IMG/VR virus record: IMGVR_UViG_3300045738_000853
Location: 1 to 49,026 of that record
Reading direction: 5' to 3' (one strand)
Origin: a virus
Length of the DNA stretch: 49,026 nucleotides
Below are positions 1 through 49,026 of the stretch, one piece after another. The position numbers and the translations under genes are program-made. How positions within the stretch are numbered: the first letter of the stretch is position 1; each line of letters opens with the position of its first letter. Below the pieces are notes generated by a model, which saw nothing but the letters and a program-made list of their open reading frames with translations, ran no database searches and was not told the origin of the DNA.

Positions 1-563
1 GCAGGGATAACATGGCTTAACTTGGGGTCGAAGTTGTCTCGCGGACCATACATGTTTACAGGTAATAGGGTAATCCCAACAAGCCCATATTGTTTATGAT
101 AAGCCCGCAACATCTCCATCAGAGCCTTCTTTGCCACCCCGTATGGGGCGTTGGTTTCTTCTGGATATCCGTTCCAGATGTCCTCTTCTTTAAAAGGAAC
201 CTCTGTATATTTTGGATATGAGCAGACGGTGCTTGTCAAGACTAATTTTTTAACCGAAAGCTTTCTAGCCGTCTCTATGACATTCATACCCATGTACATA
301 TTGTCATAGAAGAACCTTCCGGGGTTATCTTTATTGGCTCCTATGCCCCCAACTCTTGCTGCTAGGTGTAGAACAACATCTGGTTGGCATTGTCTAAAAA
401 CTTTATCAGTAAAAAAAGCGTTTGTTAAGTCTATTCCTCTTTTGGTTCCTTCTAATGGGACAACCTTGGTATAACCTTTGTTGGCCAGAGTTTTGCACAC
501 AAAATGTCCCAGAAACCCCTTGCCACCAGTAACTAAGATTGTATCGTCTCTATTAATTTCCAT
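1..563 (-). CDS. fcl: GDP-L-fucose synthase, C-terminal part cut off by window edge
   Basis: Reading the minus strand from the ATG at 563 gives an open frame to the window edge (about 187 residues) that looks like GDP-4-keto-6-deoxy-mannose epimerase/reductase (WcaG/Fcl). The N-terminus carries a Rossmann NAD(P) loop (VTGGKGFLG). Then come HLAARVGGIGANK, the catalytic-type STVCSYP segment and the YGVAKKAL Tyr-Lys pair, which are hallmarks of this short-chain dehydrogenase subfamily. The enzyme makes the final step to GDP-L-fucose, a donor for surface glycans. It overlaps the upstream epimerase by 11 bases, so it is the distal gene of the glycan operon seen here. The C-terminal substrate domain lies outside the window. 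The family call is firm; exact sugar specificity is inferred. Confidence 0.9.
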   Translation of the reverse strand, partial: MEINRDDTILVTGGKGFLGHFVCKTLANKGYTKVVPLEGTKRGIDLTNAFFTDKVFRQCQPDVVLHLAARVGGIGANKDNPGRFFYDNMYMGMNVIETARKLSVKKLVLTSTVCSYPKYTEVPFKEEDIWNGYPEETNAPYGVAKKALMEMLRAYHKQYGLVGITLLPVNMYGPRDNFDPKLSHVIP

Positions 564-1512
564 GAATCTTCTCCACGACAGACCTTATACAATCTTTGGA
601 ACGGGGGTACTGAGGATTCCACCCCAATTGTTTAAGTTTGAGATTGCCAGCCTTTATAAACCTGTTGTCTCCCTTCCAGTTTGCCCCTTCGCCCATCCAT
701 TTAATCTCTTTTTGGACACCGCAACCGTCCATAACTGCATGAGCCACCTCTTCTACGGTTATTTGGTCGTCTGGGCAGACATTAAACGCTCCATTTGTAT
801 CTGAAAGTGCTAGCAATATAAAAGCATCTATCGCGTCATTTATGTGGAGATAGGGCTTGGTTGACCCCGGATAGTCACCCAAAGCTTCCAGATAAGGATT
901 TGTAGAAAGAAGTTTTCTGATAAAATCCTTAACTACTCCATGTGTTAGATTCGGACCAACGGTTGCACACAATCTTAATGACGCCCCGGACACCCTGTCC
1001 ATTTTACAATAAGATTCAAGTATACTTTCTGATGTACGCTTAGTTATGGCATACAAAGAGGTGGGCTTAGTGGCCATCTCTTCTGTGTAAAACTCCGGTC
1101 CATCGTCAGATTCAAACATCCAGTCGCCATAAACAGTAATGGAAGAAGCCAGTATTATCCTACATCCCTTGGGTGCTGAATGAATCACTTTATGCGTTGA
1201 TATTATGTTGTCTTGGATAATTTTGTTAGGATTAGATTCATCTAGCTTCGTCAGGGGGTTGGCCGCAAGGTGAAAAATTATGTCCGGCTTTTTCTGAGCA
1301 CAAATCTTATGCATGCACTCATAATAATAATCTTCACTATCACATAAGCCCAAATCGCACGTAAAGTGTGTGGTGTTGGGGCGAGCATTTATGACAGGAC
1401 TTCGGCTCATAGTAACGACATCTGAAAAAACATCGCTCATGAGAAGCAGCTTGTCAACTAAGCTTCGGCCCATAAAGCCACTGGAGCCGGTGACCAACAC
1501 TCTTTTCTTCAT
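553..1512 (-). CDS. NAD-dependent sugar epimerase/dehydratase
   Basis: A 319-residue extended short-chain dehydrogenase. The N-terminal TGSSGFMG dinucleotide-binding loop, FHLAANP after strand 4, the SSITVYG serine region and YAITK (Tyr-x3-Lys catalytic pair) appear in the normal order and spacing, and the length is typical of nucleotide-sugar 4-epimerases or dehydratases. It probably acts on a nucleotide-diphosphate sugar in the cytoplasm, feeding the glycosyltransferases around it. It overlaps the GDP-fucose synthase by 11 bases and follows the next gene by one base. Which sugar it uses (UDP-Glc/Gal, dTDP or GDP type) cannot be told from motifs alone. Confidence 0.85.
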   Translation of the reverse strand: MKKRVLVTGSSGFMGRSLVDKLLLMSDVFSDVVTMSRSPVINARPNTTHFTCDLGLCDSEDYYYECMHKICAQKKPDIIFHLAANPLTKLDESNPNKIIQDNIISTHKVIHSAPKGCRIILASSITVYGDWMFESDDGPEFYTEEMATKPTSLYAITKRTSESILESYCKMDRVSGASLRLCATVGPNLTHGVVKDFIRKLLSTNPYLEALGDYPGSTKPYLHINDAIDAFILLALSDTNGAFNVCPDDQITVEEVAHAVMDGCGVQKEIKWMGEGANWKGDNRFIKAGNLKLKQLGWNPQYPRSKDCIRSVVEKIHGN

Positions 1513-1513
1513 G

Positions 1514-2587
1514 CTAGTTCTGCCCCCGCTCTAATCCTAACAGTTGGTTCATGGTGTCAGCCGCCATTTTCATACATCGCTGCTTTTCTTCTTCGAGATT
1601 GAGTTCTCCTAGCATTGTTGCAATCCTATGAAAATATGTATGCCCGGAAGCAACCTTATTAAAACCTCTGTTTATATAAGGAATTCTCTCATCAGGATAT
1701 TTCAGATAGTGATTGATGAGTTCAACAAATTCTTCTGGATTTTTAGCAAAAACAATTTCGTCTTCATCAAAAACATCTTCCGCCATGGATTGCACATAGT
1801 CTGAAATGCAGAACCCGCCACTAAAAAGAACCTTAAAGGGTCTCTCTATAATATCATAGCCAAAATCTTGCGAGTGTGGTTCACTTATATTGGGACAAAT
1901 TGTGGCAGAGCGGAAAACATCCTTGACATCTTCATTTCCTATAAAGCCCATGTACTGGCAAACGGGCCAGTTTTGCCCGCCGAATATCTTTATGTTATAC
2001 CTACCCACCGGGTGGCAGAGGGGGATTATATACCTATCTAGCGTTTTTGCCTTATAGGGCCAGTATCCGCCAACAAAAGAAATGTCACTGACTAGATGGT
2101 CGTATGTGGTGGACTTGTTGTATTCATACACATCGGCGGCATGCATCATGGAGACTGGTTTAATGTTTATAGTCTCCCATTTGCCGTGTGTTTTCTTCAT
2201 CCAGTTTTTGTGATAATGATTATATACGAAGTCAGGCTTTCCGGTTTCTTCCTTTAACAATCCGACTAAATCTATCTCCTCTTGATGCGCCACAAGAACG
2301 GGGTATTCCTCTAGGTCAATTTTGTCTTGCTGTTCCCCCCAATCAGAAGCTCTGAGAACCACCTTTAGGTGCGGTCTATTCTTGATGCACTTAAAAACGG
2401 CCCTGTCGAGATTGTAAGTCTGCCCAATAAATATATCAGGTTCGAACTCATCAAAGGCATCAAATGCGGGCTTTTCGAAAATATCCCAAAGAATTACCTC
2501 ATAGCCCATGGCCGAAAACACTTTGGCCCAAGCCATTCTAATATGATAATGAGCATGAGGCCCATCGCTAGCAATCATTACCCTCAT
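1514..2587 (-). CDS. CgeB-like glycosyltransferase
   Basis: A 357-residue protein with the layout of GT-B glycosyltransferases of the CgeB/DUF3880 kind. An N-terminal Rossmann-like half begins MRVMIASDGPH. The C-terminal half has the family signature of an SEPHSQDFG stretch followed by ERPFKVLFSGGFCISD, where the Glu and the Gly-Gly-Phe contact the nucleotide-sugar in relatives. There is no signal peptide or membrane segment, so it is likely cytosolic. It starts inside the stop of the nucleotidyltransferase (ATGA overlap), implying coupled translation. Donor and acceptor are unknown. Confidence 0.75.
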   Translation of the reverse strand: MRVMIASDGPHAHYHIRMAWAKVFSAMGYEVILWDIFEKPAFDAFDEFEPDIFIGQTYNLDRAVFKCIKNRPHLKVVLRASDWGEQQDKIDLEEYPVLVAHQEEIDLVGLLKEETGKPDFVYNHYHKNWMKKTHGKWETINIKPVSMMHAADVYEYNKSTTYDHLVSDISFVGGYWPYKAKTLDRYIIPLCHPVGRYNIKIFGGQNWPVCQYMGFIGNEDVKDVFRSATICPNISEPHSQDFGYDIIERPFKVLFSGGFCISDYVQSMAEDVFDEDEIVFAKNPEEFVELINHYLKYPDERIPYINRGFNKVASGHTYFHRIATMLGELNLEEEKQRCMKMAADTMNQLLGLERGQN

Positions 2588-3294
2588 TGTAAATCCTTAA
2601 TAGCATCCACTTCGTATATTTCCATTTCTTGTGGCTCAACAGCCTTTAACGTTCCGTTGTTTTTAACTATATTGTTCAAGATTTCAAAAGTGTACATCTT
2701 ATTTTTATTTCTATCCGAGCATTCTTTCTTAAACATATATAGCTCCTCTCCTGTAAGATAGACAATTTGTGCCCACTTTGTGGAAAGGCCATAAGCAAAA
2801 GTTGTGACGACTCCGTCAACTATAGTTACGCCTATTTCGTCATCCTTAAATCTGCCAGACGAGTCTGTTATTACAGAAGATTCATTTCTATTAATGGCCT
2901 GTATGGTTTTGGGGTTAAACACTAAATCCCCATGTATTATCAAAACACTATCAGAAACAGAGTTGTTTATAGCTAGTCTTAAGCTTTCTATTGTGTTGGT
3001 TTCTTTATATAGTTGATTTTCTATGATTCTTACATAGTCAGGAATTTTGCTAATAATTTTGTCAGCCTCAAAGCCCACGCAAACAATAATCTCGTCTTTG
3101 GAAAAGACTGTATTTACGTTGTGTATAATTTTCTCAATAATTGTCTCGTGTTCACTGACATTTAAAAGACACTTAGGGCCATAAGATTTCATTCTATAAC
3201 CCACCCCGGCAGCAGGAATAATAACACTCATTGTTTGAGGTTTTTTATTTCGGCCCTTCTTGGTCGGGGCTATAAACCTGTTATATCTGGGCAT
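2584..3294 (-). CDS. Sugar nucleotidyltransferase (NTP_transferase fold)
   Basis: The product has the pyrophosphorylase nucleotide-binding signature IIPAAGVGYRMKSYGPKCLL, with the conserved Pro-Lys, close to the N-terminus. LIIHGDLVF supplies the metal-binding Asp of GT-A-like nucleotidyltransferases. It should activate a sugar phosphate or related alcohol phosphate with CTP, UTP or GTP. At about 236 residues it resembles short IspD/choline-phosphate-type enzymes more than full sugar pyrophosphorylases. The frame is open to 3378, but a start at 3294 (14-base overlap with the upstream GT2 gene) or at 3231 (directly before the motif) fits better. Substrate is undetermined. Confidence 0.75.
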   Translation of the reverse strand: MPRYNRFIAPTKKGRNKKPQTMSVIIPAAGVGYRMKSYGPKCLLNVSEHETIIEKIIHNVNTVFSKDEIIVCVGFEADKIISKIPDYVRIIENQLYKETNTIESLRLAINNSVSDSVLIIHGDLVFNPKTIQAINRNESSVITDSSGRFKDDEIGVTIVDGVVTTFAYGLSTKWAQIVYLTGEELYMFKKECSDRNKNKMYTFEILNNIVKNNGTLKAVEPQEMEIYEVDAIKDLQ

Positions 3295-4075
3295 GCTGTC
3301 TTTGTTGTATTTTTTCCGCAACCCTACGCCAATTTTGTTGCCAGATATCCTCTTTAATAACAGAGGAAGAGTTCTCACCTGTAATCCTAACTAATGTTAG
3401 GGCTTCTGGGATGTGCATAATCAAAAAGTTTTCGCTGATTCTAGCCCAAAGGTCGTAGTCCTCACAGACTCGCATTGTTCTGTCATAGTATCCTGTTTCT
3501 TCTTCTACAGTCATAAAAGCTTGTGCGCTGACCATGGAGCCACTGTGTACGATACATTCCTCTAGAAGCCGCTGTCGACTGAATGGCTCTTTGTATTCCC
3601 TGATAATCTTTCCACTGTTTGTGTCCAGCGTGTCATAATCACCATAAACAGCACCAATTCTATCAGGGTCTGCTTTAAAAACGGAAAGCATTCTGCTAAT
3701 TTTTTCAGGATACATTTCATCGTCAGCATCAAGCGTCACATACGAAAAGCTTCTATCCATAGTGCGCTTTATGGCTATATTTCTAGCCTCACTTGGGCCA
3801 AGCGCCTGTTCTGTTTTTATTGCCAAAAAAGAAAAATTGGTGGCGGTTGAAGCCTCAACAACAAGAAGGCCATCTTCCTCTTTTGTGGTTTTCGAATTAC
3901 CCTTCAGGCATTTTTCAGAGACAATATCCCAAGAGTTGTCTGTGGACCCGTTGTCTACAATTGCAACAATAATAGGTCCATGGTAGTCCTGCTTAAGAGC
4001 GCTATCTATACATCCACTAAGATACTCGCCATTATTGTGATTGGCTATGAGAACAGTAACTACTGGTGGTCCCAT
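3281..4075 (-). CDS. Family 2 glycosyltransferase
   Basis: A 264-residue GT-A enzyme. TVLIANHNNGEYLSGCIDS and VDNGSTDNSWD are the classic N-terminal GT2 blocks, and TLDADDEMYPEK contains the metal-binding DxD. The later CEDYDLWARISE segment matches the ED/W acceptor loop of inverting GT2 enzymes. The ATG at 4075 overlaps the upstream stop (TAATG) and has a GGGAGG ribosome site about 10 bases upstream; an in-frame GTG at 4093 is less attractive. It probably adds one sugar to a lipid-linked or protein-linked glycan. Specificity cannot be read from sequence. Confidence 0.88.
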   Translation of the reverse strand: MGPPVVTVLIANHNNGEYLSGCIDSALKQDYHGPIIVAIVDNGSTDNSWDIVSEKCLKGNSKTTKEEDGLLVVEASTATNFSFLAIKTEQALGPSEARNIAIKRTMDRSFSYVTLDADDEMYPEKISRMLSVFKADPDRIGAVYGDYDTLDTNSGKIIREYKEPFSRQRLLEECIVHSGSMVSAQAFMTVEEETGYYDRTMRVCEDYDLWARISENFLIMHIPEALTLVRITGENSSSVIKEDIWQQNWRRVAEKIQQRQHAQI

Positions 4076-4998
4076 TATGTCAAATCCTCCCACTTCACAA
4101 CTAGATTATCAAACTCCTGCATTTTAGCAATCTTTCGGACTTTTTCATCTATAGGTTGAGATATTTCAAAATTAGTTGTATCTTTGCTCCCGCTCAAATA
4201 TTTATGAAGAGCACAGGAGACGGTCAAGCCATCATGAGAGCTTTCATCGAATGGTTCAATCATTAAGACCTGTTCCAAGTCTTCATTGATGGCGTGGTTA
4301 ATTGTCTTAAGAAAATCTAAAGGAACTTCCGTGCCACAGTTAAAAACCGCGTAATAGCCGTTAACAACAAAGGCAAAAGAGGCTTCTAGCAAGGTCCAGA
4401 AATCAGAATTTTTTTCGACCATGCTACCCCCAACAAAGGTCGTTCCCTCTTCAGATTTATTCAAATAAGAAGTTTGTTCTGCGTAGCTACCAAATACTTC
4501 GTGAAGTTTATGTACAATATCAAAATTATCTTTGTTAGAGTTATTCATAGTTATGACCTTAACGGCCTCAAATTCCTCCTGCGTGGCTATAGAAAGAAGA
4601 GTTTTTTCTAAACCCTCAAGGGTATCGTCTTCATTGATAGGCACAATAAAATTAACCCTAACAGCATTCTCTTTGAGAACACGCTTCTTTTTATGCTTCC
4701 AATATTCCGCCCAGTCCTGCTCTCTATAACAGTTGCACATTCTGTGTATGAGATAAAATTCCTTCTCTCCATCCTCGGCTTCTATTATCTTTGTTCCTTT
4801 TTCTCGAAATTTTTCTATTCGTCCTAATTCACAACCCACCTGAGTTTTGTCTTCGTATTCAGCAAAGCAACAAGCCGCACAGGAGGTTACAACTTCCTCT
4901 CCTCTATAAGTTCCGGGTCCAGCGGCAGCCTGTTTCTGGTCGAAATCCGCCTCTGTCTCGGAATTTGTTATCAGGTCTTGTCCTTTAGATTTACTCAT
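4075..4998 (-). CDS. Cys-cluster protein with glycosyltransferase-like C-terminal domain
   Basis: A 307-residue protein in two parts. Residues about 30-100 hold a cysteine cluster (SCAACC, then VGCELGR, then HRMCNCYR), a plausible zinc or iron-sulphur site. From about residue 110, RVNFIVPINEDDTLEGLEKT resembles the first strand and helix of a GT-A glycosyltransferase, but I see no clear DxD, so it may be inactive or use another motif. It sits between a GT2 gene and a methyltransferase-like gene with ATGA/TAATG overlaps, so it almost certainly serves the same glycan pathway. The function is not recognised. Confidence 0.6.
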   Translation of the reverse strand: MSKSKGQDLITNSETEADFDQKQAAAGPGTYRGEEVVTSCAACCFAEYEDKTQVGCELGRIEKFREKGTKIIEAEDGEKEFYLIHRMCNCYREQDWAEYWKHKKKRVLKENAVRVNFIVPINEDDTLEGLEKTLLSIATQEEFEAVKVITMNNSNKDNFDIVHKLHEVFGSYAEQTSYLNKSEEGTTFVGGSMVEKNSDFWTLLEASFAFVVNGYYAVFNCGTEVPLDFLKTINHAINEDLEQVLMIEPFDESSHDGLTVSCALHKYLSGSKDTTNFEISQPIDEKVRKIAKMQEFDNLVVKWEDLT

Positions 4999-5441
4999 TG
5001 TCTTTCTGCCTCTACCGAAAATTTAAACCCGTTTATTCGCTTCTTAAGAAGCTTAAGACCCCTACCTTCTAGTTCGTTACACATGTTTTTCAAGGTGAGT
5101 TGATTCAAACGAACGTCCCATCCTTGCGATTGTTCGCCATGTATTAAGTTGTTTAGTTCTTCCAGACTTATCGTATTTTGAGCAAACATCTTGCAGACCT
5201 CGTAAGCGTCTGTGCCTCCGATAATTATAGTGCCTTGGTGTCTTAGTTTGGAAATCCAATTATCCAAAATCGACGGCAACTCTTCCTTTGGCATATAGTC
5301 TACAATATCTTCGGCAATAATTTCAAAGCATTCAGCATTATCAACATACTCGTCCAGATTCCTGATTTCCAAGTCTTTAAGAGCACTTATATTGAGATAT
5401 CCGCTTTTATCGGCGCCTCCAATAACGAGATTAATTTTCAT
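4995..5441 (-). CDS. Small SAM-methyltransferase-like protein
   Basis: A 148-residue protein resembling the small, truncated class I methyltransferase folds often found among glycosyltransferase genes. FEIIAEDIVDYMP corresponds to the Asp strand/helix after the SAM pocket, and the LRHQGTIIIGGTDAYE segment to the beta-4/beta-5 region. A typical GxGxG motif is not visible (INLVIGGADKSGYLN takes its place), so cofactor binding is uncertain. The gene overlaps both neighbours by four bases. It could methylate a sugar or be a non-catalytic partner. Confidence 0.5.
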   Translation of the reverse strand: MKINLVIGGADKSGYLNISALKDLEIRNLDEYVDNAECFEIIAEDIVDYMPKEELPSILDNWISKLRHQGTIIIGGTDAYEVCKMFAQNTISLEELNNLIHGEQSQGWDVRLNQLTLKNMCNELEGRGLKLLKKRINGFKFSVEAERQ

Positions 5442-6466
5442 TTGAACCTTCCAGTATAAGGTGTTTTGGATACCGTGTTAAAAACCCTGTTCCATTCATT
5501 TACAAATCTATCCTCTGAAAAATCTTCTAAGATGGTTTTTCTGGCCTGTTCGCCAACCTCTTTTGCTAGTTCTGCATTATTAAGAAGTTCCACCAGCATT
5601 TCTTTAAGCTCTTCTTCATCATTAGATATAAAACCGTTAACACCATTTTCTATTATTTCTGGTATCATACAGGTCGCGGTAGAAACAACCGCACAGCCGC
5701 AAGCCATCGCTTCTAACAGAGACGTGGGGATTGGAGAAATAGTTGAGGTGTTAAGAAATATCCGACTGCCTTGATATGCCCTTACCAGTTCGTCAAAACT
5801 TGATGCTGGCTTGGAAAGCCCCGGAGTGTCACCAAGAACACTGACCGGCAATCCTCTGGTTACCTCTTGCCATATAGTAAAACCACAGCACCAGTCTCTG
5901 TTTATCCAATCATTGACTACGGATAAAATATGCGCTTCTCTTTTTAGAGATTTTTCGGGCTTAAATGCCTCGCTATCAACCCCGTGTTTTATTATTAAGG
6001 TGTCGGACTTACTGTCCCAATTCCATCCCTCGATGCTATATTCTGAAATGAACACATTGGCGTCGGCTCTCATATTTCTAAGACTTGCGCGCATTTTCTG
6101 GTCCCAAAACGGGATGGGCAAAGTATGTTCCAAGCTGACCATCGGAAGATGTAACGTGTCGGCAATTTGATGTGCTATCTGAAACTGTCCAAACTTATTT
6201 TGGGAGAGTATCAAATCTAAATCTAGACTTAGGGGAATTTGCCTTCCTTGTAGAGATTCGTCTAGAAGAATGTAGTTGTCTGGAATCTCTGCATAATCAG
6301 TGTTCCAGTCCTTGATTCCGGGTGCGCGATAGGAATAAAAATTGTGTCCGGTTCTGGCAAGAAGGGTCTCGTACCTTTCGTGTGTAGGAAAGGTCAGGAT
6401 GTTCAAGGGGCCGTCAGGGTCTCTTGTTGCGGCTCTTGTTATGGAAGAAATTGGGCTAATCGACAT
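5438..6466 (-). CDS. GT-B glycosyltransferase, GT4-like
   Basis: A 342-residue GT-B fold enzyme. The middle contains IKHGVDSEAFKPEK, the usual linker between the two Rossmann domains. The C-terminal half has PTSLLEAMACGCAVVSTATC, the E-x7-E type donor-binding motif of retaining GT4 enzymes, followed by IIENGVNGFI. The N-terminal acceptor domain is short. The coding sequence overlaps the upstream GT4 by 11 bases and the methyltransferase-like gene by four. It probably acts in the cytosol on a growing phage-encoded glycan. Confidence 0.85.
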   Translation of the reverse strand: MSISPISSITRAATRDPDGPLNILTFPTHERYETLLARTGHNFYSYRAPGIKDWNTDYAEIPDNYILLDESLQGRQIPLSLDLDLILSQNKFGQFQIAHQIADTLHLPMVSLEHTLPIPFWDQKMRASLRNMRADANVFISEYSIEGWNWDSKSDTLIIKHGVDSEAFKPEKSLKREAHILSVVNDWINRDWCCGFTIWQEVTRGLPVSVLGDTPGLSKPASSFDELVRAYQGSRIFLNTSTISPIPTSLLEAMACGCAVVSTATCMIPEIIENGVNGFISNDEEELKEMLVELLNNAELAKEVGEQARKTILEDFSEDRFVNEWNRVFNTVSKTPYTGRFK

Positions 6467-7589
6467 TTTCTAATTCATCTTTGATTAATTGTCCGACTTT
6501 TTCGTAGGAAAAACTTTCGACGGCATCTTTACCCTGTTTTTGAAGCTTTGTGTACGAGCTTTCATCTGACTTGTACATTTCGTACACTTTTCTCATTTCT
6601 AATTGCAGCTTTCTAATATCAACCCTTGTCCAATCTTCATCCCCGGTGAATATATCTTCAAAGGTTTCTGTCATGCCAAAAACAGGCTCCGAATACCCCG
6701 GCATGAGAGAACCCCCTCCGCTTTTTAGAAAATCGGACATTCCTCCGACATCTGTGCAAATAGGAGTCCTGCCAAAGCCCATGGCGTCGAATGCGGGAAT
6801 ACACCAAGCCTCACCATAGCTCGGCATAACAAAACAGTCGCACGTTGTATGAATCCTACAAACATCTTCTTCTGTTAATCTATCTGTCGCTATAAGCTCT
6901 TCTTTGTACTCTTCAAGAGACGGATATAGCTTTAGGCTTGTCTTGACCTGTAGACATAAATCCCTAACTTTTTCTGCACACTCATCTGGAGATAGTCCAT
7001 ATTGGCTTGTCTTTATGAGTAATTCAACACCTTCATTCGTGTCAAATTCTAAGTGAAACGCTTTTAATAAGGCGGGAAGATTTTTTCTGGGGGTTAAGTC
7101 ACCTATAAAATAGAAAACAAAACTATCCCGTAATTCTGGAGCTTCGAGTAGATTATATGTTCTGTTGAACTTATCTGTATCAGAGGCGTGAGGAATAACC
7201 TTTATTGGTATTTTCACGCCGCTATCTAACGAAGCTTGCTTTGATTGGTTGTTAATTACCCAAGCTTCGTCCATGGTGTTAATTCTTTGCGTCCACGCAG
7301 AACGCTTAAAATGACTGGTCTCTGTGGCGTATAATGCAATATTTTTGTCAAATTTTCCGTTATAGTCCATATAGTGAGGAAGAATATGCTGAATGCAGAC
7401 GCTGCATTCGTTAGAATCTTTGCTCTCAAGTTCTAGAATTCTGCGAGGAAGGTCTTCTTGGGTTTGGTTAAGTTTTAAAGGACGGCATACCACATCTATG
7501 CCGACAAAATCCATAGAAAGTATGTAGTCTATAGCGGCCTGCCCCCAGCCGGTATGGTCTCTATAGCAACCAATGTAAAGTACTTTCAT
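6456..7589 (-). CDS. GT4 glycosyltransferase
   Basis: A 377-residue GT-B enzyme. KVLYIGCYRDHTGWGQAAID is an N-terminal Rossmann start with the glycine-rich acceptor loop. FVFYFIGDLTPRKNLPALL is the interdomain strand with the Lys-Asn typical of GT4. CFVMPSYGEAWCIPAFDAMG contains the donor-site Glu region. The ATG at 7589 is favoured because it gives a four-base ATGA overlap with the upstream gene and has AGGA six bases upstream; the frame is open to 7628. It is one of three consecutive GT-B genes. Confidence 0.85.
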   Translation of the reverse strand: MKVLYIGCYRDHTGWGQAAIDYILSMDFVGIDVVCRPLKLNQTQEDLPRRILELESKDSNECSVCIQHILPHYMDYNGKFDKNIALYATETSHFKRSAWTQRINTMDEAWVINNQSKQASLDSGVKIPIKVIPHASDTDKFNRTYNLLEAPELRDSFVFYFIGDLTPRKNLPALLKAFHLEFDTNEGVELLIKTSQYGLSPDECAEKVRDLCLQVKTSLKLYPSLEEYKEELIATDRLTEEDVCRIHTTCDCFVMPSYGEAWCIPAFDAMGFGRTPICTDVGGMSDFLKSGGGSLMPGYSEPVFGMTETFEDIFTGDEDWTRVDIRKLQLEMRKVYEMYKSDESSYTKLQKQGKDAVESFSYEKVGQLIKDELENVD

Positions 7590-9229
7590 TCCCATTCCTG
7601 TATCATCTGGCCGCGTACATTTTCCCAATAGTTTCTTTTCATTCGTATTTCATACATAGCTTGATAGGCTTCTTCAGGTCCGAATGGCTCAAACTGTGGT
7701 CTATTATGAGCCATTGAGTCTTCGTTGATGTATACGTCTCCGGTTCCCTGAATATAAACGCCATAATTCAAATCTCTAATCATGCGAGATTCCATATACG
7801 AATTCAGCATTTTTTCATCACCAAGAACATTTAGAATGAGCCACCTTACATATTCTTTGTTGTTAAGTCCATTAGGAATTTTGCTGGCGGGTTGAAATAT
7901 TTCGGGAGCAGATTTCCATCTGTCTTCTGGTGGCCGGTAGATGGCATCAAAAAACTCCTCCCATTTTTCTGCGGTGGTATCCCATTGATACTTATCTACA
8001 AAGTTCTTTCTGCAAATGGCTCCTTTTCTTCTTATTTCGTCATCTGAAAGATTAAAGAACTCAAGCATCTTTTCGCACGTATAGTCGTTATCAGGCATTG
8101 CCCTATAGCAGCCCGTTTCAAGCTCTAGATATTTTGTTTTCAGTTTGAGAGGCTCACCCTCTAGATTTCTAATAACGCTACTCATAGCAGAATAGTCTAC
8201 GGACATTACGAAAACACCACAGGCTGCGGCTTCCACCTGTGGTAATCCAAACCCCTCGGAGTTTGCATACTGTATGTAGAGGTCAAATAGATTTACAATT
8301 TCTGACAACGCTTTTGTGTCAACGCCTTTCTGAACATTCGATAAACTTGCAGCATGTTGCCCACATTTAGGACATCGACAGACGGCATCCTGAAAAAAGG
8401 ACGGAAACCAGTTTTGGCAATTAGCACAAACGTAGGTAAAAAGTGTCTTGCTGGCTATTCCATGTTTCTTTAAGAGTTTCGGTATATCCCAGCCTAAATC
8501 TGGATAGCTTGTGTGGCAGTAGAGATAAACATCATCTCTGCCAGACTCTTTGATGAATTTAGAAAAAGCTTCGAAAAGGTCGGGATACAGTTTTCTACGC
8601 TGATTGCGCATTACCGTTCCGACAATCTTACAACTGCCATCAAACCCTAAAGACTCTTTATGCGCGACCTTATCCGCAACCGGCTGGTAGGCTGCGTCTG
8701 CCGATGGAGGAGCAACGCCTCTGCAATTGATTTTCCCCCCGCTTTCTTCAAGGAGGGTGTCCATGCCGAATTCTGAGTAATTAAAAACAGAATCTGCTTT
8801 GGAATATGTTGCTAACCATTGTTCGTTTTGTGGGTGGGCGTCCACGGTAGGCATTATCGCCCACCAAAAAAGCCTCCTAAAAGGAGACCTTTCCTGATAA
8901 TCCATCATCCAAAAGTCTCTGATATCAAATACAATATCAGGTCTAAAGTCTAGAAGCACATGCTCAAATCTCCATTCACCAAATTGGTTGGTGGACACAG
9001 ACATGTATTCCTGTTTTTGCTGCTCATCAGACTCATCGGGAAGGTTAGGATAATACCGCCACGGTATAGTTGAAGCCCTGTCATCGGCTGCACTTCCATA
9101 GCTAGCAAACTCGGCAAGCTCGTATTTATCTTTCTCGTATAGACGCTTCATAACCTCCCGGCCATACGTTGCATAGCCGGTGTTTAAAAACGTAGCTTCG
9201 CTACAGAGAAGTATCCTCTTCTTCTTCAT
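7586..9229 (-). CDS. GT4-like glycosyltransferase with inserted zinc ribbon
   Basis: A 547-residue GT-B protein. The N-terminus KRILLCSEATFLNTGYATYG is an acceptor-domain start with a Thr/Gly-rich loop, and YANSEGFGLPQVEAAACGVF is the C-terminal donor motif. Between them (around residues 270-300) lies a CANC...CRCPKC cysteine cluster that looks like a complete zinc ribbon inside the second Rossmann domain, unusual for GT4 enzymes. The roughly 100 residues after the donor motif are also longer than normal. The start overlaps the sigma-factor gene by 29 bases with only a weak ribosome site. Confidence 0.8.
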   Translation of the reverse strand: MKKKRILLCSEATFLNTGYATYGREVMKRLYEKDKYELAEFASYGSAADDRASTIPWRYYPNLPDESDEQQKQEYMSVSTNQFGEWRFEHVLLDFRPDIVFDIRDFWMMDYQERSPFRRLFWWAIMPTVDAHPQNEQWLATYSKADSVFNYSEFGMDTLLEESGGKINCRGVAPPSADAAYQPVADKVAHKESLGFDGSCKIVGTVMRNQRRKLYPDLFEAFSKFIKESGRDDVYLYCHTSYPDLGWDIPKLLKKHGIASKTLFTYVCANCQNWFPSFFQDAVCRCPKCGQHAASLSNVQKGVDTKALSEIVNLFDLYIQYANSEGFGLPQVEAAACGVFVMSVDYSAMSSVIRNLEGEPLKLKTKYLELETGCYRAMPDNDYTCEKMLEFFNLSDDEIRRKGAICRKNFVDKYQWDTTAEKWEEFFDAIYRPPEDRWKSAPEIFQPASKIPNGLNNKEYVRWLILNVLGDEKMLNSYMESRMIRDLNYGVYIQGTGDVYINEDSMAHNRPQFEPFGPEEAYQAMYEIRMKRNYWENVRGQMIQEWE

Positions 9230-9722
9230 CCTTATTCGCTTCTCTCATTTTTTTTAGTATCTTCTTGATTTTCTGTTTAACTTCATTTTTGTTGCAACAC
9301 ATTATTTCAGAAATTTCTTTGTAGGTGTGATTTTTCAATTTCATATCAATAATATCTATCTCATCTTTAGTCAAATTATCCGGCTGGTATTCCCACAGAA
9401 GGATTTCTTGGGGCTTCTTTTCGCGGAGATTTAGGCGACGGTTTTGCCTTTTCTGCTTCTTGATGAATTTAAGTATTTCATTTCTAATGCACACTGTGGC
9501 AAAAGTAGAAAACTTGCTTTTTTCTGAATTGTAGTTTCTAATCGCCTTCAATAATCCAATCAACCCAATTTGTATATAGTCGTCCAAATCTTGTTTTTGG
9601 GTAATAAATTTTATGGATTGAGACACAACTAGACCGTAGTTGTCTATAACCATCTTCTCTTCTGAATCAGCGTTTATAGCTTCAGATTTTATATTAAGCT
9701 TTTGCTTCTTCTGGGGACTCAT
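9201..9722 (-). CDS. Phage RNA polymerase sigma-70 family factor
   Basis: A 173-residue compact sigma factor. Region 2 is clear: DLDDYIQIGLIGLLKAIRNY, then KFSTFATVCIRNEILKFIKK, the core-binding and -10-reading helices. Region 4 is a C-terminal helix-turn-helix (HTYKEISEIMCCNKNEVKQK). There is no obvious region 1 or 3, as in small alternative sigmas. It would redirect the host polymerase to later phage promoters. The ATG at 9722 is preferred; the frame extends to a TTG at 9764 that would overlap ssb by 71 bases. It is expressed downstream of ssb, probably from the 10.6-kb promoter. Confidence 0.85.
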   Translation of the reverse strand: MSPQKKQKLNIKSEAINADSEEKMVIDNYGLVVSQSIKFITQKQDLDDYIQIGLIGLLKAIRNYNSEKSKFSTFATVCIRNEILKFIKKQKRQNRRLNLREKKPQEILLWEYQPDNLTKDEIDIIDMKLKNHTYKEISEIMCCNKNEVKQKIKKILKKMREANKDEEEEDTSL

Positions 9723-10071
9723 GGGTAGGTACTTCAGATTCCGTATTTCTAGTATGCGCCCCAATAAGCTTAAACTTGTTGACTCTAAACTTTATTTTTG
9801 AGTTTCTATTACCGTCATTGTCTGTCCATTTATCTTGTCTTCCAGTGGTAAATACAGCCAACTCGTCGCCCTTTTGACAATACTTACAGATTGTGGTTGC
9901 CCCGCTGTCCCAAGCCTCAAAATCAAAATAATCGACCCTCTTGGTCTTTTTGCCATCACGAGACCTGCGGTAATCTTCTACGGCTAGGGTAAATCTGGCT
10001 ACATGGGTACTGTCAACAGGAACAAGCTCAGGATTCTGTGCTAGTCTACCAATAAAATTGCAACTATTCAT
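9694..10071 (-). CDS. ssb: Single-stranded DNA-binding protein
   Basis: A 125-residue bacterial-type SSB. It opens with MNSCNFIGRLAQNPEL, the standard first OB-fold strand, followed by RFTLAVEDYRR and YFDFEAWDSGATTICKYCQK. It should coat single-stranded DNA at the replication fork. The C-terminal tail is short (ESPEEAKA) and lacks the acidic Asp-Asp-Ile-Pro-Phe tip that recruits partners in bacterial SSBs. GGAGAG lies four bases upstream of the ATG, inside the end of the preceding gene. Confidence 0.92.
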   Translation of the reverse strand: MNSCNFIGRLAQNPELVPVDSTHVARFTLAVEDYRRSRDGKKTKRVDYFDFEAWDSGATTICKYCQKGDELAVFTTGRQDKWTDNDGNRNSKIKFRVNKFKLIGAHTRNTESEVPTHESPEEAKA

Positions 10072-10567
10072 TAGACTCTCCTTGGTTTAAAATAATCAAC
10101 CTATACCCTTCTTCTACTCCGTTCTCTTTCGCCACTACTTCCCAGTCTTCTGAAAAGTCAGGAAAAGCAGCATAAAAGATTGTGGCTAATTTGTTTTCTA
10201 GTTTAACTTCCTCCTCTGCACTGGGTCCAACAACAACGTCTATAAAGTTCGTTTCAAATAACTCTTCGCCTTCTTCGTTGTAATAAACTATAAAGTCTTC
10301 AGATAAGCTCCATAGGGAGGCTTTGATTAGTATGTCTTGAAAGATTACTATTCTCGCAGCATATCTTGGACAATCTACTTCATGAATTTCTTCATACCAA
10401 TCGGAATAGTATGAAAGAGTTCCATCGTTTATAGTATATATACAAGACTGCTCCTCCATTGTCGGGCTAGATATAATTTTTGGTGGGTACATTACTAGAC
10501 ACGACTCCCCGTCGTGCATCGGAGACACCTTGATAACGTAATTATGGTTTTTGAAAAACTCTAGCAC
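10064..10567 (-). CDS. Unknown protein, first gene behind a consensus promoter
   Basis: A 167-residue acidic protein that I do not recognise. It has no membrane segment, cysteine cluster or nucleotide motif. The frame opens at a GTG (10567) only about nine bases past the predicted transcription start and without a ribosome site. An ATG at 10519 has AAGGTG eight bases upstream and would give 151 residues, so the start is ambiguous. As the first gene in the ssb-sigma unit it may be an early replication accessory, but that is position-based inference. Confidence 0.6.
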   Translation of the reverse strand: MLEFFKNHNYVIKVSPMHDGESCLVMYPPKIISSPTMEEQSCIYTINDGTLSYYSDWYEEIHEVDCPRYAARIVIFQDILIKASLWSLSEDFIVYYNEEGEELFETNFIDVVVGPSAEEEVKLENKLATIFYAAFPDFSEDWEVVAKENGVEEGYRLIILNQGESNE

Positions 10568-10582
10568 AGTACGCTCTGTGAT

Positions 10583-10611
10583 ATTATATCAGTAGAATCG
10601 CCCTTTGTCAA
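10583..10611 (-). promoter_or_regulatory. Consensus sigma70 promoter with extended -10
   Basis: On the minus strand TTGACA (10606-10611) is followed by exactly 17 bases and TATAAT (10583-10588), with TG one base before the -10. It occupies the 45-base gap between the stop of the polymerase C-terminal gene and the next gene. It should start transcription near 10576 using unmodified host polymerase, driving the unknown gene, ssb, the sigma factor and perhaps the glycosyltransferases. A match at all 12 positions with ideal spacing is very unlikely by chance in 49 kb. Confidence 0.85.
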
Positions 10612-10612
10612 G

Positions 10613-12295
10613 TCATATTTGAAAAACTTTTTGAACAATCAGGCTGTCCTTCTTCTTAGACCTTTGTCCCGTCACGAGTATGGTGTTTCCTTCATATAGT
10701 AAATGTTTATTTTTCGCCCACTCTTCGCTAAAACAAACAACATTATCTAGTTCACAGCTACCGTCTTCTACAGTCAAAAATCCCATTTTTTGTCCTTTAG
10801 ATTGTCCTCTGGTGATTTCATATTCACGAGATGACTTTACCGCAACTGCTAAAACTGCGGTCCCGTTTCTGCCACTGAGAAACTCTTTGCACGTTGAGTT
10901 TGCAGCACCTGTATCACAAGAGTCCACCTTAGAGTATGTAAGACAGGTTCCCAGCAACTCCTCCTCGGTTCCAGAAACCCACTCAGGGTCATCTTGAAGA
11001 GAGTAGGGGGAAGATTTCAATTGGTATACATAGTCCGCAACAATCTCAGACCTTTTTGTTGTGGAGGTTCCTCCACCATTCTTTTTAGTGGGCTGTAAGC
11101 TCTCTAGGCATTGTCTGAGGTTTTCCCAGTCGGAGTCCTCCACCTTGTCGCCAACCCACTCTCTTTCCTTCGCCGTTAATTTTGCCCAAATGTCATATTC
11201 GTATAGCATCTTATTTCTGCTCAAGCCCATATGTGATAATGCCCCGGCTGATATTAGAGAAGTTATTACCTTGCTGGTGACTTTGGTGGCACAAGATACT
11301 AAGAACTCTAACCAAGACCAGTCCGCTGGAGGTTTGCACAACTCGTGAGTAGCCTCAAGAACTGCGTTAGTCAACTTTTCTAATTGACTATTCCCAATAA
11401 ATTTTATATCCCCCACGCCAAAGTTGATTTCATTGTTATATATAGAAAAGCTGCGATTCATTTTGACAATTGACGGTGGATAAACGGGTACGTCAGAAAT
11501 TTTTGCATCGGATACCAACTCTCTTATCTCTTGTTGAGAGTCCTGTTTTCCTTTTGAGTAGTACAGATAGTTGCAGTAAAAATTGACAGGAAAATGCGCT
11601 TTAGCATAAGCAGACCAATAACCACAAATAGCATAGCTAACAGCATGGGACTTATTAAAAGCGTAGCGATTCGATTTTTCAATCCAACCGAATATCTCTT
11701 CCGCTGTTTCTTTAGAAACCAATCCGACATTTTCTGTTCCAGATAAAAACTCTTTCTTTACTGAGGCCATCAAATCGGCCTTCTTTTTACCTATCGCTTT
11801 TCTAAGTTCGTCAGCCTGCTGCAAGTCAAATCCGGCAATTGTCTGAGCAATTTCCATGGATTGTTCTTGATAAACCAACACCCCCTGAGTTGATTTTAAT
11901 ATAGGCTCTAGACAGTCATCAAGATAAGATACCTCTTCCTCTCCATGTTTCCGGTCAACATAATGCTGTGTCATGGACTTCCCGTCCACGATTGCCTTCA
12001 AGCATCCCGGTCTAATCAAAGCAACAAGAGCGGCTAACTGCTCTATATTTCTAGGCTTTAATCTCTTGGCCCAAGATTTTCCCAAATTGCTCTCAAGCTG
12101 AAAAACGCCCTTGGTCCTGCCGTCACATATCAGACCCCATGTTTTTTCACAGGTATAAAAGTCAGCATCTTTGTCTTGTTTTTCTGCGATATCAAAGATA
12201 ATCGGTGGTAGACCGGTTTGCTTTCTTGTAACCAAGCCTTCGTCTATTTCAGAAATGTCAAATTCACACCCGCATTTAAACGTATAGTACGCCAT
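10613..12295 (-). CDS. dnaE: DNA polymerase III alpha subunit, C-terminal half (split gene)
   Basis: A 560-residue protein matching the fingers and C-terminal part of bacterial replicative polymerase. GVFQLESNLGK and ALVALIRPGC are the conserved blocks after the palm, followed by VYQEQSMEIAQTIAGF, ADELRKAIGKKK and FNKSHAVSYAICGYWSAYAK (template and dNTP contacts). Then come a helix-hairpin-helix-like region and an OB-fold end (FLTVEDGSCELDNVVCF). No catalytic palm aspartates are present; they sit on the separate N-terminal gene. The ATG at 12295 has AAAAGG nine bases upstream and overlaps the exonuclease by 20 bases. A CGC pair near residue 8 starts a short leader not seen in ordinary DnaE. 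Confidence 0.9.
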   Translation of the reverse strand: MAYYTFKCGCEFDISEIDEGLVTRKQTGLPPIIFDIAEKQDKDADFYTCEKTWGLICDGRTKGVFQLESNLGKSWAKRLKPRNIEQLAALVALIRPGCLKAIVDGKSMTQHYVDRKHGEEEVSYLDDCLEPILKSTQGVLVYQEQSMEIAQTIAGFDLQQADELRKAIGKKKADLMASVKKEFLSGTENVGLVSKETAEEIFGWIEKSNRYAFNKSHAVSYAICGYWSAYAKAHFPVNFYCNYLYYSKGKQDSQQEIRELVSDAKISDVPVYPPSIVKMNRSFSIYNNEINFGVGDIKFIGNSQLEKLTNAVLEATHELCKPPADWSWLEFLVSCATKVTSKVITSLISAGALSHMGLSRNKMLYEYDIWAKLTAKEREWVGDKVEDSDWENLRQCLESLQPTKKNGGGTSTTKRSEIVADYVYQLKSSPYSLQDDPEWVSGTEEELLGTCLTYSKVDSCDTGAANSTCKEFLSGRNGTAVLAVAVKSSREYEITRGQSKGQKMGFLTVEDGSCELDNVVCFSEEWAKNKHLLYEGNTILVTGQRSKKKDSLIVQKVFQI

Positions 12296-12959
12296 CTGCA
12301 AACGCCTTTTCAAACTTGGTTTTGGAGCCAATTCTTCTCTGATGCTTCCAGAATCGTATAAAAATATTAGCCGTATCTTTTACGTCTTGTAAGGCGTCGT
12401 GAGCATTATCTGTCTCCAGAGATAAAAAGTCTCTCATGGAATCCATGCTCATAGATTTAACATTTGGGTTACTTTCAAGCCACCCATAAGCGAGGTCTAA
12501 AACATCCACCTTGTGAATTTTATGAAACAGCGCCTGATTGCCATTTTTGTCAGTGGGGCCAAACTGTTCACACAATCTTTGTATGATAATCATATCGTAA
12601 TTGATAATGTTGTAACCCACGGGTATCGGGGCAAACCATTGTGTTTTCTTGAAGTTGTATTTATTAACGAACTTTACAAATTTTTCCCAGACCTGTTTAG
12701 GTTGTGGAGCTTTAGCTAGTGTCTTCCTATCTTTTCTGGTAATGCTTAGGGCTTCTTCTTCCAGAGGGTCTAACCCCATCTCTATCGCCTTTTCGTCATC
12801 AAGGATGGGGCGAATTTCACTGTTGAAAAACCCTCCGGGCTGTGGGGTCAGCTTTCTGCCATGGATTGCCACCGCCGCCAACTGTGTGGGCTGTGCTTTG
12901 TGGGGATTCTTTGAACCCGTTTCGAAATCAAAAACAATGTAATCTCTATTAGGCATCAT
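12276..12959 (-). CDS. DnaQ-like 3'-5' proofreading exonuclease
   Basis: A 227-residue DEDDh exonuclease. IVFDFETGSKNP is the ExoI motif (Asp and Glu metal ligands), VGYNIINYDMIIIQ the ExoII region, and NAHDALQDVKDTA the ExoIII motif with the catalytic His and last Asp. It probably acts as the epsilon-like proofreader for the split polymerase, whose halves lie either side. AAGGAG seven bases before the ATG at 12959 makes the start firm; it overlaps the upstream nuclease by 11 bases. A C-terminal basic segment may contact the polymerase. Confidence 0.88.
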   Translation of the reverse strand: MMPNRDYIVFDFETGSKNPHKAQPTQLAAVAIHGRKLTPQPGGFFNSEIRPILDDEKAIEMGLDPLEEEALSITRKDRKTLAKAPQPKQVWEKFVKFVNKYNFKKTQWFAPIPVGYNIINYDMIIIQRLCEQFGPTDKNGNQALFHKIHKVDVLDLAYGWLESNPNVKSMSMDSMRDFLSLETDNAHDALQDVKDTANIFIRFWKHQRRIGSKTKFEKAFADGVLYV

Positions 12960-13446
12960 TCAACATCTCCTTAATCAATTTGATTGCTTCTTCTTTTTCT
13001 AGATTGTCTATCCTTTTAAACAACTTGTCTAGAATAGACCCCTTGGTGTACACGTAGCCAGCAGAGTTATTGTCACCCCCAAAGGCTACCTTTTTGTGAG
13101 GCTCAACCTCTTCCATAAATACTCTTAAGGAAGAAACAGAGGAAATCCACACCGCTTTAGAGCCGTCGTCTTCTGGCAAGACGTGAATCCATAAGTTAGC
13201 CTTGGTTACAGCAACACCGCTAGGTTTGTCAGCCTTACTGTTGTGATATTCTATATAAATGTTGCCCGTAGTGCTAGACTTGTCGTCAAATTTAACTTCG
13301 GCAGTAAATTTCTTCCTCCCCATTTTGCAAGATAGGTCGTAGTCATATCTTTTGTCATAGTCTTCATTGATTTCACACTTTATATCAAGAAGTTCAAGGA
13401 CTCCCTTGGCACACTCCTCTCCGCTTTTGCCTTTTTGAAAACTCAT
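12949..13446 (-). CDS. PD-(D/E)XK-type nuclease, resolvase-like
   Basis: A 165-residue protein whose N-terminal 60 residues look like a PD-(D/E)XK core: GKSGEECAKGVLELL (helix with the conserved Glu), YDYDLSCKMG (metal Asp) and FTAEVKFDD (Glu-x-Lys). This arrangement is found in Holliday-junction resolvases and restriction-type nucleases. It may resolve branched replication intermediates. It lies between the two polymerase halves, where a mobile or formerly mobile nuclease would be expected if it had split the gene. An ATGA overlap joins it to the preceding gene. Confidence 0.6.
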   Translation of the reverse strand: MSFQKGKSGEECAKGVLELLDIKCEINEDYDKRYDYDLSCKMGRKKFTAEVKFDDKSSTTGNIYIEYHNSKADKPSGVAVTKANLWIHVLPEDDGSKAVWISSVSSLRVFMEEVEPHKKVAFGGDNNSAGYVYTKGSILDKLFKRIDNLEKEEAIKLIKEMLNDA

Positions 13447-13661
13447 CTAATTTTTCTCTTGAGTTCTAGAAATTTCTTTACCGCTTGCGAGGAACTTTCA
13501 TATAACTCGCTGTGCTTAATTTTTGTGTCGTCGCAATGAACTTGATACAGAGTCTTTCTACGAAAAGAATTACCATCATAGTCGTTAATTGTGCATAAGG
13601 ATAATCTACCCTTCTCCAACGCACACCCGTCCAGCAGGACCGCTTCGTAATGCTCCTTCAT
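13443..13661 (-). CDS. Small unknown protein between polymerase halves
   Basis: A 72-residue protein with no recognised domain. It has three cysteines and a basic C-terminus (KKFLELKRKIR). Its reality is supported by AGAGG six bases before the ATG at 13661 and by the ATGA link to the nuclease. It overlaps the end of the N-terminal polymerase gene by 55 bases in a different frame, so the last 18 residues of that polymerase fragment are constrained by a second reading frame. It might help join the two fragments, but nothing in the sequence proves this. Confidence 0.6.
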   Translation of the reverse strand: MKEHYEAVLLDGCALEKGRLSLCTINDYDGNSFRRKTLYQVHCDDTKIKHSELYESSSQAVKKFLELKRKIR

Positions 13662-15597
13662 TGTTAACCTCTATATCTCCTGAGAATAATTGATTACTAA
13701 TACCCATGATTTTATCTAGCAAATTTACGCCCAAAATATCAAATTTAACATGCCCCATGGCCTCTAGGTCTACCATTTCCATGCCAGCAATTCTATCTTG
13801 CCCTTTTGTTTCTCTAACCATCGGACAAACTTCATTAAGTATTCTGGATGAAATGACAACTCCAGCAGCGTGCTTACCTTGAGATTTGTATGTACCCTCA
13901 ATTCGAATAGCTTGTGCAAACAATTTTGCATATTCGCCATTGAGAGAGCCATCTTCTGCTATCCGGCAATAATCATTCAAGACTTCTGGCTGATGTAGCA
14001 TCGTCCATCGTATTACCGAAGACTCTTCCATGTCTTGTAGCTGGTCCGAAATTTCGTGTTCCTGCGGCAGCGCTTTGGTAATCCTGTTCATTTCATCGTA
14101 GGAACAAGCGTTATGCACGCGGAGAACCTCTTTAAGCGCGCTCCTGCCTTGCAGTCTTCCAAATGTAACCATCTGGCTAACATTATTATACCCATACTTA
14201 GATTTGATATAGTCAATTACTTCGTCCCTTTTTGTGGCAGGGACATCAATATCTATATCTGGAAGTGAAATATGGCCCTCAGAATTTCTTCCCGCGTTGT
14301 AGAATCTTTCAAAAATCAACCCATATTCAATCGGGTCCACCTGAGTAATTCCCACTAGGTATGACACCAAGCAGCCAGCAGCGGAGCCTCTGCCCGGACC
14401 CGGAAGCCAGCCCTGATTTTTCACATAAGAGACAATATCTCTTACAATTAAGAAATACCCTGAAAGGTTCGCATCATTGATAACCTCTAGCTCTTTTTTA
14501 ATTCTGTTTACATAGATATCTTCATTTTCTTGTGTAGATACCTTGCCTCGTTTTTTTAGTCTTTGTCTCCATCCCTGTCTGCATAATTCTCTGAGATATT
14601 CCTTTTCGGCCATGTTGTCAGGGCATGGAAACTTGGGAAGATTGGGTTTGCCCAAAATGTCATAATCCTCACACATGCTCGCAACAAGTGAGGTATTTGA
14701 AATTTCCTCTTCAGTGTGAATCTCTTTCATCTCTTCTAGAGACGGTATGTGAAAATTGTTTGAACGAAAGAATCCACTTAGGCCGACATCGTTTCCTGCC
14801 AGCAATTTCTCTTCAACTTTTTTAAGCGTTGTTTTCATGGCGGAACAAAGTAGTATCCTCTGGTCCGCTGCGTCTTCTTTTCTTGGATAGTGCGAATCTG
14901 CCGTTGCTACCGGAGGAATTCCGGTCTTTTCCGATACTTTGCGTAGACACTCTCCGACCAATTTTGATGCTGGCGAGTTGTCTTGGTCTATCAGTTGAAT
15001 TTCGATAAAGAAATTGCCCTTGCGGAAAATCTGTTGATATCGTTCGGCCAAGCTAGACGCTTGTTTAAGCCAGTCTTGCTTCAAAAAGGTTTGAGTTTCT
15101 TCAATTGTGTTGGAGTTATAGGCTTTCTTCCAGTCGGTAAACAGGATGTTAGCAAGGTCGCTTCCGAGATGACCGCTAAAAGATACCAAGTTATTATTTC
15201 GATTGTCTTCTTCAAGTATATCTAAGTCAATTCTGGGCTTGAAGTAGAACACATCATCCTTGTTGCTTTTGGAAACAAGCGCAATAAGGTCGTTCCACCC
15301 CCCTTTATTCTTGGCTAAAACCACAAGGTGACTGAGGGTTCTATTTGTTTTCTCTTTTATGGTGGCGCTCTGTTGAGAGAGGTAGAATTCGCACCCTAGA
15401 ATGGGCTTGATGCCCTTTTCACGCATCGCTCTGACGAACGTGACGGCCCCTGAAATCGTTCCGTGGTCAGTTACGGCACATGCACCGTACCCTAGCTCCT
15501 CACAGCGCTCTGCGACCTGTGAGGGCTTCGAGAGGCCATCTAGGAGGCTGTAGTGCGTGTGTAGGTGTAGGGGGACAAATTTAGCCGGGTGCATCAT
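13606..15597 (-). CDS. dnaE: DNA polymerase III alpha subunit, N-terminal half with PHP and palm (split gene)
   Basis: About 663 residues. The PHP domain at the start keeps metal-binding motifs HLHTHYS, VTDHGT, GCEFYL and ATADSHYP, so it could be an active phosphoesterase. The palm follows: GPGRGSAAGCLVSYL, then LPDIDIDVP (two catalytic Asp, about residues 447-451) and GHVKFDILGVN (third catalytic Asp, about residue 620). The protein ends about 43 residues later, exactly where fingers should begin; these are encoded by the gene at 10613-12295. Starts at 15597 or 15594 (tandem ATG) are preferred over an upstream TTG. Confidence 0.92.
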   Translation of the reverse strand: MMHPAKFVPLHLHTHYSLLDGLSKPSQVAERCEELGYGACAVTDHGTISGAVTFVRAMREKGIKPILGCEFYLSQQSATIKEKTNRTLSHLVVLAKNKGGWNDLIALVSKSNKDDVFYFKPRIDLDILEEDNRNNNLVSFSGHLGSDLANILFTDWKKAYNSNTIEETQTFLKQDWLKQASSLAERYQQIFRKGNFFIEIQLIDQDNSPASKLVGECLRKVSEKTGIPPVATADSHYPRKEDAADQRILLCSAMKTTLKKVEEKLLAGNDVGLSGFFRSNNFHIPSLEEMKEIHTEEEISNTSLVASMCEDYDILGKPNLPKFPCPDNMAEKEYLRELCRQGWRQRLKKRGKVSTQENEDIYVNRIKKELEVINDANLSGYFLIVRDIVSYVKNQGWLPGPGRGSAAGCLVSYLVGITQVDPIEYGLIFERFYNAGRNSEGHISLPDIDIDVPATKRDEVIDYIKSKYGYNNVSQMVTFGRLQGRSALKEVLRVHNACSYDEMNRITKALPQEHEISDQLQDMEESSVIRWTMLHQPEVLNDYCRIAEDGSLNGEYAKLFAQAIRIEGTYKSQGKHAAGVVISSRILNEVCPMVRETKGQDRIAGMEMVDLEAMGHVKFDILGVNLLDKIMGISNQLFSGDIEVNNEGALRSGPAGRVCVGEG

Positions 15598-16603
15598 AAT
15601 ATCCAATATTAAAGCCCTTTTTGGTGCAATCGGTAATAGTCTTTTCTATACCGTCTTCTTTAAGTTTATCATGAATATGTTGACAAATATTCTTATCTGT
15701 CCCCTCCCAGTTGTTCTTATAGTAGTCACAAAGCCTTGTACATTTCCAGTGGGTCTGCCCTGCTGAAAGCATCTTGGGCATATCCGTATTTTGTATCTGT
15801 AGGAAGCGATTTTTTAGCATCTCCACAAACTTTTCTTCGTCAGACTGGTCAAAGCACAGGGAGAAAGGCCCGCCATCCTTGATGTAAAAGATGGTCATTA
15901 TAGCCTGTTGATATTCTGGGAACAGTTTAGATATCGCGTAATTATACAGCAGGAGTTGAGGGTCTACCTCAAGCTTTTCGTAGGTCTTCTCCTGCCCGGT
16001 TGCCCAGTCCAGTCTTCTGCCCGTTTTCCAGTCTACCACTTCTATAATACCATCGTCCACCCTTGTGACGAGGTCAATTGTCCCCTTGACGGCCAACCGA
16101 CCCTTGAGGGTCGAACCATCTGGTGTCTGGTACTCGTATTCAGCCCAATCCTCTTCGATGGGGATATCGAAGTGAGGTTCCGTTGCAACTATATCTCGGA
16201 GGCGAGGGTCGAACTGGCCGTTGTTATATTCGAGGGCCATCCAAGACCATTTTCTGCAATCGTTCTCCTCTTTCTTGGTGTAGCTATGTGTGCAGTTAGA
16301 GGTGTAGTGTTCAAAGCTTTTGTCAACTAGGTCGTTAACAAATTCCTCTCCCATTAATTTGCTTTTGGTAAAGGTAACCTTTCCAATGGCGTCGTCTGTA
16401 ATGCTCATCAACCCGGAGTCGGGCGCGTCCTGCGTTTTCTTTTTGCACGCTGCAAGACATTCCATCACCTTGTGTACAATGGTCCCCATCTGCGCTTTTT
16501 TTCCAGACGTTGTGGGATGGCCAAGCACGTAGCTTATGAAATACTGCTGTTGACAGTAATCATAATTATTGTATGAAGAGCTTCTGATATAAGTTACTAG
16601 CAC
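15581..16603 (-). CDS. Cas4/RecB-like PD-(D/E)XK exonuclease with probable Fe-S cluster
   Basis: A 340-residue PD-(D/E)XK nuclease. [13 protein letters not shown] gives the helix with the His, [10 protein letters not shown] the catalytic Asp and Lys (D-x-K), and [11 protein letters not shown] the QxxxY motif typical of RecB-family nucleases. A cysteine near residue 17 (YDYCQQQY) together with a C-terminal group (KCTRLC...NIC) matches the layout of Cas4/AddB iron-sulphur clusters. It likely resects DNA ends for RecA recombination. The start is GTG (16603), overlapping thyX by seven bases. No cas genes are nearby, so a CRISPR role is not suggested. Confidence 0.8.
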
Positions 16604-17238
16604 GGAACTCCTTCGCTCCAGCCAAGCGCCTTGGATATAACTGGAAGCTTACAGGAAAAAATGCCCCATTTGATTGCGTTTGCTATGTTCTGGTGCTCTT
16701 TCTGTGTGGACGGGTCTGTTCGCAATTGTAGATAATGAATCCAGCTTCTAACTGTTCCGTTCATGAACATGCGAGTTTTTGTACTGAGCGGCAATAAAAA
16801 TCTTGCGCTTTCTTTTGCTATTCCCCTACTAAGAGCCTCTTTGTATCGAGAGTTACACCTTCTGTTCTGTTCTCGAATAGCTATGTCAAACCACGCTTTA
16901 TCGTTTTCCTCTAAATCATCGAAAGAGTTTTGTCTATTATTTTCGTCTTGCCTTCGAGGTTTGACTTCTTCAAATCCGTCGACTTCAGCATAGCGCTGAC
17001 TAAACTCTTGAAAAGAAAAGCTTCTGTGTCTGAGGATTTGAGTGGCTATGCCTCTTGAGGTGTTAATTTCAATCACCATGTTTGCCATCTCAAAAATAGA
17101 CCAGTGTCCGTGTTTAATACAGTATCCAAAAAGTTTAGATATGTTTGGGTTCTTTTGATTTTTTGGATTGCTTACTCTGGCGCAATACCCGATGATTTCT
17201 TCGGCGTTTGGAGTAATGGATATTAGTTTTACATTCAT
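16597..17238 (-). CDS. thyX: Flavin-dependent thymidylate synthase
   Basis: A 213-residue ThyX. The defining RHRxxSxxExSxR motif is present as [14 protein letters not shown], with upstream [11 protein letters not shown] matching the folate/flavin contact region and a later [16 protein letters not shown] block. It converts dUMP to dTMP using FAD and methylene-tetrahydrofolate. The ATG at 17238 overlaps the kinase stop (ATGA). Together with dUTPase, dCMP deaminase and dNMP kinase it completes a phage thymidylate route. Confidence 0.95.
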
Positions 17239-17975
17239 GTTGATGTAATCCAACCCCACTTCATTAGAGTAGATAACAGTTCTTCAATCTGTTCATGCAC
17301 GGTCATTTCTGTATTGTCAATTACGGCATCAAATTTCTTGAAGTTTCTAAGGGCTACTTCGCTTGAGTGACTGTCCTCATAGGGTTGTCTTGTGAGTCTT
17401 ATCACTTTGCCACCAGCTTTTTGTACCGCCGTTGCTTCGTTGGGAAACCTACAGTCAGCGATAATTGCCAATTCACTTTTCTCTTCTTCAACTTGCTGTA
17501 AGCAGAACGAAGTCCAAATATCTGGTTTGAGAGTTCGGCAAATGTTAGTTCCAAAATATTGAAGGAACTCTCTCGCCGTAAAAACCACGGTCCCATTGGG
17601 TTTTGCAACGTTGGTGTGGCTATTTTTTTCTTCATCAGTGCCATAGCATTGTTCGTATGACAGGCCAAATAATTCCATGGACACGGACTTGAGCGCGTCG
17701 GCAAAGTTATAGGCTTTAACATGGGGCCATATGTTCTTGGATGCATACTCGCCAAATTGATAATCTCTTCTAAAGATATCTAGCATCCCCATGCCTTCGG
17801 ATGTTGAACCGTCAGCATTGGTAAATAATGCATTAACCACCAATCTCCCCTCGTCGGTAATTTCGAAATGTTCTATAATGTCATTTCTTTTCATCTCGTA
17901 GCCATAAAGAAAGTTTGCGCAAGTGGTCTTTCCACTTTGCTTAGCGCCGGATATCGCTAACAATTTATGAGACAT
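17235..17975 (-). CDS. Deoxynucleoside monophosphate kinase
   Basis: A 246-residue P-loop kinase. [15 protein letters not shown] is the Walker A loop at the N-terminus. [11 protein letters not shown] and the LIEQ-poor lid around [15 protein letters not shown] are like T4 gp1-type dNMP kinases. [14 protein letters not shown] is the Walker B/substrate Arg segment, and [17 protein letters not shown] is the second substrate block of that family. It phosphorylates dNMPs to dNDPs for replication. The primase stop overlaps its ATG (TAATG). Confidence 0.85.
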
Positions 17976-19051
17976 TATACCATTCCGTCTATTTGGGGTT
18001 TTAGATTTTCGTTTATCTCCACCACAGACATATCCCCTACATCTTTTTTGTCTAGCTTTGGAAAATGTAGATTAAAAAGCCTGCCACATTTTTCTTTAAT
18101 AGAATCAGCCGCTTTTCTGCCCGGCTCATCATTGTCGGTGAGAACAATAATATTCAAAGCGCCAGACCTCTCTATACTGATTTGCTGGTAGTCAGTCAAG
18201 TTGCATCCAAAGATTCCCACGGCGTTTTTGATGCCAGCCTCCCAGAGCCTCCAAACATCTCCCTGTCCTTCTACAAGGATGATTGTCTCAGTTTTTGCTA
18301 TTCTGTCTTTTGCCATTGAATAGTTGTAAAGATGACCGCCGGAATTGAAACCCTTACTATTTATCCATTTCTGCATGGCGGGATTGTCCTCAAGACTACG
18401 ACCAACGCAACCCACCATGTATTGATGAGACTCGTCGTATACTGGGACTACAATCCTATTATACATCAGTTTGTTGGAATTGAGACAAATTCCTACGTCG
18501 AATGTGTCAAGAGTTTCCTCAAGATACCCTCTTTTTAGATAGAATTCTACCGGCCTTTGCAAGCTCTGCCTAACAATGTCTCTGGGAACACCCCTTTGTG
18601 AAGGTTTGGATTCTTTTAATAGGCTGTTTATACATGCAATAAAAGAGGTTTTTTCCATGTGCTCCATGTCAACTTTCATATCATCCAATGACGAATCAAT
18701 AAACTGGCAAGCAAGGTTTATCGTTTCGGAAAAAGTTGCCTCTCTGTCTTCTCGATGACTAATAACCCCACGAATAAATCCTAGCATCGTGTTAACATAT
18801 TTCTTTTCACAATGATTAGTCCAGCAATACCAATTACCAGACACGTTATCTCCAGATGTGAATATGGTAAGAGCGTCACGCTTGTCGCCACCATGCACAG
18901 GGCACGGAGCCGATATGCGATTGCCGTACTGGTCGTATTCTATGCCAAAGAAATCTAGAATGTCCTCTATTCTTTCGGACAATTTCTCACACAGCACATC
19001 TATCTGTGCTTTAGATAGATTAGTCTGCGGTTTCAAATGGGATTTCTTCAT
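17975..19051 (-). CDS. DnaG-like DNA primase
   Basis: About 358 residues with the two expected modules. The CHC2 zinc finger reads CPVHGGDKRDA and WYCWTNHC. The Toprim catalytic domain shows IILVEGQGDVWRLWEAG (catalytic Glu) and IIVLTDNDEPG (Asp-x-Asp), followed by KKDVGD. A C-terminal DnaB-binding domain is missing or very small. It makes RNA primers at the fork next to the DnaB helicase encoded just upstream. The start is uncertain (19051 or 19069), and both overlap the end of the helicase gene. Confidence 0.88.
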   Translation of the reverse strand: MKKSHLKPQTNLSKAQIDVLCEKLSERIEDILDFFGIEYDQYGNRISAPCPVHGGDKRDALTIFTSGDNVSGNWYCWTNHCEKKYVNTMLGFIRGVISHREDREATFSETINLACQFIDSSLDDMKVDMEHMEKTSFIACINSLLKESKPSQRGVPRDIVRQSLQRPVEFYLKRGYLEETLDTFDVGICLNSNKLMYNRIVVPVYDESHQYMVGCVGRSLEDNPAMQKWINSKGFNSGGHLYNYSMAKDRIAKTETIILVEGQGDVWRLWEAGIKNAVGIFGCNLTDYQQISIERSGALNIIVLTDNDEPGRKAADSIKEKCGRLFNLHFPKLDKKDVGDMSVVEINENLKPQIDGMV

Positions 19052-20495
19052 TATCATCATCGTCTTCATTTACAATAAATCCATCGTTTTTTTGCTTTGA
19101 GCCGCCCTTTTTCAATTCATTTCTTGTAATGTTCTCTACAATTTGCGCGATGCTACCGTTCATAGACATGTTTATATAGTCACCGTCTTCTAAAGCAGGC
19201 CCGTGTCTGGCAACAATCGGAATAAGCTTTCTGTTTCCAGCCTCCGGTCCATCTTCAGCAATTTCTTCATCGCTTTTATTCTTAAAAATCGAAAAACTAG
19301 TACACAGCCATATTAACCTGTCAGAGCCACTGACTACATCTGTAGATTCTCTAGTTATTCCGTCTCTATTTAGCTGAACAAAACTTAAACAGGGGCAGTC
19401 ATACTCCACACAAAAGTTGTGTAAAGAGGTTATCTGAAATCCAAGCGCTTGGAATTCCTGTATGTTCGACAGAGAATCTGCGCTCATGAGCTTGAGGTAA
19501 TCGTAAATTATCAAGCAGTTGTTAGTTCTTCCATTCTCGTCAAACCCCACCTCTTGCAATATCCATCTACGCATGATAGATAAAGTTTGTTCAAATGGAC
19601 TTCCGGCTATGCTGACATATTTGTAAGGGACGCCTTTAAGGTGTTCTGCTGCGGCGTAGACTCGCTCTTTTTTTGTCGCATCTTGAGAATATTTTCCCGT
19701 TGATATCTCATTAATTTCAACGCCGCTTAAATTTGCTAACACCCGGTTCAGGTGGTCTTCCAAGGACATTTCGGTGTCGAGCATCAATACGGGTATGTCA
19801 AGCTCCCCGGCTGTATGCAAGCCAACATTGTCTCCAAACATGCTTTTGCCGACCTTGGGCCTAGCGGCTACGAGGTCAACACATTTTCTTCTGAACCCTC
19901 CACCGATTGCGGCGTCATATCTCGGATACCCGCTGGGTATCCCCATAATTGAAGAGGGGTTCTCTTCCAAATGAAGCAGGTATTCTTCTACGTTTTCCCC
20001 CAAAAAGGTCGGCCTAACGCTTTCATTTGAACCGAGAGACGAGGACAACTCAAAGATGGGATTTTCTGCGACCCCTATAATTTCACTAACGGTTTCATCA
20101 CCGTTTATTTTGGAAATTTCATCGTATATACTTGTTGCCTTTGCTTGTATGACTCTGCCAATTTGCAGTTTTCTGATTTTTATCGCATGTGATTTTACAT
20201 TTTGTAGCTTAATAGGAAAGTTGTAGACCGCCCTCAAGTGGTCCATAGATTTTTTATTATTAAGCGTATCCCCTAATGACAATTCGTTAGCAGCAGAAAG
20301 AATAGAGGCTATGTCAACTTCGTCCTGTGTAGACAGAACTTTTTCAAGACACTTGAAAATTATCTGATTTTCTTCTAAAACAAACGTCTCCGTTTCAATC
20401 AAGTCTTCAATTTCTAGATAAGATTCTGCTCCATAAGAACACACACCCGATAATACAGCCCGTTCGGCGGCGGCGTTCATCAACGGTTTTGTCAT
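19020..20495 (-). CDS. dnaB: DnaB-family replicative helicase
   Basis: A 491-residue hexameric helicase. The N-terminal domain begins NAAAERAVLSGVC. The RecA-like motor has ARPKVGKSMFGDNVGL (Walker A), VLMLDTEM, NCLIIYDYLKLM (Walker B) and SFVQLNRDG (motif H4), ending with VARHGPA (arginine-finger region). The C-terminus is strongly acidic (NEDDDDNEEIPFETAD), reminiscent of an SSB tip. It unwinds the parental duplex. Eleven to fifty bases of overlap with primase imply coupled expression. Confidence 0.92.
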   Translation of the reverse strand: MTKPLMNAAAERAVLSGVCSYGAESYLEIEDLIETETFVLEENQIIFKCLEKVLSTQDEVDIASILSAANELSLGDTLNNKKSMDHLRAVYNFPIKLQNVKSHAIKIRKLQIGRVIQAKATSIYDEISKINGDETVSEIIGVAENPIFELSSSLGSNESVRPTFLGENVEEYLLHLEENPSSIMGIPSGYPRYDAAIGGGFRRKCVDLVAARPKVGKSMFGDNVGLHTAGELDIPVLMLDTEMSLEDHLNRVLANLSGVEINEISTGKYSQDATKKERVYAAAEHLKGVPYKYVSIAGSPFEQTLSIMRRWILQEVGFDENGRTNNCLIIYDYLKLMSADSLSNIQEFQALGFQITSLHNFCVEYDCPCLSFVQLNRDGITRESTDVVSGSDRLIWLCTSFSIFKNKSDEEIAEDGPEAGNRKLIPIVARHGPALEDGDYINMSMNGSIAQIVENITRNELKKGGSKQKNDGFIVNEDDDDNEEIPFETAD

Positions 20496-20498
20496 GTA

Positions 20499-20939
20499 TC
20501 ACCTATTGCCAATGCATTTTGTGCATTTATAAAAATCACGCTTATGTTGAGGGTTGACCATTTCTTCTTGACCGCAAACATGACATTTTTGCTTTATTTT
20601 TTTATAAGAAGCCCTTTCCCTAGCTATCGGTTTTACGTCATCATTTATTGCGTCGTACCCCGCTTCTGCTGTGTCAATTGTGCCGTCGTCAACAAACTTA
20701 TTAACCCTGTTGCTTGATACTACACTTCTACTTGCTTTAGATTCACTCCTCGTCCCTGCGATAAAATCATCCTCATCGGAATTCGGGGCTGGGTTATCTG
20801 AAGCCTCAAGCGGTTCGATTAACCTCGCCAATACAGACTCTCCAGTAAGAAGTTCAAATCCCTCCACAACTTTTGACATATCGTTTGATAATATGCCCTC
20901 TCTGATAGATTTTATAGCCTCAAGCAAGTGTCCTGTCAT
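20499..20939 (-). CDS. Unknown protein with C-terminal zinc ribbon
   Basis: A 146-residue protein. The first two-thirds are helical and acidic, with no known motif. The last 35 residues form a zinc ribbon (KCHVCGQEE, then FYKCTKCIGNR). Lying between the UvsY-like gene and dnaB with ATGA coupling, it may be a helicase loader or a DNA-binding replication accessory; that role is inferred only from position. ATG at 20939 overlaps the upstream stop. Confidence 0.6.
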   Translation of the reverse strand: MTGHLLEAIKSIREGILSNDMSKVVEGFELLTGESVLARLIEPLEASDNPAPNSDEDDFIAGTRSESKASRSVVSSNRVNKFVDDGTIDTAEAGYDAINDDVKPIARERASYKKIKQKCHVCGQEEMVNPQHKRDFYKCTKCIGNR

Positions 20940-21433
20940 GAATATCGCTTCCTTTTAGATAGCTCTATTAGCACGTCACCCATCCTTCTAACGTCACGCA
21001 TTTTATCTGTCAGCATGTCGACCCTTGCCGTGGCGTGTATTTTTATGTTGTTGAGACTTCTGGCAAATTCATTGTCATGGATTGCCTCATAATATTTTTG
21101 TTCATGCTTAGTATATTTATCTCCGTATTGTTTCAATATCGGAGAAATCACTTTGCTAATTGCGTCGGTAGCCCAGTGTAGCTTGACCAAATTGCCATTG
21201 TACAAAGTCTGCAAATAGTCAGCGTAAGAAAAAAGAATGTAGGCGGCTGACAAACATTGTTCTGAGCTTAGCGAATGAAGAAGAGCAGAATCGTAGTTGA
21301 GTATGTTGACGACCTCGGGATTTATCTTCGTCAACCCAACATGCTGACTGTTAATATATTTTTCGGTTGCGTCAACAAATCTACCAAGTCTTTCCTTAGC
21401 GTCCAAGAATTGCTCGTTTCCAGTCATTATCAT
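20936..21433 (-). CDS. Possible UvsY-like recombination mediator
   Basis: A 165-residue, mostly helical protein. Its middle (LFSYADYLQTLYNGNLVKLH, then WATDAISKVISP) and its end (KIHATARVDMLTDKMRDVRR) resemble the helical pattern of phage proteins related to T4 UvsY, which load the recombinase onto SSB-coated DNA. Presence of recA two genes upstream fits such a job. There is no catalytic motif. Identity is only moderate, since UvsY proteins diverge widely. Starts at 21433 or 21427 are both ATG. Confidence 0.45.
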   Translation of the reverse strand: MIMTGNEQFLDAKERLGRFVDATEKYINSQHVGLTKINPEVVNILNYDSALLHSLSSEQCLSAAYILFSYADYLQTLYNGNLVKLHWATDAISKVISPILKQYGDKYTKHEQKYYEAIHDNEFARSLNNIKIHATARVDMLTDKMRDVRRMGDVLIELSKRKRYS

Positions 21434-21818
21434 TGTCCGAATATTTAAGTGTGATTATCTTAATGCTGTTTATCGAGCACCAATCAGCCTTGTCTCTGTC
21501 TCTGGCTTTGGCCTTATAAAAATCTAGCTTTGTCTTATGAAAAAAGGAAACATATTCATAGTGCTGTCTGCCGTGTACTTCTACAATAAGGTCTCTGTTG
21601 GGAATGTAGAAGTCGGCAAACAGAATGGAGTTTCTGGTCTGTGTTTTGCTGCCGGGTAGAGATACTTCTTCAAGAATTGTGTCTCTTGGGAAAAGCTCGC
21701 GGAGGAGCGCTCTGGCTCTCAGATGATTTTTTGAGCAAGGACGGGTTGCGCTTTGCCGGAACTTGCGCTTATGTATCGACCACTTGTAATCTTTACCGTC
21801 GAAACCTCTAGCTATCAA
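21396..21818 (-). CDS. Vsr-like/DUF559-type endonuclease
   Basis: A 140-residue protein with the fold pattern of very-short-patch-repair and DUF559 nucleases. SKNHLRARALLRELFP is the N-terminal helix, ILFADFYIPNRDLIVEVHGR carries the metal Asp and Glu, and QHYEYV, KARDRDKADWC and IKIITLKYSD follow in the usual order. It may nick mismatched or branched DNA in recombination. The frame has no upstream ATG; a TTG at 21818 overlaps the recA stop (TTGA) with AAGG seven bases upstream. Confidence 0.65.
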   Translation of the reverse strand: MIARGFDGKDYKWSIHKRKFRQSATRPCSKNHLRARALLRELFPRDTILEEVSLPGSKTQTRNSILFADFYIPNRDLIVEVHGRQHYEYVSFFHKTKLDFYKAKARDRDKADWCSINSIKIITLKYSDNDNDWKRAILGR

Positions 21819-22885
21819 AGCATGGCCTTTAGGTCTTGTTCAAGAATTTTTAGAACAGGCTTGTTCTTTTTCAGGAACTGATATAATTTTTCCTGTCCCT
21901 GAAATTTTAGAAATCTTATCTTTTCTTCTTCGGTATCATCAACCTCATTTTCTTTAAGAAGAGGGGCAAGGTCTTTCTCGTGGTCTAGCATAAAATCACA
22001 CGAATACCATGCGCCTCTTTTAGATATCAATCCAAGGTCTGCGCCCAAGCTTAGAAGCTCTTGCGCAAAATCTAAGCCGACCCCATATTTCAGCCAGCTT
22101 TGACATTCTGTATTATTAGCACCCATAGAAGAACAAAGAATACGCCAATTTATCATTTGGCCAATTTGCTTTGTGCCAACATCCCAAGGCTTAATGCTTT
22201 TTACTTCCATTCTTGTGTCAGCTTGGTATTGAATTTTTCTACCGCAGTCTGGCATTCTAGGTTTACCGTAACCGCTGGTGTTTGCTATAAAGTGTGTGAT
22301 GATTACTATTGTTGCTCTTTGCTGAATAACCACATTAGAAAGCTTGCGACAAAAAGACGCCAATATTTTCGGAAGGCCAGCCCTAAAAGTTCCGCTTATA
22401 TCTTCTGTTAGTTCTCGTTGTGGAATTAGAGAAGATGTTGAATCAATTATACAAACACATCGATAGAAGTCTTTACTGGTTATAAGTTTGATAGCTATAT
22501 CTAAAAACTGTTCTGCGCTGAGAGGCTCTTCGTCTGAATGTACGACTCGCATTTTTTCTCTATCTAACCCATCAATACCATCAAGATTCATGGCCTTGAG
22601 TCTGCCCTCACCGTCGATATAGATTATCGGACGTGCGCCATTTTCTTCTTTTTGGCAGTTGGCCGCTATTTGCAGAGCCGTGGTTGTTTTGCCGGTCTTG
22701 GGGTCTCCGGTGAGCAGAACCCAACTGCCCTCTTTCAAGCCGCCGCCCAGAGCTATATCTATGGAGGGGCTAACAGGCAGAATATCAAAGTCGTTTCTTT
22801 CTTCAAAAATCTCCATTCCACTGGAGATAACTCGCCCGTGTTTCTTAATTATATCCTTGGTCGTAGCATCGCTAAACGTCGCCAT
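21815..22885 (-). CDS. recA: RecA-like recombinase
   Basis: A 356-residue RecA/UvsX-type ATPase. DIALGGGLKEGSWVLLTGDP leads into KTGKTT (Walker A), PIIYIDGEGRL is the catalytic Glu region, and CVCIIDSTSSLIPQREL is Walker B with loop L1. IVIITHFIANTSGYGKP matches loop L2. It is divergent from host-type RecA and has a longer C-terminus. AAGGG seven bases upstream supports the ATG at 22885, which overlaps the preceding gene by 14 bases. It would pair strands in recombination-dependent replication and repair. Confidence 0.9.
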   Translation of the reverse strand: MATFSDATTKDIIKKHGRVISSGMEIFEERNDFDILPVSPSIDIALGGGLKEGSWVLLTGDPKTGKTTTALQIAANCQKEENGARPIIYIDGEGRLKAMNLDGIDGLDREKMRVVHSDEEPLSAEQFLDIAIKLITSKDFYRCVCIIDSTSSLIPQRELTEDISGTFRAGLPKILASFCRKLSNVVIQQRATIVIITHFIANTSGYGKPRMPDCGRKIQYQADTRMEVKSIKPWDVGTKQIGQMINWRILCSSMGANNTECQSWLKYGVGLDFAQELLSLGADLGLISKRGAWYSCDFMLDHEKDLAPLLKENEVDDTEEEKIRFLKFQGQEKLYQFLKKNKPVLKILEQDLKAML

Positions 22886-23312
22886 CTAATTCCCTTAGCT
22901 TTTGGAGATTGTTTTTTTGCCCGAAGGGCTTACGTGGTGTGGCTGAGGGCGAGGCTGGTTTGACAACAGACTTCGCCTCGTTTTGCTTTTTAAGAATCTC
23001 AGCCTGTTCCTCTATCATTTCCTTGAGTCTAGGAAATCTAAGAGAGTATATTTTTTGACCATACTTGCTTTTTAAAGCCGCTATTATCGCCCTCTCATCG
23101 TATTCATCAACCAGTCTGTTTGCAGCAATAATTTGTAACTGGTATGTTTTCTTCCACTTGTTAGTGTTCCAAAATTTATACGCTAGGCTTCCCTCGTTGC
23201 TATTCTCTGCCATTCGCTGGCACATCATCTCGGCTATATATTGCGCTCCAGTACAGTAGTCTCCAGTTGAAGGAGATTTGTACCGACTCAAATCTGTACG
23301 CTTTTCTGTCAT
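22872..23312 (-). CDS. Unknown replication-cluster protein
   Basis: A 146-residue basic protein. YKFWNTNKWKKTYQLQIIAA and AIIAALKSKYGQKIYSLRFP are well-structured helical blocks, and the C-terminus is a low-complexity, Pro/Lys-rich tail. I recognise no catalytic motif. The position directly before recA, with overlapping starts (TAATG at 23312 and a 14-base overlap), suggests a DNA replication or recombination accessory such as a helicase loader. Confidence 0.6.
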   Translation of the reverse strand: MTEKRTDLSRYKSPSTGDYCTGAQYIAEMMCQRMAENSNEGSLAYKFWNTNKWKKTYQLQIIAANRLVDEYDERAIIAALKSKYGQKIYSLRFPRLKEMIEEQAEILKKQNEAKSVVKPASPSATPRKPFGQKNNLQKLRELDGDV

Positions 23313-23746
23313 TATACGTCGATTGTAGATTTAGCTATAAGCGAAATACCAGCATCATTTGGGTCTCTGTTTTCTGACCACTCTCTTTTCAGTTCTGGAA
23401 CAGTCCAGTGGCCAACATGGAGATTACCATCGTTTAAAGTACCAGCTACGAAACCATGGTAAGTATAGTCTCCAAACATAAATCCACCTGCCGTTTTTCT
23501 AAAATAGAAACCGTCAAGATTTTCACCAACTGTAACCACGTTGGTTCCATTTTGTAAAATCATTTTGGAGATATGCAAATCGTTTTCTTTGCAATATATG
23601 CCAAGACGCTCCCATGCAGAGGGAGGGTCTACATCAGGTCTTCCATCGTCTTCATAAACCTGAGTACCGTCAGATAGAGTGCATGTCCACACCGTCCCTG
23701 TATCGAACAGCTTGGCCATATATTCGTCTACTTGTGTACAAATCAT
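23312..23746 (-). CDS. Unknown protein
   Basis: A 144-residue protein rich in Gly, Asp and aromatic residues. Alternating hydrophobic patterns (GTVWTCTLSDGTQVYEDD, GFYFRKTAGGFMFGDYT) suggest beta structure. No known domain is seen. Joined by ATGA and TAATG overlaps to its neighbours, it is part of the transcript starting near 24.34 kb. Confidence 0.55.
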   Translation of the reverse strand: MICTQVDEYMAKLFDTGTVWTCTLSDGTQVYEDDGRPDVDPPSAWERLGIYCKENDLHISKMILQNGTNVVTVGENLDGFYFRKTAGGFMFGDYTYHGFVAGTLNDGNLHVGHWTVPELKREWSENRDPNDAGISLIAKSTIDV

Positions 23747-24075
23747 TGATTTTTAATCGTGGTTACTGCTCCGGTGTACCTAGCACCCAAGCCTTTAACC
23801 TTCCCCTTGCTTTCATCGCTAGCTTGAGAAGCAGCTTCTGTCATGGTTGTAGAGCCTTTTTCATTTCTCGCCATTAGCACGCCAGTGCGCGTGGTAGGAG
23901 CGGAGTCAGATTTGCTTTCTACAGAATGTCTCGATTTGGGTTTGACACTATCTATATGGGACTGAACAGATTTTTGCGTTCTGTTTAACTCCTCTGATAG
24001 GGCCTTTTTTCCCAACTCTGCATTGTGTTCGATATAGAACTTTTCAACTTTAGTCAACGGACTTTTCTTGGTCAT
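23743..24075 (-). CDS. Small protein with N-terminal helix-turn-helix-like segment
   Basis: A 110-residue basic protein. Residues 8-42 (KVEKFYIEHNAELGKKALSE to QKSVQSHI) have the spacing of a helix-turn-helix. The rest is low complexity, with a short conserved-looking patch (GVLMARNEKGSTTMTEAASQ). It may bind DNA or the transcription machinery, but no partner can be named. The ATG overlaps the upstream stop. Confidence 0.5.
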   Translation of the reverse strand: MTKKSPLTKVEKFYIEHNAELGKKALSEELNRTQKSVQSHIDSVKPKSRHSVESKSDSAPTTRTGVLMARNEKGSTTMTEAASQASDESKGKVKGLGARYTGAVTTIKNQ

Positions 24076-24410
24076 TACAAAACCTCTCTTTCCGATTGTA
24101 GAAAATATCTTTGGTTTCTGGTTGTTAAATATTTAGAATACAGGCTAAAAGCTTTTTCAGAAACCTTTCTATATTCTAAGTCTACGACCTTCTCTCTTCT
24201 AGAGTACATGCCCCACGGGTCAAACATTTTTCCACGATAGAACTTAATAAAACAGGACGCTGTTTCGCCACTATCTTTTACGACTTTCTTGCAATAAGCC
24301 TTCTTGTCTTCCTTGTCGACTTCCGCCATCTTAGCTGTGTATGCTATTATAGCATTTTTTGGCACGTCTGTCAACCCGAAATTTTCAGATTCTTCGTCTT
24401 TATTAGTCAT
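24075..24410 (-). CDS. Unknown protein containing an internal promoter
   Basis: A 111-residue protein, basic and helical toward the C-terminus, with no known motif. An exact sigma70 promoter lies inside its early codons (residues about 12-22). If a transcript starts there, an ATG at 24329 could give a shorter 84-residue form, though it lacks a ribosome site. The full-length start at 24410 overlaps the upstream gene by eight bases. Confidence 0.55.
   Translation of the reverse strand: MTNKDEESENFGLTDVPKNAIIAYTAKMAEVDKEDKKAYCKKVVKDSGETASCFIKFYRGKMFDPWGMYSRREKVVDLEYRKVSEKAFSLYSKYLTTRNQRYFLQSEREVL
24346..24374 (-). promoter_or_regulatory. Consensus sigma70 promoter inside a coding gene
   Basis: On the minus strand TTGACA (24369-24374), 17 bases, then TATAAT (24346-24351) with TG one base before it: the same arrangement as the promoter at 10.6 kb. 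Transcription would begin near 24339 and read through the small genes into recA, dnaB, primase and thyX. It lies within an open reading frame yet matches all consensus positions, so a functional early promoter is likely. Confidence 0.75.
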
Positions 24411-24702
24411 CAGTTTCTATCTCTCTAACATACACTATTGTTAAATCGTCAGAAGTATCTATGTTTGCCAAATTCATGCCTTCACCCGGCCCTATATAGA
24501 ACTCACCATGAATCTCATGAACAAAGCTTTCATCCGACCCGTTGTGCAAAGACGCTTTGACATTTGTAACCCTGCTGCTTTCACTAACTATCCAGAGGTC
24601 AACCATCTCCACGGTTTCGTCAGAATTTTTAATTATCACATGCCCCAAATCTGAGAACTTTTCGCGTTCTATTTCTTCCTTAAAAAAATTGTTCTCTCTC
24701 AT
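24403..24702 (-). CDS. Unknown small acidic protein
   Basis: A 99-residue protein, acidic, with alternating strands (HVIIKNSDETVEMVDLWIVS, TIVYVREIE) suggesting a small beta-sandwich. No membrane segment or catalytic motif is present. It overlaps the FmdB-like gene by four bases and the next gene by eight. Function unrecognised. Confidence 0.5.
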   Translation of the reverse strand: MRENNFFKEEIEREKFSDLGHVIIKNSDETVEMVDLWIVSESSRVTNVKASLHNGSDESFVHEIHGEFYIGPGEGMNLANIDTSDDLTIVYVREIETDD

Positions 24703-25049
24703 TTTGTACCTTTCTCTATATACTTTTTCTTTTGCTCGGAAGTCATCTTACGAATCTGTCTGGGACTTGCTGGCCCACTTCCCAAAGAAGACTGCTCTTT
24801 TTTAGAACTCTCTTTTCTCTTGCCCTCTTTGTCTCCTAATTCATATCTACCCATTTTTTCGGTATTTCTTTCGGCCTGATGCCCCACCGTTTGCGGCTCA
24901 CCTTTTATGAACACCATGGGCGTACCGATAACTCTTTTTAGCTTTGTTTTTTTGCAGGAAGGGCACTTGCGTTTTGTTTTGTCCTTCATTGGTTGGACTA
25001 TTTCAAAAGAGTGTCCGCAACCCGAACAAGCGTACTCATACGTTGGCAT
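24699..25049 (-). CDS. FmdB-family zinc ribbon protein
   Basis: A 116-residue protein. MPTYEYACSGCGHSFEIVQP followed by KRKCPSCKK is the diagnostic FmdB ribbon, with two CxxC pairs binding zinc. The remaining 70 residues are charged and low complexity (KEGKRKESSKKEQ), probably disordered. FmdB domains are often called regulatory, but the biochemical role is unknown. In phages they may bind nucleic acid or the host polymerase. Confidence 0.8.
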   Translation of the reverse strand: MPTYEYACSGCGHSFEIVQPMKDKTKRKCPSCKKTKLKRVIGTPMVFIKGEPQTVGHQAERNTEKMGRYELGDKEGKRKESSKKEQSSLGSGPASPRQIRKMTSEQKKKYIEKGTK

Positions 25050-25368
25050 CTTCGTTCCTGTATTCTACAAAGCCCGCATAGTTTTCTGGTCTTTCCAACA
25101 TGTGGGCTAGCTGTTGTATTGCTTCATCTAACGCCGCTTTCTCTCTGCTGTTTCTGTAGCTTATTACATACTCGCAGATTTCTCTCAGGTCTAACAGGTT
25201 CTGAGAAAGAATGACAACAATATTGCCTTCGATGAGATTGTCGGTTTTTCCGATAGCCAAAACCTTTTCAAGCTGGGGTCTTGGCATAATCTTAACTTGT
25301 TTAAGGTTGACAACATTGTCAAAAATATTTTTGCGTTTCCCGAAAATGCGTTTGATAAAGTCAAGCAT
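25036..25368 (-). CDS. Unknown small protein
   Basis: A 110-residue protein beginning MLDFIKRIFGKRKN, a short amphipathic basic helix, followed by a mixed alpha/beta body. The frame is open to a TTG at 25386, but the ATG at 25368 has TAGG six bases upstream and follows the membrane-protein stop by seven bases. The N-terminal helix might touch a membrane. No function is recognised. Confidence 0.55.
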   Translation of the reverse strand: MLDFIKRIFGKRKNIFDNVVNLKQVKIMPRPQLEKVLAIGKTDNLIEGNIVVILSQNLLDLREICEYVISYRNSREKAALDEAIQQLAHMLERPENYAGFVEYRNEDANV

Positions 25369-25375
25369 ATTTAGC

Positions 25376-25711
25376 CTACACAACAAAATAAGTTAAGTAC
25401 GCAAACAGCAGCATCTGGCCCAAGAATATAGATGTATTTATTATCCAAGAAATTTTTCTGTAGTTATGATACAAAACGGTGATGCACCCGAGGGCAAATA
25501 TAGTCCCGAACATTTTAATCCCCGCAAACGCAGGAACTCCACGCTTAGCGATAACATATCGAGCCATGGGGTTTTTTTCTAGTTCGTATAGATAATCCCC
25601 ATTTAATACAGACAAATACACGTCGTATGATGATACAAAACCTATAAGTACCCACATGGCACAAAATACCCATGTAGATGTAGGATATCTATTAATCGTA
25701 TTCAGGACCAT
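25376..25711 (-). CDS. Small three-helix membrane protein
   Basis: A 111-residue hydrophobic protein with about three transmembrane segments (residues 14-32, 60-80 and 90-110). A conserved-looking loop (YLYELEKNPMARYVI) lies between the first two helices, like DUF5658-type membrane proteins. It overlaps phoH by 20 bases. A role in the envelope, such as superinfection exclusion or holin-like activity, is possible but unproved. Confidence 0.6.
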   Translation of the reverse strand: MVLNTINRYPTSTWVFCAMWVLIGFVSSYDVYLSVLNGDYLYELEKNPMARYVIAKRGVPAFAGIKMFGTIFALGCITVLYHNYRKISWIINTSIFLGQMLLFAYLTYFVV

Positions 25712-26363
25712 CCAGACACGCTAGTATTGTAGATATGAGCTTGTTTCTTATAATATCCTTGCGTTCTAATTCGGAGATTCCAATCCCCTGAATTCCATCC
25801 AGTTTGTCCATACATTTATCAAGAGCACCTCTCATTTTAAATGGGAGGTCTGATTGTTGTATGTCGCCATTGATAACAGCCTTGGATTCCCTACCAGTTC
25901 TAGTTATAAACATCTTGATTTGCTCAAAAGTGGCGTTTTGGGCTTCATCAAGAATCATAAAAGACCTATGAAAGTTTCTTCCTCTCATATATTCTAAGGG
26001 GCATACTTCTATTATACCCGCAGAACGCATTTTGTTTATGTCTTCCTCTTTAAAATAACGACCCATTTCTTCTAATACGGGTACTAGATAGGGGTGTATT
26101 TTTTCAGCAAAGCTTCCCGGTAGATAGCCCAGACCTTTGCCAGATTCAACAACGGGTCTTGTGATGACTATCTTTTCTACTTTGTTATCCCGCAGATATT
26201 CACAAGCCAGACCAACTGCCACAGCGGTCTTGCCGCTTCCAGCCGGTCCACTACAAATGGTAATGTCGTTCTCAGACATGGCGCGGATATAATCCGCTTG
26301 ATTTTTCGTTTTTGGGGTTAGCCTTTTGGGGCTATTATTTTTGGGGCGTTTTCTTCTACTCAT
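25692..26363 (-). CDS. phoH: PhoH-like P-loop ATPase
   Basis: A 223-residue PhoH-family protein. ICSGPAGSGKTAVAVGLA is the Walker A loop, VITRPVVESGKGLGYLPG the family block, FMILDEAQNATFEQIKM Walker B, and INGDIQQSDLP the sensor. Length matches the single-domain form. PhoH genes are common in phages, where an RNA helicase or nuclease-associated role has been proposed. It follows the dUTPase stop by three bases. Confidence 0.9.
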   Translation of the reverse strand: MSRRKRPKNNSPKRLTPKTKNQADYIRAMSENDITICSGPAGSGKTAVAVGLACEYLRDNKVEKIVITRPVVESGKGLGYLPGSFAEKIHPYLVPVLEEMGRYFKEEDINKMRSAGIIEVCPLEYMRGRNFHRSFMILDEAQNATFEQIKMFITRTGRESKAVINGDIQQSDLPFKMRGALDKCMDKLDGIQGIGISELERKDIIRNKLISTILACLDGPEYD

Positions 26364-26366
26364 ATA

Positions 26367-26846
26367 TTAACGACCAGAGCTACCAAATCCTCCAGAACCT
26401 CTGTCGGTATCGTCTAGCTCTAGCACCTTTCTAATGAAAAAGTTATCTACTTTTTGAATTAAAAGTTGAGCTATCCGGTCGCCTTCCAAAAGTTCCACGA
26501 TATCATTACTTGAGTTGTATAGACAGACTTTAACCTCTCCTCTGTATTCAGCGTCAATCACCCCGGCAAAAACATCTATGCCTTGCTTTACAGCTAGACC
26601 AGAGCGGGGCCAAATAAGCCCCACATGGCCGTTGGGTATTGCTACAGCAATATCAGTGCCAATAAGTTCTCTTGATTCTGGGTCAATTGAAACGCTTTCA
26701 GAAGCGTATAAATCGAACCCAGCATCAAAGCGATTCGCCTTAGATGGCAGCGTTGCCTTGTCCGATAATAATTTAACCTGTAGTGAACCCTCCTCGTCCG
26801 CAAATGCCATGCTGTCTTCCTCCGCACACTGTGTCATAAAAAACAT
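26367..26846 (-). CDS. dut: dUTP diphosphatase
   Basis: A 159-residue trimeric dUTPase. Motifs appear in order: DAGFDLYAS (I), WPRSGLAVKQG (II, Ser-Gly), GVIDAEYRGEVKV (III, catalytic Asp), GDRIAQLLIQK (IV) and RGSGGFGSSGR (V, P-loop-like arm). It removes dUTP and supplies dUMP to ThyX. AGGTG five bases upstream supports the ATG at 26846, giving a short extra N-terminus. Confidence 0.93.
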   Translation of the reverse strand: MFFMTQCAEEDSMAFADEEGSLQVKLLSDKATLPSKANRFDAGFDLYASESVSIDPESRELIGTDIAVAIPNGHVGLIWPRSGLAVKQGIDVFAGVIDAEYRGEVKVCLYNSSNDIVELLEGDRIAQLLIQKVDNFFIRKVLELDDTDRGSGGFGSSGR

Positions 26847-26859
26847 TTACACACCTATC

Positions 26860-29043
26860 CTAGATAATCTCGCACACACCCCCAGAACAAGCCAACTCCT
26901 GTTCCGGCGTGGTGTTGTCATGTTCCTCTACACAAAGAGTGTAATCTACAGAACTGTAGGACCGCTTGATATCTACCCACTCTTTCCAATTATATACGTC
27001 TTTCATGCAGTATGAAAGCTTTTTAATATCCCCATCCATATACTTGTCAGCAAATTTTTGACATCGTTTTGCCCAAGTCTTTTTCCCGTTTCCTTTTACC
27101 TTGTCACCAAGACCAAGCAAGGATTCGCAAGCGGCCCAAAGATTATCTTCCCAAAGATTGAGGGCTACTTCAATTAACCCGCTGACAAACACGGCCCCAT
27201 CTCCATAATGAGACACCATTTCGCTAGGAAGGTAGACCGTTGTAAATGGAGCTTGGGGATAGTCCTTATCTCCACTGACGGGAAGAAGAGAAACTCCACA
27301 AAAGTATTTTCTGTTCTTGTAGATAAACTTTTCTACATCTTCCCATTCTTCCGGTTTAACATTGATTGTATTTGACACGTTGTGTTGAAGAAAATCCTTC
27401 GCACACAGTGATTCAGTTCTTCCTGTCATTACCCAGTTTTGCTGAGTAAGCTTAACGCAACCAAGTAGGTCTGTAGCGTTTACTTTATTTTTAAGCTTGG
27501 CTCCATCAGGCACTTCTATGCAAAAAGAAACAACATCATCGCTATCATTAGCAGACCAGACCGATTCTTCACACGCCCGTGGATTCGTTTTTTTGAAGTG
27601 CTGATAGATGTCCTCCAGCTTATTAGCTTGTACACGTCTAATATAGCGCTTGGCATGATGAGGATGAATGCCGCTGCTAGTACCAAGAATGCAACTAGCA
27701 GTTCCTTCAGGCTTAACGCAAGTAGTTCTAGCTGCTGGATTAATTCCGATTTTTGCAGCAAACTCTTTATTCGTTCTCTTAACAACTCTAGCGCCCTCCT
27801 TCTGAACAGCCGGGTCTAAGCAAAGCTCATGCTGTTCCATGATTCCGGTCATAGAGACGCCCAGCAAGGCTTCTCTTTTGAAGATTCTTTCACTTACTTC
27901 GCCCAGATACGGAAGGGTGGTGAAGCCAGCCTGAAGGGTTCCTATAATTGAAGCGGCCCGACAGGACTCGAAGAACTCTTCTTTTGTTTTTACTTTTGCG
28001 CAGTTAATGGTACTAAGATTACACGCTTGCCATCCGGTCTTGCCAGTTTCTTTGTCAACGGGGTAGAGTCCAATCTCTACACAGGGATTAACGATAAGCT
28101 CTGTAGAATCTGACCAGACAAATCCCGGCTCTCCAAACTCTTTGACTGATTGCATTAGATTAGAGAACTGTTCAGGAGTGGTCTTATCACGAAGTAGGAG
28201 AGCAGAATTATTAGAACGGCCACGTTGAGGATTATCGTGAAACCAATTACCAGTCTTTGCCAGTGCCATCTTTTCATCATCTGGTGAAAAAAGACAAATC
28301 GTAGCACTCCTACGCACACCGCCAGAAATAACAGCGTCAGCAGCGTGCATAACAACGTCGTATACATCTATAGGTCTCAGCTTTCTAACCGAAAATAACG
28401 CATCCTTCAGCGCTTTATCTAAAACTTTCTTAATGTTCGTCAGGGCTTTTTTCAGAGGCTCCGGGCCGGGAGCTTTGCCCGAACTTGAGCTTAGATAGGA
28501 ACCGGCTGGTCTGATTTCTGAGAAGTCAAAGTTTACGGTCTTCCCTGTGTATTCAGAGAACAGTTCGCAATCTTCAAAATAACTACTAATCAAAACGCCA
28601 ACGGCGTCAGACCACCCTTCTATTGTGTCGGGAATAGTAAATTTCTTTGTCCCGTTTTTTATATGAACGAAGTTTGGTAATTTATCTACATGGTGCTTCT
28701 GCACCGAAAAGCCTACACCGCAACCGCAAAGAAGAAGATACATGCATTCTTGAAAAAATCTTGGTCTATCAACATACGACGCAATGCAGTTATACACTCT
28801 GGCGTGATGTTTAAAGATGGGCTTGCCACCAAACTGTAGCGCCCTCTGAGAACCTAAGATACGTTTTTTATACATTAGGTCATACGCCCAATCAATATCC
28901 CCGTTGACCTCGGGATATTGTTCGTGCATCATTTCCCTAACGCGAGTAACAGATTCTTTCCAAGTTTCTCTTCTTTTCTTTTCGGGAATCCATCTAGCGT
29001 ATTTGCTAACAAATGCATAATTTTGTAGTTCTGTGACTGACAT
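26860..29043 (-). CDS. nrdJ: Adenosylcobalamin-dependent ribonucleotide reductase, class II
   Basis: A 727-residue monomeric class II reductase similar to the Lactobacillus-type ribonucleoside-triphosphate reductase. NPCVEIGLYPV and WQACNLSTINC carry the thiyl-radical and redox cysteines, GRSNNSALL and GGVRRSATICLFSPDD bind substrate, and the C-terminal ACSGGVCEII is the shuttle cysteine pair. It makes dNTPs without oxygen or iron but needs B12 from the host. No intein is seen. A possible promoter lies about 50 bases upstream, within the SNase gene. Confidence 0.92.
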   Translation of the reverse strand: MSVTELQNYAFVSKYARWIPEKKRRETWKESVTRVREMMHEQYPEVNGDIDWAYDLMYKKRILGSQRALQFGGKPIFKHHARVYNCIASYVDRPRFFQECMYLLLCGCGVGFSVQKHHVDKLPNFVHIKNGTKKFTIPDTIEGWSDAVGVLISSYFEDCELFSEYTGKTVNFDFSEIRPAGSYLSSSSGKAPGPEPLKKALTNIKKVLDKALKDALFSVRKLRPIDVYDVVMHAADAVISGGVRRSATICLFSPDDEKMALAKTGNWFHDNPQRGRSNNSALLLRDKTTPEQFSNLMQSVKEFGEPGFVWSDSTELIVNPCVEIGLYPVDKETGKTGWQACNLSTINCAKVKTKEEFFESCRAASIIGTLQAGFTTLPYLGEVSERIFKREALLGVSMTGIMEQHELCLDPAVQKEGARVVKRTNKEFAAKIGINPAARTTCVKPEGTASCILGTSSGIHPHHAKRYIRRVQANKLEDIYQHFKKTNPRACEESVWSANDSDDVVSFCIEVPDGAKLKNKVNATDLLGCVKLTQQNWVMTGRTESLCAKDFLQHNVSNTINVKPEEWEDVEKFIYKNRKYFCGVSLLPVSGDKDYPQAPFTTVYLPSEMVSHYGDGAVFVSGLIEVALNLWEDNLWAACESLLGLGDKVKGNGKKTWAKRCQKFADKYMDGDIKKLSYCMKDVYNWKEWVDIKRSYSSVDYTLCVEEHDNTTPEQELACSGGVCEII

Positions 29044-29054
29044 CGTATATGTTT

Positions 29055-29417
29055 CTATCCGTTTTTGGTCTCGGTAGCTAGACCTTCCCTAATCATTATA
29101 GCCGAGAAATCCTCTCCGTCAAGGAAGACTCTGCCCACGGCGCGACCAAAGGTGAACACATCTTTTATCTCCCCCTCTGGGTCGGCAGGTATATGAACAA
29201 TAACTTCTTGATTCATCAGCTTGTCTTCTGCAAAGCTTTTGGCTTTTAGCCCTCTCACTTTTTCTTCCTTGTCCCTAGTTCGTGTTTCTGGCGCCCAACA
29301 ATCTTCCAGTCTAATTCGCATGCGTCTTTCGATTAGAACATCAACAGTATCTCCGTCGATGACCCGTATTATTTTAGCTTTAGTGGTAAAGCCCTGTGGG
29401 GGTTCTTTTATGGCCAT
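29055..29417 (-). CDS. Thermonuclease-fold (SNase-like) nuclease
   Basis: A 120-residue OB-fold nuclease of the staphylococcal family. IRVIDGDTVDVLI is the metal-binding strand, RIRLEDCWAPETR holds the catalytic Arg and Glu, and TFGRAVGRVFLDG the second Arg. There is no signal peptide, so it acts inside the infected cell, perhaps degrading host DNA or processing nucleic acids. The main residues are kept, so it should be active. It is separated from upstream genes by a terminator. Confidence 0.85.
   Translation of the reverse strand: MAIKEPPQGFTTKAKIIRVIDGDTVDVLIERRMRIRLEDCWAPETRTRDKEEKVRGLKAKSFAEDKLMNQEVIVHIPADPEGEIKDVFTFGRAVGRVFLDGEDFSAIMIREGLATETKNG
29095..29122 (-). promoter_or_regulatory. 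Candidate promoter for the ribonucleotide reductase
   Basis: TTGACG (29117-29122), 16 bases, then TATAAT (29095-29100) on the minus strand, inside the end of the SNase coding region. One -35 mismatch and a 16-base spacer make it weaker than the two consensus promoters. It would start a message roughly 45 bases ahead of the reductase ATG. Confidence 0.4.
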
Positions 29418-29430
29418 CTCTCTGGATACC

Positions 29431-29467
29431 TTATAAAAAAGGCCCGTAGCGGTTTGAGCTACGGACC
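29431..29467 (-). terminator. Rho-independent terminator
   Basis: On the minus strand a 10-bp stem (arms 29458-29467 and 29441-29450, one G-U pair) with a seven-base loop is followed by six T residues (29435-29440). It would end transcripts coming from the dCMP deaminase side, just before the SNase gene. Confidence 0.9.
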
Positions 29468-29684
29468 TGTAATTTTTAAGAACGACACTGGAAACTAATC
29501 AAGCACAGCATGGTAACGCTCACGTCTATCGGTGTAGTTTAGTTCATTATGATTACAAATAATGCTTGATGCTCGCAGGCTGGCTGGATAAGTGTCGCTC
29601 TAGCTCTTGTAGAGGGGGCAGCTTTGTGCGCCGTCGTTTAGAACTCTATTAAAATCCAGCAATAGATATACACTATATTTCTCG
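29468..29684 (-). ncRNA. Candidate structured non-coding RNA
   Basis: There is no open reading frame in this 217-base gap, yet it folds well by eye on the minus strand and ends directly at a terminator. A 10-bp long-range helix pairs 29591-29600 with 29480-29489. Inside it an 8-bp helix pairs 29563-29570 with 29498-29505. Ahead of it are small hairpins, one with a 5-bp stem and 7-base loop (29596-29612 area). The sequence fits no tRNA, tmRNA or cobalamin riboswitch that I know. It may be a free small RNA or a long 3' UTR of the deaminase message. Confidence 0.4.
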
Positions 29685-30182
29685 CTAACTCGAAGAACTT
29701 TTCAGACTGCTGACCAGTTGATTTAGGTGCGACAGGTCAGGTTCAATAAAGTTAACTTCAAGGCCATTCTTAGATAAGAATTCATAAGCTATGCGGTCTT
29801 CTTCAGCTTGACCATGAGCTTTAGACCCCTTTGGTACATACCACTCACGAATGCCATTTTGCCATAACAACTTCGCGCAGGTGGCGCATGGCAGATGTGT
29901 GATGTAAGCCGAATACCAATCGACCTGCTTAACAATCAGGTTGCTTACAGCATTAGCCTCTGCGTGAACCATAAACGGGTACTTTCCCGGTCGAGTCGTG
30001 GGGAGGGAACTGTCATCCACGCCGCTGGGAAATCCGTTATACCCAACTCCAACAACCGCATGTTGGCTATTAACTATAACGCAACCAACTTGGGTCTGTG
30101 AGTCGTGGCTTCTTGTAGAAACGTAGTGAGCAAGTCCAATAAAATAATCGTGCCAAGAGGGCCTATTTTGTCGAAGGTTCAT
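29685..30182 (-). CDS. dCMP deaminase
   Basis: A 165-residue zinc deaminase. HAEANAV gives the zinc His and catalytic Glu, and LPCATCAKLLWQNG the two zinc cysteines. GYNGFPSGVDDSSLP matches the substrate loop of T4-type dCMP deaminases. It converts dCMP to dUMP for ThyX. The C-terminus ends in a serine run. It overlaps a small basic reading frame by 20 bases at its start. Confidence 0.92.
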   Translation of the reverse strand: MNLRQNRPSWHDYFIGLAHYVSTRSHDSQTQVGCVIVNSQHAVVGVGYNGFPSGVDDSSLPTTRPGKYPFMVHAEANAVSNLIVKQVDWYSAYITHLPCATCAKLLWQNGIREWYVPKGSKAHGQAEEDRIAYEFLSKNGLEVNFIEPDLSHLNQLVSSLKSSSS

Positions 30183-30267
30183 AGTTTCGTTTCTTATCCC
30201 TGTTCCGTCTCTCGTTCTTTAGACGCTTCTTGTCTCGCTTACTCTTTTTTCTGATAGTTTTTCCCAT
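30163..30267 (-). CDS. Tiny basic peptide
   Basis: A 34-residue frame from an ATG one base after the upstream stop to a TAG inside the deaminase gene. More than half the residues are Lys or Arg (KKSKRDKKRLKNERRNRDKK). No ribosome site is visible, so it would rely on coupled translation. It could be a nucleic-acid-binding peptide or chance; composition and tight spacing are the only support. Confidence 0.35.
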   Translation of the reverse strand: MGKTIRKKSKRDKKRLKNERRNRDKKRNYEPSTK

Positions 30268-30268
30268 T

Positions 30269-30775
30269 TTAAAAAGCCACAGCCGTTAAATATCTATAAG
30301 CACGAACACTAAACGAATACTTTTTTGTCAATTTAGACATAACTAAATACCAACCCCCATCTTCCATATTAACTTCCGATATCTTCGTAGGAACTCTGGT
30401 TATACAAAGGTCATATGTTTCTTCTGCGCCGTCCGCGCTGTCGATGTTTTTTCTTTTTAGCTCCTGAATAATTCCGTCATCAAACTTCTTGTAGACATAT
30501 CTACCCCTAAATCCCAACAGCTTGCAGGTAAATTCCATATGGCTAGCCGGGTCTTTCGATTTGTCAATTTCAATTATGCTGTTAAGGTCTGACACCACCA
30601 CTCCAGAGCGGTCATATAGGGTTTTAAGAAAATAGGCATCTTCTATAAGTTTATTCTTGTGTTCGTCTGGTATGTTGAGAGGACCACCAGTTTTCCCTTT
30701 ATACATATGGCTCAATATTCTTTCAAAAGGCTCCTGCCAATCCTTTAAGTCTTCTCTCTGTATAACTCTGTTCAT
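30269..30775 (-). CDS. Unknown protein
   Basis: A 168-residue mixed alpha/beta protein with no recognised domain or membrane segment. It begins MNRVIQREDLKDWQEPFERI and ends in a hydrophobic strand. Its stop is one base from the tiny basic peptide, and its ATG overlaps the stop of the beta-propeller-like gene. Function is unknown. Confidence 0.55.
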   Translation of the reverse strand: MNRVIQREDLKDWQEPFERILSHMYKGKTGGPLNIPDEHKNKLIEDAYFLKTLYDRSGVVVSDLNSIIEIDKSKDPASHMEFTCKLLGFRGRYVYKKFDDGIIQELKRKNIDSADGAEETYDLCITRVPTKISEVNMEDGGWYLVMSKLTKKYSFSVRAYRYLTAVAF

Positions 30776-31686
30776 TATGGCTCCAGTATTTCTAATCCGT
30801 GAATACAGTGACGCATATCTTCTTCTAAACTAATTTCCTTCTCAAACTTTTTTGTTTTCATGTCAAACATAAGAACTCTAGCCGGTGAAGAGCCTAAAAA
30901 GATATAGTTATCTAATCTAGCCAGCCCCCTGTTCCAATTGTTTTCGGCTATGTCGTCAGCATAATATTTAACTGATTTAGAACGGGGGACATCAACGGTC
31001 TTACAAATTGAGTTTCTAACAACCCCTAATTTATTCCAGCCCGTTAAGTTGATTAGACTAAAATCATCGTATTCATAGAAATTATGTTGGAAGCTTTTAG
31101 CGTTTTGAATTATGGGCATTGACTCAATGACATTCATGGTGTCAAAGTCATATAGGTGTGTGATTAATCCACTGATTACCAGTCTATCGGAAAAGGAGGA
31201 AATCGAATTAATATGGAAGTTGTCGTTTTCCTGAACTTTAGACACATCTGTCAGATGTTTACCCGTAAGAATTTTGTAATCACTTTGGCTTTCACCCAAT
31301 ATTTGATAGACGCTAATGATATTAAAGTCTAGGTCTACCTGCACTACACAATCTATTGCTGTAGAGGTGACCCAAATAGAACCTGCGAAAAAGCATATTT
31401 CGTGAATTGAACGAAAAGTCTCGCGGTCTTCAAGCTTTCTGACTACTTCGAAAGTTTCTTTGTCTAGCTCGATGAGGCTAGTGGCGCTGGCAACGATAAT
31501 TCTATCGTCGAGGACGCATATTCCTCTAAGGCCGCGCTCGCCACCCCGTTCGTTGTCGTTGACGAAATGCTCGTCATAGGGGGCGTAATGAATTACGCGC
31601 TCTTCTTCTGCGTCGATAATATAAAGCCCACCGTGGTTAGAACCATGTTCAGCAGCCCTAACCACGGTGGTACAGATAATCTTCAT
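30775..31686 (-). CDS. Beta-propeller-like protein
   Basis: A 303-residue protein made of repeated short strands (RGICVLDDRIIVASATSLIE, EICFFAGSIWVTSTAIDCVV, RLVISGLITHLYDFD, ARLDNYIFLGSSPARVLMFD). It looks like a six- or seven-bladed propeller of the TIGR03032/DUF4915 kind. FHINSI and HGLEIL fit that family's His motifs. No signal peptide is present. The role may be binding or a lyase-type reaction; such proteins also occur near glycan genes. Its early codons contain a 13-bp perfect inverted repeat. The ribosome site AAGGA is unusually close to the ATG. Confidence 0.6.
   Translation of the reverse strand: MKIICTTVVRAAEHGSNHGGLYIIDAEEERVIHYAPYDEHFVNDNERGGERGLRGICVLDDRIIVASATSLIELDKETFEVVRKLEDRETFRSIHEICFFAGSIWVTSTAIDCVVQVDLDFNIISVYQILGESQSDYKILTGKHLTDVSKVQENDNFHINSISSFSDRLVISGLITHLYDFDTMNVIESMPIIQNAKSFQHNFYEYDDFSLINLTGWNKLGVVRNSICKTVDVPRSKSVKYYADDIAENNWNRGLARLDNYIFLGSSPARVLMFDMKTKKFEKEISLEEDMRHCIHGLEILEP
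31628..31670. repeat. Perfect 13-bp inverted repeat in coding sequence
   Basis: CCACCGTGGTTAG (31628-31640) and CTAACCACGGTGG (31658-31670) are exact reverse complements with a 17-base loop. They lie within codons 6-20 of the beta-propeller-like gene. The message would form a strong hairpin soon after the start codon, which could slow translation or mark a protein-binding site. No T run follows, so it is not a terminator. Confidence 0.85.
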
Positions 31687-31694
31687 TCCTTAAC

Positions 31695-31874
31695 CTATGC
31701 CGCTCTAAGGCTATCTCCAACAATCCAAGCGCCGCCAAGAAGAACCATATGGTTAACTTGTTCGGGTGAAAGGCCAATGCCGAAAACGTCGAATACTACA
31801 AATACGACGCCGCCAACAGCGACCCAGAATCTGCGTGATGAGAATAGACCAGATAGTTTACTTATGTTTGGCAT
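31695..31874 (-). CDS. Small membrane protein, holin-like
   Basis: A 59-residue protein starting MPNISKLSGLFSSRRFWVAV, then a hydrophobic helix (about 17-33) and a second one near the end (LLGGAWIVGDSLRAA). This layout, with a short basic N-terminus and two helices, is frequent in phage holin-like proteins. It starts within the protease gene (17-base overlap) and ends eight bases before the propeller gene. Function in lysis is inferred from size and topology only. Confidence 0.65.
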   Translation of the reverse strand: MPNISKLSGLFSSRRFWVAVGGVVFVVFDVFGIGLSPEQVNHMVLLGGAWIVGDSLRAA

Positions 31875-32835
31875 CGTTGTTACCTCTATGTAAATTATGT
31901 TCGAATAGTGTTGGAAACTTCACAGAATGCTTTGTGAGCTTGGTTCCTTCACTTGGTTTAGCCTCCCCTCCTTCTATCGGTAAAGACAGAACCTCCTTTA
32001 GCGTAGGGGTAGGCGCCATTTCATCAACCGCCCATAGAATTCCCTCCTTCTTTGCATATTTCCTGATGCGTCTGACGGGTACTATAAGATTGAAGGTCTC
32101 TCCAGCGCCCCTGACCAGCATTCCAACGTATTGTCCTGCGTTCTTTCCCGACCTCTCCGATAGAAAAACGCCGCCGCCGCTCGACCCCGGAAAGGCCGTG
32201 ACTGTTGTTTGGTCAAAGACTACACCATCGCCAGTACCCAAGTCAAGAACTCTTCCTATCTGAGATATTATACCCCTCGTCAGGCTGTTCGAGCCAGTTT
32301 GTCCGAGTAAACTGCCGCAGTGATATAATTCAGTGCCGATAGCTACCGGCTTGCCACCGTCATTGTAGAAGGTGGCAGACTTGTCAATAAAGCCCTTCTT
32401 CCTAACCATCAAGAGAGCCAAGTCTTCGCCGTTTTCAGAATCGCTATATTTAATAACCTTGGCTTCCATCTTGACCTCGCCAACGCGACGGCCATCTTCG
32501 ACTAACTCCTGAACGATTTGAGCATCCCTAAATTCAACAATCTTAATTGTTCTACCATCCTTGATTACTGTTCTAACAGACCTTAAATTATCGATTACAT
32601 GTGCTGCTGTCCAGATAAAATTGACCTTTACTGTGAGGGGCTTGCCCGTGGGGTTCGAGGCTACAGGTAGGGTTCGTGTAATAATTACTCCAGAACCCTC
32701 ACCGTCGCCGCTCTTAACCGTTACAGAAATATCTTGTAAAAGCTGAGAAACCTCTTTTACAGACTTGTCTTCTGCTGAAATATATGTGGGCAGGGACAAA
32801 ATGGCAGCGGCCATTAAAGCGATTAGAAACTTCAT
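31858..32835 (-). CDS. Secreted trypsin-like serine protease
   Basis: A 325-residue protein. Residues 1-21 (MKFLIALMAAAILSLPTYIS plus Ala) are a signal peptide. The chymotrypsin-fold triad is complete: IWTAAHVIDN (His), GEDLALLMVRK (Asp) and FPGSSGGGVF (Ser). It resembles HtrA/trypsin-like peptidases without a PDZ domain. The ATG at 32835 has GGAAGG nine bases upstream. It would act in the periplasm or outside the cell, which is unusual for a phage enzyme, and it stands beside a second such protease. Confidence 0.85.
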   Translation of the reverse strand: MKFLIALMAAAILSLPTYISAEDKSVKEVSQLLQDISVTVKSGDGEGSGVIITRTLPVASNPTGKPLTVKVNFIWTAAHVIDNLRSVRTVIKDGRTIKIVEFRDAQIVQELVEDGRRVGEVKMEAKVIKYSDSENGEDLALLMVRKKGFIDKSATFYNDGGKPVAIGTELYHCGSLLGQTGSNSLTRGIISQIGRVLDLGTGDGVVFDQTTVTAFPGSSGGGVFLSERSGKNAGQYVGMLVRGAGETFNLIVPVRRIRKYAKKEGILWAVDEMAPTPTLKEVLSLPIEGGEAKPSEGTKLTKHSVKFPTLFEHNLHRGNNDAKHK

Positions 32836-32853
32836 CGTAGGCATCCTTCCTTT

Positions 32854-32887
32854 GTATATAAAAAGACGGCCCCCGAAGGGGCCGTCT
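32854..32887 (-). terminator. Strong rho-independent terminator with UUCG loop
   Basis: A 10-bp stem (arms 32878-32887 and 32864-32873 on the minus strand) is closed by a cUUCGg tetraloop and followed by a T-rich run (TTTTATATA). It lies 13 bases after the stop of the gene at 32901-33698 and before the secreted protease gene. Confidence 0.95.
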
Positions 32888-32900
32888 AGTGGGGAACGAA

Positions 32901-33698
32901 TTATCCAATAACCTCTCCACCGTTACCTTGCATCTCTCTTTCGAGTACGCGGTTGGGTGAATTGGGGTCATTCTCTTCTACGCCGGGAGCAACCGGAACG
33001 TTCGGGGTTGCAATTGGACGAAGCTCATCTTCAGTGAATTCACTACCGAGAGCAGGATGCTTAATCCATTCGATGGTAGGAATGTGTGAGACATCATAAA
33101 CACTAAAGTCTTCGGCTGCCAAGAAGAAGGCGTCTTCTTCGTCGCTGAAGACCTTTTCTGCTGTAGCAATAGGAACCCTGAATAGTTCTACGCACATAAG
33201 CCTGTAGCCTTCGCGGAAGAGCTTCTTCATTTCCTTAGCCGTAGGCTCTGACCAATCGTTGCCCCAAGTGTTTTCACTTAGCTGGGCAATATTGCTGAGA
33301 CCCTGAAGACATAGCTCAATCCATCTACGGCAATAGTCATTCTTTACGTCGAAGTAACGAATTGGATAGAGCTTGAAAGCCCGTCTCTCGTGACTGATGT
33401 GATGAGCCTCAAGTCTTTCCATGTTGTCCCTCTTGGTGTTTGTGTCAATCAGATTGCACAAACGGACAAACATATTGTGATGATGCTTCACCGCGCCGAG
33501 CGTCGGAGGGCCGGGAACGAAACAATCGGTACGAACTGAAAATGCCTGTAGGTGTTCACCAATCTTTTCAAACAGGCGAGCCAAGGCAAGGTTCATGGTT
33601 TCTTTGTTGTCCCCTACATTGGGGATAGCCCACTTTACGCCCTTGAACATGTAGGGAAGAATTGCATCGTGGGTAGGGATAATTAGATTATCTGCCAT
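32901..33698 (-). CDS. Unknown protein, possibly highly expressed
   Basis: A 265-residue soluble protein rich in His, Trp and charged residues, without signal peptide or membrane segment. AAGGAG upstream and a strong UUCG terminator directly after it suggest high expression and possibly a virion component. The helical middle (HHNMFVRLCNLIDTNTKRDN, CRRWIELCLQGLSNIAQL) and a Pro/Asn-rich acidic tail are the visible parts. I do not recognise the family. Confidence 0.6.
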   Translation of the reverse strand: MADNLIIPTHDAILPYMFKGVKWAIPNVGDNKETMNLALARLFEKIGEHLQAFSVRTDCFVPGPPTLGAVKHHHNMFVRLCNLIDTNTKRDNMERLEAHHISHERRAFKLYPIRYFDVKNDYCRRWIELCLQGLSNIAQLSENTWGNDWSEPTAKEMKKLFREGYRLMCVELFRVPIATAEKVFSDEEDAFFLAAEDFSVYDVSHIPTIEWIKHPALGSEFTEDELRPIATPNVPVAPGVEENDPNSPNRVLEREMQGNGGEVIG

Positions 33699-33710
33699 TT
33701 AAGGAACTCC

Positions 33711-35801
33711 TTATTCTATGTTAAATTTCTCTTTTAGTCGCTGACGGATAAGTATATCAAGCTGCCCCATTGTCATGGTTTGGTCATCTCTATACTCATT
33801 AGTCAGTTCGCCAATAACCGTCATAATCTGCTCTGATGTTACCATTTTTCTAGTGCTAAACGGTATATTAATAAACTCTGGTGGCAATCCATGGACCGGT
33901 TGTGGTTGCTGATAATATGGGGTTGCTACGTTTACAGGCATAGGCATCCCATATCCAGCAAACCCAGAATTAGGCCCGCTCTGTCCTCTCTGCGAATCGT
34001 CAATTTCATTGCTTGTTTTGGGTTGAGGACATTCACCGGGAGGCATTATGTATTCATTTTCGTGTTTATGCTTATGAATATGCTCATGTCGATGAACGTG
34101 CTCTTTTGGACCACTATCCAAGCTTGGGGGATGTGAAGGCCCCATATTATCATACCCTTCTTCTCTATCTAAATCTTCACTATCTTCAGTCTTTTTCTTT
34201 TTTCTTCGTCTTCTGCCTAGAAGGAGCGGAACTCCGTATTTTAATGCCAGCATTCCCAAGCTCATACCACCAAGAGTAAGGCTTACGTTTTCAACAGTAT
34301 TGCCATTGCCACCAGTAGCACCGTCCATGTAATGGCCACTGTTGGCTTCTAAATCTGATATCTGTCCTTCTTTCTCACCGATTACTCCCATAAGGCCGTC
34401 TATTTTATTTTTCAGAGAATCCTTTTGTCCCTCAACAGCCCCCAAAAGGTCTCTCAAACCATTAACTGCATTCTGAGCTTCCAAAAGACTACCGTTTGTC
34501 CCACCAAGCTCCGCTTTAAGACTTTCAGATAAAGCTTCCAAACTATTTAATTTTGTTTGTAATTCAGCTTGAACGCCATCAGATAGATTTTCAAGGTTGA
34601 GCAACTTCTCTTGCAATTCTGTAATCTTATCCATATACTCTTGTCGTTCTTTTTCAAAGCCGCCTGTGGGTGGGTCTACCGGACCACCGGGGTCTGGTCT
34701 ACCGGGCCAGCCGTCCCACCCGTCACTGCCTCCTCCGCCGTCTGGCGGATTGGGATTGGGATTAGGGTTGGGGTTGGGGGGGTTAGGATTCGGAGGACTA
34801 TTACCCCAAGGACACCAAGGAAATAAGCCATTATCATCATATAAATCACCAACTCTTATACCTCCGTAGTATTGGGCAGCATCCATGACACTACCATCTG
34901 GAAACTTAAGTTCGGGGCAAAACATAAACTCGCCCTTGACGGTCTTTCTAAGACCCCCCTTATGGGGAATCACAATATGGTCTTTAATTTTACGGCCACA
35001 GTGCGGACAAGCTCTGTTTAATCTTTCTTCTGCGGGCCTAGTGCTAAACGGAGTGTCTTTCTTCTCTTGTTTTTCGTCCTTGACTACGTTATAGCCAGCT
35101 TCAATAGGATGGCCCTGACCATTACCCTCCATTATCTCGTAAATCTGTTTTAGGGACAGACCAGCGCCATAGTCATCTTCTCCATCATCTGTCCACGCGC
35201 CATCTCCAACCCTCCAAGCGAGAAGGATTCCGAGACGGGTTTGAAGTTCGCCCTTGTCATCTTTAACAAGAATTAGAACACCGCTGCCAGATTGACCCCC
35301 GATGGGTGCAGCGCTGAAGCTAACAACAGCCCCGGCATTTCTAAGAATTCTACCTTCCCAAATACAAGCCCATTGAGCGGAGGGACATCCGCCCGCTATA
35401 ACAAGGTCGTTTGCCTCTATTTTTGTGCCTTTTGGGGCGAGAGGAATAACTCTTGGGGGATATCGGCCAAAATACTTCTTTTTCACAGATACAATAGCCA
35501 AGTCTAGGGCCGTTCCCTCTTGGTATGCAGAATACTCTGTTTTAAAGGGAATCATAGCAGACTTGTAGCCATCTTGAAAGAACTCTAGGTGACCTCTCTT
35601 GGCTCTTCCAACTACGTGACCATTAGTCATGACGTAGTATTTGTCTTCATCTTCTTGGAATACGGTTCCACTTCCGCGAGCACCGTTTGTGTTTACTCTA
35701 CACACAGCGTCTAGAGCTTCATCCATTGTTAATGGCTGAGCATCTGCCGTGTTTATCATGCACCCTAGAGTAAGGGCGATAGCAAATAGTAATTTTTTCA
35801 T
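33711..35801 (-). CDS. Large secreted mosaic protein with trypsin-like protease domain
   Basis: A 696-residue protein. Domains in order: signal peptide (MKKLLFAIALTLGCMINTAD then Ala); a serine protease (TNGHVVGRAK His, ALDLAIVSVKK Asp, GGQSGSGVLI Ser); a Cys segment (CPHCGRK then FMFCPEL); a Pro-Asn repeat and Gly-rich linker; a coiled coil (about 400-500); one transmembrane helix (SLGMLALKYGVPLLLG) followed by RRRRKKKK, so the end faces the cytoplasm; a His-rich stretch (HVHRHEHIHKHKHE); a Pro/Gln-rich region; and a short helical C-terminus. It could be an envelope-spanning sensor or protease. The start has AAAGG nine bases upstream. I know no phage protein with this arrangement. Confidence 0.8.
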   Translation of the reverse strand: MKKLLFAIALTLGCMINTADAQPLTMDEALDAVCRVNTNGARGSGTVFQEDEDKYYVMTNGHVVGRAKRGHLEFFQDGYKSAMIPFKTEYSAYQEGTALDLAIVSVKKKYFGRYPPRVIPLAPKGTKIEANDLVIAGGCPSAQWACIWEGRILRNAGAVVSFSAAPIGGQSGSGVLILVKDDKGELQTRLGILLAWRVGDGAWTDDGEDDYGAGLSLKQIYEIMEGNGQGHPIEAGYNVVKDEKQEKKDTPFSTRPAEERLNRACPHCGRKIKDHIVIPHKGGLRKTVKGEFMFCPELKFPDGSVMDAAQYYGGIRVGDLYDDNGLFPWCPWGNSPPNPNPPNPNPNPNPNPPDGGGGSDGWDGWPGRPDPGGPVDPPTGGFEKERQEYMDKITELQEKLLNLENLSDGVQAELQTKLNSLEALSESLKAELGGTNGSLLEAQNAVNGLRDLLGAVEGQKDSLKNKIDGLMGVIGEKEGQISDLEANSGHYMDGATGGNGNTVENVSLTLGGMSLGMLALKYGVPLLLGRRRRKKKKTEDSEDLDREEGYDNMGPSHPPSLDSGPKEHVHRHEHIHKHKHENEYIMPPGECPQPKTSNEIDDSQRGQSGPNSGFAGYGMPMPVNVATPYYQQPQPVHGLPPEFINIPFSTRKMVTSEQIMTVIGELTNEYRDDQTMTMGQLDILIRQRLKEKFNIE
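34752..34782 (+). repeat. Telomere-like G-rich tract, potential G-quadruplex
   Basis: The plus strand carries four or more runs of three or more G separated by 2-4 bases (GGGATT, GGGATTA, GGGTT, GGGGTT, then seven G). It encodes the Pro-Asn repeat of the mosaic protease on the other strand. The G-rich strand is the template strand, so a quadruplex would stand in the path of RNA polymerase. Confidence 0.75.
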
Positions 35802-35869
35802 TATGTTGGACCTTTCCATGGGGCATTAACCGTCAGAAAGTCCTTATTACAAATCCTGATTATTATAAA

Positions 35870-36469
35870 TTACCAGTCTTTTTGTATAGTAAACTGGTAT
35901 GAAAATAGCGCCGACCTAGCTAGGTCAGCAGGGGTAGTTGCGGAATCTGCCAAGTATGGAGTCGGGTCAAGATAGTTTTTTCTATAGGCGTAGGTAACAG
36001 CCGTACTGCAAACAAAAACTTCGTTTGGTTCTTCGTCTTTCATATTTTGTTCGGCTAGCCTAAAAAATGGTGCGTAATGTTTAGCAAGTTTCCAAAAGTT
36101 CTTCCAACCATAATCAAGACCGGTGATGCCTTTCATCGTGTCTGTGATTCGTTCAGCAACACTGTTTTCACCATAATCAAGATTATATTTCCTTCCGCCA
36201 ATGCTAATTAAATCAGCAGCACGAAATACGTCAATATTGTTTGGGTGGGTTTCGACCTGACTCTTCATAGCGACGATTCGGCCACCTTTAAATTCTCTAA
36301 ATTCAATACACTGCAAATCGTCATCGTCCCAGTGGACCATAGCTGCGTGGCTATGTGTTCCACCGCCGTATCTTTTAATCATCCAAGACATTAGTCCCTC
36401 ACCACGAAATAAAAGAACATCGGCTTCTTTAATTCGCCCTAACGCTTCATTGTAAGGAACCAGAATCAT
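35870..36469 (-). CDS. Permuted papain-like (NlpC/P60, YiiX-type) peptidase
   Basis: A 199-residue protein of the circularly permuted papain fold. DVLLFRGEGLMSWMIKRYGG and THSHAAMVHWDDD give the N-terminal strand and catalytic His, and NEVFVCSTAVTYAYRKNY the catalytic Cys. Such enzymes cut peptide or amide bonds in peptidoglycan or act on lipids. No signal peptide is present, so export would need a holin or virion delivery. It begins at AGGAG plus ATG right after the small membrane protein gene. Confidence 0.75.
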   Translation of the reverse strand: MILVPYNEALGRIKEADVLLFRGEGLMSWMIKRYGGGTHSHAAMVHWDDDDLQCIEFREFKGGRIVAMKSQVETHPNNIDVFRAADLISIGGRKYNLDYGENSVAERITDTMKGITGLDYGWKNFWKLAKHYAPFFRLAEQNMKDEEPNEVFVCSTAVTYAYRKNYLDPTPYLADSATTPADLARSALFSYQFTIQKDW

Positions 36470-36790
36470 CTATTTCTCCTCAAGTTTTTTATCTATTCTG
36501 TCTAGAATATCCGCTATTCTTCTTTGGTCGTTTACGATTTGCATCATCACCTGCTGCATATCTTTTTGAGTTTCTGCCCAGCTTCTAGGTACGTAAACTA
36601 ATGGCGTGCCATCGGAATCTTGTCGGGATACTACCTTGTAAGTGTGCTGCATCCAGTCTCTTTCGTCGTCCATTAAAATTGACTTTTGCGGAACCGCTTT
36701 TAAAATAAGAACCTCAATAACCTTCCCCAAACCCAGAACAATTGCCACGATTGCGGCTAACACAGGAATTGAAAAGATATCTGATTCCAT
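36470..36790 (-). CDS. Small membrane protein with coiled coil, holin or spanin-like
   Basis: A 106-residue protein with an N-terminal transmembrane helix (SIPVLAAIVAIVLGLGKVIE) and a C-terminal coiled coil (MQQVMMQIVNDQRRIADILD to EEK). The layout resembles an inner-membrane spanin or holin-associated protein. It sits one base before the peptidase gene. AAAGGCG precedes the ATG, and a terminator separates it from the structural-type genes upstream. Confidence 0.6.
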   Translation of the reverse strand: MESDIFSIPVLAAIVAIVLGLGKVIEVLILKAVPQKSILMDDERDWMQHTYKVVSRQDSDGTPLVYVPRSWAETQKDMQQVMMQIVNDQRRIADILDRIDKKLEEK

Positions 36791-36803
36791 GAGTGGACGC
36801 CTT

Positions 36804-36848
36804 TCAAATAAAAAGGGGGCTAGCTGTACCGTATGCCAGCCAACCCCC
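36804..36848 (-). terminator. Rho-independent terminator
   Basis: An 11-bp stem (arms 36838-36848 and 36815-36825, two G-U pairs) with a 12-base loop is followed by TTTTTATTT on the minus strand. It closes the two paralogous structural-type genes from the membrane protein/peptidase pair. Confidence 0.9.
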
Positions 36849-36871
36849 TCCGTGAAATTGGATGTTACCTC

Positions 36872-37444
36872 TTAGCCGCCAGTTTTGGCCTTATAGTCAT
36901 CCTGCTTCGGAGTCAATGCCCCGTACATGTAAACCAGTTCACCGGGAATGGCTCGTGTCGGGTTGGCGGCATCGTCTGATGCAGCCGTTGTGCCATCCAT
37001 TTTGACATAGTTAGACACATCCCCTGCGTTTCCACCCTTGGTTGCAATACCTGTCTTATAGTCAATAGATGTGATATGATATCTATGGGTTTTTACTAGA
37101 GGATTGATAGCGCGACGGCCAGCCCTGTCAGAGCCAAACAGAAGAACGGTGTTGCTGACATTGTTGACCTTTGAGGCAACGTGGCGAATCAAAAACTGAG
37201 GGTCTTCTTTTGTAGGCTGATAAGCCATTGACCCACCGGATTTGCTAGTCGTAACACCGGGCTTCCACTTGGTTCCGGTACTTGCCAAAACCCTGCTGCC
37301 AACTACATGGCTGTGGTTATCCAAGAACGACTTCAATGAGGGCGCGCTTGAAACAGTGTTAGTACTAGTGTCAATGTTGCCACCGCTAAGAACGGTCGCA
37401 CCATTATTTCTGGTAGTACTTCCAGATATTGTTGTAGTAGCCAT
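36872..37444 (-). CDS. Structural-type protein, paralogue B
   Basis: A 190-residue protein homologous over nearly its full length to the C-terminal two-thirds of the next gene. Shared blocks include GATVLSGGN, KPGVTTSKSGGSMAYQP, DPQFLIR, KTHRYHITSIDYKTGIATKG, and the identical end KTGG. It is rich in Thr, Ser and Gly, like phage decoration or tail proteins. AGGTGA before the ATG and a terminator after it suggest high expression. Probably a virion protein. Confidence 0.7.
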   Translation of the reverse strand: MATTTISGSTTRNNGATVLSGGNIDTSTNTVSSAPSLKSFLDNHSHVVGSRVLASTGTKWKPGVTTSKSGGSMAYQPTKEDPQFLIRHVASKVNNVSNTVLLFGSDRAGRRAINPLVKTHRYHITSIDYKTGIATKGGNAGDVSNYVKMDGTTAASDDAANPTRAIPGELVYMYGALTPKQDDYKAKTGG

Positions 37445-37475
37445 ATATCACCTGTTGTAATAGAGTTGTTAGCGA

Positions 37476-38387
37476 TTAACCACCGGTTTTTGTTGAGTAA
37501 TCTGCTTGCGTAGGAAGGTTAGCTCCTATATGGAAGACCAACTCACCCGGAACTGACCGCGAAGTTTCAAGGGCTTCGTCAGATGCTGCTGTAGAACCGT
37601 CAGACTTGACGAAGTTGGACACATCGCCCGCAGTTCCACCCTTCGTGGCAAAACCAGTGTTATATGCAATGCTAGTAATGTTATATTTATGAGTCTTAAC
37701 AACACCCCTTTCTCCACGACCGGCAGCATCAGCGCCAGCGATTTGAAGAACGGTGCTGGAAACATTATTAATCTTGCTGCTGTAGCCACGCAGTAGGAAC
37801 TGAGGGTCGCTCGCAGCGGGTTGGTAAGCAAGAGCGCCAGAACCTTTGGAGGTCTGAACACCCGGCTTATGCTTCGTGCCAGTAATAGCCTTAACTCTAC
37901 TTCCATAAACAGCGCTCGCATCCAAGTTTCCTCTTAGGGTCTTGGAGTTGCTCACTGTTTTTGAGCTATCGACATTTCCACCGTGAAGAACAGTAGCCCC
38001 ATCGTCTCGCACCACCCAGCCGCCGGTGAAATTTGTCTTGGTCATACCAGCAGTTTCAGTATCCGTGAGGGTGACTGTTGTGTTTCCATTAGCTCCCACA
38101 GTGTTTTGCGTAATGGTAACAACCGCTCCATCTACTGATGCAGAAAATCTGGTTCCAGCGGGTCCACTGCTTGTGTTAATGACGTTCATTAAATTTGTAG
38201 CAGTTGCATCGTTGCTTGTAGTGGACGCCCAAGTGCCAGCTACCGAGCTTTGGTCTCCGTTGTCGAAATCATAGTTAGTTCCATCAGTAGCAATTAAATT
38301 AACTTTGTCGGTTGAATTGAGTTCCGTATAGTCAGTAATTGTTACTGTTGCAGTATTAGAAGAAAAGATTGTCGCACTCGTTGCCAT
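37476..38387 (-). CDS. Structural-type protein with extra N-terminal domain, paralogue A
   Basis: A 303-residue protein. The N-terminal ~125 residues form a Thr/Asn-rich beta domain (ATVTITDYTELNSTDKVNLI, then VVTITQNTVGANGNTTVTLT), a type widespread in phage virion proteins. The rest matches paralogue B. GGGGGT seven to eight bases upstream supports the ATG at 38387. The same frame continues upstream to an ATG at 38495, adding a 36-residue hydrophobic leader, but without a ribosome site. Likely a capsid decoration or fibre-type protein. Confidence 0.7.
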   Translation of the reverse strand: MATSATIFSSNTATVTITDYTELNSTDKVNLIATDGTNYDFDNGDQSSVAGTWASTTSNDATATNLMNVINTSSGPAGTRFSASVDGAVVTITQNTVGANGNTTVTLTDTETAGMTKTNFTGGWVVRDDGATVLHGGNVDSSKTVSNSKTLRGNLDASAVYGSRVKAITGTKHKPGVQTSKGSGALAYQPAASDPQFLLRGYSSKINNVSSTVLQIAGADAAGRGERGVVKTHKYNITSIAYNTGFATKGGTAGDVSNFVKSDGSTAASDEALETSRSVPGELVFHIGANLPTQADYSTKTGG

Positions 38388-38553
38388 TTGATGACCCCCT
38401 ATTAAAATTCCCAGCAAAACAAACATGATATTTTGGATTAGAACAAGACCAGTAACCATAAGCACTGTGAACTTATTCCACATACAAAACCACATTTTTT
38501 ACTGGGGTGCTGTTTTTCCTGATTGTCCCATAGAATAGTCCTAATCCGAACTA

Positions 38554-39198
38554 TCATACACCATTTTTGAGAAACTCTTCAGCTAATCGTGGTGATGTTA
38601 ACCTAATAGAATGTATTCCAGCCTCTCTAAACATATCAAAATGAGCAGGGGTCCATATTCTGCCACAGGCTATAACCTTGATTCCTGTTTTTGATTGAAT
38701 TCTACTAGAAATGATTATGTTGTCTAAAGTATCATCCGCCATAGTTCCGGTGGCGTTTGCTACATATTCGATTCCTTCTTTTAAAAAAAGACCACACAGA
38801 GGGAAAATAATTTTTTCAGAGAGAAGCCTATATTCTATGATTGGTCTCAATTCAACGCCGCTATCTTTACATGCCATTAAGCATGCTTTCATATCTTTTC
38901 GTATAGCCTCCCAATTTTCTTCAGAGGCATCCACACTATTTATGCAGAGGTCTATCAGACTGGCCCCTTTCCTGATAGAGACTATTATTTCGTGAATTCT
39001 AACCGACGTTTCGCTCAGGCCGTAAGGAAAGTCTACGGCGGCAGAAATGTCGATGTATTCCTTGAAGAAGGCTGTTTTAGAAACAAGCCCGGAAGGCACA
39101 GAGATACAATTAGCTGTGCATCTTGTGCCAGTAAAGATGCTGCTTAGAATTGAATCATAGTCTGAGATTCTATCATAACAAGCGAGTTCCAGTTCCAT
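38554..39198 (-). CDS. DeoC-like aldolase-fold protein lacking catalytic lysines
   Basis: A 214-residue TIM-barrel protein matching deoxyribose-phosphate aldolase by order of strands: SAAVDFPYGLSE, LIDLCINSVDAS, LRPIIEY, IEYVANATGTMAD, and IKVIACGRIWTPAHF. In active DeoC the block DFIKTSTG carries the Schiff-base Lys; here it reads EYVANATG. The second Lys (FKPAGG) is replaced by VIACGR. The protein is therefore probably not a normal aldolase. TAATG overlaps the next gene. It could bind a nucleotide or sugar phosphate. Confidence 0.65.
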   Translation of the reverse strand: MELELACYDRISDYDSILSSIFTGTRCTANCISVPSGLVSKTAFFKEYIDISAAVDFPYGLSETSVRIHEIIVSIRKGASLIDLCINSVDASEENWEAIRKDMKACLMACKDSGVELRPIIEYRLLSEKIIFPLCGLFLKEGIEYVANATGTMADDTLDNIIISSRIQSKTGIKVIACGRIWTPAHFDMFREAGIHSIRLTSPRLAEEFLKNGV

Positions 39199-39836
39199 TA
39201 GTCTTCCGAGTTCACAACTATTCCGCCCGAAATAACTCTGGCTTCGTTGTAAACAATCATCTTTTCTAAAAAGGAGTCGTCATTTTTGTCGTCAGTAAAG
39301 GCGTAATCGAGTTCACCATTTGGAAACACAAATATAGCCCAGTGTTTGCTCTTGGCCTTTAATTTTTTTTGCAGGGCTTCAACCTCACGTTTTACAGACT
39401 CGTCTTCAATTTTGGCTTCTTCAATATGAATATTGCACAGCGCGTTTTCAACCTCAACCCTGACATCTCTAAAGTTGAACAGTTTTGCAACGCCCAAGAA
39501 GAATCTATACCTAGTTAAAACAACCAGAACCTCAACTCCACCGATGGATTCAATTGTATCTTTTACTTCTTCTGTAATATCAAAGTTGGTGTATCCCATC
39601 CAGCAATCAAACTGTTTGGTTGGACTCATCCGGTCGTGTAGGCGATACATGCCAACCGGAGTAGAAACAATTGTAGGAAGCTCCGATATAAATCCAGAGT
39701 ACAATTCTGTGATATCAATCTCTTCGCTTTCTTCTTCTTTTGCGCTGGACTGTAGTTGAGAAAAGGGGTTTGTGGAGGAGTTTTGCTCTACTTCATCCTC
39801 CCATTTTTCCCAAGCGATTTTTTTAACTGACGACAT
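39198..39836 (-). CDS. Unknown acidic protein
   Basis: A 212-residue protein with an acidic, low-complexity start (FSQLQSSAKEEESEEIDITE) and a mixed alpha/beta core (EVLVVLTRYRFFLGVAKLFN, HWAIFVFPNGELDYAFTD). A helical coiled segment lies near residues 140-165. AGGAGG before the ATG at 39836 is a strong ribosome site. No family is recognised. Confidence 0.55.
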   Translation of the reverse strand: MSSVKKIAWEKWEDEVEQNSSTNPFSQLQSSAKEEESEEIDITELYSGFISELPTIVSTPVGMYRLHDRMSPTKQFDCWMGYTNFDITEEVKDTIESIGGVEVLVVLTRYRFFLGVAKLFNFRDVRVEVENALCNIHIEEAKIEDESVKREVEALQKKLKAKSKHWAIFVFPNGELDYAFTDDKNDDSFLEKMIVYNEARVISGGIVVNSED

Positions 39837-39849
39837 GATGGCCTCCTAG

Positions 39850-40215
39850 CTATATAGGAATGTTATTATCGTCCAGAGATGTGCCAATAACCTGAGTAGG
39901 TTTGACAAGGGGGTTATCCCCCAAAGTTTGTCCCGCTGTTACTATATGTAAAAATCCTAGCAGTCTTATATAATCTTTTTCGTTATCGTTTGCTACACAG
40001 GAATCTTTTATGATTTTCAAAAGCTCTTCAGCTAAAAGCCCATTATTGACTAAGTAAATGAGTTGAGCAAGGTTAAATACGCTGTCTTCATCCCACTCAC
40101 ATTCTATCCCTACGTCTTCGTTATCATGGAGAATAAAATGTATAGAGCACTGAGTCTTAGATTCTGGCTCTGGCTCTGGCTTTTTCTTATTGAAGAACTT
40201 AGAAAAAATACCCAT
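39850..40215 (-). CDS. Unknown small protein
   Basis: A 121-residue protein that begins with a short basic amphipathic helix (MGIFSKFFNKKKP) and a Pro-Glu repeat linker, then a compact acidic domain (HFILHDNEDVGIECEWDEDS). Its pattern resembles small phage proteins associated with structural genes, but I cannot name it. It lies five bases after the next gene. Confidence 0.5.
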   Translation of the reverse strand: MGIFSKFFNKKKPEPEPESKTQCSIHFILHDNEDVGIECEWDEDSVFNLAQLIYLVNNGLLAEELLKIIKDSCVANDNEKDYIRLLGFLHIVTAGQTLGDNPLVKPTQVIGTSLDDNNIPI

Positions 40216-40219
40216 AGGG

Positions 40220-40420
40220 TTACCCCAGCGCTTGAACTATTTCTACACAACTTTCAGCGTGTTCATAATCTTCTACAGCCTTAAGATATTCTGCAAGAAC
40301 GTAAGGATGCTCTCCGACACCTACGGGTTCCTCGTATAATCTCATTCTAAGCTTGGCTTCTTCCATTTTTGATTGAAAATGGCTTACAGCTGCCTGACGC
40401 ACTAATGCCTTGTGCGACAT
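40220..40420 (-). CDS. Small helical protein
   Basis: A 66-residue protein, mainly helical (AAVSHFQSKMEEAKLRMRLY, AEYLKAVEDYEHAESCVEIV). AAGGAGG seven bases upstream of the ATG indicates efficient translation. The leader upstream holds a hairpin at 40458-40473 (6-bp GC stem, 4-base loop). Function unknown. Confidence 0.55.
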   Translation of the reverse strand: MSHKALVRQAAVSHFQSKMEEAKLRMRLYEEPVGVGEHPYVLAEYLKAVEDYEHAESCVEIVQALG

Positions 40421-40487
40421 GGTCCTTCCTCCTTAAATTTCTTTTAGAATAATAGATTGCGCCGACCGGCGCAGTTTACCTGACCTT

Positions 40488-40688
40488 TCAGTTCAAGCAA
40501 GCACAGCCATCCTTGCAGTCTACGCCGCACTTGCAGTTGTCGCAAGAGCAGTCGTCACAGACGCAAGCGGCGCCAGCTACCGGACAAACTCCAGCACAAT
40601 TGCATAGCAACGGGCAGAAGTGAAGACAGTAACCAACCACGCCTCCTATTAGGAAACACAGCCAATGATTTCTAAGATAATCTAACAT
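40488..40688 (-). CDS. Cys-rich, membrane-anchored metallothionein-like protein
   Basis: A 66-residue protein with 15 cysteines. Residues 10-27 are hydrophobic and could span a membrane. The last third is a string of CxC and CxxC pairs (CVCDDCSCDNCKCGVDCKDG then CACLN), the composition of a metallothionein or metal buffer. AAAGGAG precedes the ATG. It may bind zinc, copper or Fe-S clusters or form disulphides if exported. I know no named phage family like it. Confidence 0.7.
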   Translation of the reverse strand: MLDYLRNHWLCFLIGGVVGYCLHFCPLLCNCAGVCPVAGAACVCDDCSCDNCKCGVDCKDGCACLN

Positions 40689-40713
40689 TTTTATCTCCTT
40701 TGTTGTAGTGTTA

Positions 40714-41211
40714 TTAGTGCTTCATCCACTTATTGTTATCTTTTCCGTTCTTCTCTTCGTCATTCTTCTTTTTGTCTTTTCCCGATTTCTTATCAGCTTT
40801 CTTCTTCATCGTTTTCCCGGCATCTTCTTCCTGAACGGGGACACACTTTCCGTCTTTCGCAACGTACCCTTCGTTGCAGTTGGGTGGATATCCAGCCTTA
40901 TCATCCGCATAAGATTCGGCGGCTCTATTTAAAATATGGTCTGACATAATTTCACCTCTCGTCTGTTTAATAAAAATTAGAATCCTTCCATTTTTCCTAT
41001 ATGCTCCCTTTCTTTTATAGTGGAAAAGCTCGCCGGTTTTAGGGTCTTCGTACATAAAAATTGCACCGGAAGATTTTCCTTTGTTTTCCCACTTGCTATG
41101 ACAAAAAGCAACCCTTTGTTTAGAATCTGGAAAATCTCTTTTAGCTTCTTCGCTGGACATACATCTTGAGATGTAGTTTTTCTTTTTTTCGCCCTCGTGT
41201 GGAGACGGCAT
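40714..41211 (-). CDS. Phage protein with conserved N-terminal motif and Lys-rich tail
   Basis: A 165-residue protein. Its first 40 residues (PHEGEKKKNYISRCMSSEEA, then FPDSKQRVAFCHSKW) match a short motif often found at the start of phage portal, protease or capsid-associated proteins. The last 40 residues are a Lys/Asp-rich disordered tail. An internal ATG at 40947 with GAGAGGTGA four bases upstream could start a separate 77-residue product in the same frame (SDHILNRAAESYADDKAGYP). It is unclear whether one or two proteins are made. Confidence 0.6.
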   Translation of the reverse strand: MPSPHEGEKKKNYISRCMSSEEAKRDFPDSKQRVAFCHSKWENKGKSSGAIFMYEDPKTGELFHYKRKGAYRKNGRILIFIKQTRGEIMSDHILNRAAESYADDKAGYPPNCNEGYVAKDGKCVPVQEEDAGKTMKKKADKKSGKDKKKNDEEKNGKDNNKWMKH

Positions 41212-41221
41212 TTAAGGCCCC

Positions 41222-42073
41222 TTATTTCTTATATCCGACTATAAGATAGTTCGAATCAACCATCTTGGGAAATTCTTCGTGAATTTCAATTACAAAATCT
41301 TCGCTTAGTGAGTCATGAAAATCATCTAGCCTTTTTTTAGGCCATTTGAAAGGTTCTGGATTCATCATAAGATAGATAGCTTTTGACTTTTGTATGTAGC
41401 GTTGAAAATAATCAGATATGCCTTTGTTATCTAGCTCGGCAATACAAAACTCACTAATTGTCAAGTCAAAATCTTCTGTTTCGCAAGAAGCAACTTCAAC
41501 ACCCAATGCTGACAAATACTTTTTAGATAAAGCAACCACATTGTCTAAATCAACCAGTTCATATGATTTGATGTCATAGAATGAAGATAGAGCAAAGCAG
41601 AGTCCACCATATCCTACACCAATTTCGGCTGCATTTTTGTTATTTAATCCACCAAAATATTTTTCTATGTCACAAAGCGTATTTAGCCTATGCAGGGTGT
41701 CTGGAGAAATCATTCCGTACTTGCCTGAGTGCCAAAGGGGAGGATTTCCTATAGCGTCATTCTTTTTAAACGTATCTAGCTTTTCTATTACTTGTGGTAA
41801 TTCTTTTTCTACTCTCTCTAGCCAAATTCTAGCCTGAAAATCATCGCACATCCCAACTATACTGCTATATTTTGGCTTACTCTTAAAGTCTTGAAAAGTG
41901 GAGTCGTGGTTGATAGCGTCATCAACAACATCTGAATAATGGTTTACTATTGTTCTATTAACATCCCACTGCTTAAACTTATCTTTCGGTCTCTCAAGTC
42001 CATGCCTTGAGGTAATAAGCAAGTCTCCTTGATTAATCTGCATAAGATATTTATGAATATTTACTCTAGCCAT
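41222..42073 (-). CDS. Sugar O-methyltransferase-like (class I SAM) protein
   Basis: A 283-residue protein. AAEIGVGYGGLCFALSSFYD is the SAM-binding glycine loop and YELVDLDNVVALSKKYL the acidic strand, followed by FCIAELDNKGISDYFQRYI. The C-terminal half (IYLMMNPEPFKWPKKRLDDF) is like the putative sugar O-methyltransferase family (TIGR04371). A methylated sugar would fit the glycosyltransferases next to it. The ATG at 42073 overlaps the GT4 gene by eight bases. Confidence 0.7.
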   Translation of the reverse strand: MARVNIHKYLMQINQGDLLITSRHGLERPKDKFKQWDVNRTIVNHYSDVVDDAINHDSTFQDFKSKPKYSSIVGMCDDFQARIWLERVEKELPQVIEKLDTFKKNDAIGNPPLWHSGKYGMISPDTLHRLNTLCDIEKYFGGLNNKNAAEIGVGYGGLCFALSSFYDIKSYELVDLDNVVALSKKYLSALGVEVASCETEDFDLTISEFCIAELDNKGISDYFQRYIQKSKAIYLMMNPEPFKWPKKRLDDFHDSLSEDFVIEIHEEFPKMVDSNYLIVGYKK

Positions 42074-43139
42074 ACTCAATGCTCATAATTTTTCTTGCTG
42101 AGTTCTCCCAAGAAAACCTTTTAGCGGTTTCCGCTCCGCTAGTATTCTCTTCCAAGTGACCGTCCTGTTTGAGCGCGTGAATATCCCGCATGTAAGCGGC
42201 GATTAAATCGATTTGTTCATCGCCAATATGTGCCCACTCTCCCTCTCCGTTGAACCACTTTCCGTCATTGGCTTCTTCAAGGGTGTCTGTTTCTATCAGC
42301 ATGCAATTGTCCTCGTCACAAAATGCCGTATGGCCAGAATAGTTTGTGGCTATGACATGCTTTCCGCAAGCCATCATCTCCAGAAGCTCTAAGTTCCACC
42401 CTTCTGCTCTGGCCGGAAAAACTCCACAATCAGTAGACTTCATGATATCAGCAACAGAAATTTGACTTTTCTGTTTTGGAATCATTTTGACCTTATTTCC
42501 CATCTTTGAAGTTTTGTACTTTCTTTCCCAGTCATAATTTTCTTGTTGGGTGTAGAATGGATTTGCGCACATCATCCAAAGCTCAACATCATCTTCTGGC
42601 TCAAAGGCTCTATCAAAAGCCTCACAAAGAATGTCATGACCCTTTCTTACTTCCCACTTGCCACAATTAAAAAACACCGTTTCTTTTCTGGCGCTGGCCA
42701 CAGGGGAAAATATTGTGGAGTCAACTCCGAGCGGAATAATATGCACATTATTAGGACTTATTTTTACATTTTCTACAACAATATTTTTAGCCCACTCGGA
42801 ACAAACAAATAATTTATCCACGTTGGCAAGATGATAAGATTCTATCTCATTGAATTTATTCAGTTCAAATATAGGAAAGCCTATTTTAGCTCCACGACCA
42901 ACGAATTGCGACATATCGTTTTGATGCCAAATCCTAATGCATGGCGCATCAAAATCCGGCATATCAGCATGGTGGAAACATGTAGTCAGAAGCTCATGGT
43001 CTTCTTCGTTTGGCCACTCTGGCTTTCCAACAGCCCACAGGGAGACTAAATTCCCCAGACCTGACAGAGCTTTGACTATATTGCCACCAGCAACGCCATA
43101 TCCTAACTGATTTATCGGAGATATAACATTAAAATTCAT
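42066..43139 (-). CDS. GT4 glycosyltransferase
   Basis: A 357-residue GT-B enzyme. The N-terminal half begins MNFNVISPINQLGYGVAGGN with the glycine loop. HIIPLGVDSTIFSPVA is the linker, FNCGKWEVRKGHDILCEAFD the second-domain start, and ARAEGWNLELLEMMACGKHV the donor motif with the E-x7-E-like spacing. It overlaps both neighbours by 4-8 bases. Likely adds a sugar to a surface glycan. Confidence 0.85.
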   Translation of the reverse strand: MNFNVISPINQLGYGVAGGNIVKALSGLGNLVSLWAVGKPEWPNEEDHELLTTCFHHADMPDFDAPCIRIWHQNDMSQFVGRGAKIGFPIFELNKFNEIESYHLANVDKLFVCSEWAKNIVVENVKISPNNVHIIPLGVDSTIFSPVASARKETVFFNCGKWEVRKGHDILCEAFDRAFEPEDDVELWMMCANPFYTQQENYDWERKYKTSKMGNKVKMIPKQKSQISVADIMKSTDCGVFPARAEGWNLELLEMMACGKHVIATNYSGHTAFCDEDNCMLIETDTLEEANDGKWFNGEGEWAHIGDEQIDLIAAYMRDIHALKQDGHLEENTSGAETAKRFSWENSARKIMSIEYG

Positions 43140-44104
43140 GCCGCAACCGCCTCTATGACATTAGAACTTATTAACTCTTTCCAATAAGAAAGTTTGGCTT
43201 TATCGAAACTAAATAACTCTTCTTTCGAAAGATATGTCTCGTACTGTTCCTTGAGAAGACCGGGGGTTATGTCGCTCCACTGGTTAATTACAAGCATAGG
43301 AAGCCCCGAAAAATATCTCACAAGAGGACAATCTCTAACTATAGGTATTGAGCCTAGATACAAGGTTTCCCAAAATCGATAAGTATCAATACCGTTCCCC
43401 TGCGGACAGAGAACATAAACATGCCGTGCGATTTCATCGAAAAATTCTTCAACCTCAAGTTCTGGAGTTTCTCTAACCGTAGCCCAAGGAAGTTCTCTAG
43501 TGTGAAACTGTGACTTAAGCCTCCATCGTTCATCTGTGTAGTTTTGCCAGTTTATATATGCAAGATTTTCCTTATCTTCAAAGTCGTACCTCTTAATAGT
43601 CGGTATAATTTCGGAAGCGCCTTGATTAACACCGAAAGGTAACCCTATAATCGCTTCTTCCTGCACCATTGTATTTGATAGATACCACTTCTTGATATTG
43701 TTTGGTATCTCTGACAGAGTTTCTGTTGTGAATGTATCGATTTTTACAGAATATTTATGTCGTATGTCACAAAGTTCTGGTCTACACCGAGACGGAATTG
43801 TCACGGATGAATAGCCAGCATCGCCTATCTGCTTATGGAGCATGGGGAAATACTTAATAAGGTCGACTGACACAGGGTGTTCTTCTTGTAGGGCGAGGCC
43901 AAAATCACTAAACCCACTGACGACTACATACTCCCTGTCTGTTTTTCTGCACTTCTCAAAAAGTTCAGGTATCCATTCCATGTTGCAGTAAACAATCCCT
44001 GCGGGCGGAATGTTGTCTTCGCCCGTGTAGTCTACTTCGTAGTTTACATCGAACATATTCATCCAAGACTTGACTTCTATGATATCTTCTCTTGTTACCT
44101 GCAT
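43136..44104 (-). CDS. Exostosin-like glycosyltransferase
   Basis: A 322-residue protein. The C-terminal block VLCPQGNGIDTYRFWETLY followed by GSIPIVRDCPL is the typical exostosin/GT47-like signature, in which a Glu after Phe-Trp contacts the nucleotide-sugar. The N-terminal 200 residues are less conserved. GAGG upstream of the ATG and an isolated TATAAT at 44141-44146 (no good -35) precede it. It belongs with the adjacent GT4 and methyltransferase genes. Confidence 0.7.
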   Translation of the reverse strand: MQVTREDIIEVKSWMNMFDVNYEVDYTGEDNIPPAGIVYCNMEWIPELFEKCRKTDREYVVVSGFSDFGLALQEEHPVSVDLIKYFPMLHKQIGDAGYSSVTIPSRCRPELCDIRHKYSVKIDTFTTETLSEIPNNIKKWYLSNTMVQEEAIIGLPFGVNQGASEIIPTIKRYDFEDKENLAYINWQNYTDERWRLKSQFHTRELPWATVRETPELEVEEFFDEIARHVYVLCPQGNGIDTYRFWETLYLGSIPIVRDCPLVRYFSGLPMLVINQWSDITPGLLKEQYETYLSKEELFSFDKAKLSYWKELISSNVIEAVAA

Positions 44105-44200
44105 GGTTCCTCGCCTTTTTATGTAGAACGCCTTTGTAGTATTATACCCTGCCCGTAGAGCGTTGGGTGGAGTGAAGGATTGTCGTCATCCGGCCAAGGT

Positions 44201-44665
44201 TCATTTTCTATTCAAAAGCTTCTTTATGGGTTTAGCGAAATAGTGTCCTATGAACCCACCAACTCTGGACATCCCCAGAGATGTTCTGAGATAGTTTTCT
44301 AATCTGGTCAGAGGGCATATTTCTCTAGTAAATGTAACGGTTAGTATAAAGCTGTTGATGGGCATCCAAACCCAAAGGGGGTATAAAAATGGCAGCATAA
44401 AAAATGCAGCAACATTTACAACCACCACGAAGTGGTGGAATACAATTACGGAATACAAGAGACCCTTTTTTGCATAGTCTATCCTTTTTGGCTTTTTAGA
44501 ATACAAAGCTTTTAGCATTGCAAGACTGACTTTAAGTGAATCGTTATCAGTCTTTTGTCCAATCTCTTGTTCTAACCTAGCCGTCAGTTCTCTAGCTTGG
44601 CCTTCATCTAGATATTCATCTAGTATCTCTACAATACTAAATGCTTCTTGCTCACTAGTGGGCAT
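44201..44665 (-). CDS. Membrane protein, DUF2784-like C-terminus
   Basis: A 154-residue protein. Residues 1-60 are helical and acidic. From about 65 on there are two to three transmembrane helices (LLYSVIVFHHFVVVVNVAAF, PLWVWMPINSFILTVTF) and ICPLTRLENYLRTSLGM plus GGFIGHYFAKP, which match DUF2784-type membrane proteins. The fusion to a soluble N-terminal part is unusual. Role unknown. Confidence 0.6.
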   Translation of the reverse strand: MPTSEQEAFSIVEILDEYLDEGQARELTARLEQEIGQKTDNDSLKVSLAMLKALYSKKPKRIDYAKKGLLYSVIVFHHFVVVVNVAAFFMLPFLYPLWVWMPINSFILTVTFTREICPLTRLENYLRTSLGMSRVGGFIGHYFAKPIKKLLNRK

Positions 44666-44681
44666 GATTGCCTCCGGTTAA

Positions 44682-44915
44682 TTAACGTACTTTTATAACC
44701 TCATAGTCCGTTTCAATCCAGCATCTAACATCGCCGGGTTCGGTCGTTTCTATGGGTGATTCCTTGTCGTAAATTATCTCACATGGGCCGTTAATTTTTA
44801 CACGATGGGCTTTAAACTTTGTCGCGCCATCTTCTTGATTAACGATAACTGGTTTGTTTTCATCATATCTTTGATTAGCAGCAACTGTTGCTCGACAGAT
44901 AAACACCTTATTCAC
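44682..44915 (-). CDS. Unknown small protein
   Basis: A 77-residue beta-rich protein (VFICRATVAANQRYDENKPV, CEIIYDKES, RCWIETDYEVIKVR). The start is a GTG at 44915 with GGAGGG six bases upstream, overlapping the UDP-glucose dehydrogenase stop by eight bases. No known domain. Confidence 0.5.
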   Translation of the reverse strand: MNKVFICRATVAANQRYDENKPVIVNQEDGATKFKAHRVKINGPCEIIYDKESPIETTEPGDVRCWIETDYEVIKVR

Positions 44916-45750
44916 TAATAGCCCTCCCCTTGAGTTCTTCCCAGTCTTTTTCAGGTCTGGACATCAGGTTGGTGTTCCAAGCGCCCTCTATCGTGTTGGC
45001 TTTTATGCAAAGAGTTTTAGCTAAATGCATTAGGGCGTTTATATCTTTAGGAAAACAGCTACCTCCAAAACCAAAGTGGCCATCCGGGCCGGGAACAGCC
45101 CAGTGGCTCTGACCAAGCCTTTCGTCGTAAAGAGCATATTCTACCACCTTGTCGTAATCTACATCCAAACTCTCACATATATTGTATATCTCATTTGCAA
45201 AAGACACCTTGACGGCCAAGAAGGAGTTGGTTAAATATTTCACCATTTCAGCTACAGTGGAATCTGTTTTTATTATATCTGCGCCGGGAAATACCCGCGA
45301 ATAGAACTGCTTCATTCTAGTTGTCGCTGGTCGGGGACCACCAAGGAGAACTCTTTTTGTCTGCTCAAAATCATCTTCAGCATTTCTTTCCAGAAGAAAC
45401 TCTGGATTGAAAACAATTTGAGAATCCATACAAAGAACTTGAATGGCCTTTGTTGTGTTGGGTGGTACGGTAGATTTAATCGCCACAATATTTCGTCTAC
45501 CCGTGCTGCAAGCCTTCTGAACAACATTTTCGACTATTGATACGTCACAAGAGCCATCTTGTTTCATGGGGGTCGGAACACAAACAAAAATTAGCTCACA
45601 CGCTCTGGATAAATTCTCTATGCTTTTGTGTGTGGATAAATTTGTATGCACTTTATCGTAAGTGTATACTTTATAGTATTTGGAAAATACGTGTTTTAGA
45701 GCACCGCCCACGAACCCCTGACCTATTATCCCAACGTTTTGAATTTTCAT
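44908..45750 (-). CDS. ugd: Short UDP-glucose/GDP-mannose dehydrogenase
   Basis: A 280-residue enzyme. NVGIIGQGFVGGALKHVF is the NAD loop, FVCVPTPMKQDG the conserved Pro-Thr-Pro turn, EFLLERNAEDDF and TNSFLAVKVSFANEI the catalytic helix, and GFGGSCFPKD the active-site Cys (about residue 232). The normal C-terminal UDP-binding domain (roughly 100-150 residues) is missing, since a typical enzyme is near 390-450. It may be inactive as a dehydrogenase or rely on a partner. ATGA links it to the aminotransferase gene. Confidence 0.82.
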   Translation of the reverse strand: MKIQNVGIIGQGFVGGALKHVFSKYYKVYTYDKVHTNLSTHKSIENLSRACELIFVCVPTPMKQDGSCDVSIVENVVQKACSTGRRNIVAIKSTVPPNTTKAIQVLCMDSQIVFNPEFLLERNAEDDFEQTKRVLLGGPRPATTRMKQFYSRVFPGADIIKTDSTVAEMVKYLTNSFLAVKVSFANEIYNICESLDVDYDKVVEYALYDERLGQSHWAVPGPDGHFGFGGSCFPKDINALMHLAKTLCIKANTIEGAWNTNLMSRPEKDWEELKGRAISE

Positions 45751-46955
45751 AATTTTTCCATGGCCTCTCGTATATGCCGACATGCTGCGTCTGCATTTTC
45801 TTCAGAAAATGTCAGGGGTGGCCTAAGCCTAATCGAACGGCTACCACACTTAAGGACTATCATATTTTCTTGTAGTAATTCCATCATCCTATCACGAAGC
45901 TCTGGACTTGGTAAATCAAACGCTATCATTAGTCCTCTGCCCCTCACATTGTCTAGCCCTCTGATAGTTCTTAAACACCACAACAGGTGTGAACCAATGT
46001 GGTGAGCATTGTCTACAAGTTTATCATTTTGAATTGCATCTATTATATATCTAAAACGAACCATGTCAACAATATTGCCGCCCCAAGTAGAATTAATTCT
46101 ACCGCTAGTATTGAAGACATTGTCTCTTACCTCGTCGATTCTATCGGTGGAGCAAAATCCGCAGACCTGAGTTTTTTTGCCAAAGCACATCATATCCGGT
46201 ACAATATTAAAGTGTTCGTATGCCCACATCTTGCCGGTCAAGCCTAAACCTGTTTGCACTTCATCAAATATAAGGAGGCAATCGTGTTCGTCAGCTATCC
46301 GCCTTAGATTTGTAAAAAACTCTAGTGGAAAATGGTTGTCGCCGCCCTCTCCTTGTATTGGCTCTACGATAATTGCGGCCACCTCTTTGTGAATGCGCCA
46401 TTCAATATCTTCCCAATCAGGTTCTACTGTCGTCCATCTAAACTTTGGAAACAGCGCGGTCTTCTCTGGGGTCGTGTTGGTTAAAGAGAGTGTATAGCCC
46501 GTCCTGCCATGAAAAGCATTCTTAAGATGAAATATATCTAGGTTATTAATGTCAACCGTATGTGTATATCCTAGCTTCTTAGCTTTCCAATCAAAAGCAG
46601 CTTTTAAGGCATTCTCCACACCCAAAGCGCCACCTTCAATAAAAAAGTAGTGCTTGAAATCAGGAGTAACCTCGGAGAACTTTTCTACAAAATCTGCATA
46701 TTCCTCTGAATACATATCACTATTAGCCAGTTTTACCCTGCCAACACAGCCCATTTCTGCTTGGGCTTTAATCAATGCTGAGTGTTTCCAACCCAAAGGC
46801 TGGCTTGCAAACTGTGAATAGCAGTCCAGATACCTCTTGCCCGTATTTAAGTCGACTATGTAAGAACCCAGACTACGCGAGTGGTCTACGACTATATGGA
46901 AGCCGTCAACCAATATGTTTTCGTTTAGCGTTTCTATAACTTGAGAGTCAGACAT
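45747..46955 (-). CDS. lat: L-lysine 6-aminotransferase
   Basis: A 402-residue class III PLP aminotransferase. Close block-by-block likeness to Mycobacterium and Streptomyces lysine epsilon-aminotransferase: FFIEGGALGVENALKAAFDW, AFHGRTGYTLSLTNT, IFDEVQTGLGLTG (Asp about 231), FGKKTQVCG (PLP Lys about 260/261) and SGRINSTWGGNIVDMVR. It moves the epsilon-amino group of lysine to 2-oxoglutarate, giving glutamate and aminoadipate semialdehyde. GGAG eight bases upstream supports the ATG, which overlaps the upstream enzyme by 22 bases. Confidence 0.88.
   Translation of the reverse strand: MSDSQVIETLNENILVDGFHIVVDHSRSLGSYIVDLNTGKRYLDCYSQFASQPLGWKHSALIKAQAEMGCVGRVKLANSDMYSEEYADFVEKFSEVTPDFKHYFFIEGGALGVENALKAAFDWKAKKLGYTHTVDINNLDIFHLKNAFHGRTGYTLSLTNTTPEKTALFPKFRWTTVEPDWEDIEWRIHKEVAAIIVEPIQGEGGDNHFPLEFFTNLRRIADEHDCLLIFDEVQTGLGLTGKMWAYEHFNIVPDMMCFGKKTQVCGFCSTDRIDEVRDNVFNTSGRINSTWGGNIVDMVRFRYIIDAIQNDKLVDNAHHIGSHLLWCLRTIRGLDNVRGRGLMIAFDLPSPELRDRMMELLQENMIVLKCGSRSIRLRPPLTFSEENADAACRHIREAMEKL
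46042..46069 (-). promoter_or_regulatory. Candidate promoter inside lat
   Basis: TTGACA (46064-46069), 16 bases, then TATAAT (46042-46047) on the minus strand. Both hexamers are exact but the spacer is one short and no extended -10 is present. It lies within coding sequence. It could boost the dehydrogenase and small genes downstream, or be chance. Confidence 0.3.
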
Positions 46956-47740
46956 TTTGCCGCTCCACCAGATTTCATGAACTCAGATAGGTCACATTTA
47001 TGCTCTTCGTATCCAGCAAAAGATAAATGACTATTATAAGAAGGAGTAATTACTGAACTTTTTATATGTACACTATTACAAATAAACTCATCAGCTTGGT
47101 CTTCGTGAACGTTCAAAATGTCAAGTCTACCCTTCTTGTTTCCAATTTTTATAAACTCGTCAATCATTGTCATTTGAGAGTAGTCAGAAAACGCATCTTT
47201 AAAATAAAGAACTCTATCATTCATCGACATGAAGCAGGTGTCGAGATGGTAGAAATAGGGGTTGATTAATTCACACGACACATAATTTACGTTTAAGGCG
47301 TCCGCAACAATCTTATGCGCTGCTCGGTCGGTGCGAAAACCATAACCAAGAAAAAGGGTGTCGCCTAAAAATAAGGCATCACCCTCTCCTTCAAAATAAA
47401 TGCTTTCTGGAAGCTCAATTACCCTGTAGTCATTTTTCAAAAACCATTCTTTGTATAACTGTTTTTCTCCCTGTCTCTCTTTGTGTTTAAAATTTGATAG
47501 GATTACAGTTTTAGTTTTTTTATGAACAAGACCGGCGTTTGCCGTGAACACCATGTCTGGAAAATGCGGATGAGGTTCTATATAATGAAGCTTTGCCCCA
47601 GATTCTACCAGCTTGTTGCAAAGATTCAACCACTGTCTGCTAGCTTTTTGGGGGTCTGTACCATTATCTATGCGCATCCAAGAATTAATTTCATAACTGA
47701 TGTCGAAATATCTTGGATTGCATACTAGAATCTCATTCAT
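46934..47740 (-). CDS. DDAH/arginine deiminase-superfamily enzyme
   Basis: A 268-residue guanidino-group-modifying enzyme. HFPDMVFTANAG (Asp and Asn near 62-68), IYFEGEGDAL (Glu), PYFYHLDTCF (catalytic His about 165) and SGGAAKCLTL (nucleophilic Cys about 263) occur in the family order. Possible substrates are arginine, methylarginine, citrulline or related compounds. It lies between lysine aminotransferase and aldehyde dehydrogenase in one overlapping operon, so its product may enter the same amino-acid pathway. Exact reaction unknown. Confidence 0.78.
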   Translation of the reverse strand: MNEILVCNPRYFDISYEINSWMRIDNGTDPQKASRQWLNLCNKLVESGAKLHYIEPHPHFPDMVFTANAGLVHKKTKTVILSNFKHKERQGEKQLYKEWFLKNDYRVIELPESIYFEGEGDALFLGDTLFLGYGFRTDRAAHKIVADALNVNYVSCELINPYFYHLDTCFMSMNDRVLYFKDAFSDYSQMTMIDEFIKIGNKKGRLDILNVHEDQADEFICNSVHIKSSVITPSYNSHLSFAGYEEHKCDLSEFMKSGGAAKCLTLKL

Positions 47741-49026
47741 CAGTTCCCGTTGTCATACCTTGCGGAAAGTTTAGTGAATCTCCATGATTAACAGTCCAAG
47801 CAACTTCATGAGTAACCGCTCTGAAAGTTCGAGCCGCACTAGGCTGTCCATTTCCAGACTTCTTCACTCCACCAAAACCCAAATGACTCTCAGCAGCAAT
47901 GCTGCCGCCATTCCAGTAGCCAAGACCAAAGTCGCACTCGTTACGAATTCTTCTAGCAACCTTAAAGTTTTCCGTTACTATCCCAAGAGCAAGTCCATAG
48001 TCAGTGTCATTGTAAATCCGAATAGCGTCAGACACTGTATCATAAGGAATGATTGCCACATGAGGCCCGAATACTTCTTGTTTAAGATAGGGTACATCTC
48101 TCCACTCCGTCTGATATACAGTAGGTGTTAAAAATAGTCCATTCGAATGGCATCTAGTTCCCATGAGCAGAACATCTGCCTCTGGGTCATTGTCAACCAT
48201 GTCGTTAAATTCCATCACTCTTTCTAGCTGCTTTTCATTGATTAGAGGGCCGTAAAAAACATCCTCATCAAACGGGTCTCCCGTTACAAGGTCTCCGCTC
48301 TTGTTGGCAAATTCATCTGCAAATTTATTATACAAACTTCTGTGAACAATTAGCCTGCTAGCAGACACACAACGTTGACCAGATAGTTTGTAAGCACTGG
48401 CCAAGCATGCGGCCATTGCCATATCATAATTCGCATCTTCATGAATAATTACCGCTGACTTACTTCCCATTTCACACGAACAAGTCTTGTGCCAACTTTC
48501 AGCACAAGTCTTCCTGACGTGCATCCCAACTTCCGCACTGCCGGTAAAGCAAACGTGGTCTACATCCTGCCTGATAAGACCGTTGCCAACTCTGCCGTCC
48601 CCCTGAACCATATTAAATACGCCCGGAGGAAACCCTGCGTCATGATACAGTTCGGCTGTTAGCTCGCCAACCCAAGGTGTATCTTCACTCGGCTTTAGAA
48701 TAACAGTATTGCCTTCAACCAAAGCTGGACCAGCACACCAGAAGCCACCAATAGCAAAAGGAAAGTTAAAAGGAGCAATAATAGCAATAACACCTTTGGG
48801 CTTCCTAAGCATGTACGCATCTTTTTCAGGTAACTCTGACGCGATTGTTTCTCCATGGGGCATTCTCCCTGTGCCAAAAGCATATTGGGCCATGTGCAGA
48901 GCTTCATTAACTTCTGCAATAGACTCATTGTAAACCTTGCCTGTTTCCAGACTAATAACTCTGGCGATTTCTTCTCGTCGTTCTTCGACCAAACCGGCTA
49001 GGTTTAGAAAATACTCTGCCCTTTCT
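47733..49026 (-). CDS. Aldehyde dehydrogenase, probably for aminoadipate semialdehyde; 5' end outside window
   Basis: The frame stays open to the window edge (about 430 residues seen), so the start is beyond 49026. A TTG at 48992 is not a likely start because ALDH-like sequence continues upstream. LKPSEDTPW and FTGSAEVGMHV form the NAD site, CSCEMGSKS holds the general-base Glu, and SGQRCVSASR the catalytic Cys. The C-terminus (ESHLGFGGVKKSGNG) is canonical. With lat beside it the most reasonable substrate is aminoadipate semialdehyde/piperideine-6-carboxylate, making 2-aminoadipate. This is inferred from context. Confidence 0.85.
   Translation of the reverse strand, partial: ERAEYFLNLAGLVEERREEIARVISLETGKVYNESIAEVNEALHMAQYAFGTGRMPHGETIASELPEKDAYMLRKPKGVIAIIAPFNFPFAIGGFWCAGPALVEGNTVILKPSEDTPWVGELTAELYHDAGFPPGVFNMVQGDGRVGNGLIRQDVDHVCFTGSAEVGMHVRKTCAESWHKTCSCEMGSKSAVIIHEDANYDMAMAACLASAYKLSGQRCVSASRLIVHRSLYNKFADEFANKSGDLVTGDPFDEDVFYGPLINEKQLERVMEFNDMVDNDPEADVLLMGTRCHSNGLFLTPTVYQTEWRDVPYLKQEVFGPHVAIIPYDTVSDAIRIYNDTDYGLALGIVTENFKVARRIRNECDFGLGYWNGGSIAAESHLGFGGVKKSGNGQPSAARTFRAVTHEVAWTVNHGDSLNFPQGMTTGTDE

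What the first reader, a model, noticed from the sequence alone, without database searches (positions are those of the whole stretch)
10613..15597. Replicative polymerase split right after the palm
The N-terminal gene holds PHP and all three catalytic Asp of DNA polymerase III alpha; the C-terminal gene holds fingers, helix-hairpin-helix and OB parts. Together they are about full length with little apparent loss. Three genes sit between: a small unknown protein, a PD-(D/E)XK nuclease and the proofreading exonuclease. The break is at a domain boundary, so two chains could assemble. The nuclease in the middle recalls phage genes fragmented by homing endonucleases.
Basis: partly seen in the sequence, partly recalled or inferred. 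Interest (0 to 1): 0.75.

Follow-up and report, generated by a model that had tools for sequence, protein, structure and literature searches.

The report
Two-piece phage DNA polymerase III alpha
A large, uncultured group of phages builds its main DNA-copying enzyme from two separately made pieces, with the gene for its proofreading partner always lying between the two halves; the split is old and fixed, not an error.

Summary
In this IMG/VR phage contig a C-family replicase (DnaE) is encoded by two genes. One carries PHP, palm/thumb and all catalytic Asp; the other carries fingers, HhH and OB. They break at the palm-fingers joint, in an operon with a 72-aa protein, a probable PD-(D/E)XK nuclease and a DnaQ-like exonuclease between them. 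It is not an assembly error: all 376 relative loci holding both halves (231 distinct C-chain ends) are split, always with the exonuclease between. Split relatives form one clade; unsplit phage and bacterial DnaE lie outside. Both halves are under strong purifying selection, each folds confidently, and together they tile E. coli/Thermus alpha. 19 large relatives show no PolA, PolB or beta clamp. Best reading: an obligate two-chain polymerase assembling non-covalently (assembly inferred). The homing-endonuclease idea is weak for the window: its nuclease occurs only in nearest relatives; the exonuclease is the constant. One related copy does carry a true split intein with a Vsr-like endonuclease, at another site. 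Split phage polymerases are known, including a cultured phage (phiT1) broken at the same joint, so this is a new lineage-wide variant of a known kind.

The parts
13606..15606 (-). N chain of DNA polymerase III alpha: PHP, palm, thumb; PDIDID at aa 449-454 and third catalytic Asp at aa 623; stops 43 aa after it
   Evidence: Pfam PHP and DNA_pol3_alpha; AF2 pLDDT 89.7, Z 43-45 to E. coli/Taq alpha residues 1-640; Asp conserved in 165-166 of 167
13443..13661 (-). Small 72-aa protein of unknown function; overlaps the N gene by 56 nt
   Evidence: No Pfam/PHROG/NCBIfam match; relatives at the same place in 41 of 79 loci; dN/dS 0.08-0.14
12949..13446 (-). Probable PD-(D/E)XK-fold nuclease (motif by eye); accessory, only in nearest relatives
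   Evidence: phrog_13596 9.8e-12, function unknown; present in L001, L002, L011, L015 and the window only
12276..12959 (-). DnaQ-like 3'-5' proofreading exonuclease; the constant gene between the halves
   Evidence: RNase_T 2.1e-12, phrog_192; between the halves in 376/376 loci; dN/dS 0.02-0.03
10613..12331 (-). C chain of DNA polymerase III alpha: N-terminal CGC element, fingers, HhH, OB; likely start ATG 12295, overlapping the exonuclease gene by 20 nt
   Evidence: Pfam finger, HHH_6; AF2 pLDDT 87.5, Z about 22 to E. coli/Taq alpha residues about 573-1121; start from sequence
10064..10567 (-). 167-aa protein of unknown function downstream in the same operon
   Evidence: No family; kept in near relatives, dN/dS about 0.14
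9694..10071 (-). SSB, part of the same replication operon
   Evidence: Pfam SSB 2.6e-16
15581..16603 (-). Cas4/RecB-like PDDEXK_1 nuclease directly upstream of the N gene
   Evidence: PDDEXK_1 6.8e-20, phrog_69 exonuclease

Best explanation
This phage lineage replicates its DNA with a DnaE-type polymerase made of two polypeptides. The N chain (PHP, palm with all catalytic Asp, thumb) and the C chain (fingers, HhH, OB) are translated from one operon through overlapping genes, together with a DnaQ-like exonuclease encoded between them. They assemble without a peptide bond into one active centre, with the exonuclease docking (probably on PHP) as proofreader. The gene split once in the ancestor of the clade, at the linker between palm and fingers, and was fixed together with the exonuclease gene in the gap. 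Later other genes (the window's nuclease, HNH genes, UDG, sugar enzymes) joined the same joint. Shown: the split, its position, its universality in the sampled clade, selection, fold of each half, absence of another detected replicase in large relatives. Inferred: physical assembly, docking of the exonuclease, translational coupling, and how the original break happened.
For: 376 of 376 relative loci with both halves are split with the exonuclease between; 0 unsplit, 14 incomplete. The N chain ends a median of 21 aa after the third Asp, the C chain begins just before W.L..G.TKG.FQLES. Tree: 30 split representatives form one group, SH-aLRT 100; unsplit phage and bacterial DnaE lie outside. dN/dS: N 0.05-0.12, C 0.05-0.07, exonuclease 0.02-0.03. 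Structures of the halves match abutting parts of the same PDB chains. No PolA, PolB or beta clamp in 19 records of 109-206 kb. The exonuclease and C genes abut or overlap in 141 of 166 loci. Precedent: split T4-type gene 43 products of Aeromonas phage 25 co-purify and are active (PMC2988022).
Against: No direct evidence of assembly: the complex could not be modelled here, and inter-chain couplings did not exceed the SSB control. A host DnaE could still take part. Retrieval favoured relatives of the queries, so an unsplit sister may have been missed. Completeness of the large records is unknown.
Confidence: 0.85

Rival explanations
1. The original break was made by a homing endonuclease or a split-intein element (fractured gene) that was later lost or replaced; the exonuclease gene moved in afterwards. 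The two chains still assemble. (This rival concerns the origin only and is compatible with the best explanation of function.)
For: An HNH_3 gene lies between the exonuclease and C genes in L027, similar-looking genes in others, and a T5orf172/MUG113 gene in L048. A related copy (L324) has its C gene broken again at FNK|SHS by a split intein (TIGR01445 4.4e-8 and TIGR01443, both above cut-off) with a Vsr-like endonuclease between. Precedents in PMC2988022 and PMC6892783.
Against: No intein or intron trace at the palm-fingers joint in the window; 26 of 166 relatives have only the exonuclease there; the window's nuclease is confined to nearest relatives. No endonuclease is constant at this joint across the clade.
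Confidence: 0.3
2. The halves are joined after translation by trans-splicing (split intein), or before it by RNA splicing or frameshift.
For: Split inteins are known in cyanobacterial DnaE (own knowledge) and occur in one relative at another site.
Against: No intein-like ends on either chain, no Rfam match in 9000-17000 at E up to 1; three separate genes with their own starts lie between in the window.
Confidence: 0.03
3. Assembly or sequencing error, or gene decay.
For: The window is a metagenomic contig; single-base errors can break genes.
Against: The same break with the same gene between in 376 loci from many metagenomes; both halves under strong purifying selection; all catalytic residues kept.
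Confidence: 0.01
4. The chains no longer form a polymerase together: N acts as a nuclease or regulator and C as a DNA-binding factor, while the host DnaE replicates the phage.
For: No phage clamp was found; PHP metal ligands are lost in about 44% of relatives, so the module is still changing.
Against: Palm Asp residues and fingers motifs (TKG.FQLES, YQEQ, FNKSH) are nearly invariant together, which polymerisation explains best; no other polymerase found.
Confidence: 0.06

Closest known systems
Rossellomorea phage phiT1 (PV767480) gp20/gp18
   Same: Cultured phage with DnaE split at the same palm-fingers joint, a 49-aa gene between
   Different: No exonuclease between; only about 31% identical in the N chain; falls outside the clade in the tree, though one clade is not rejected (p-AU 0.18)
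Minimal split Pol III of group 2.2 jumbo phages (PMC7824862)
   Same: C-family catalytic core in two proteins, thought to reconstitute
   Different: Minimal (lacks the other Pol III domains), genes far apart, accompanies a family B replicase; here full-length, one operon, no PolB found
T4-like gene 43A/43B of Aeromonas phages 25 and 44RR; nrdA of Aeh1 (PMC2988022)
   Same: Essential phage enzyme in two chains that co-purify and work
   Different: Family B polymerase or RNR; homing endonuclease or untranslated spacer in the gap, not the proofreading partner
Split PolA of OM43 phages MEP401/402 (PMC10580990)
   Same: Split replicase seen in most of a phage group, with a small unknown gene between
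   Different: Family A polymerase
Actinophage split DnaE (Send513, Onyinye, Chivey); Maenad; Bacillus phage G; Staphylococcus phage MVC_VPHSA2
   Same: Phage DnaE in two or more genes
   Different: Other break points: after PHP, before PDIDID, or within the palm (phage G with a homing endonuclease)
Cyanobacterial DnaE split intein (own knowledge)
   Same: DnaE in two genes; nearly the same site as the intein in L324
   Different: Joined by protein splicing; the window has no intein and breaks elsewhere

Membership tests
C-family DNA polymerase III alpha (DnaE) | PHP plus palm with catalytic Asp | tested here: met
C-family DNA polymerase III alpha (DnaE) | Fingers, HhH and OB modules | tested here: met
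   (OB below Pfam cut-off but clear by structure)
C-family DNA polymerase III alpha (DnaE) | One polypeptide (usual form) | tested here: not met
   Two genes in 376/376 loci; so it is a split variant, not a canonical DnaE
C-family DNA polymerase III alpha (DnaE) | C-terminal tau-binding domain and clamp motif | tested here: inconclusive
   C chain ends after OB (model aligned to about 1073 of E. coli 1160); clamp motif not tested; no phage clamp found
C-family DNA polymerase III alpha (DnaE) | Polymerase activity | not testable with these tools
   Needs protein
DnaQ-like proofreading exonuclease | DEDDh active site | tested here: met
   D11, E13, H187, D192 in 167/167; RNase_T
Homing-endonuclease-split phage gene | Endonuclease gene in the break, break tied to its presence | tested here: not met
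   Break persists in relatives with no nuclease there
Split-intein fractured gene | N- and C-intein ends on the two chains | tested here: not met
   None in the window junction; met only in L324 at another site
Group 2.2 jumbo-phage minimal split Pol III | Lacks other Pol III domains, distant genes, co-occurs with PolB | tested here: not met
   PHP, HhH, OB present, one operon; no PolB in 19 large relatives

The most novel reading that the evidence does not exclude
The polymerase core of this lineage is an obligate three-chain machine in which the exonuclease encoded inside the break is a structural part of the joint, and the C chain's cysteine element (CGC...C, kept or lost together) is a metal-bound docking piece that evolved with the split: a replicase whose active centre is built from separate palm and fingers chains and is open to regulation by chain exchange.
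Probability: 0.15. Interest if true: 0.75.

Novelty: new variant of a known kind. Interest (0 to 1): 0.52.

Why it matters
It shows that the active centre of a replicative C-family polymerase can be carried by two chains, palm and fingers apart, as the fixed and apparently only replicase of a large, diverse phage clade. The break at the same joint in phiT1 suggests the joint is a natural seam of DnaE. It offers ready-made split polymerases for biochemistry, and a comparative set of hundreds of loci for asking how essential enzymes become multi-subunit and why a proofreading gene lodges in the gap.

Tried and rejected
Assembly error: rejected by 376/376 relatives. Unsplit sister in viral contigs: searched from six queries, none found; retrieval is biased to near relatives. 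Intein/intron at the junction: none. Coevolution between chains (reduced-alphabet mean-field coupling, 154 sequences, Neff 119): N-C rate of strong pairs 6.1 per 10,000 against 6.4 for N-SSB and 3.8 for C-SSB, so no information. Inter-chain metal ligand matching the CGC element: no N-chain Cys/His tracks it perfectly, and the partial matches follow the PHP-bearing branches. Single origin with phiT1: neither rejected nor shown. PDB relative for the middle nuclease: none. L301 (bacterial MAG) looked split but differs by one in-frame stop in a DnaE, possibly another genetic code; set aside. L081-L083, labelled phage, carry bacterial-type DnaE and group with bacteria. Literature searches found no report of this lineage's split, but only open-licence papers are held.

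Full report
What is there. The window is a 49,026-base IMG/VR virus record. On its minus strand lies a replication operon: DnaB-like helicase, primase, dNMP kinase, ThyX, a Cas4/RecB-like nuclease, then N chain - 72-aa protein - probable PD-(D/E)XK nuclease - DnaQ-like exonuclease - C chain - 167-aa protein - SSB - sigma factor. The genes from N to C overlap: N/small by 56 nt, small/nuclease by an ATGA, nuclease/exonuclease by a few bases, exonuclease/C by 20 nt if C starts at ATG 12295 behind GAAAAGG.

The break. N carries PHP and DNA_pol3_alpha; C carries fingers, HHH_6 and an OB. The two tile one phage DnaE profile (phrog_405: 40-607 and 631-1067) and the Thermus enzyme (to 635, from 639). 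N stops 43 residues after the third catalytic Asp (median of the clade 21), at the linker between palm and fingers. AlphaFold2 models of each half alone are confident (pLDDT 89.7 and 87.5) and align to abutting parts of E. coli and Thermus alpha (N: about 1-640; C: about 573-1121 in the respective numbering).

Relatives. Scans of viral contigs with window sequences, two alignments and three deep-branch members gave 390 loci; 376 hold both halves, all split, all with the exonuclease between, none unsplit. These loci include overlapping pieces of some contigs; 231 different C-chain ends are represented. Two more lie in contigs binned into MAGs (L244, L245). In 19 records of 109-206 kb no family A or B polymerase and no beta clamp was found, so the split enzyme appears to be the phage's replicase, perhaps borrowing the host clamp (inference).

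The joint. Among 166 non-identical relatives, 26 have only the exonuclease between the halves, about 100 have room for an extra small gene, 28 have larger inserts on the N side and 24 on the C side. Inserts include HNH (L027), T5orf172/MUG113 (L048), UDG (L039; L062 by resemblance), UDP-glucose dehydrogenase (L055), aldehyde dehydrogenase with other genes in a 6-kb insert (L003, L006). The window's nuclease is found only in its nearest relatives. The exonuclease, not a nuclease of homing type, is the constant. That makes insertion of the exonuclease gene, or fission followed by its capture, at least as likely an origin as a homing endonuclease; the data do not decide.

Function. The palm Asp positions are kept in 165-166 of 167 sequences, and the exonuclease's D, E, H, D residues in 167 of 167. 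Between the window and its nearest relatives dN/dS is 0.05-0.12 (N), 0.05-0.07 (C), 0.02-0.03 (exonuclease) and 0.08-0.14 (small, nuclease). The N chain alone has catalytic Asp but no fingers; the C chain has fingers but no catalytic Asp; so selection on both is best explained by one shared active centre. By analogy, split gp43 of Aeromonas phage 25 co-purifies and is active (PMC2988022). Assembly here remains inferred; coupling analysis was uninformative.

History. The split representatives form one group (SH-aLRT 100) away from unsplit phage and bacterial DnaE. A cultured phage, Rossellomorea phiT1, breaks at the same joint with a 49-aa gene and no exonuclease; it falls elsewhere in the tree, but a common origin is not rejected (p-AU 0.18). 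Other phages break DnaE after PHP, before PDIDID, or within the palm. DnaE in phages is thus broken repeatedly, at several seams.

Known or new. Split phage replicases are described for family B (gene 43; MIJ3 with an intein), family A (MEP401) and, for family C, a minimal split Pol III in group 2.2 jumbo phages. I found no description of a full-length, operon-encoded, clade-wide split DnaE with its proofreader in the gap, within the open-licence library searched. I rate it a new variant of a known kind.

Noticed in passing
L324 (IMGVR_UViG_3300024358_000009, contig 199500-206326), 1662-4657: Second copy of the split polymerase whose C gene is broken again at FNK|SHS by a split intein (TIGR01445/TIGR01443 above cut-off) with a Vsr-like endonuclease between: a fractured gene, about three residues from the cyanobacterial DnaE split-intein site (site from own knowledge).
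   Followed up: partly
window 12295 downward (C chain aa 1-60) and relatives: N-terminal CGC element plus a third Cys before the fingers: the third Cys is present in 70/70 CGC-bearing chains but 12/97 others, suggesting a metal site kept or lost as a unit.
   Followed up: partly
N chains of L019, L029, L036, L045, L051 and others: PHP domain shrunken and its metal-binding HxH lost in about 44% of the clade, while the window keeps it.
   Followed up: partly
L018 6832-7326 and L035 6819-7313: A different PD-(D/E)XK-like gene (DFDI...YDVKTK, by eye) sits in the same joint in another branch.
   Followed up: no
L003 1458-7386, L006 1482-7383: A 6-kb block of metabolic genes (aldehyde dehydrogenase, aminotransferase-like, UDP-sugar dehydrogenase-like) inserted between the polymerase halves.
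   Followed up: no
L301: Bacterial MAG DnaE with one in-frame stop near the palm-fingers joint; may reflect stop reassignment in that bacterium.
   Followed up: no
window 553-9229 and 42066-46955: Several glycosyltransferases and nucleotide-sugar enzymes (epimerase, UDP-glucose dehydrogenase, aminotransferase) on both sides of the replication module.
   Followed up: no
L081-L083 (MT836213, MT835501, OQ572403): Records labelled phage carry bacterial-type DnaE and group with bacteria; probably host sequence.
   Followed up: partly
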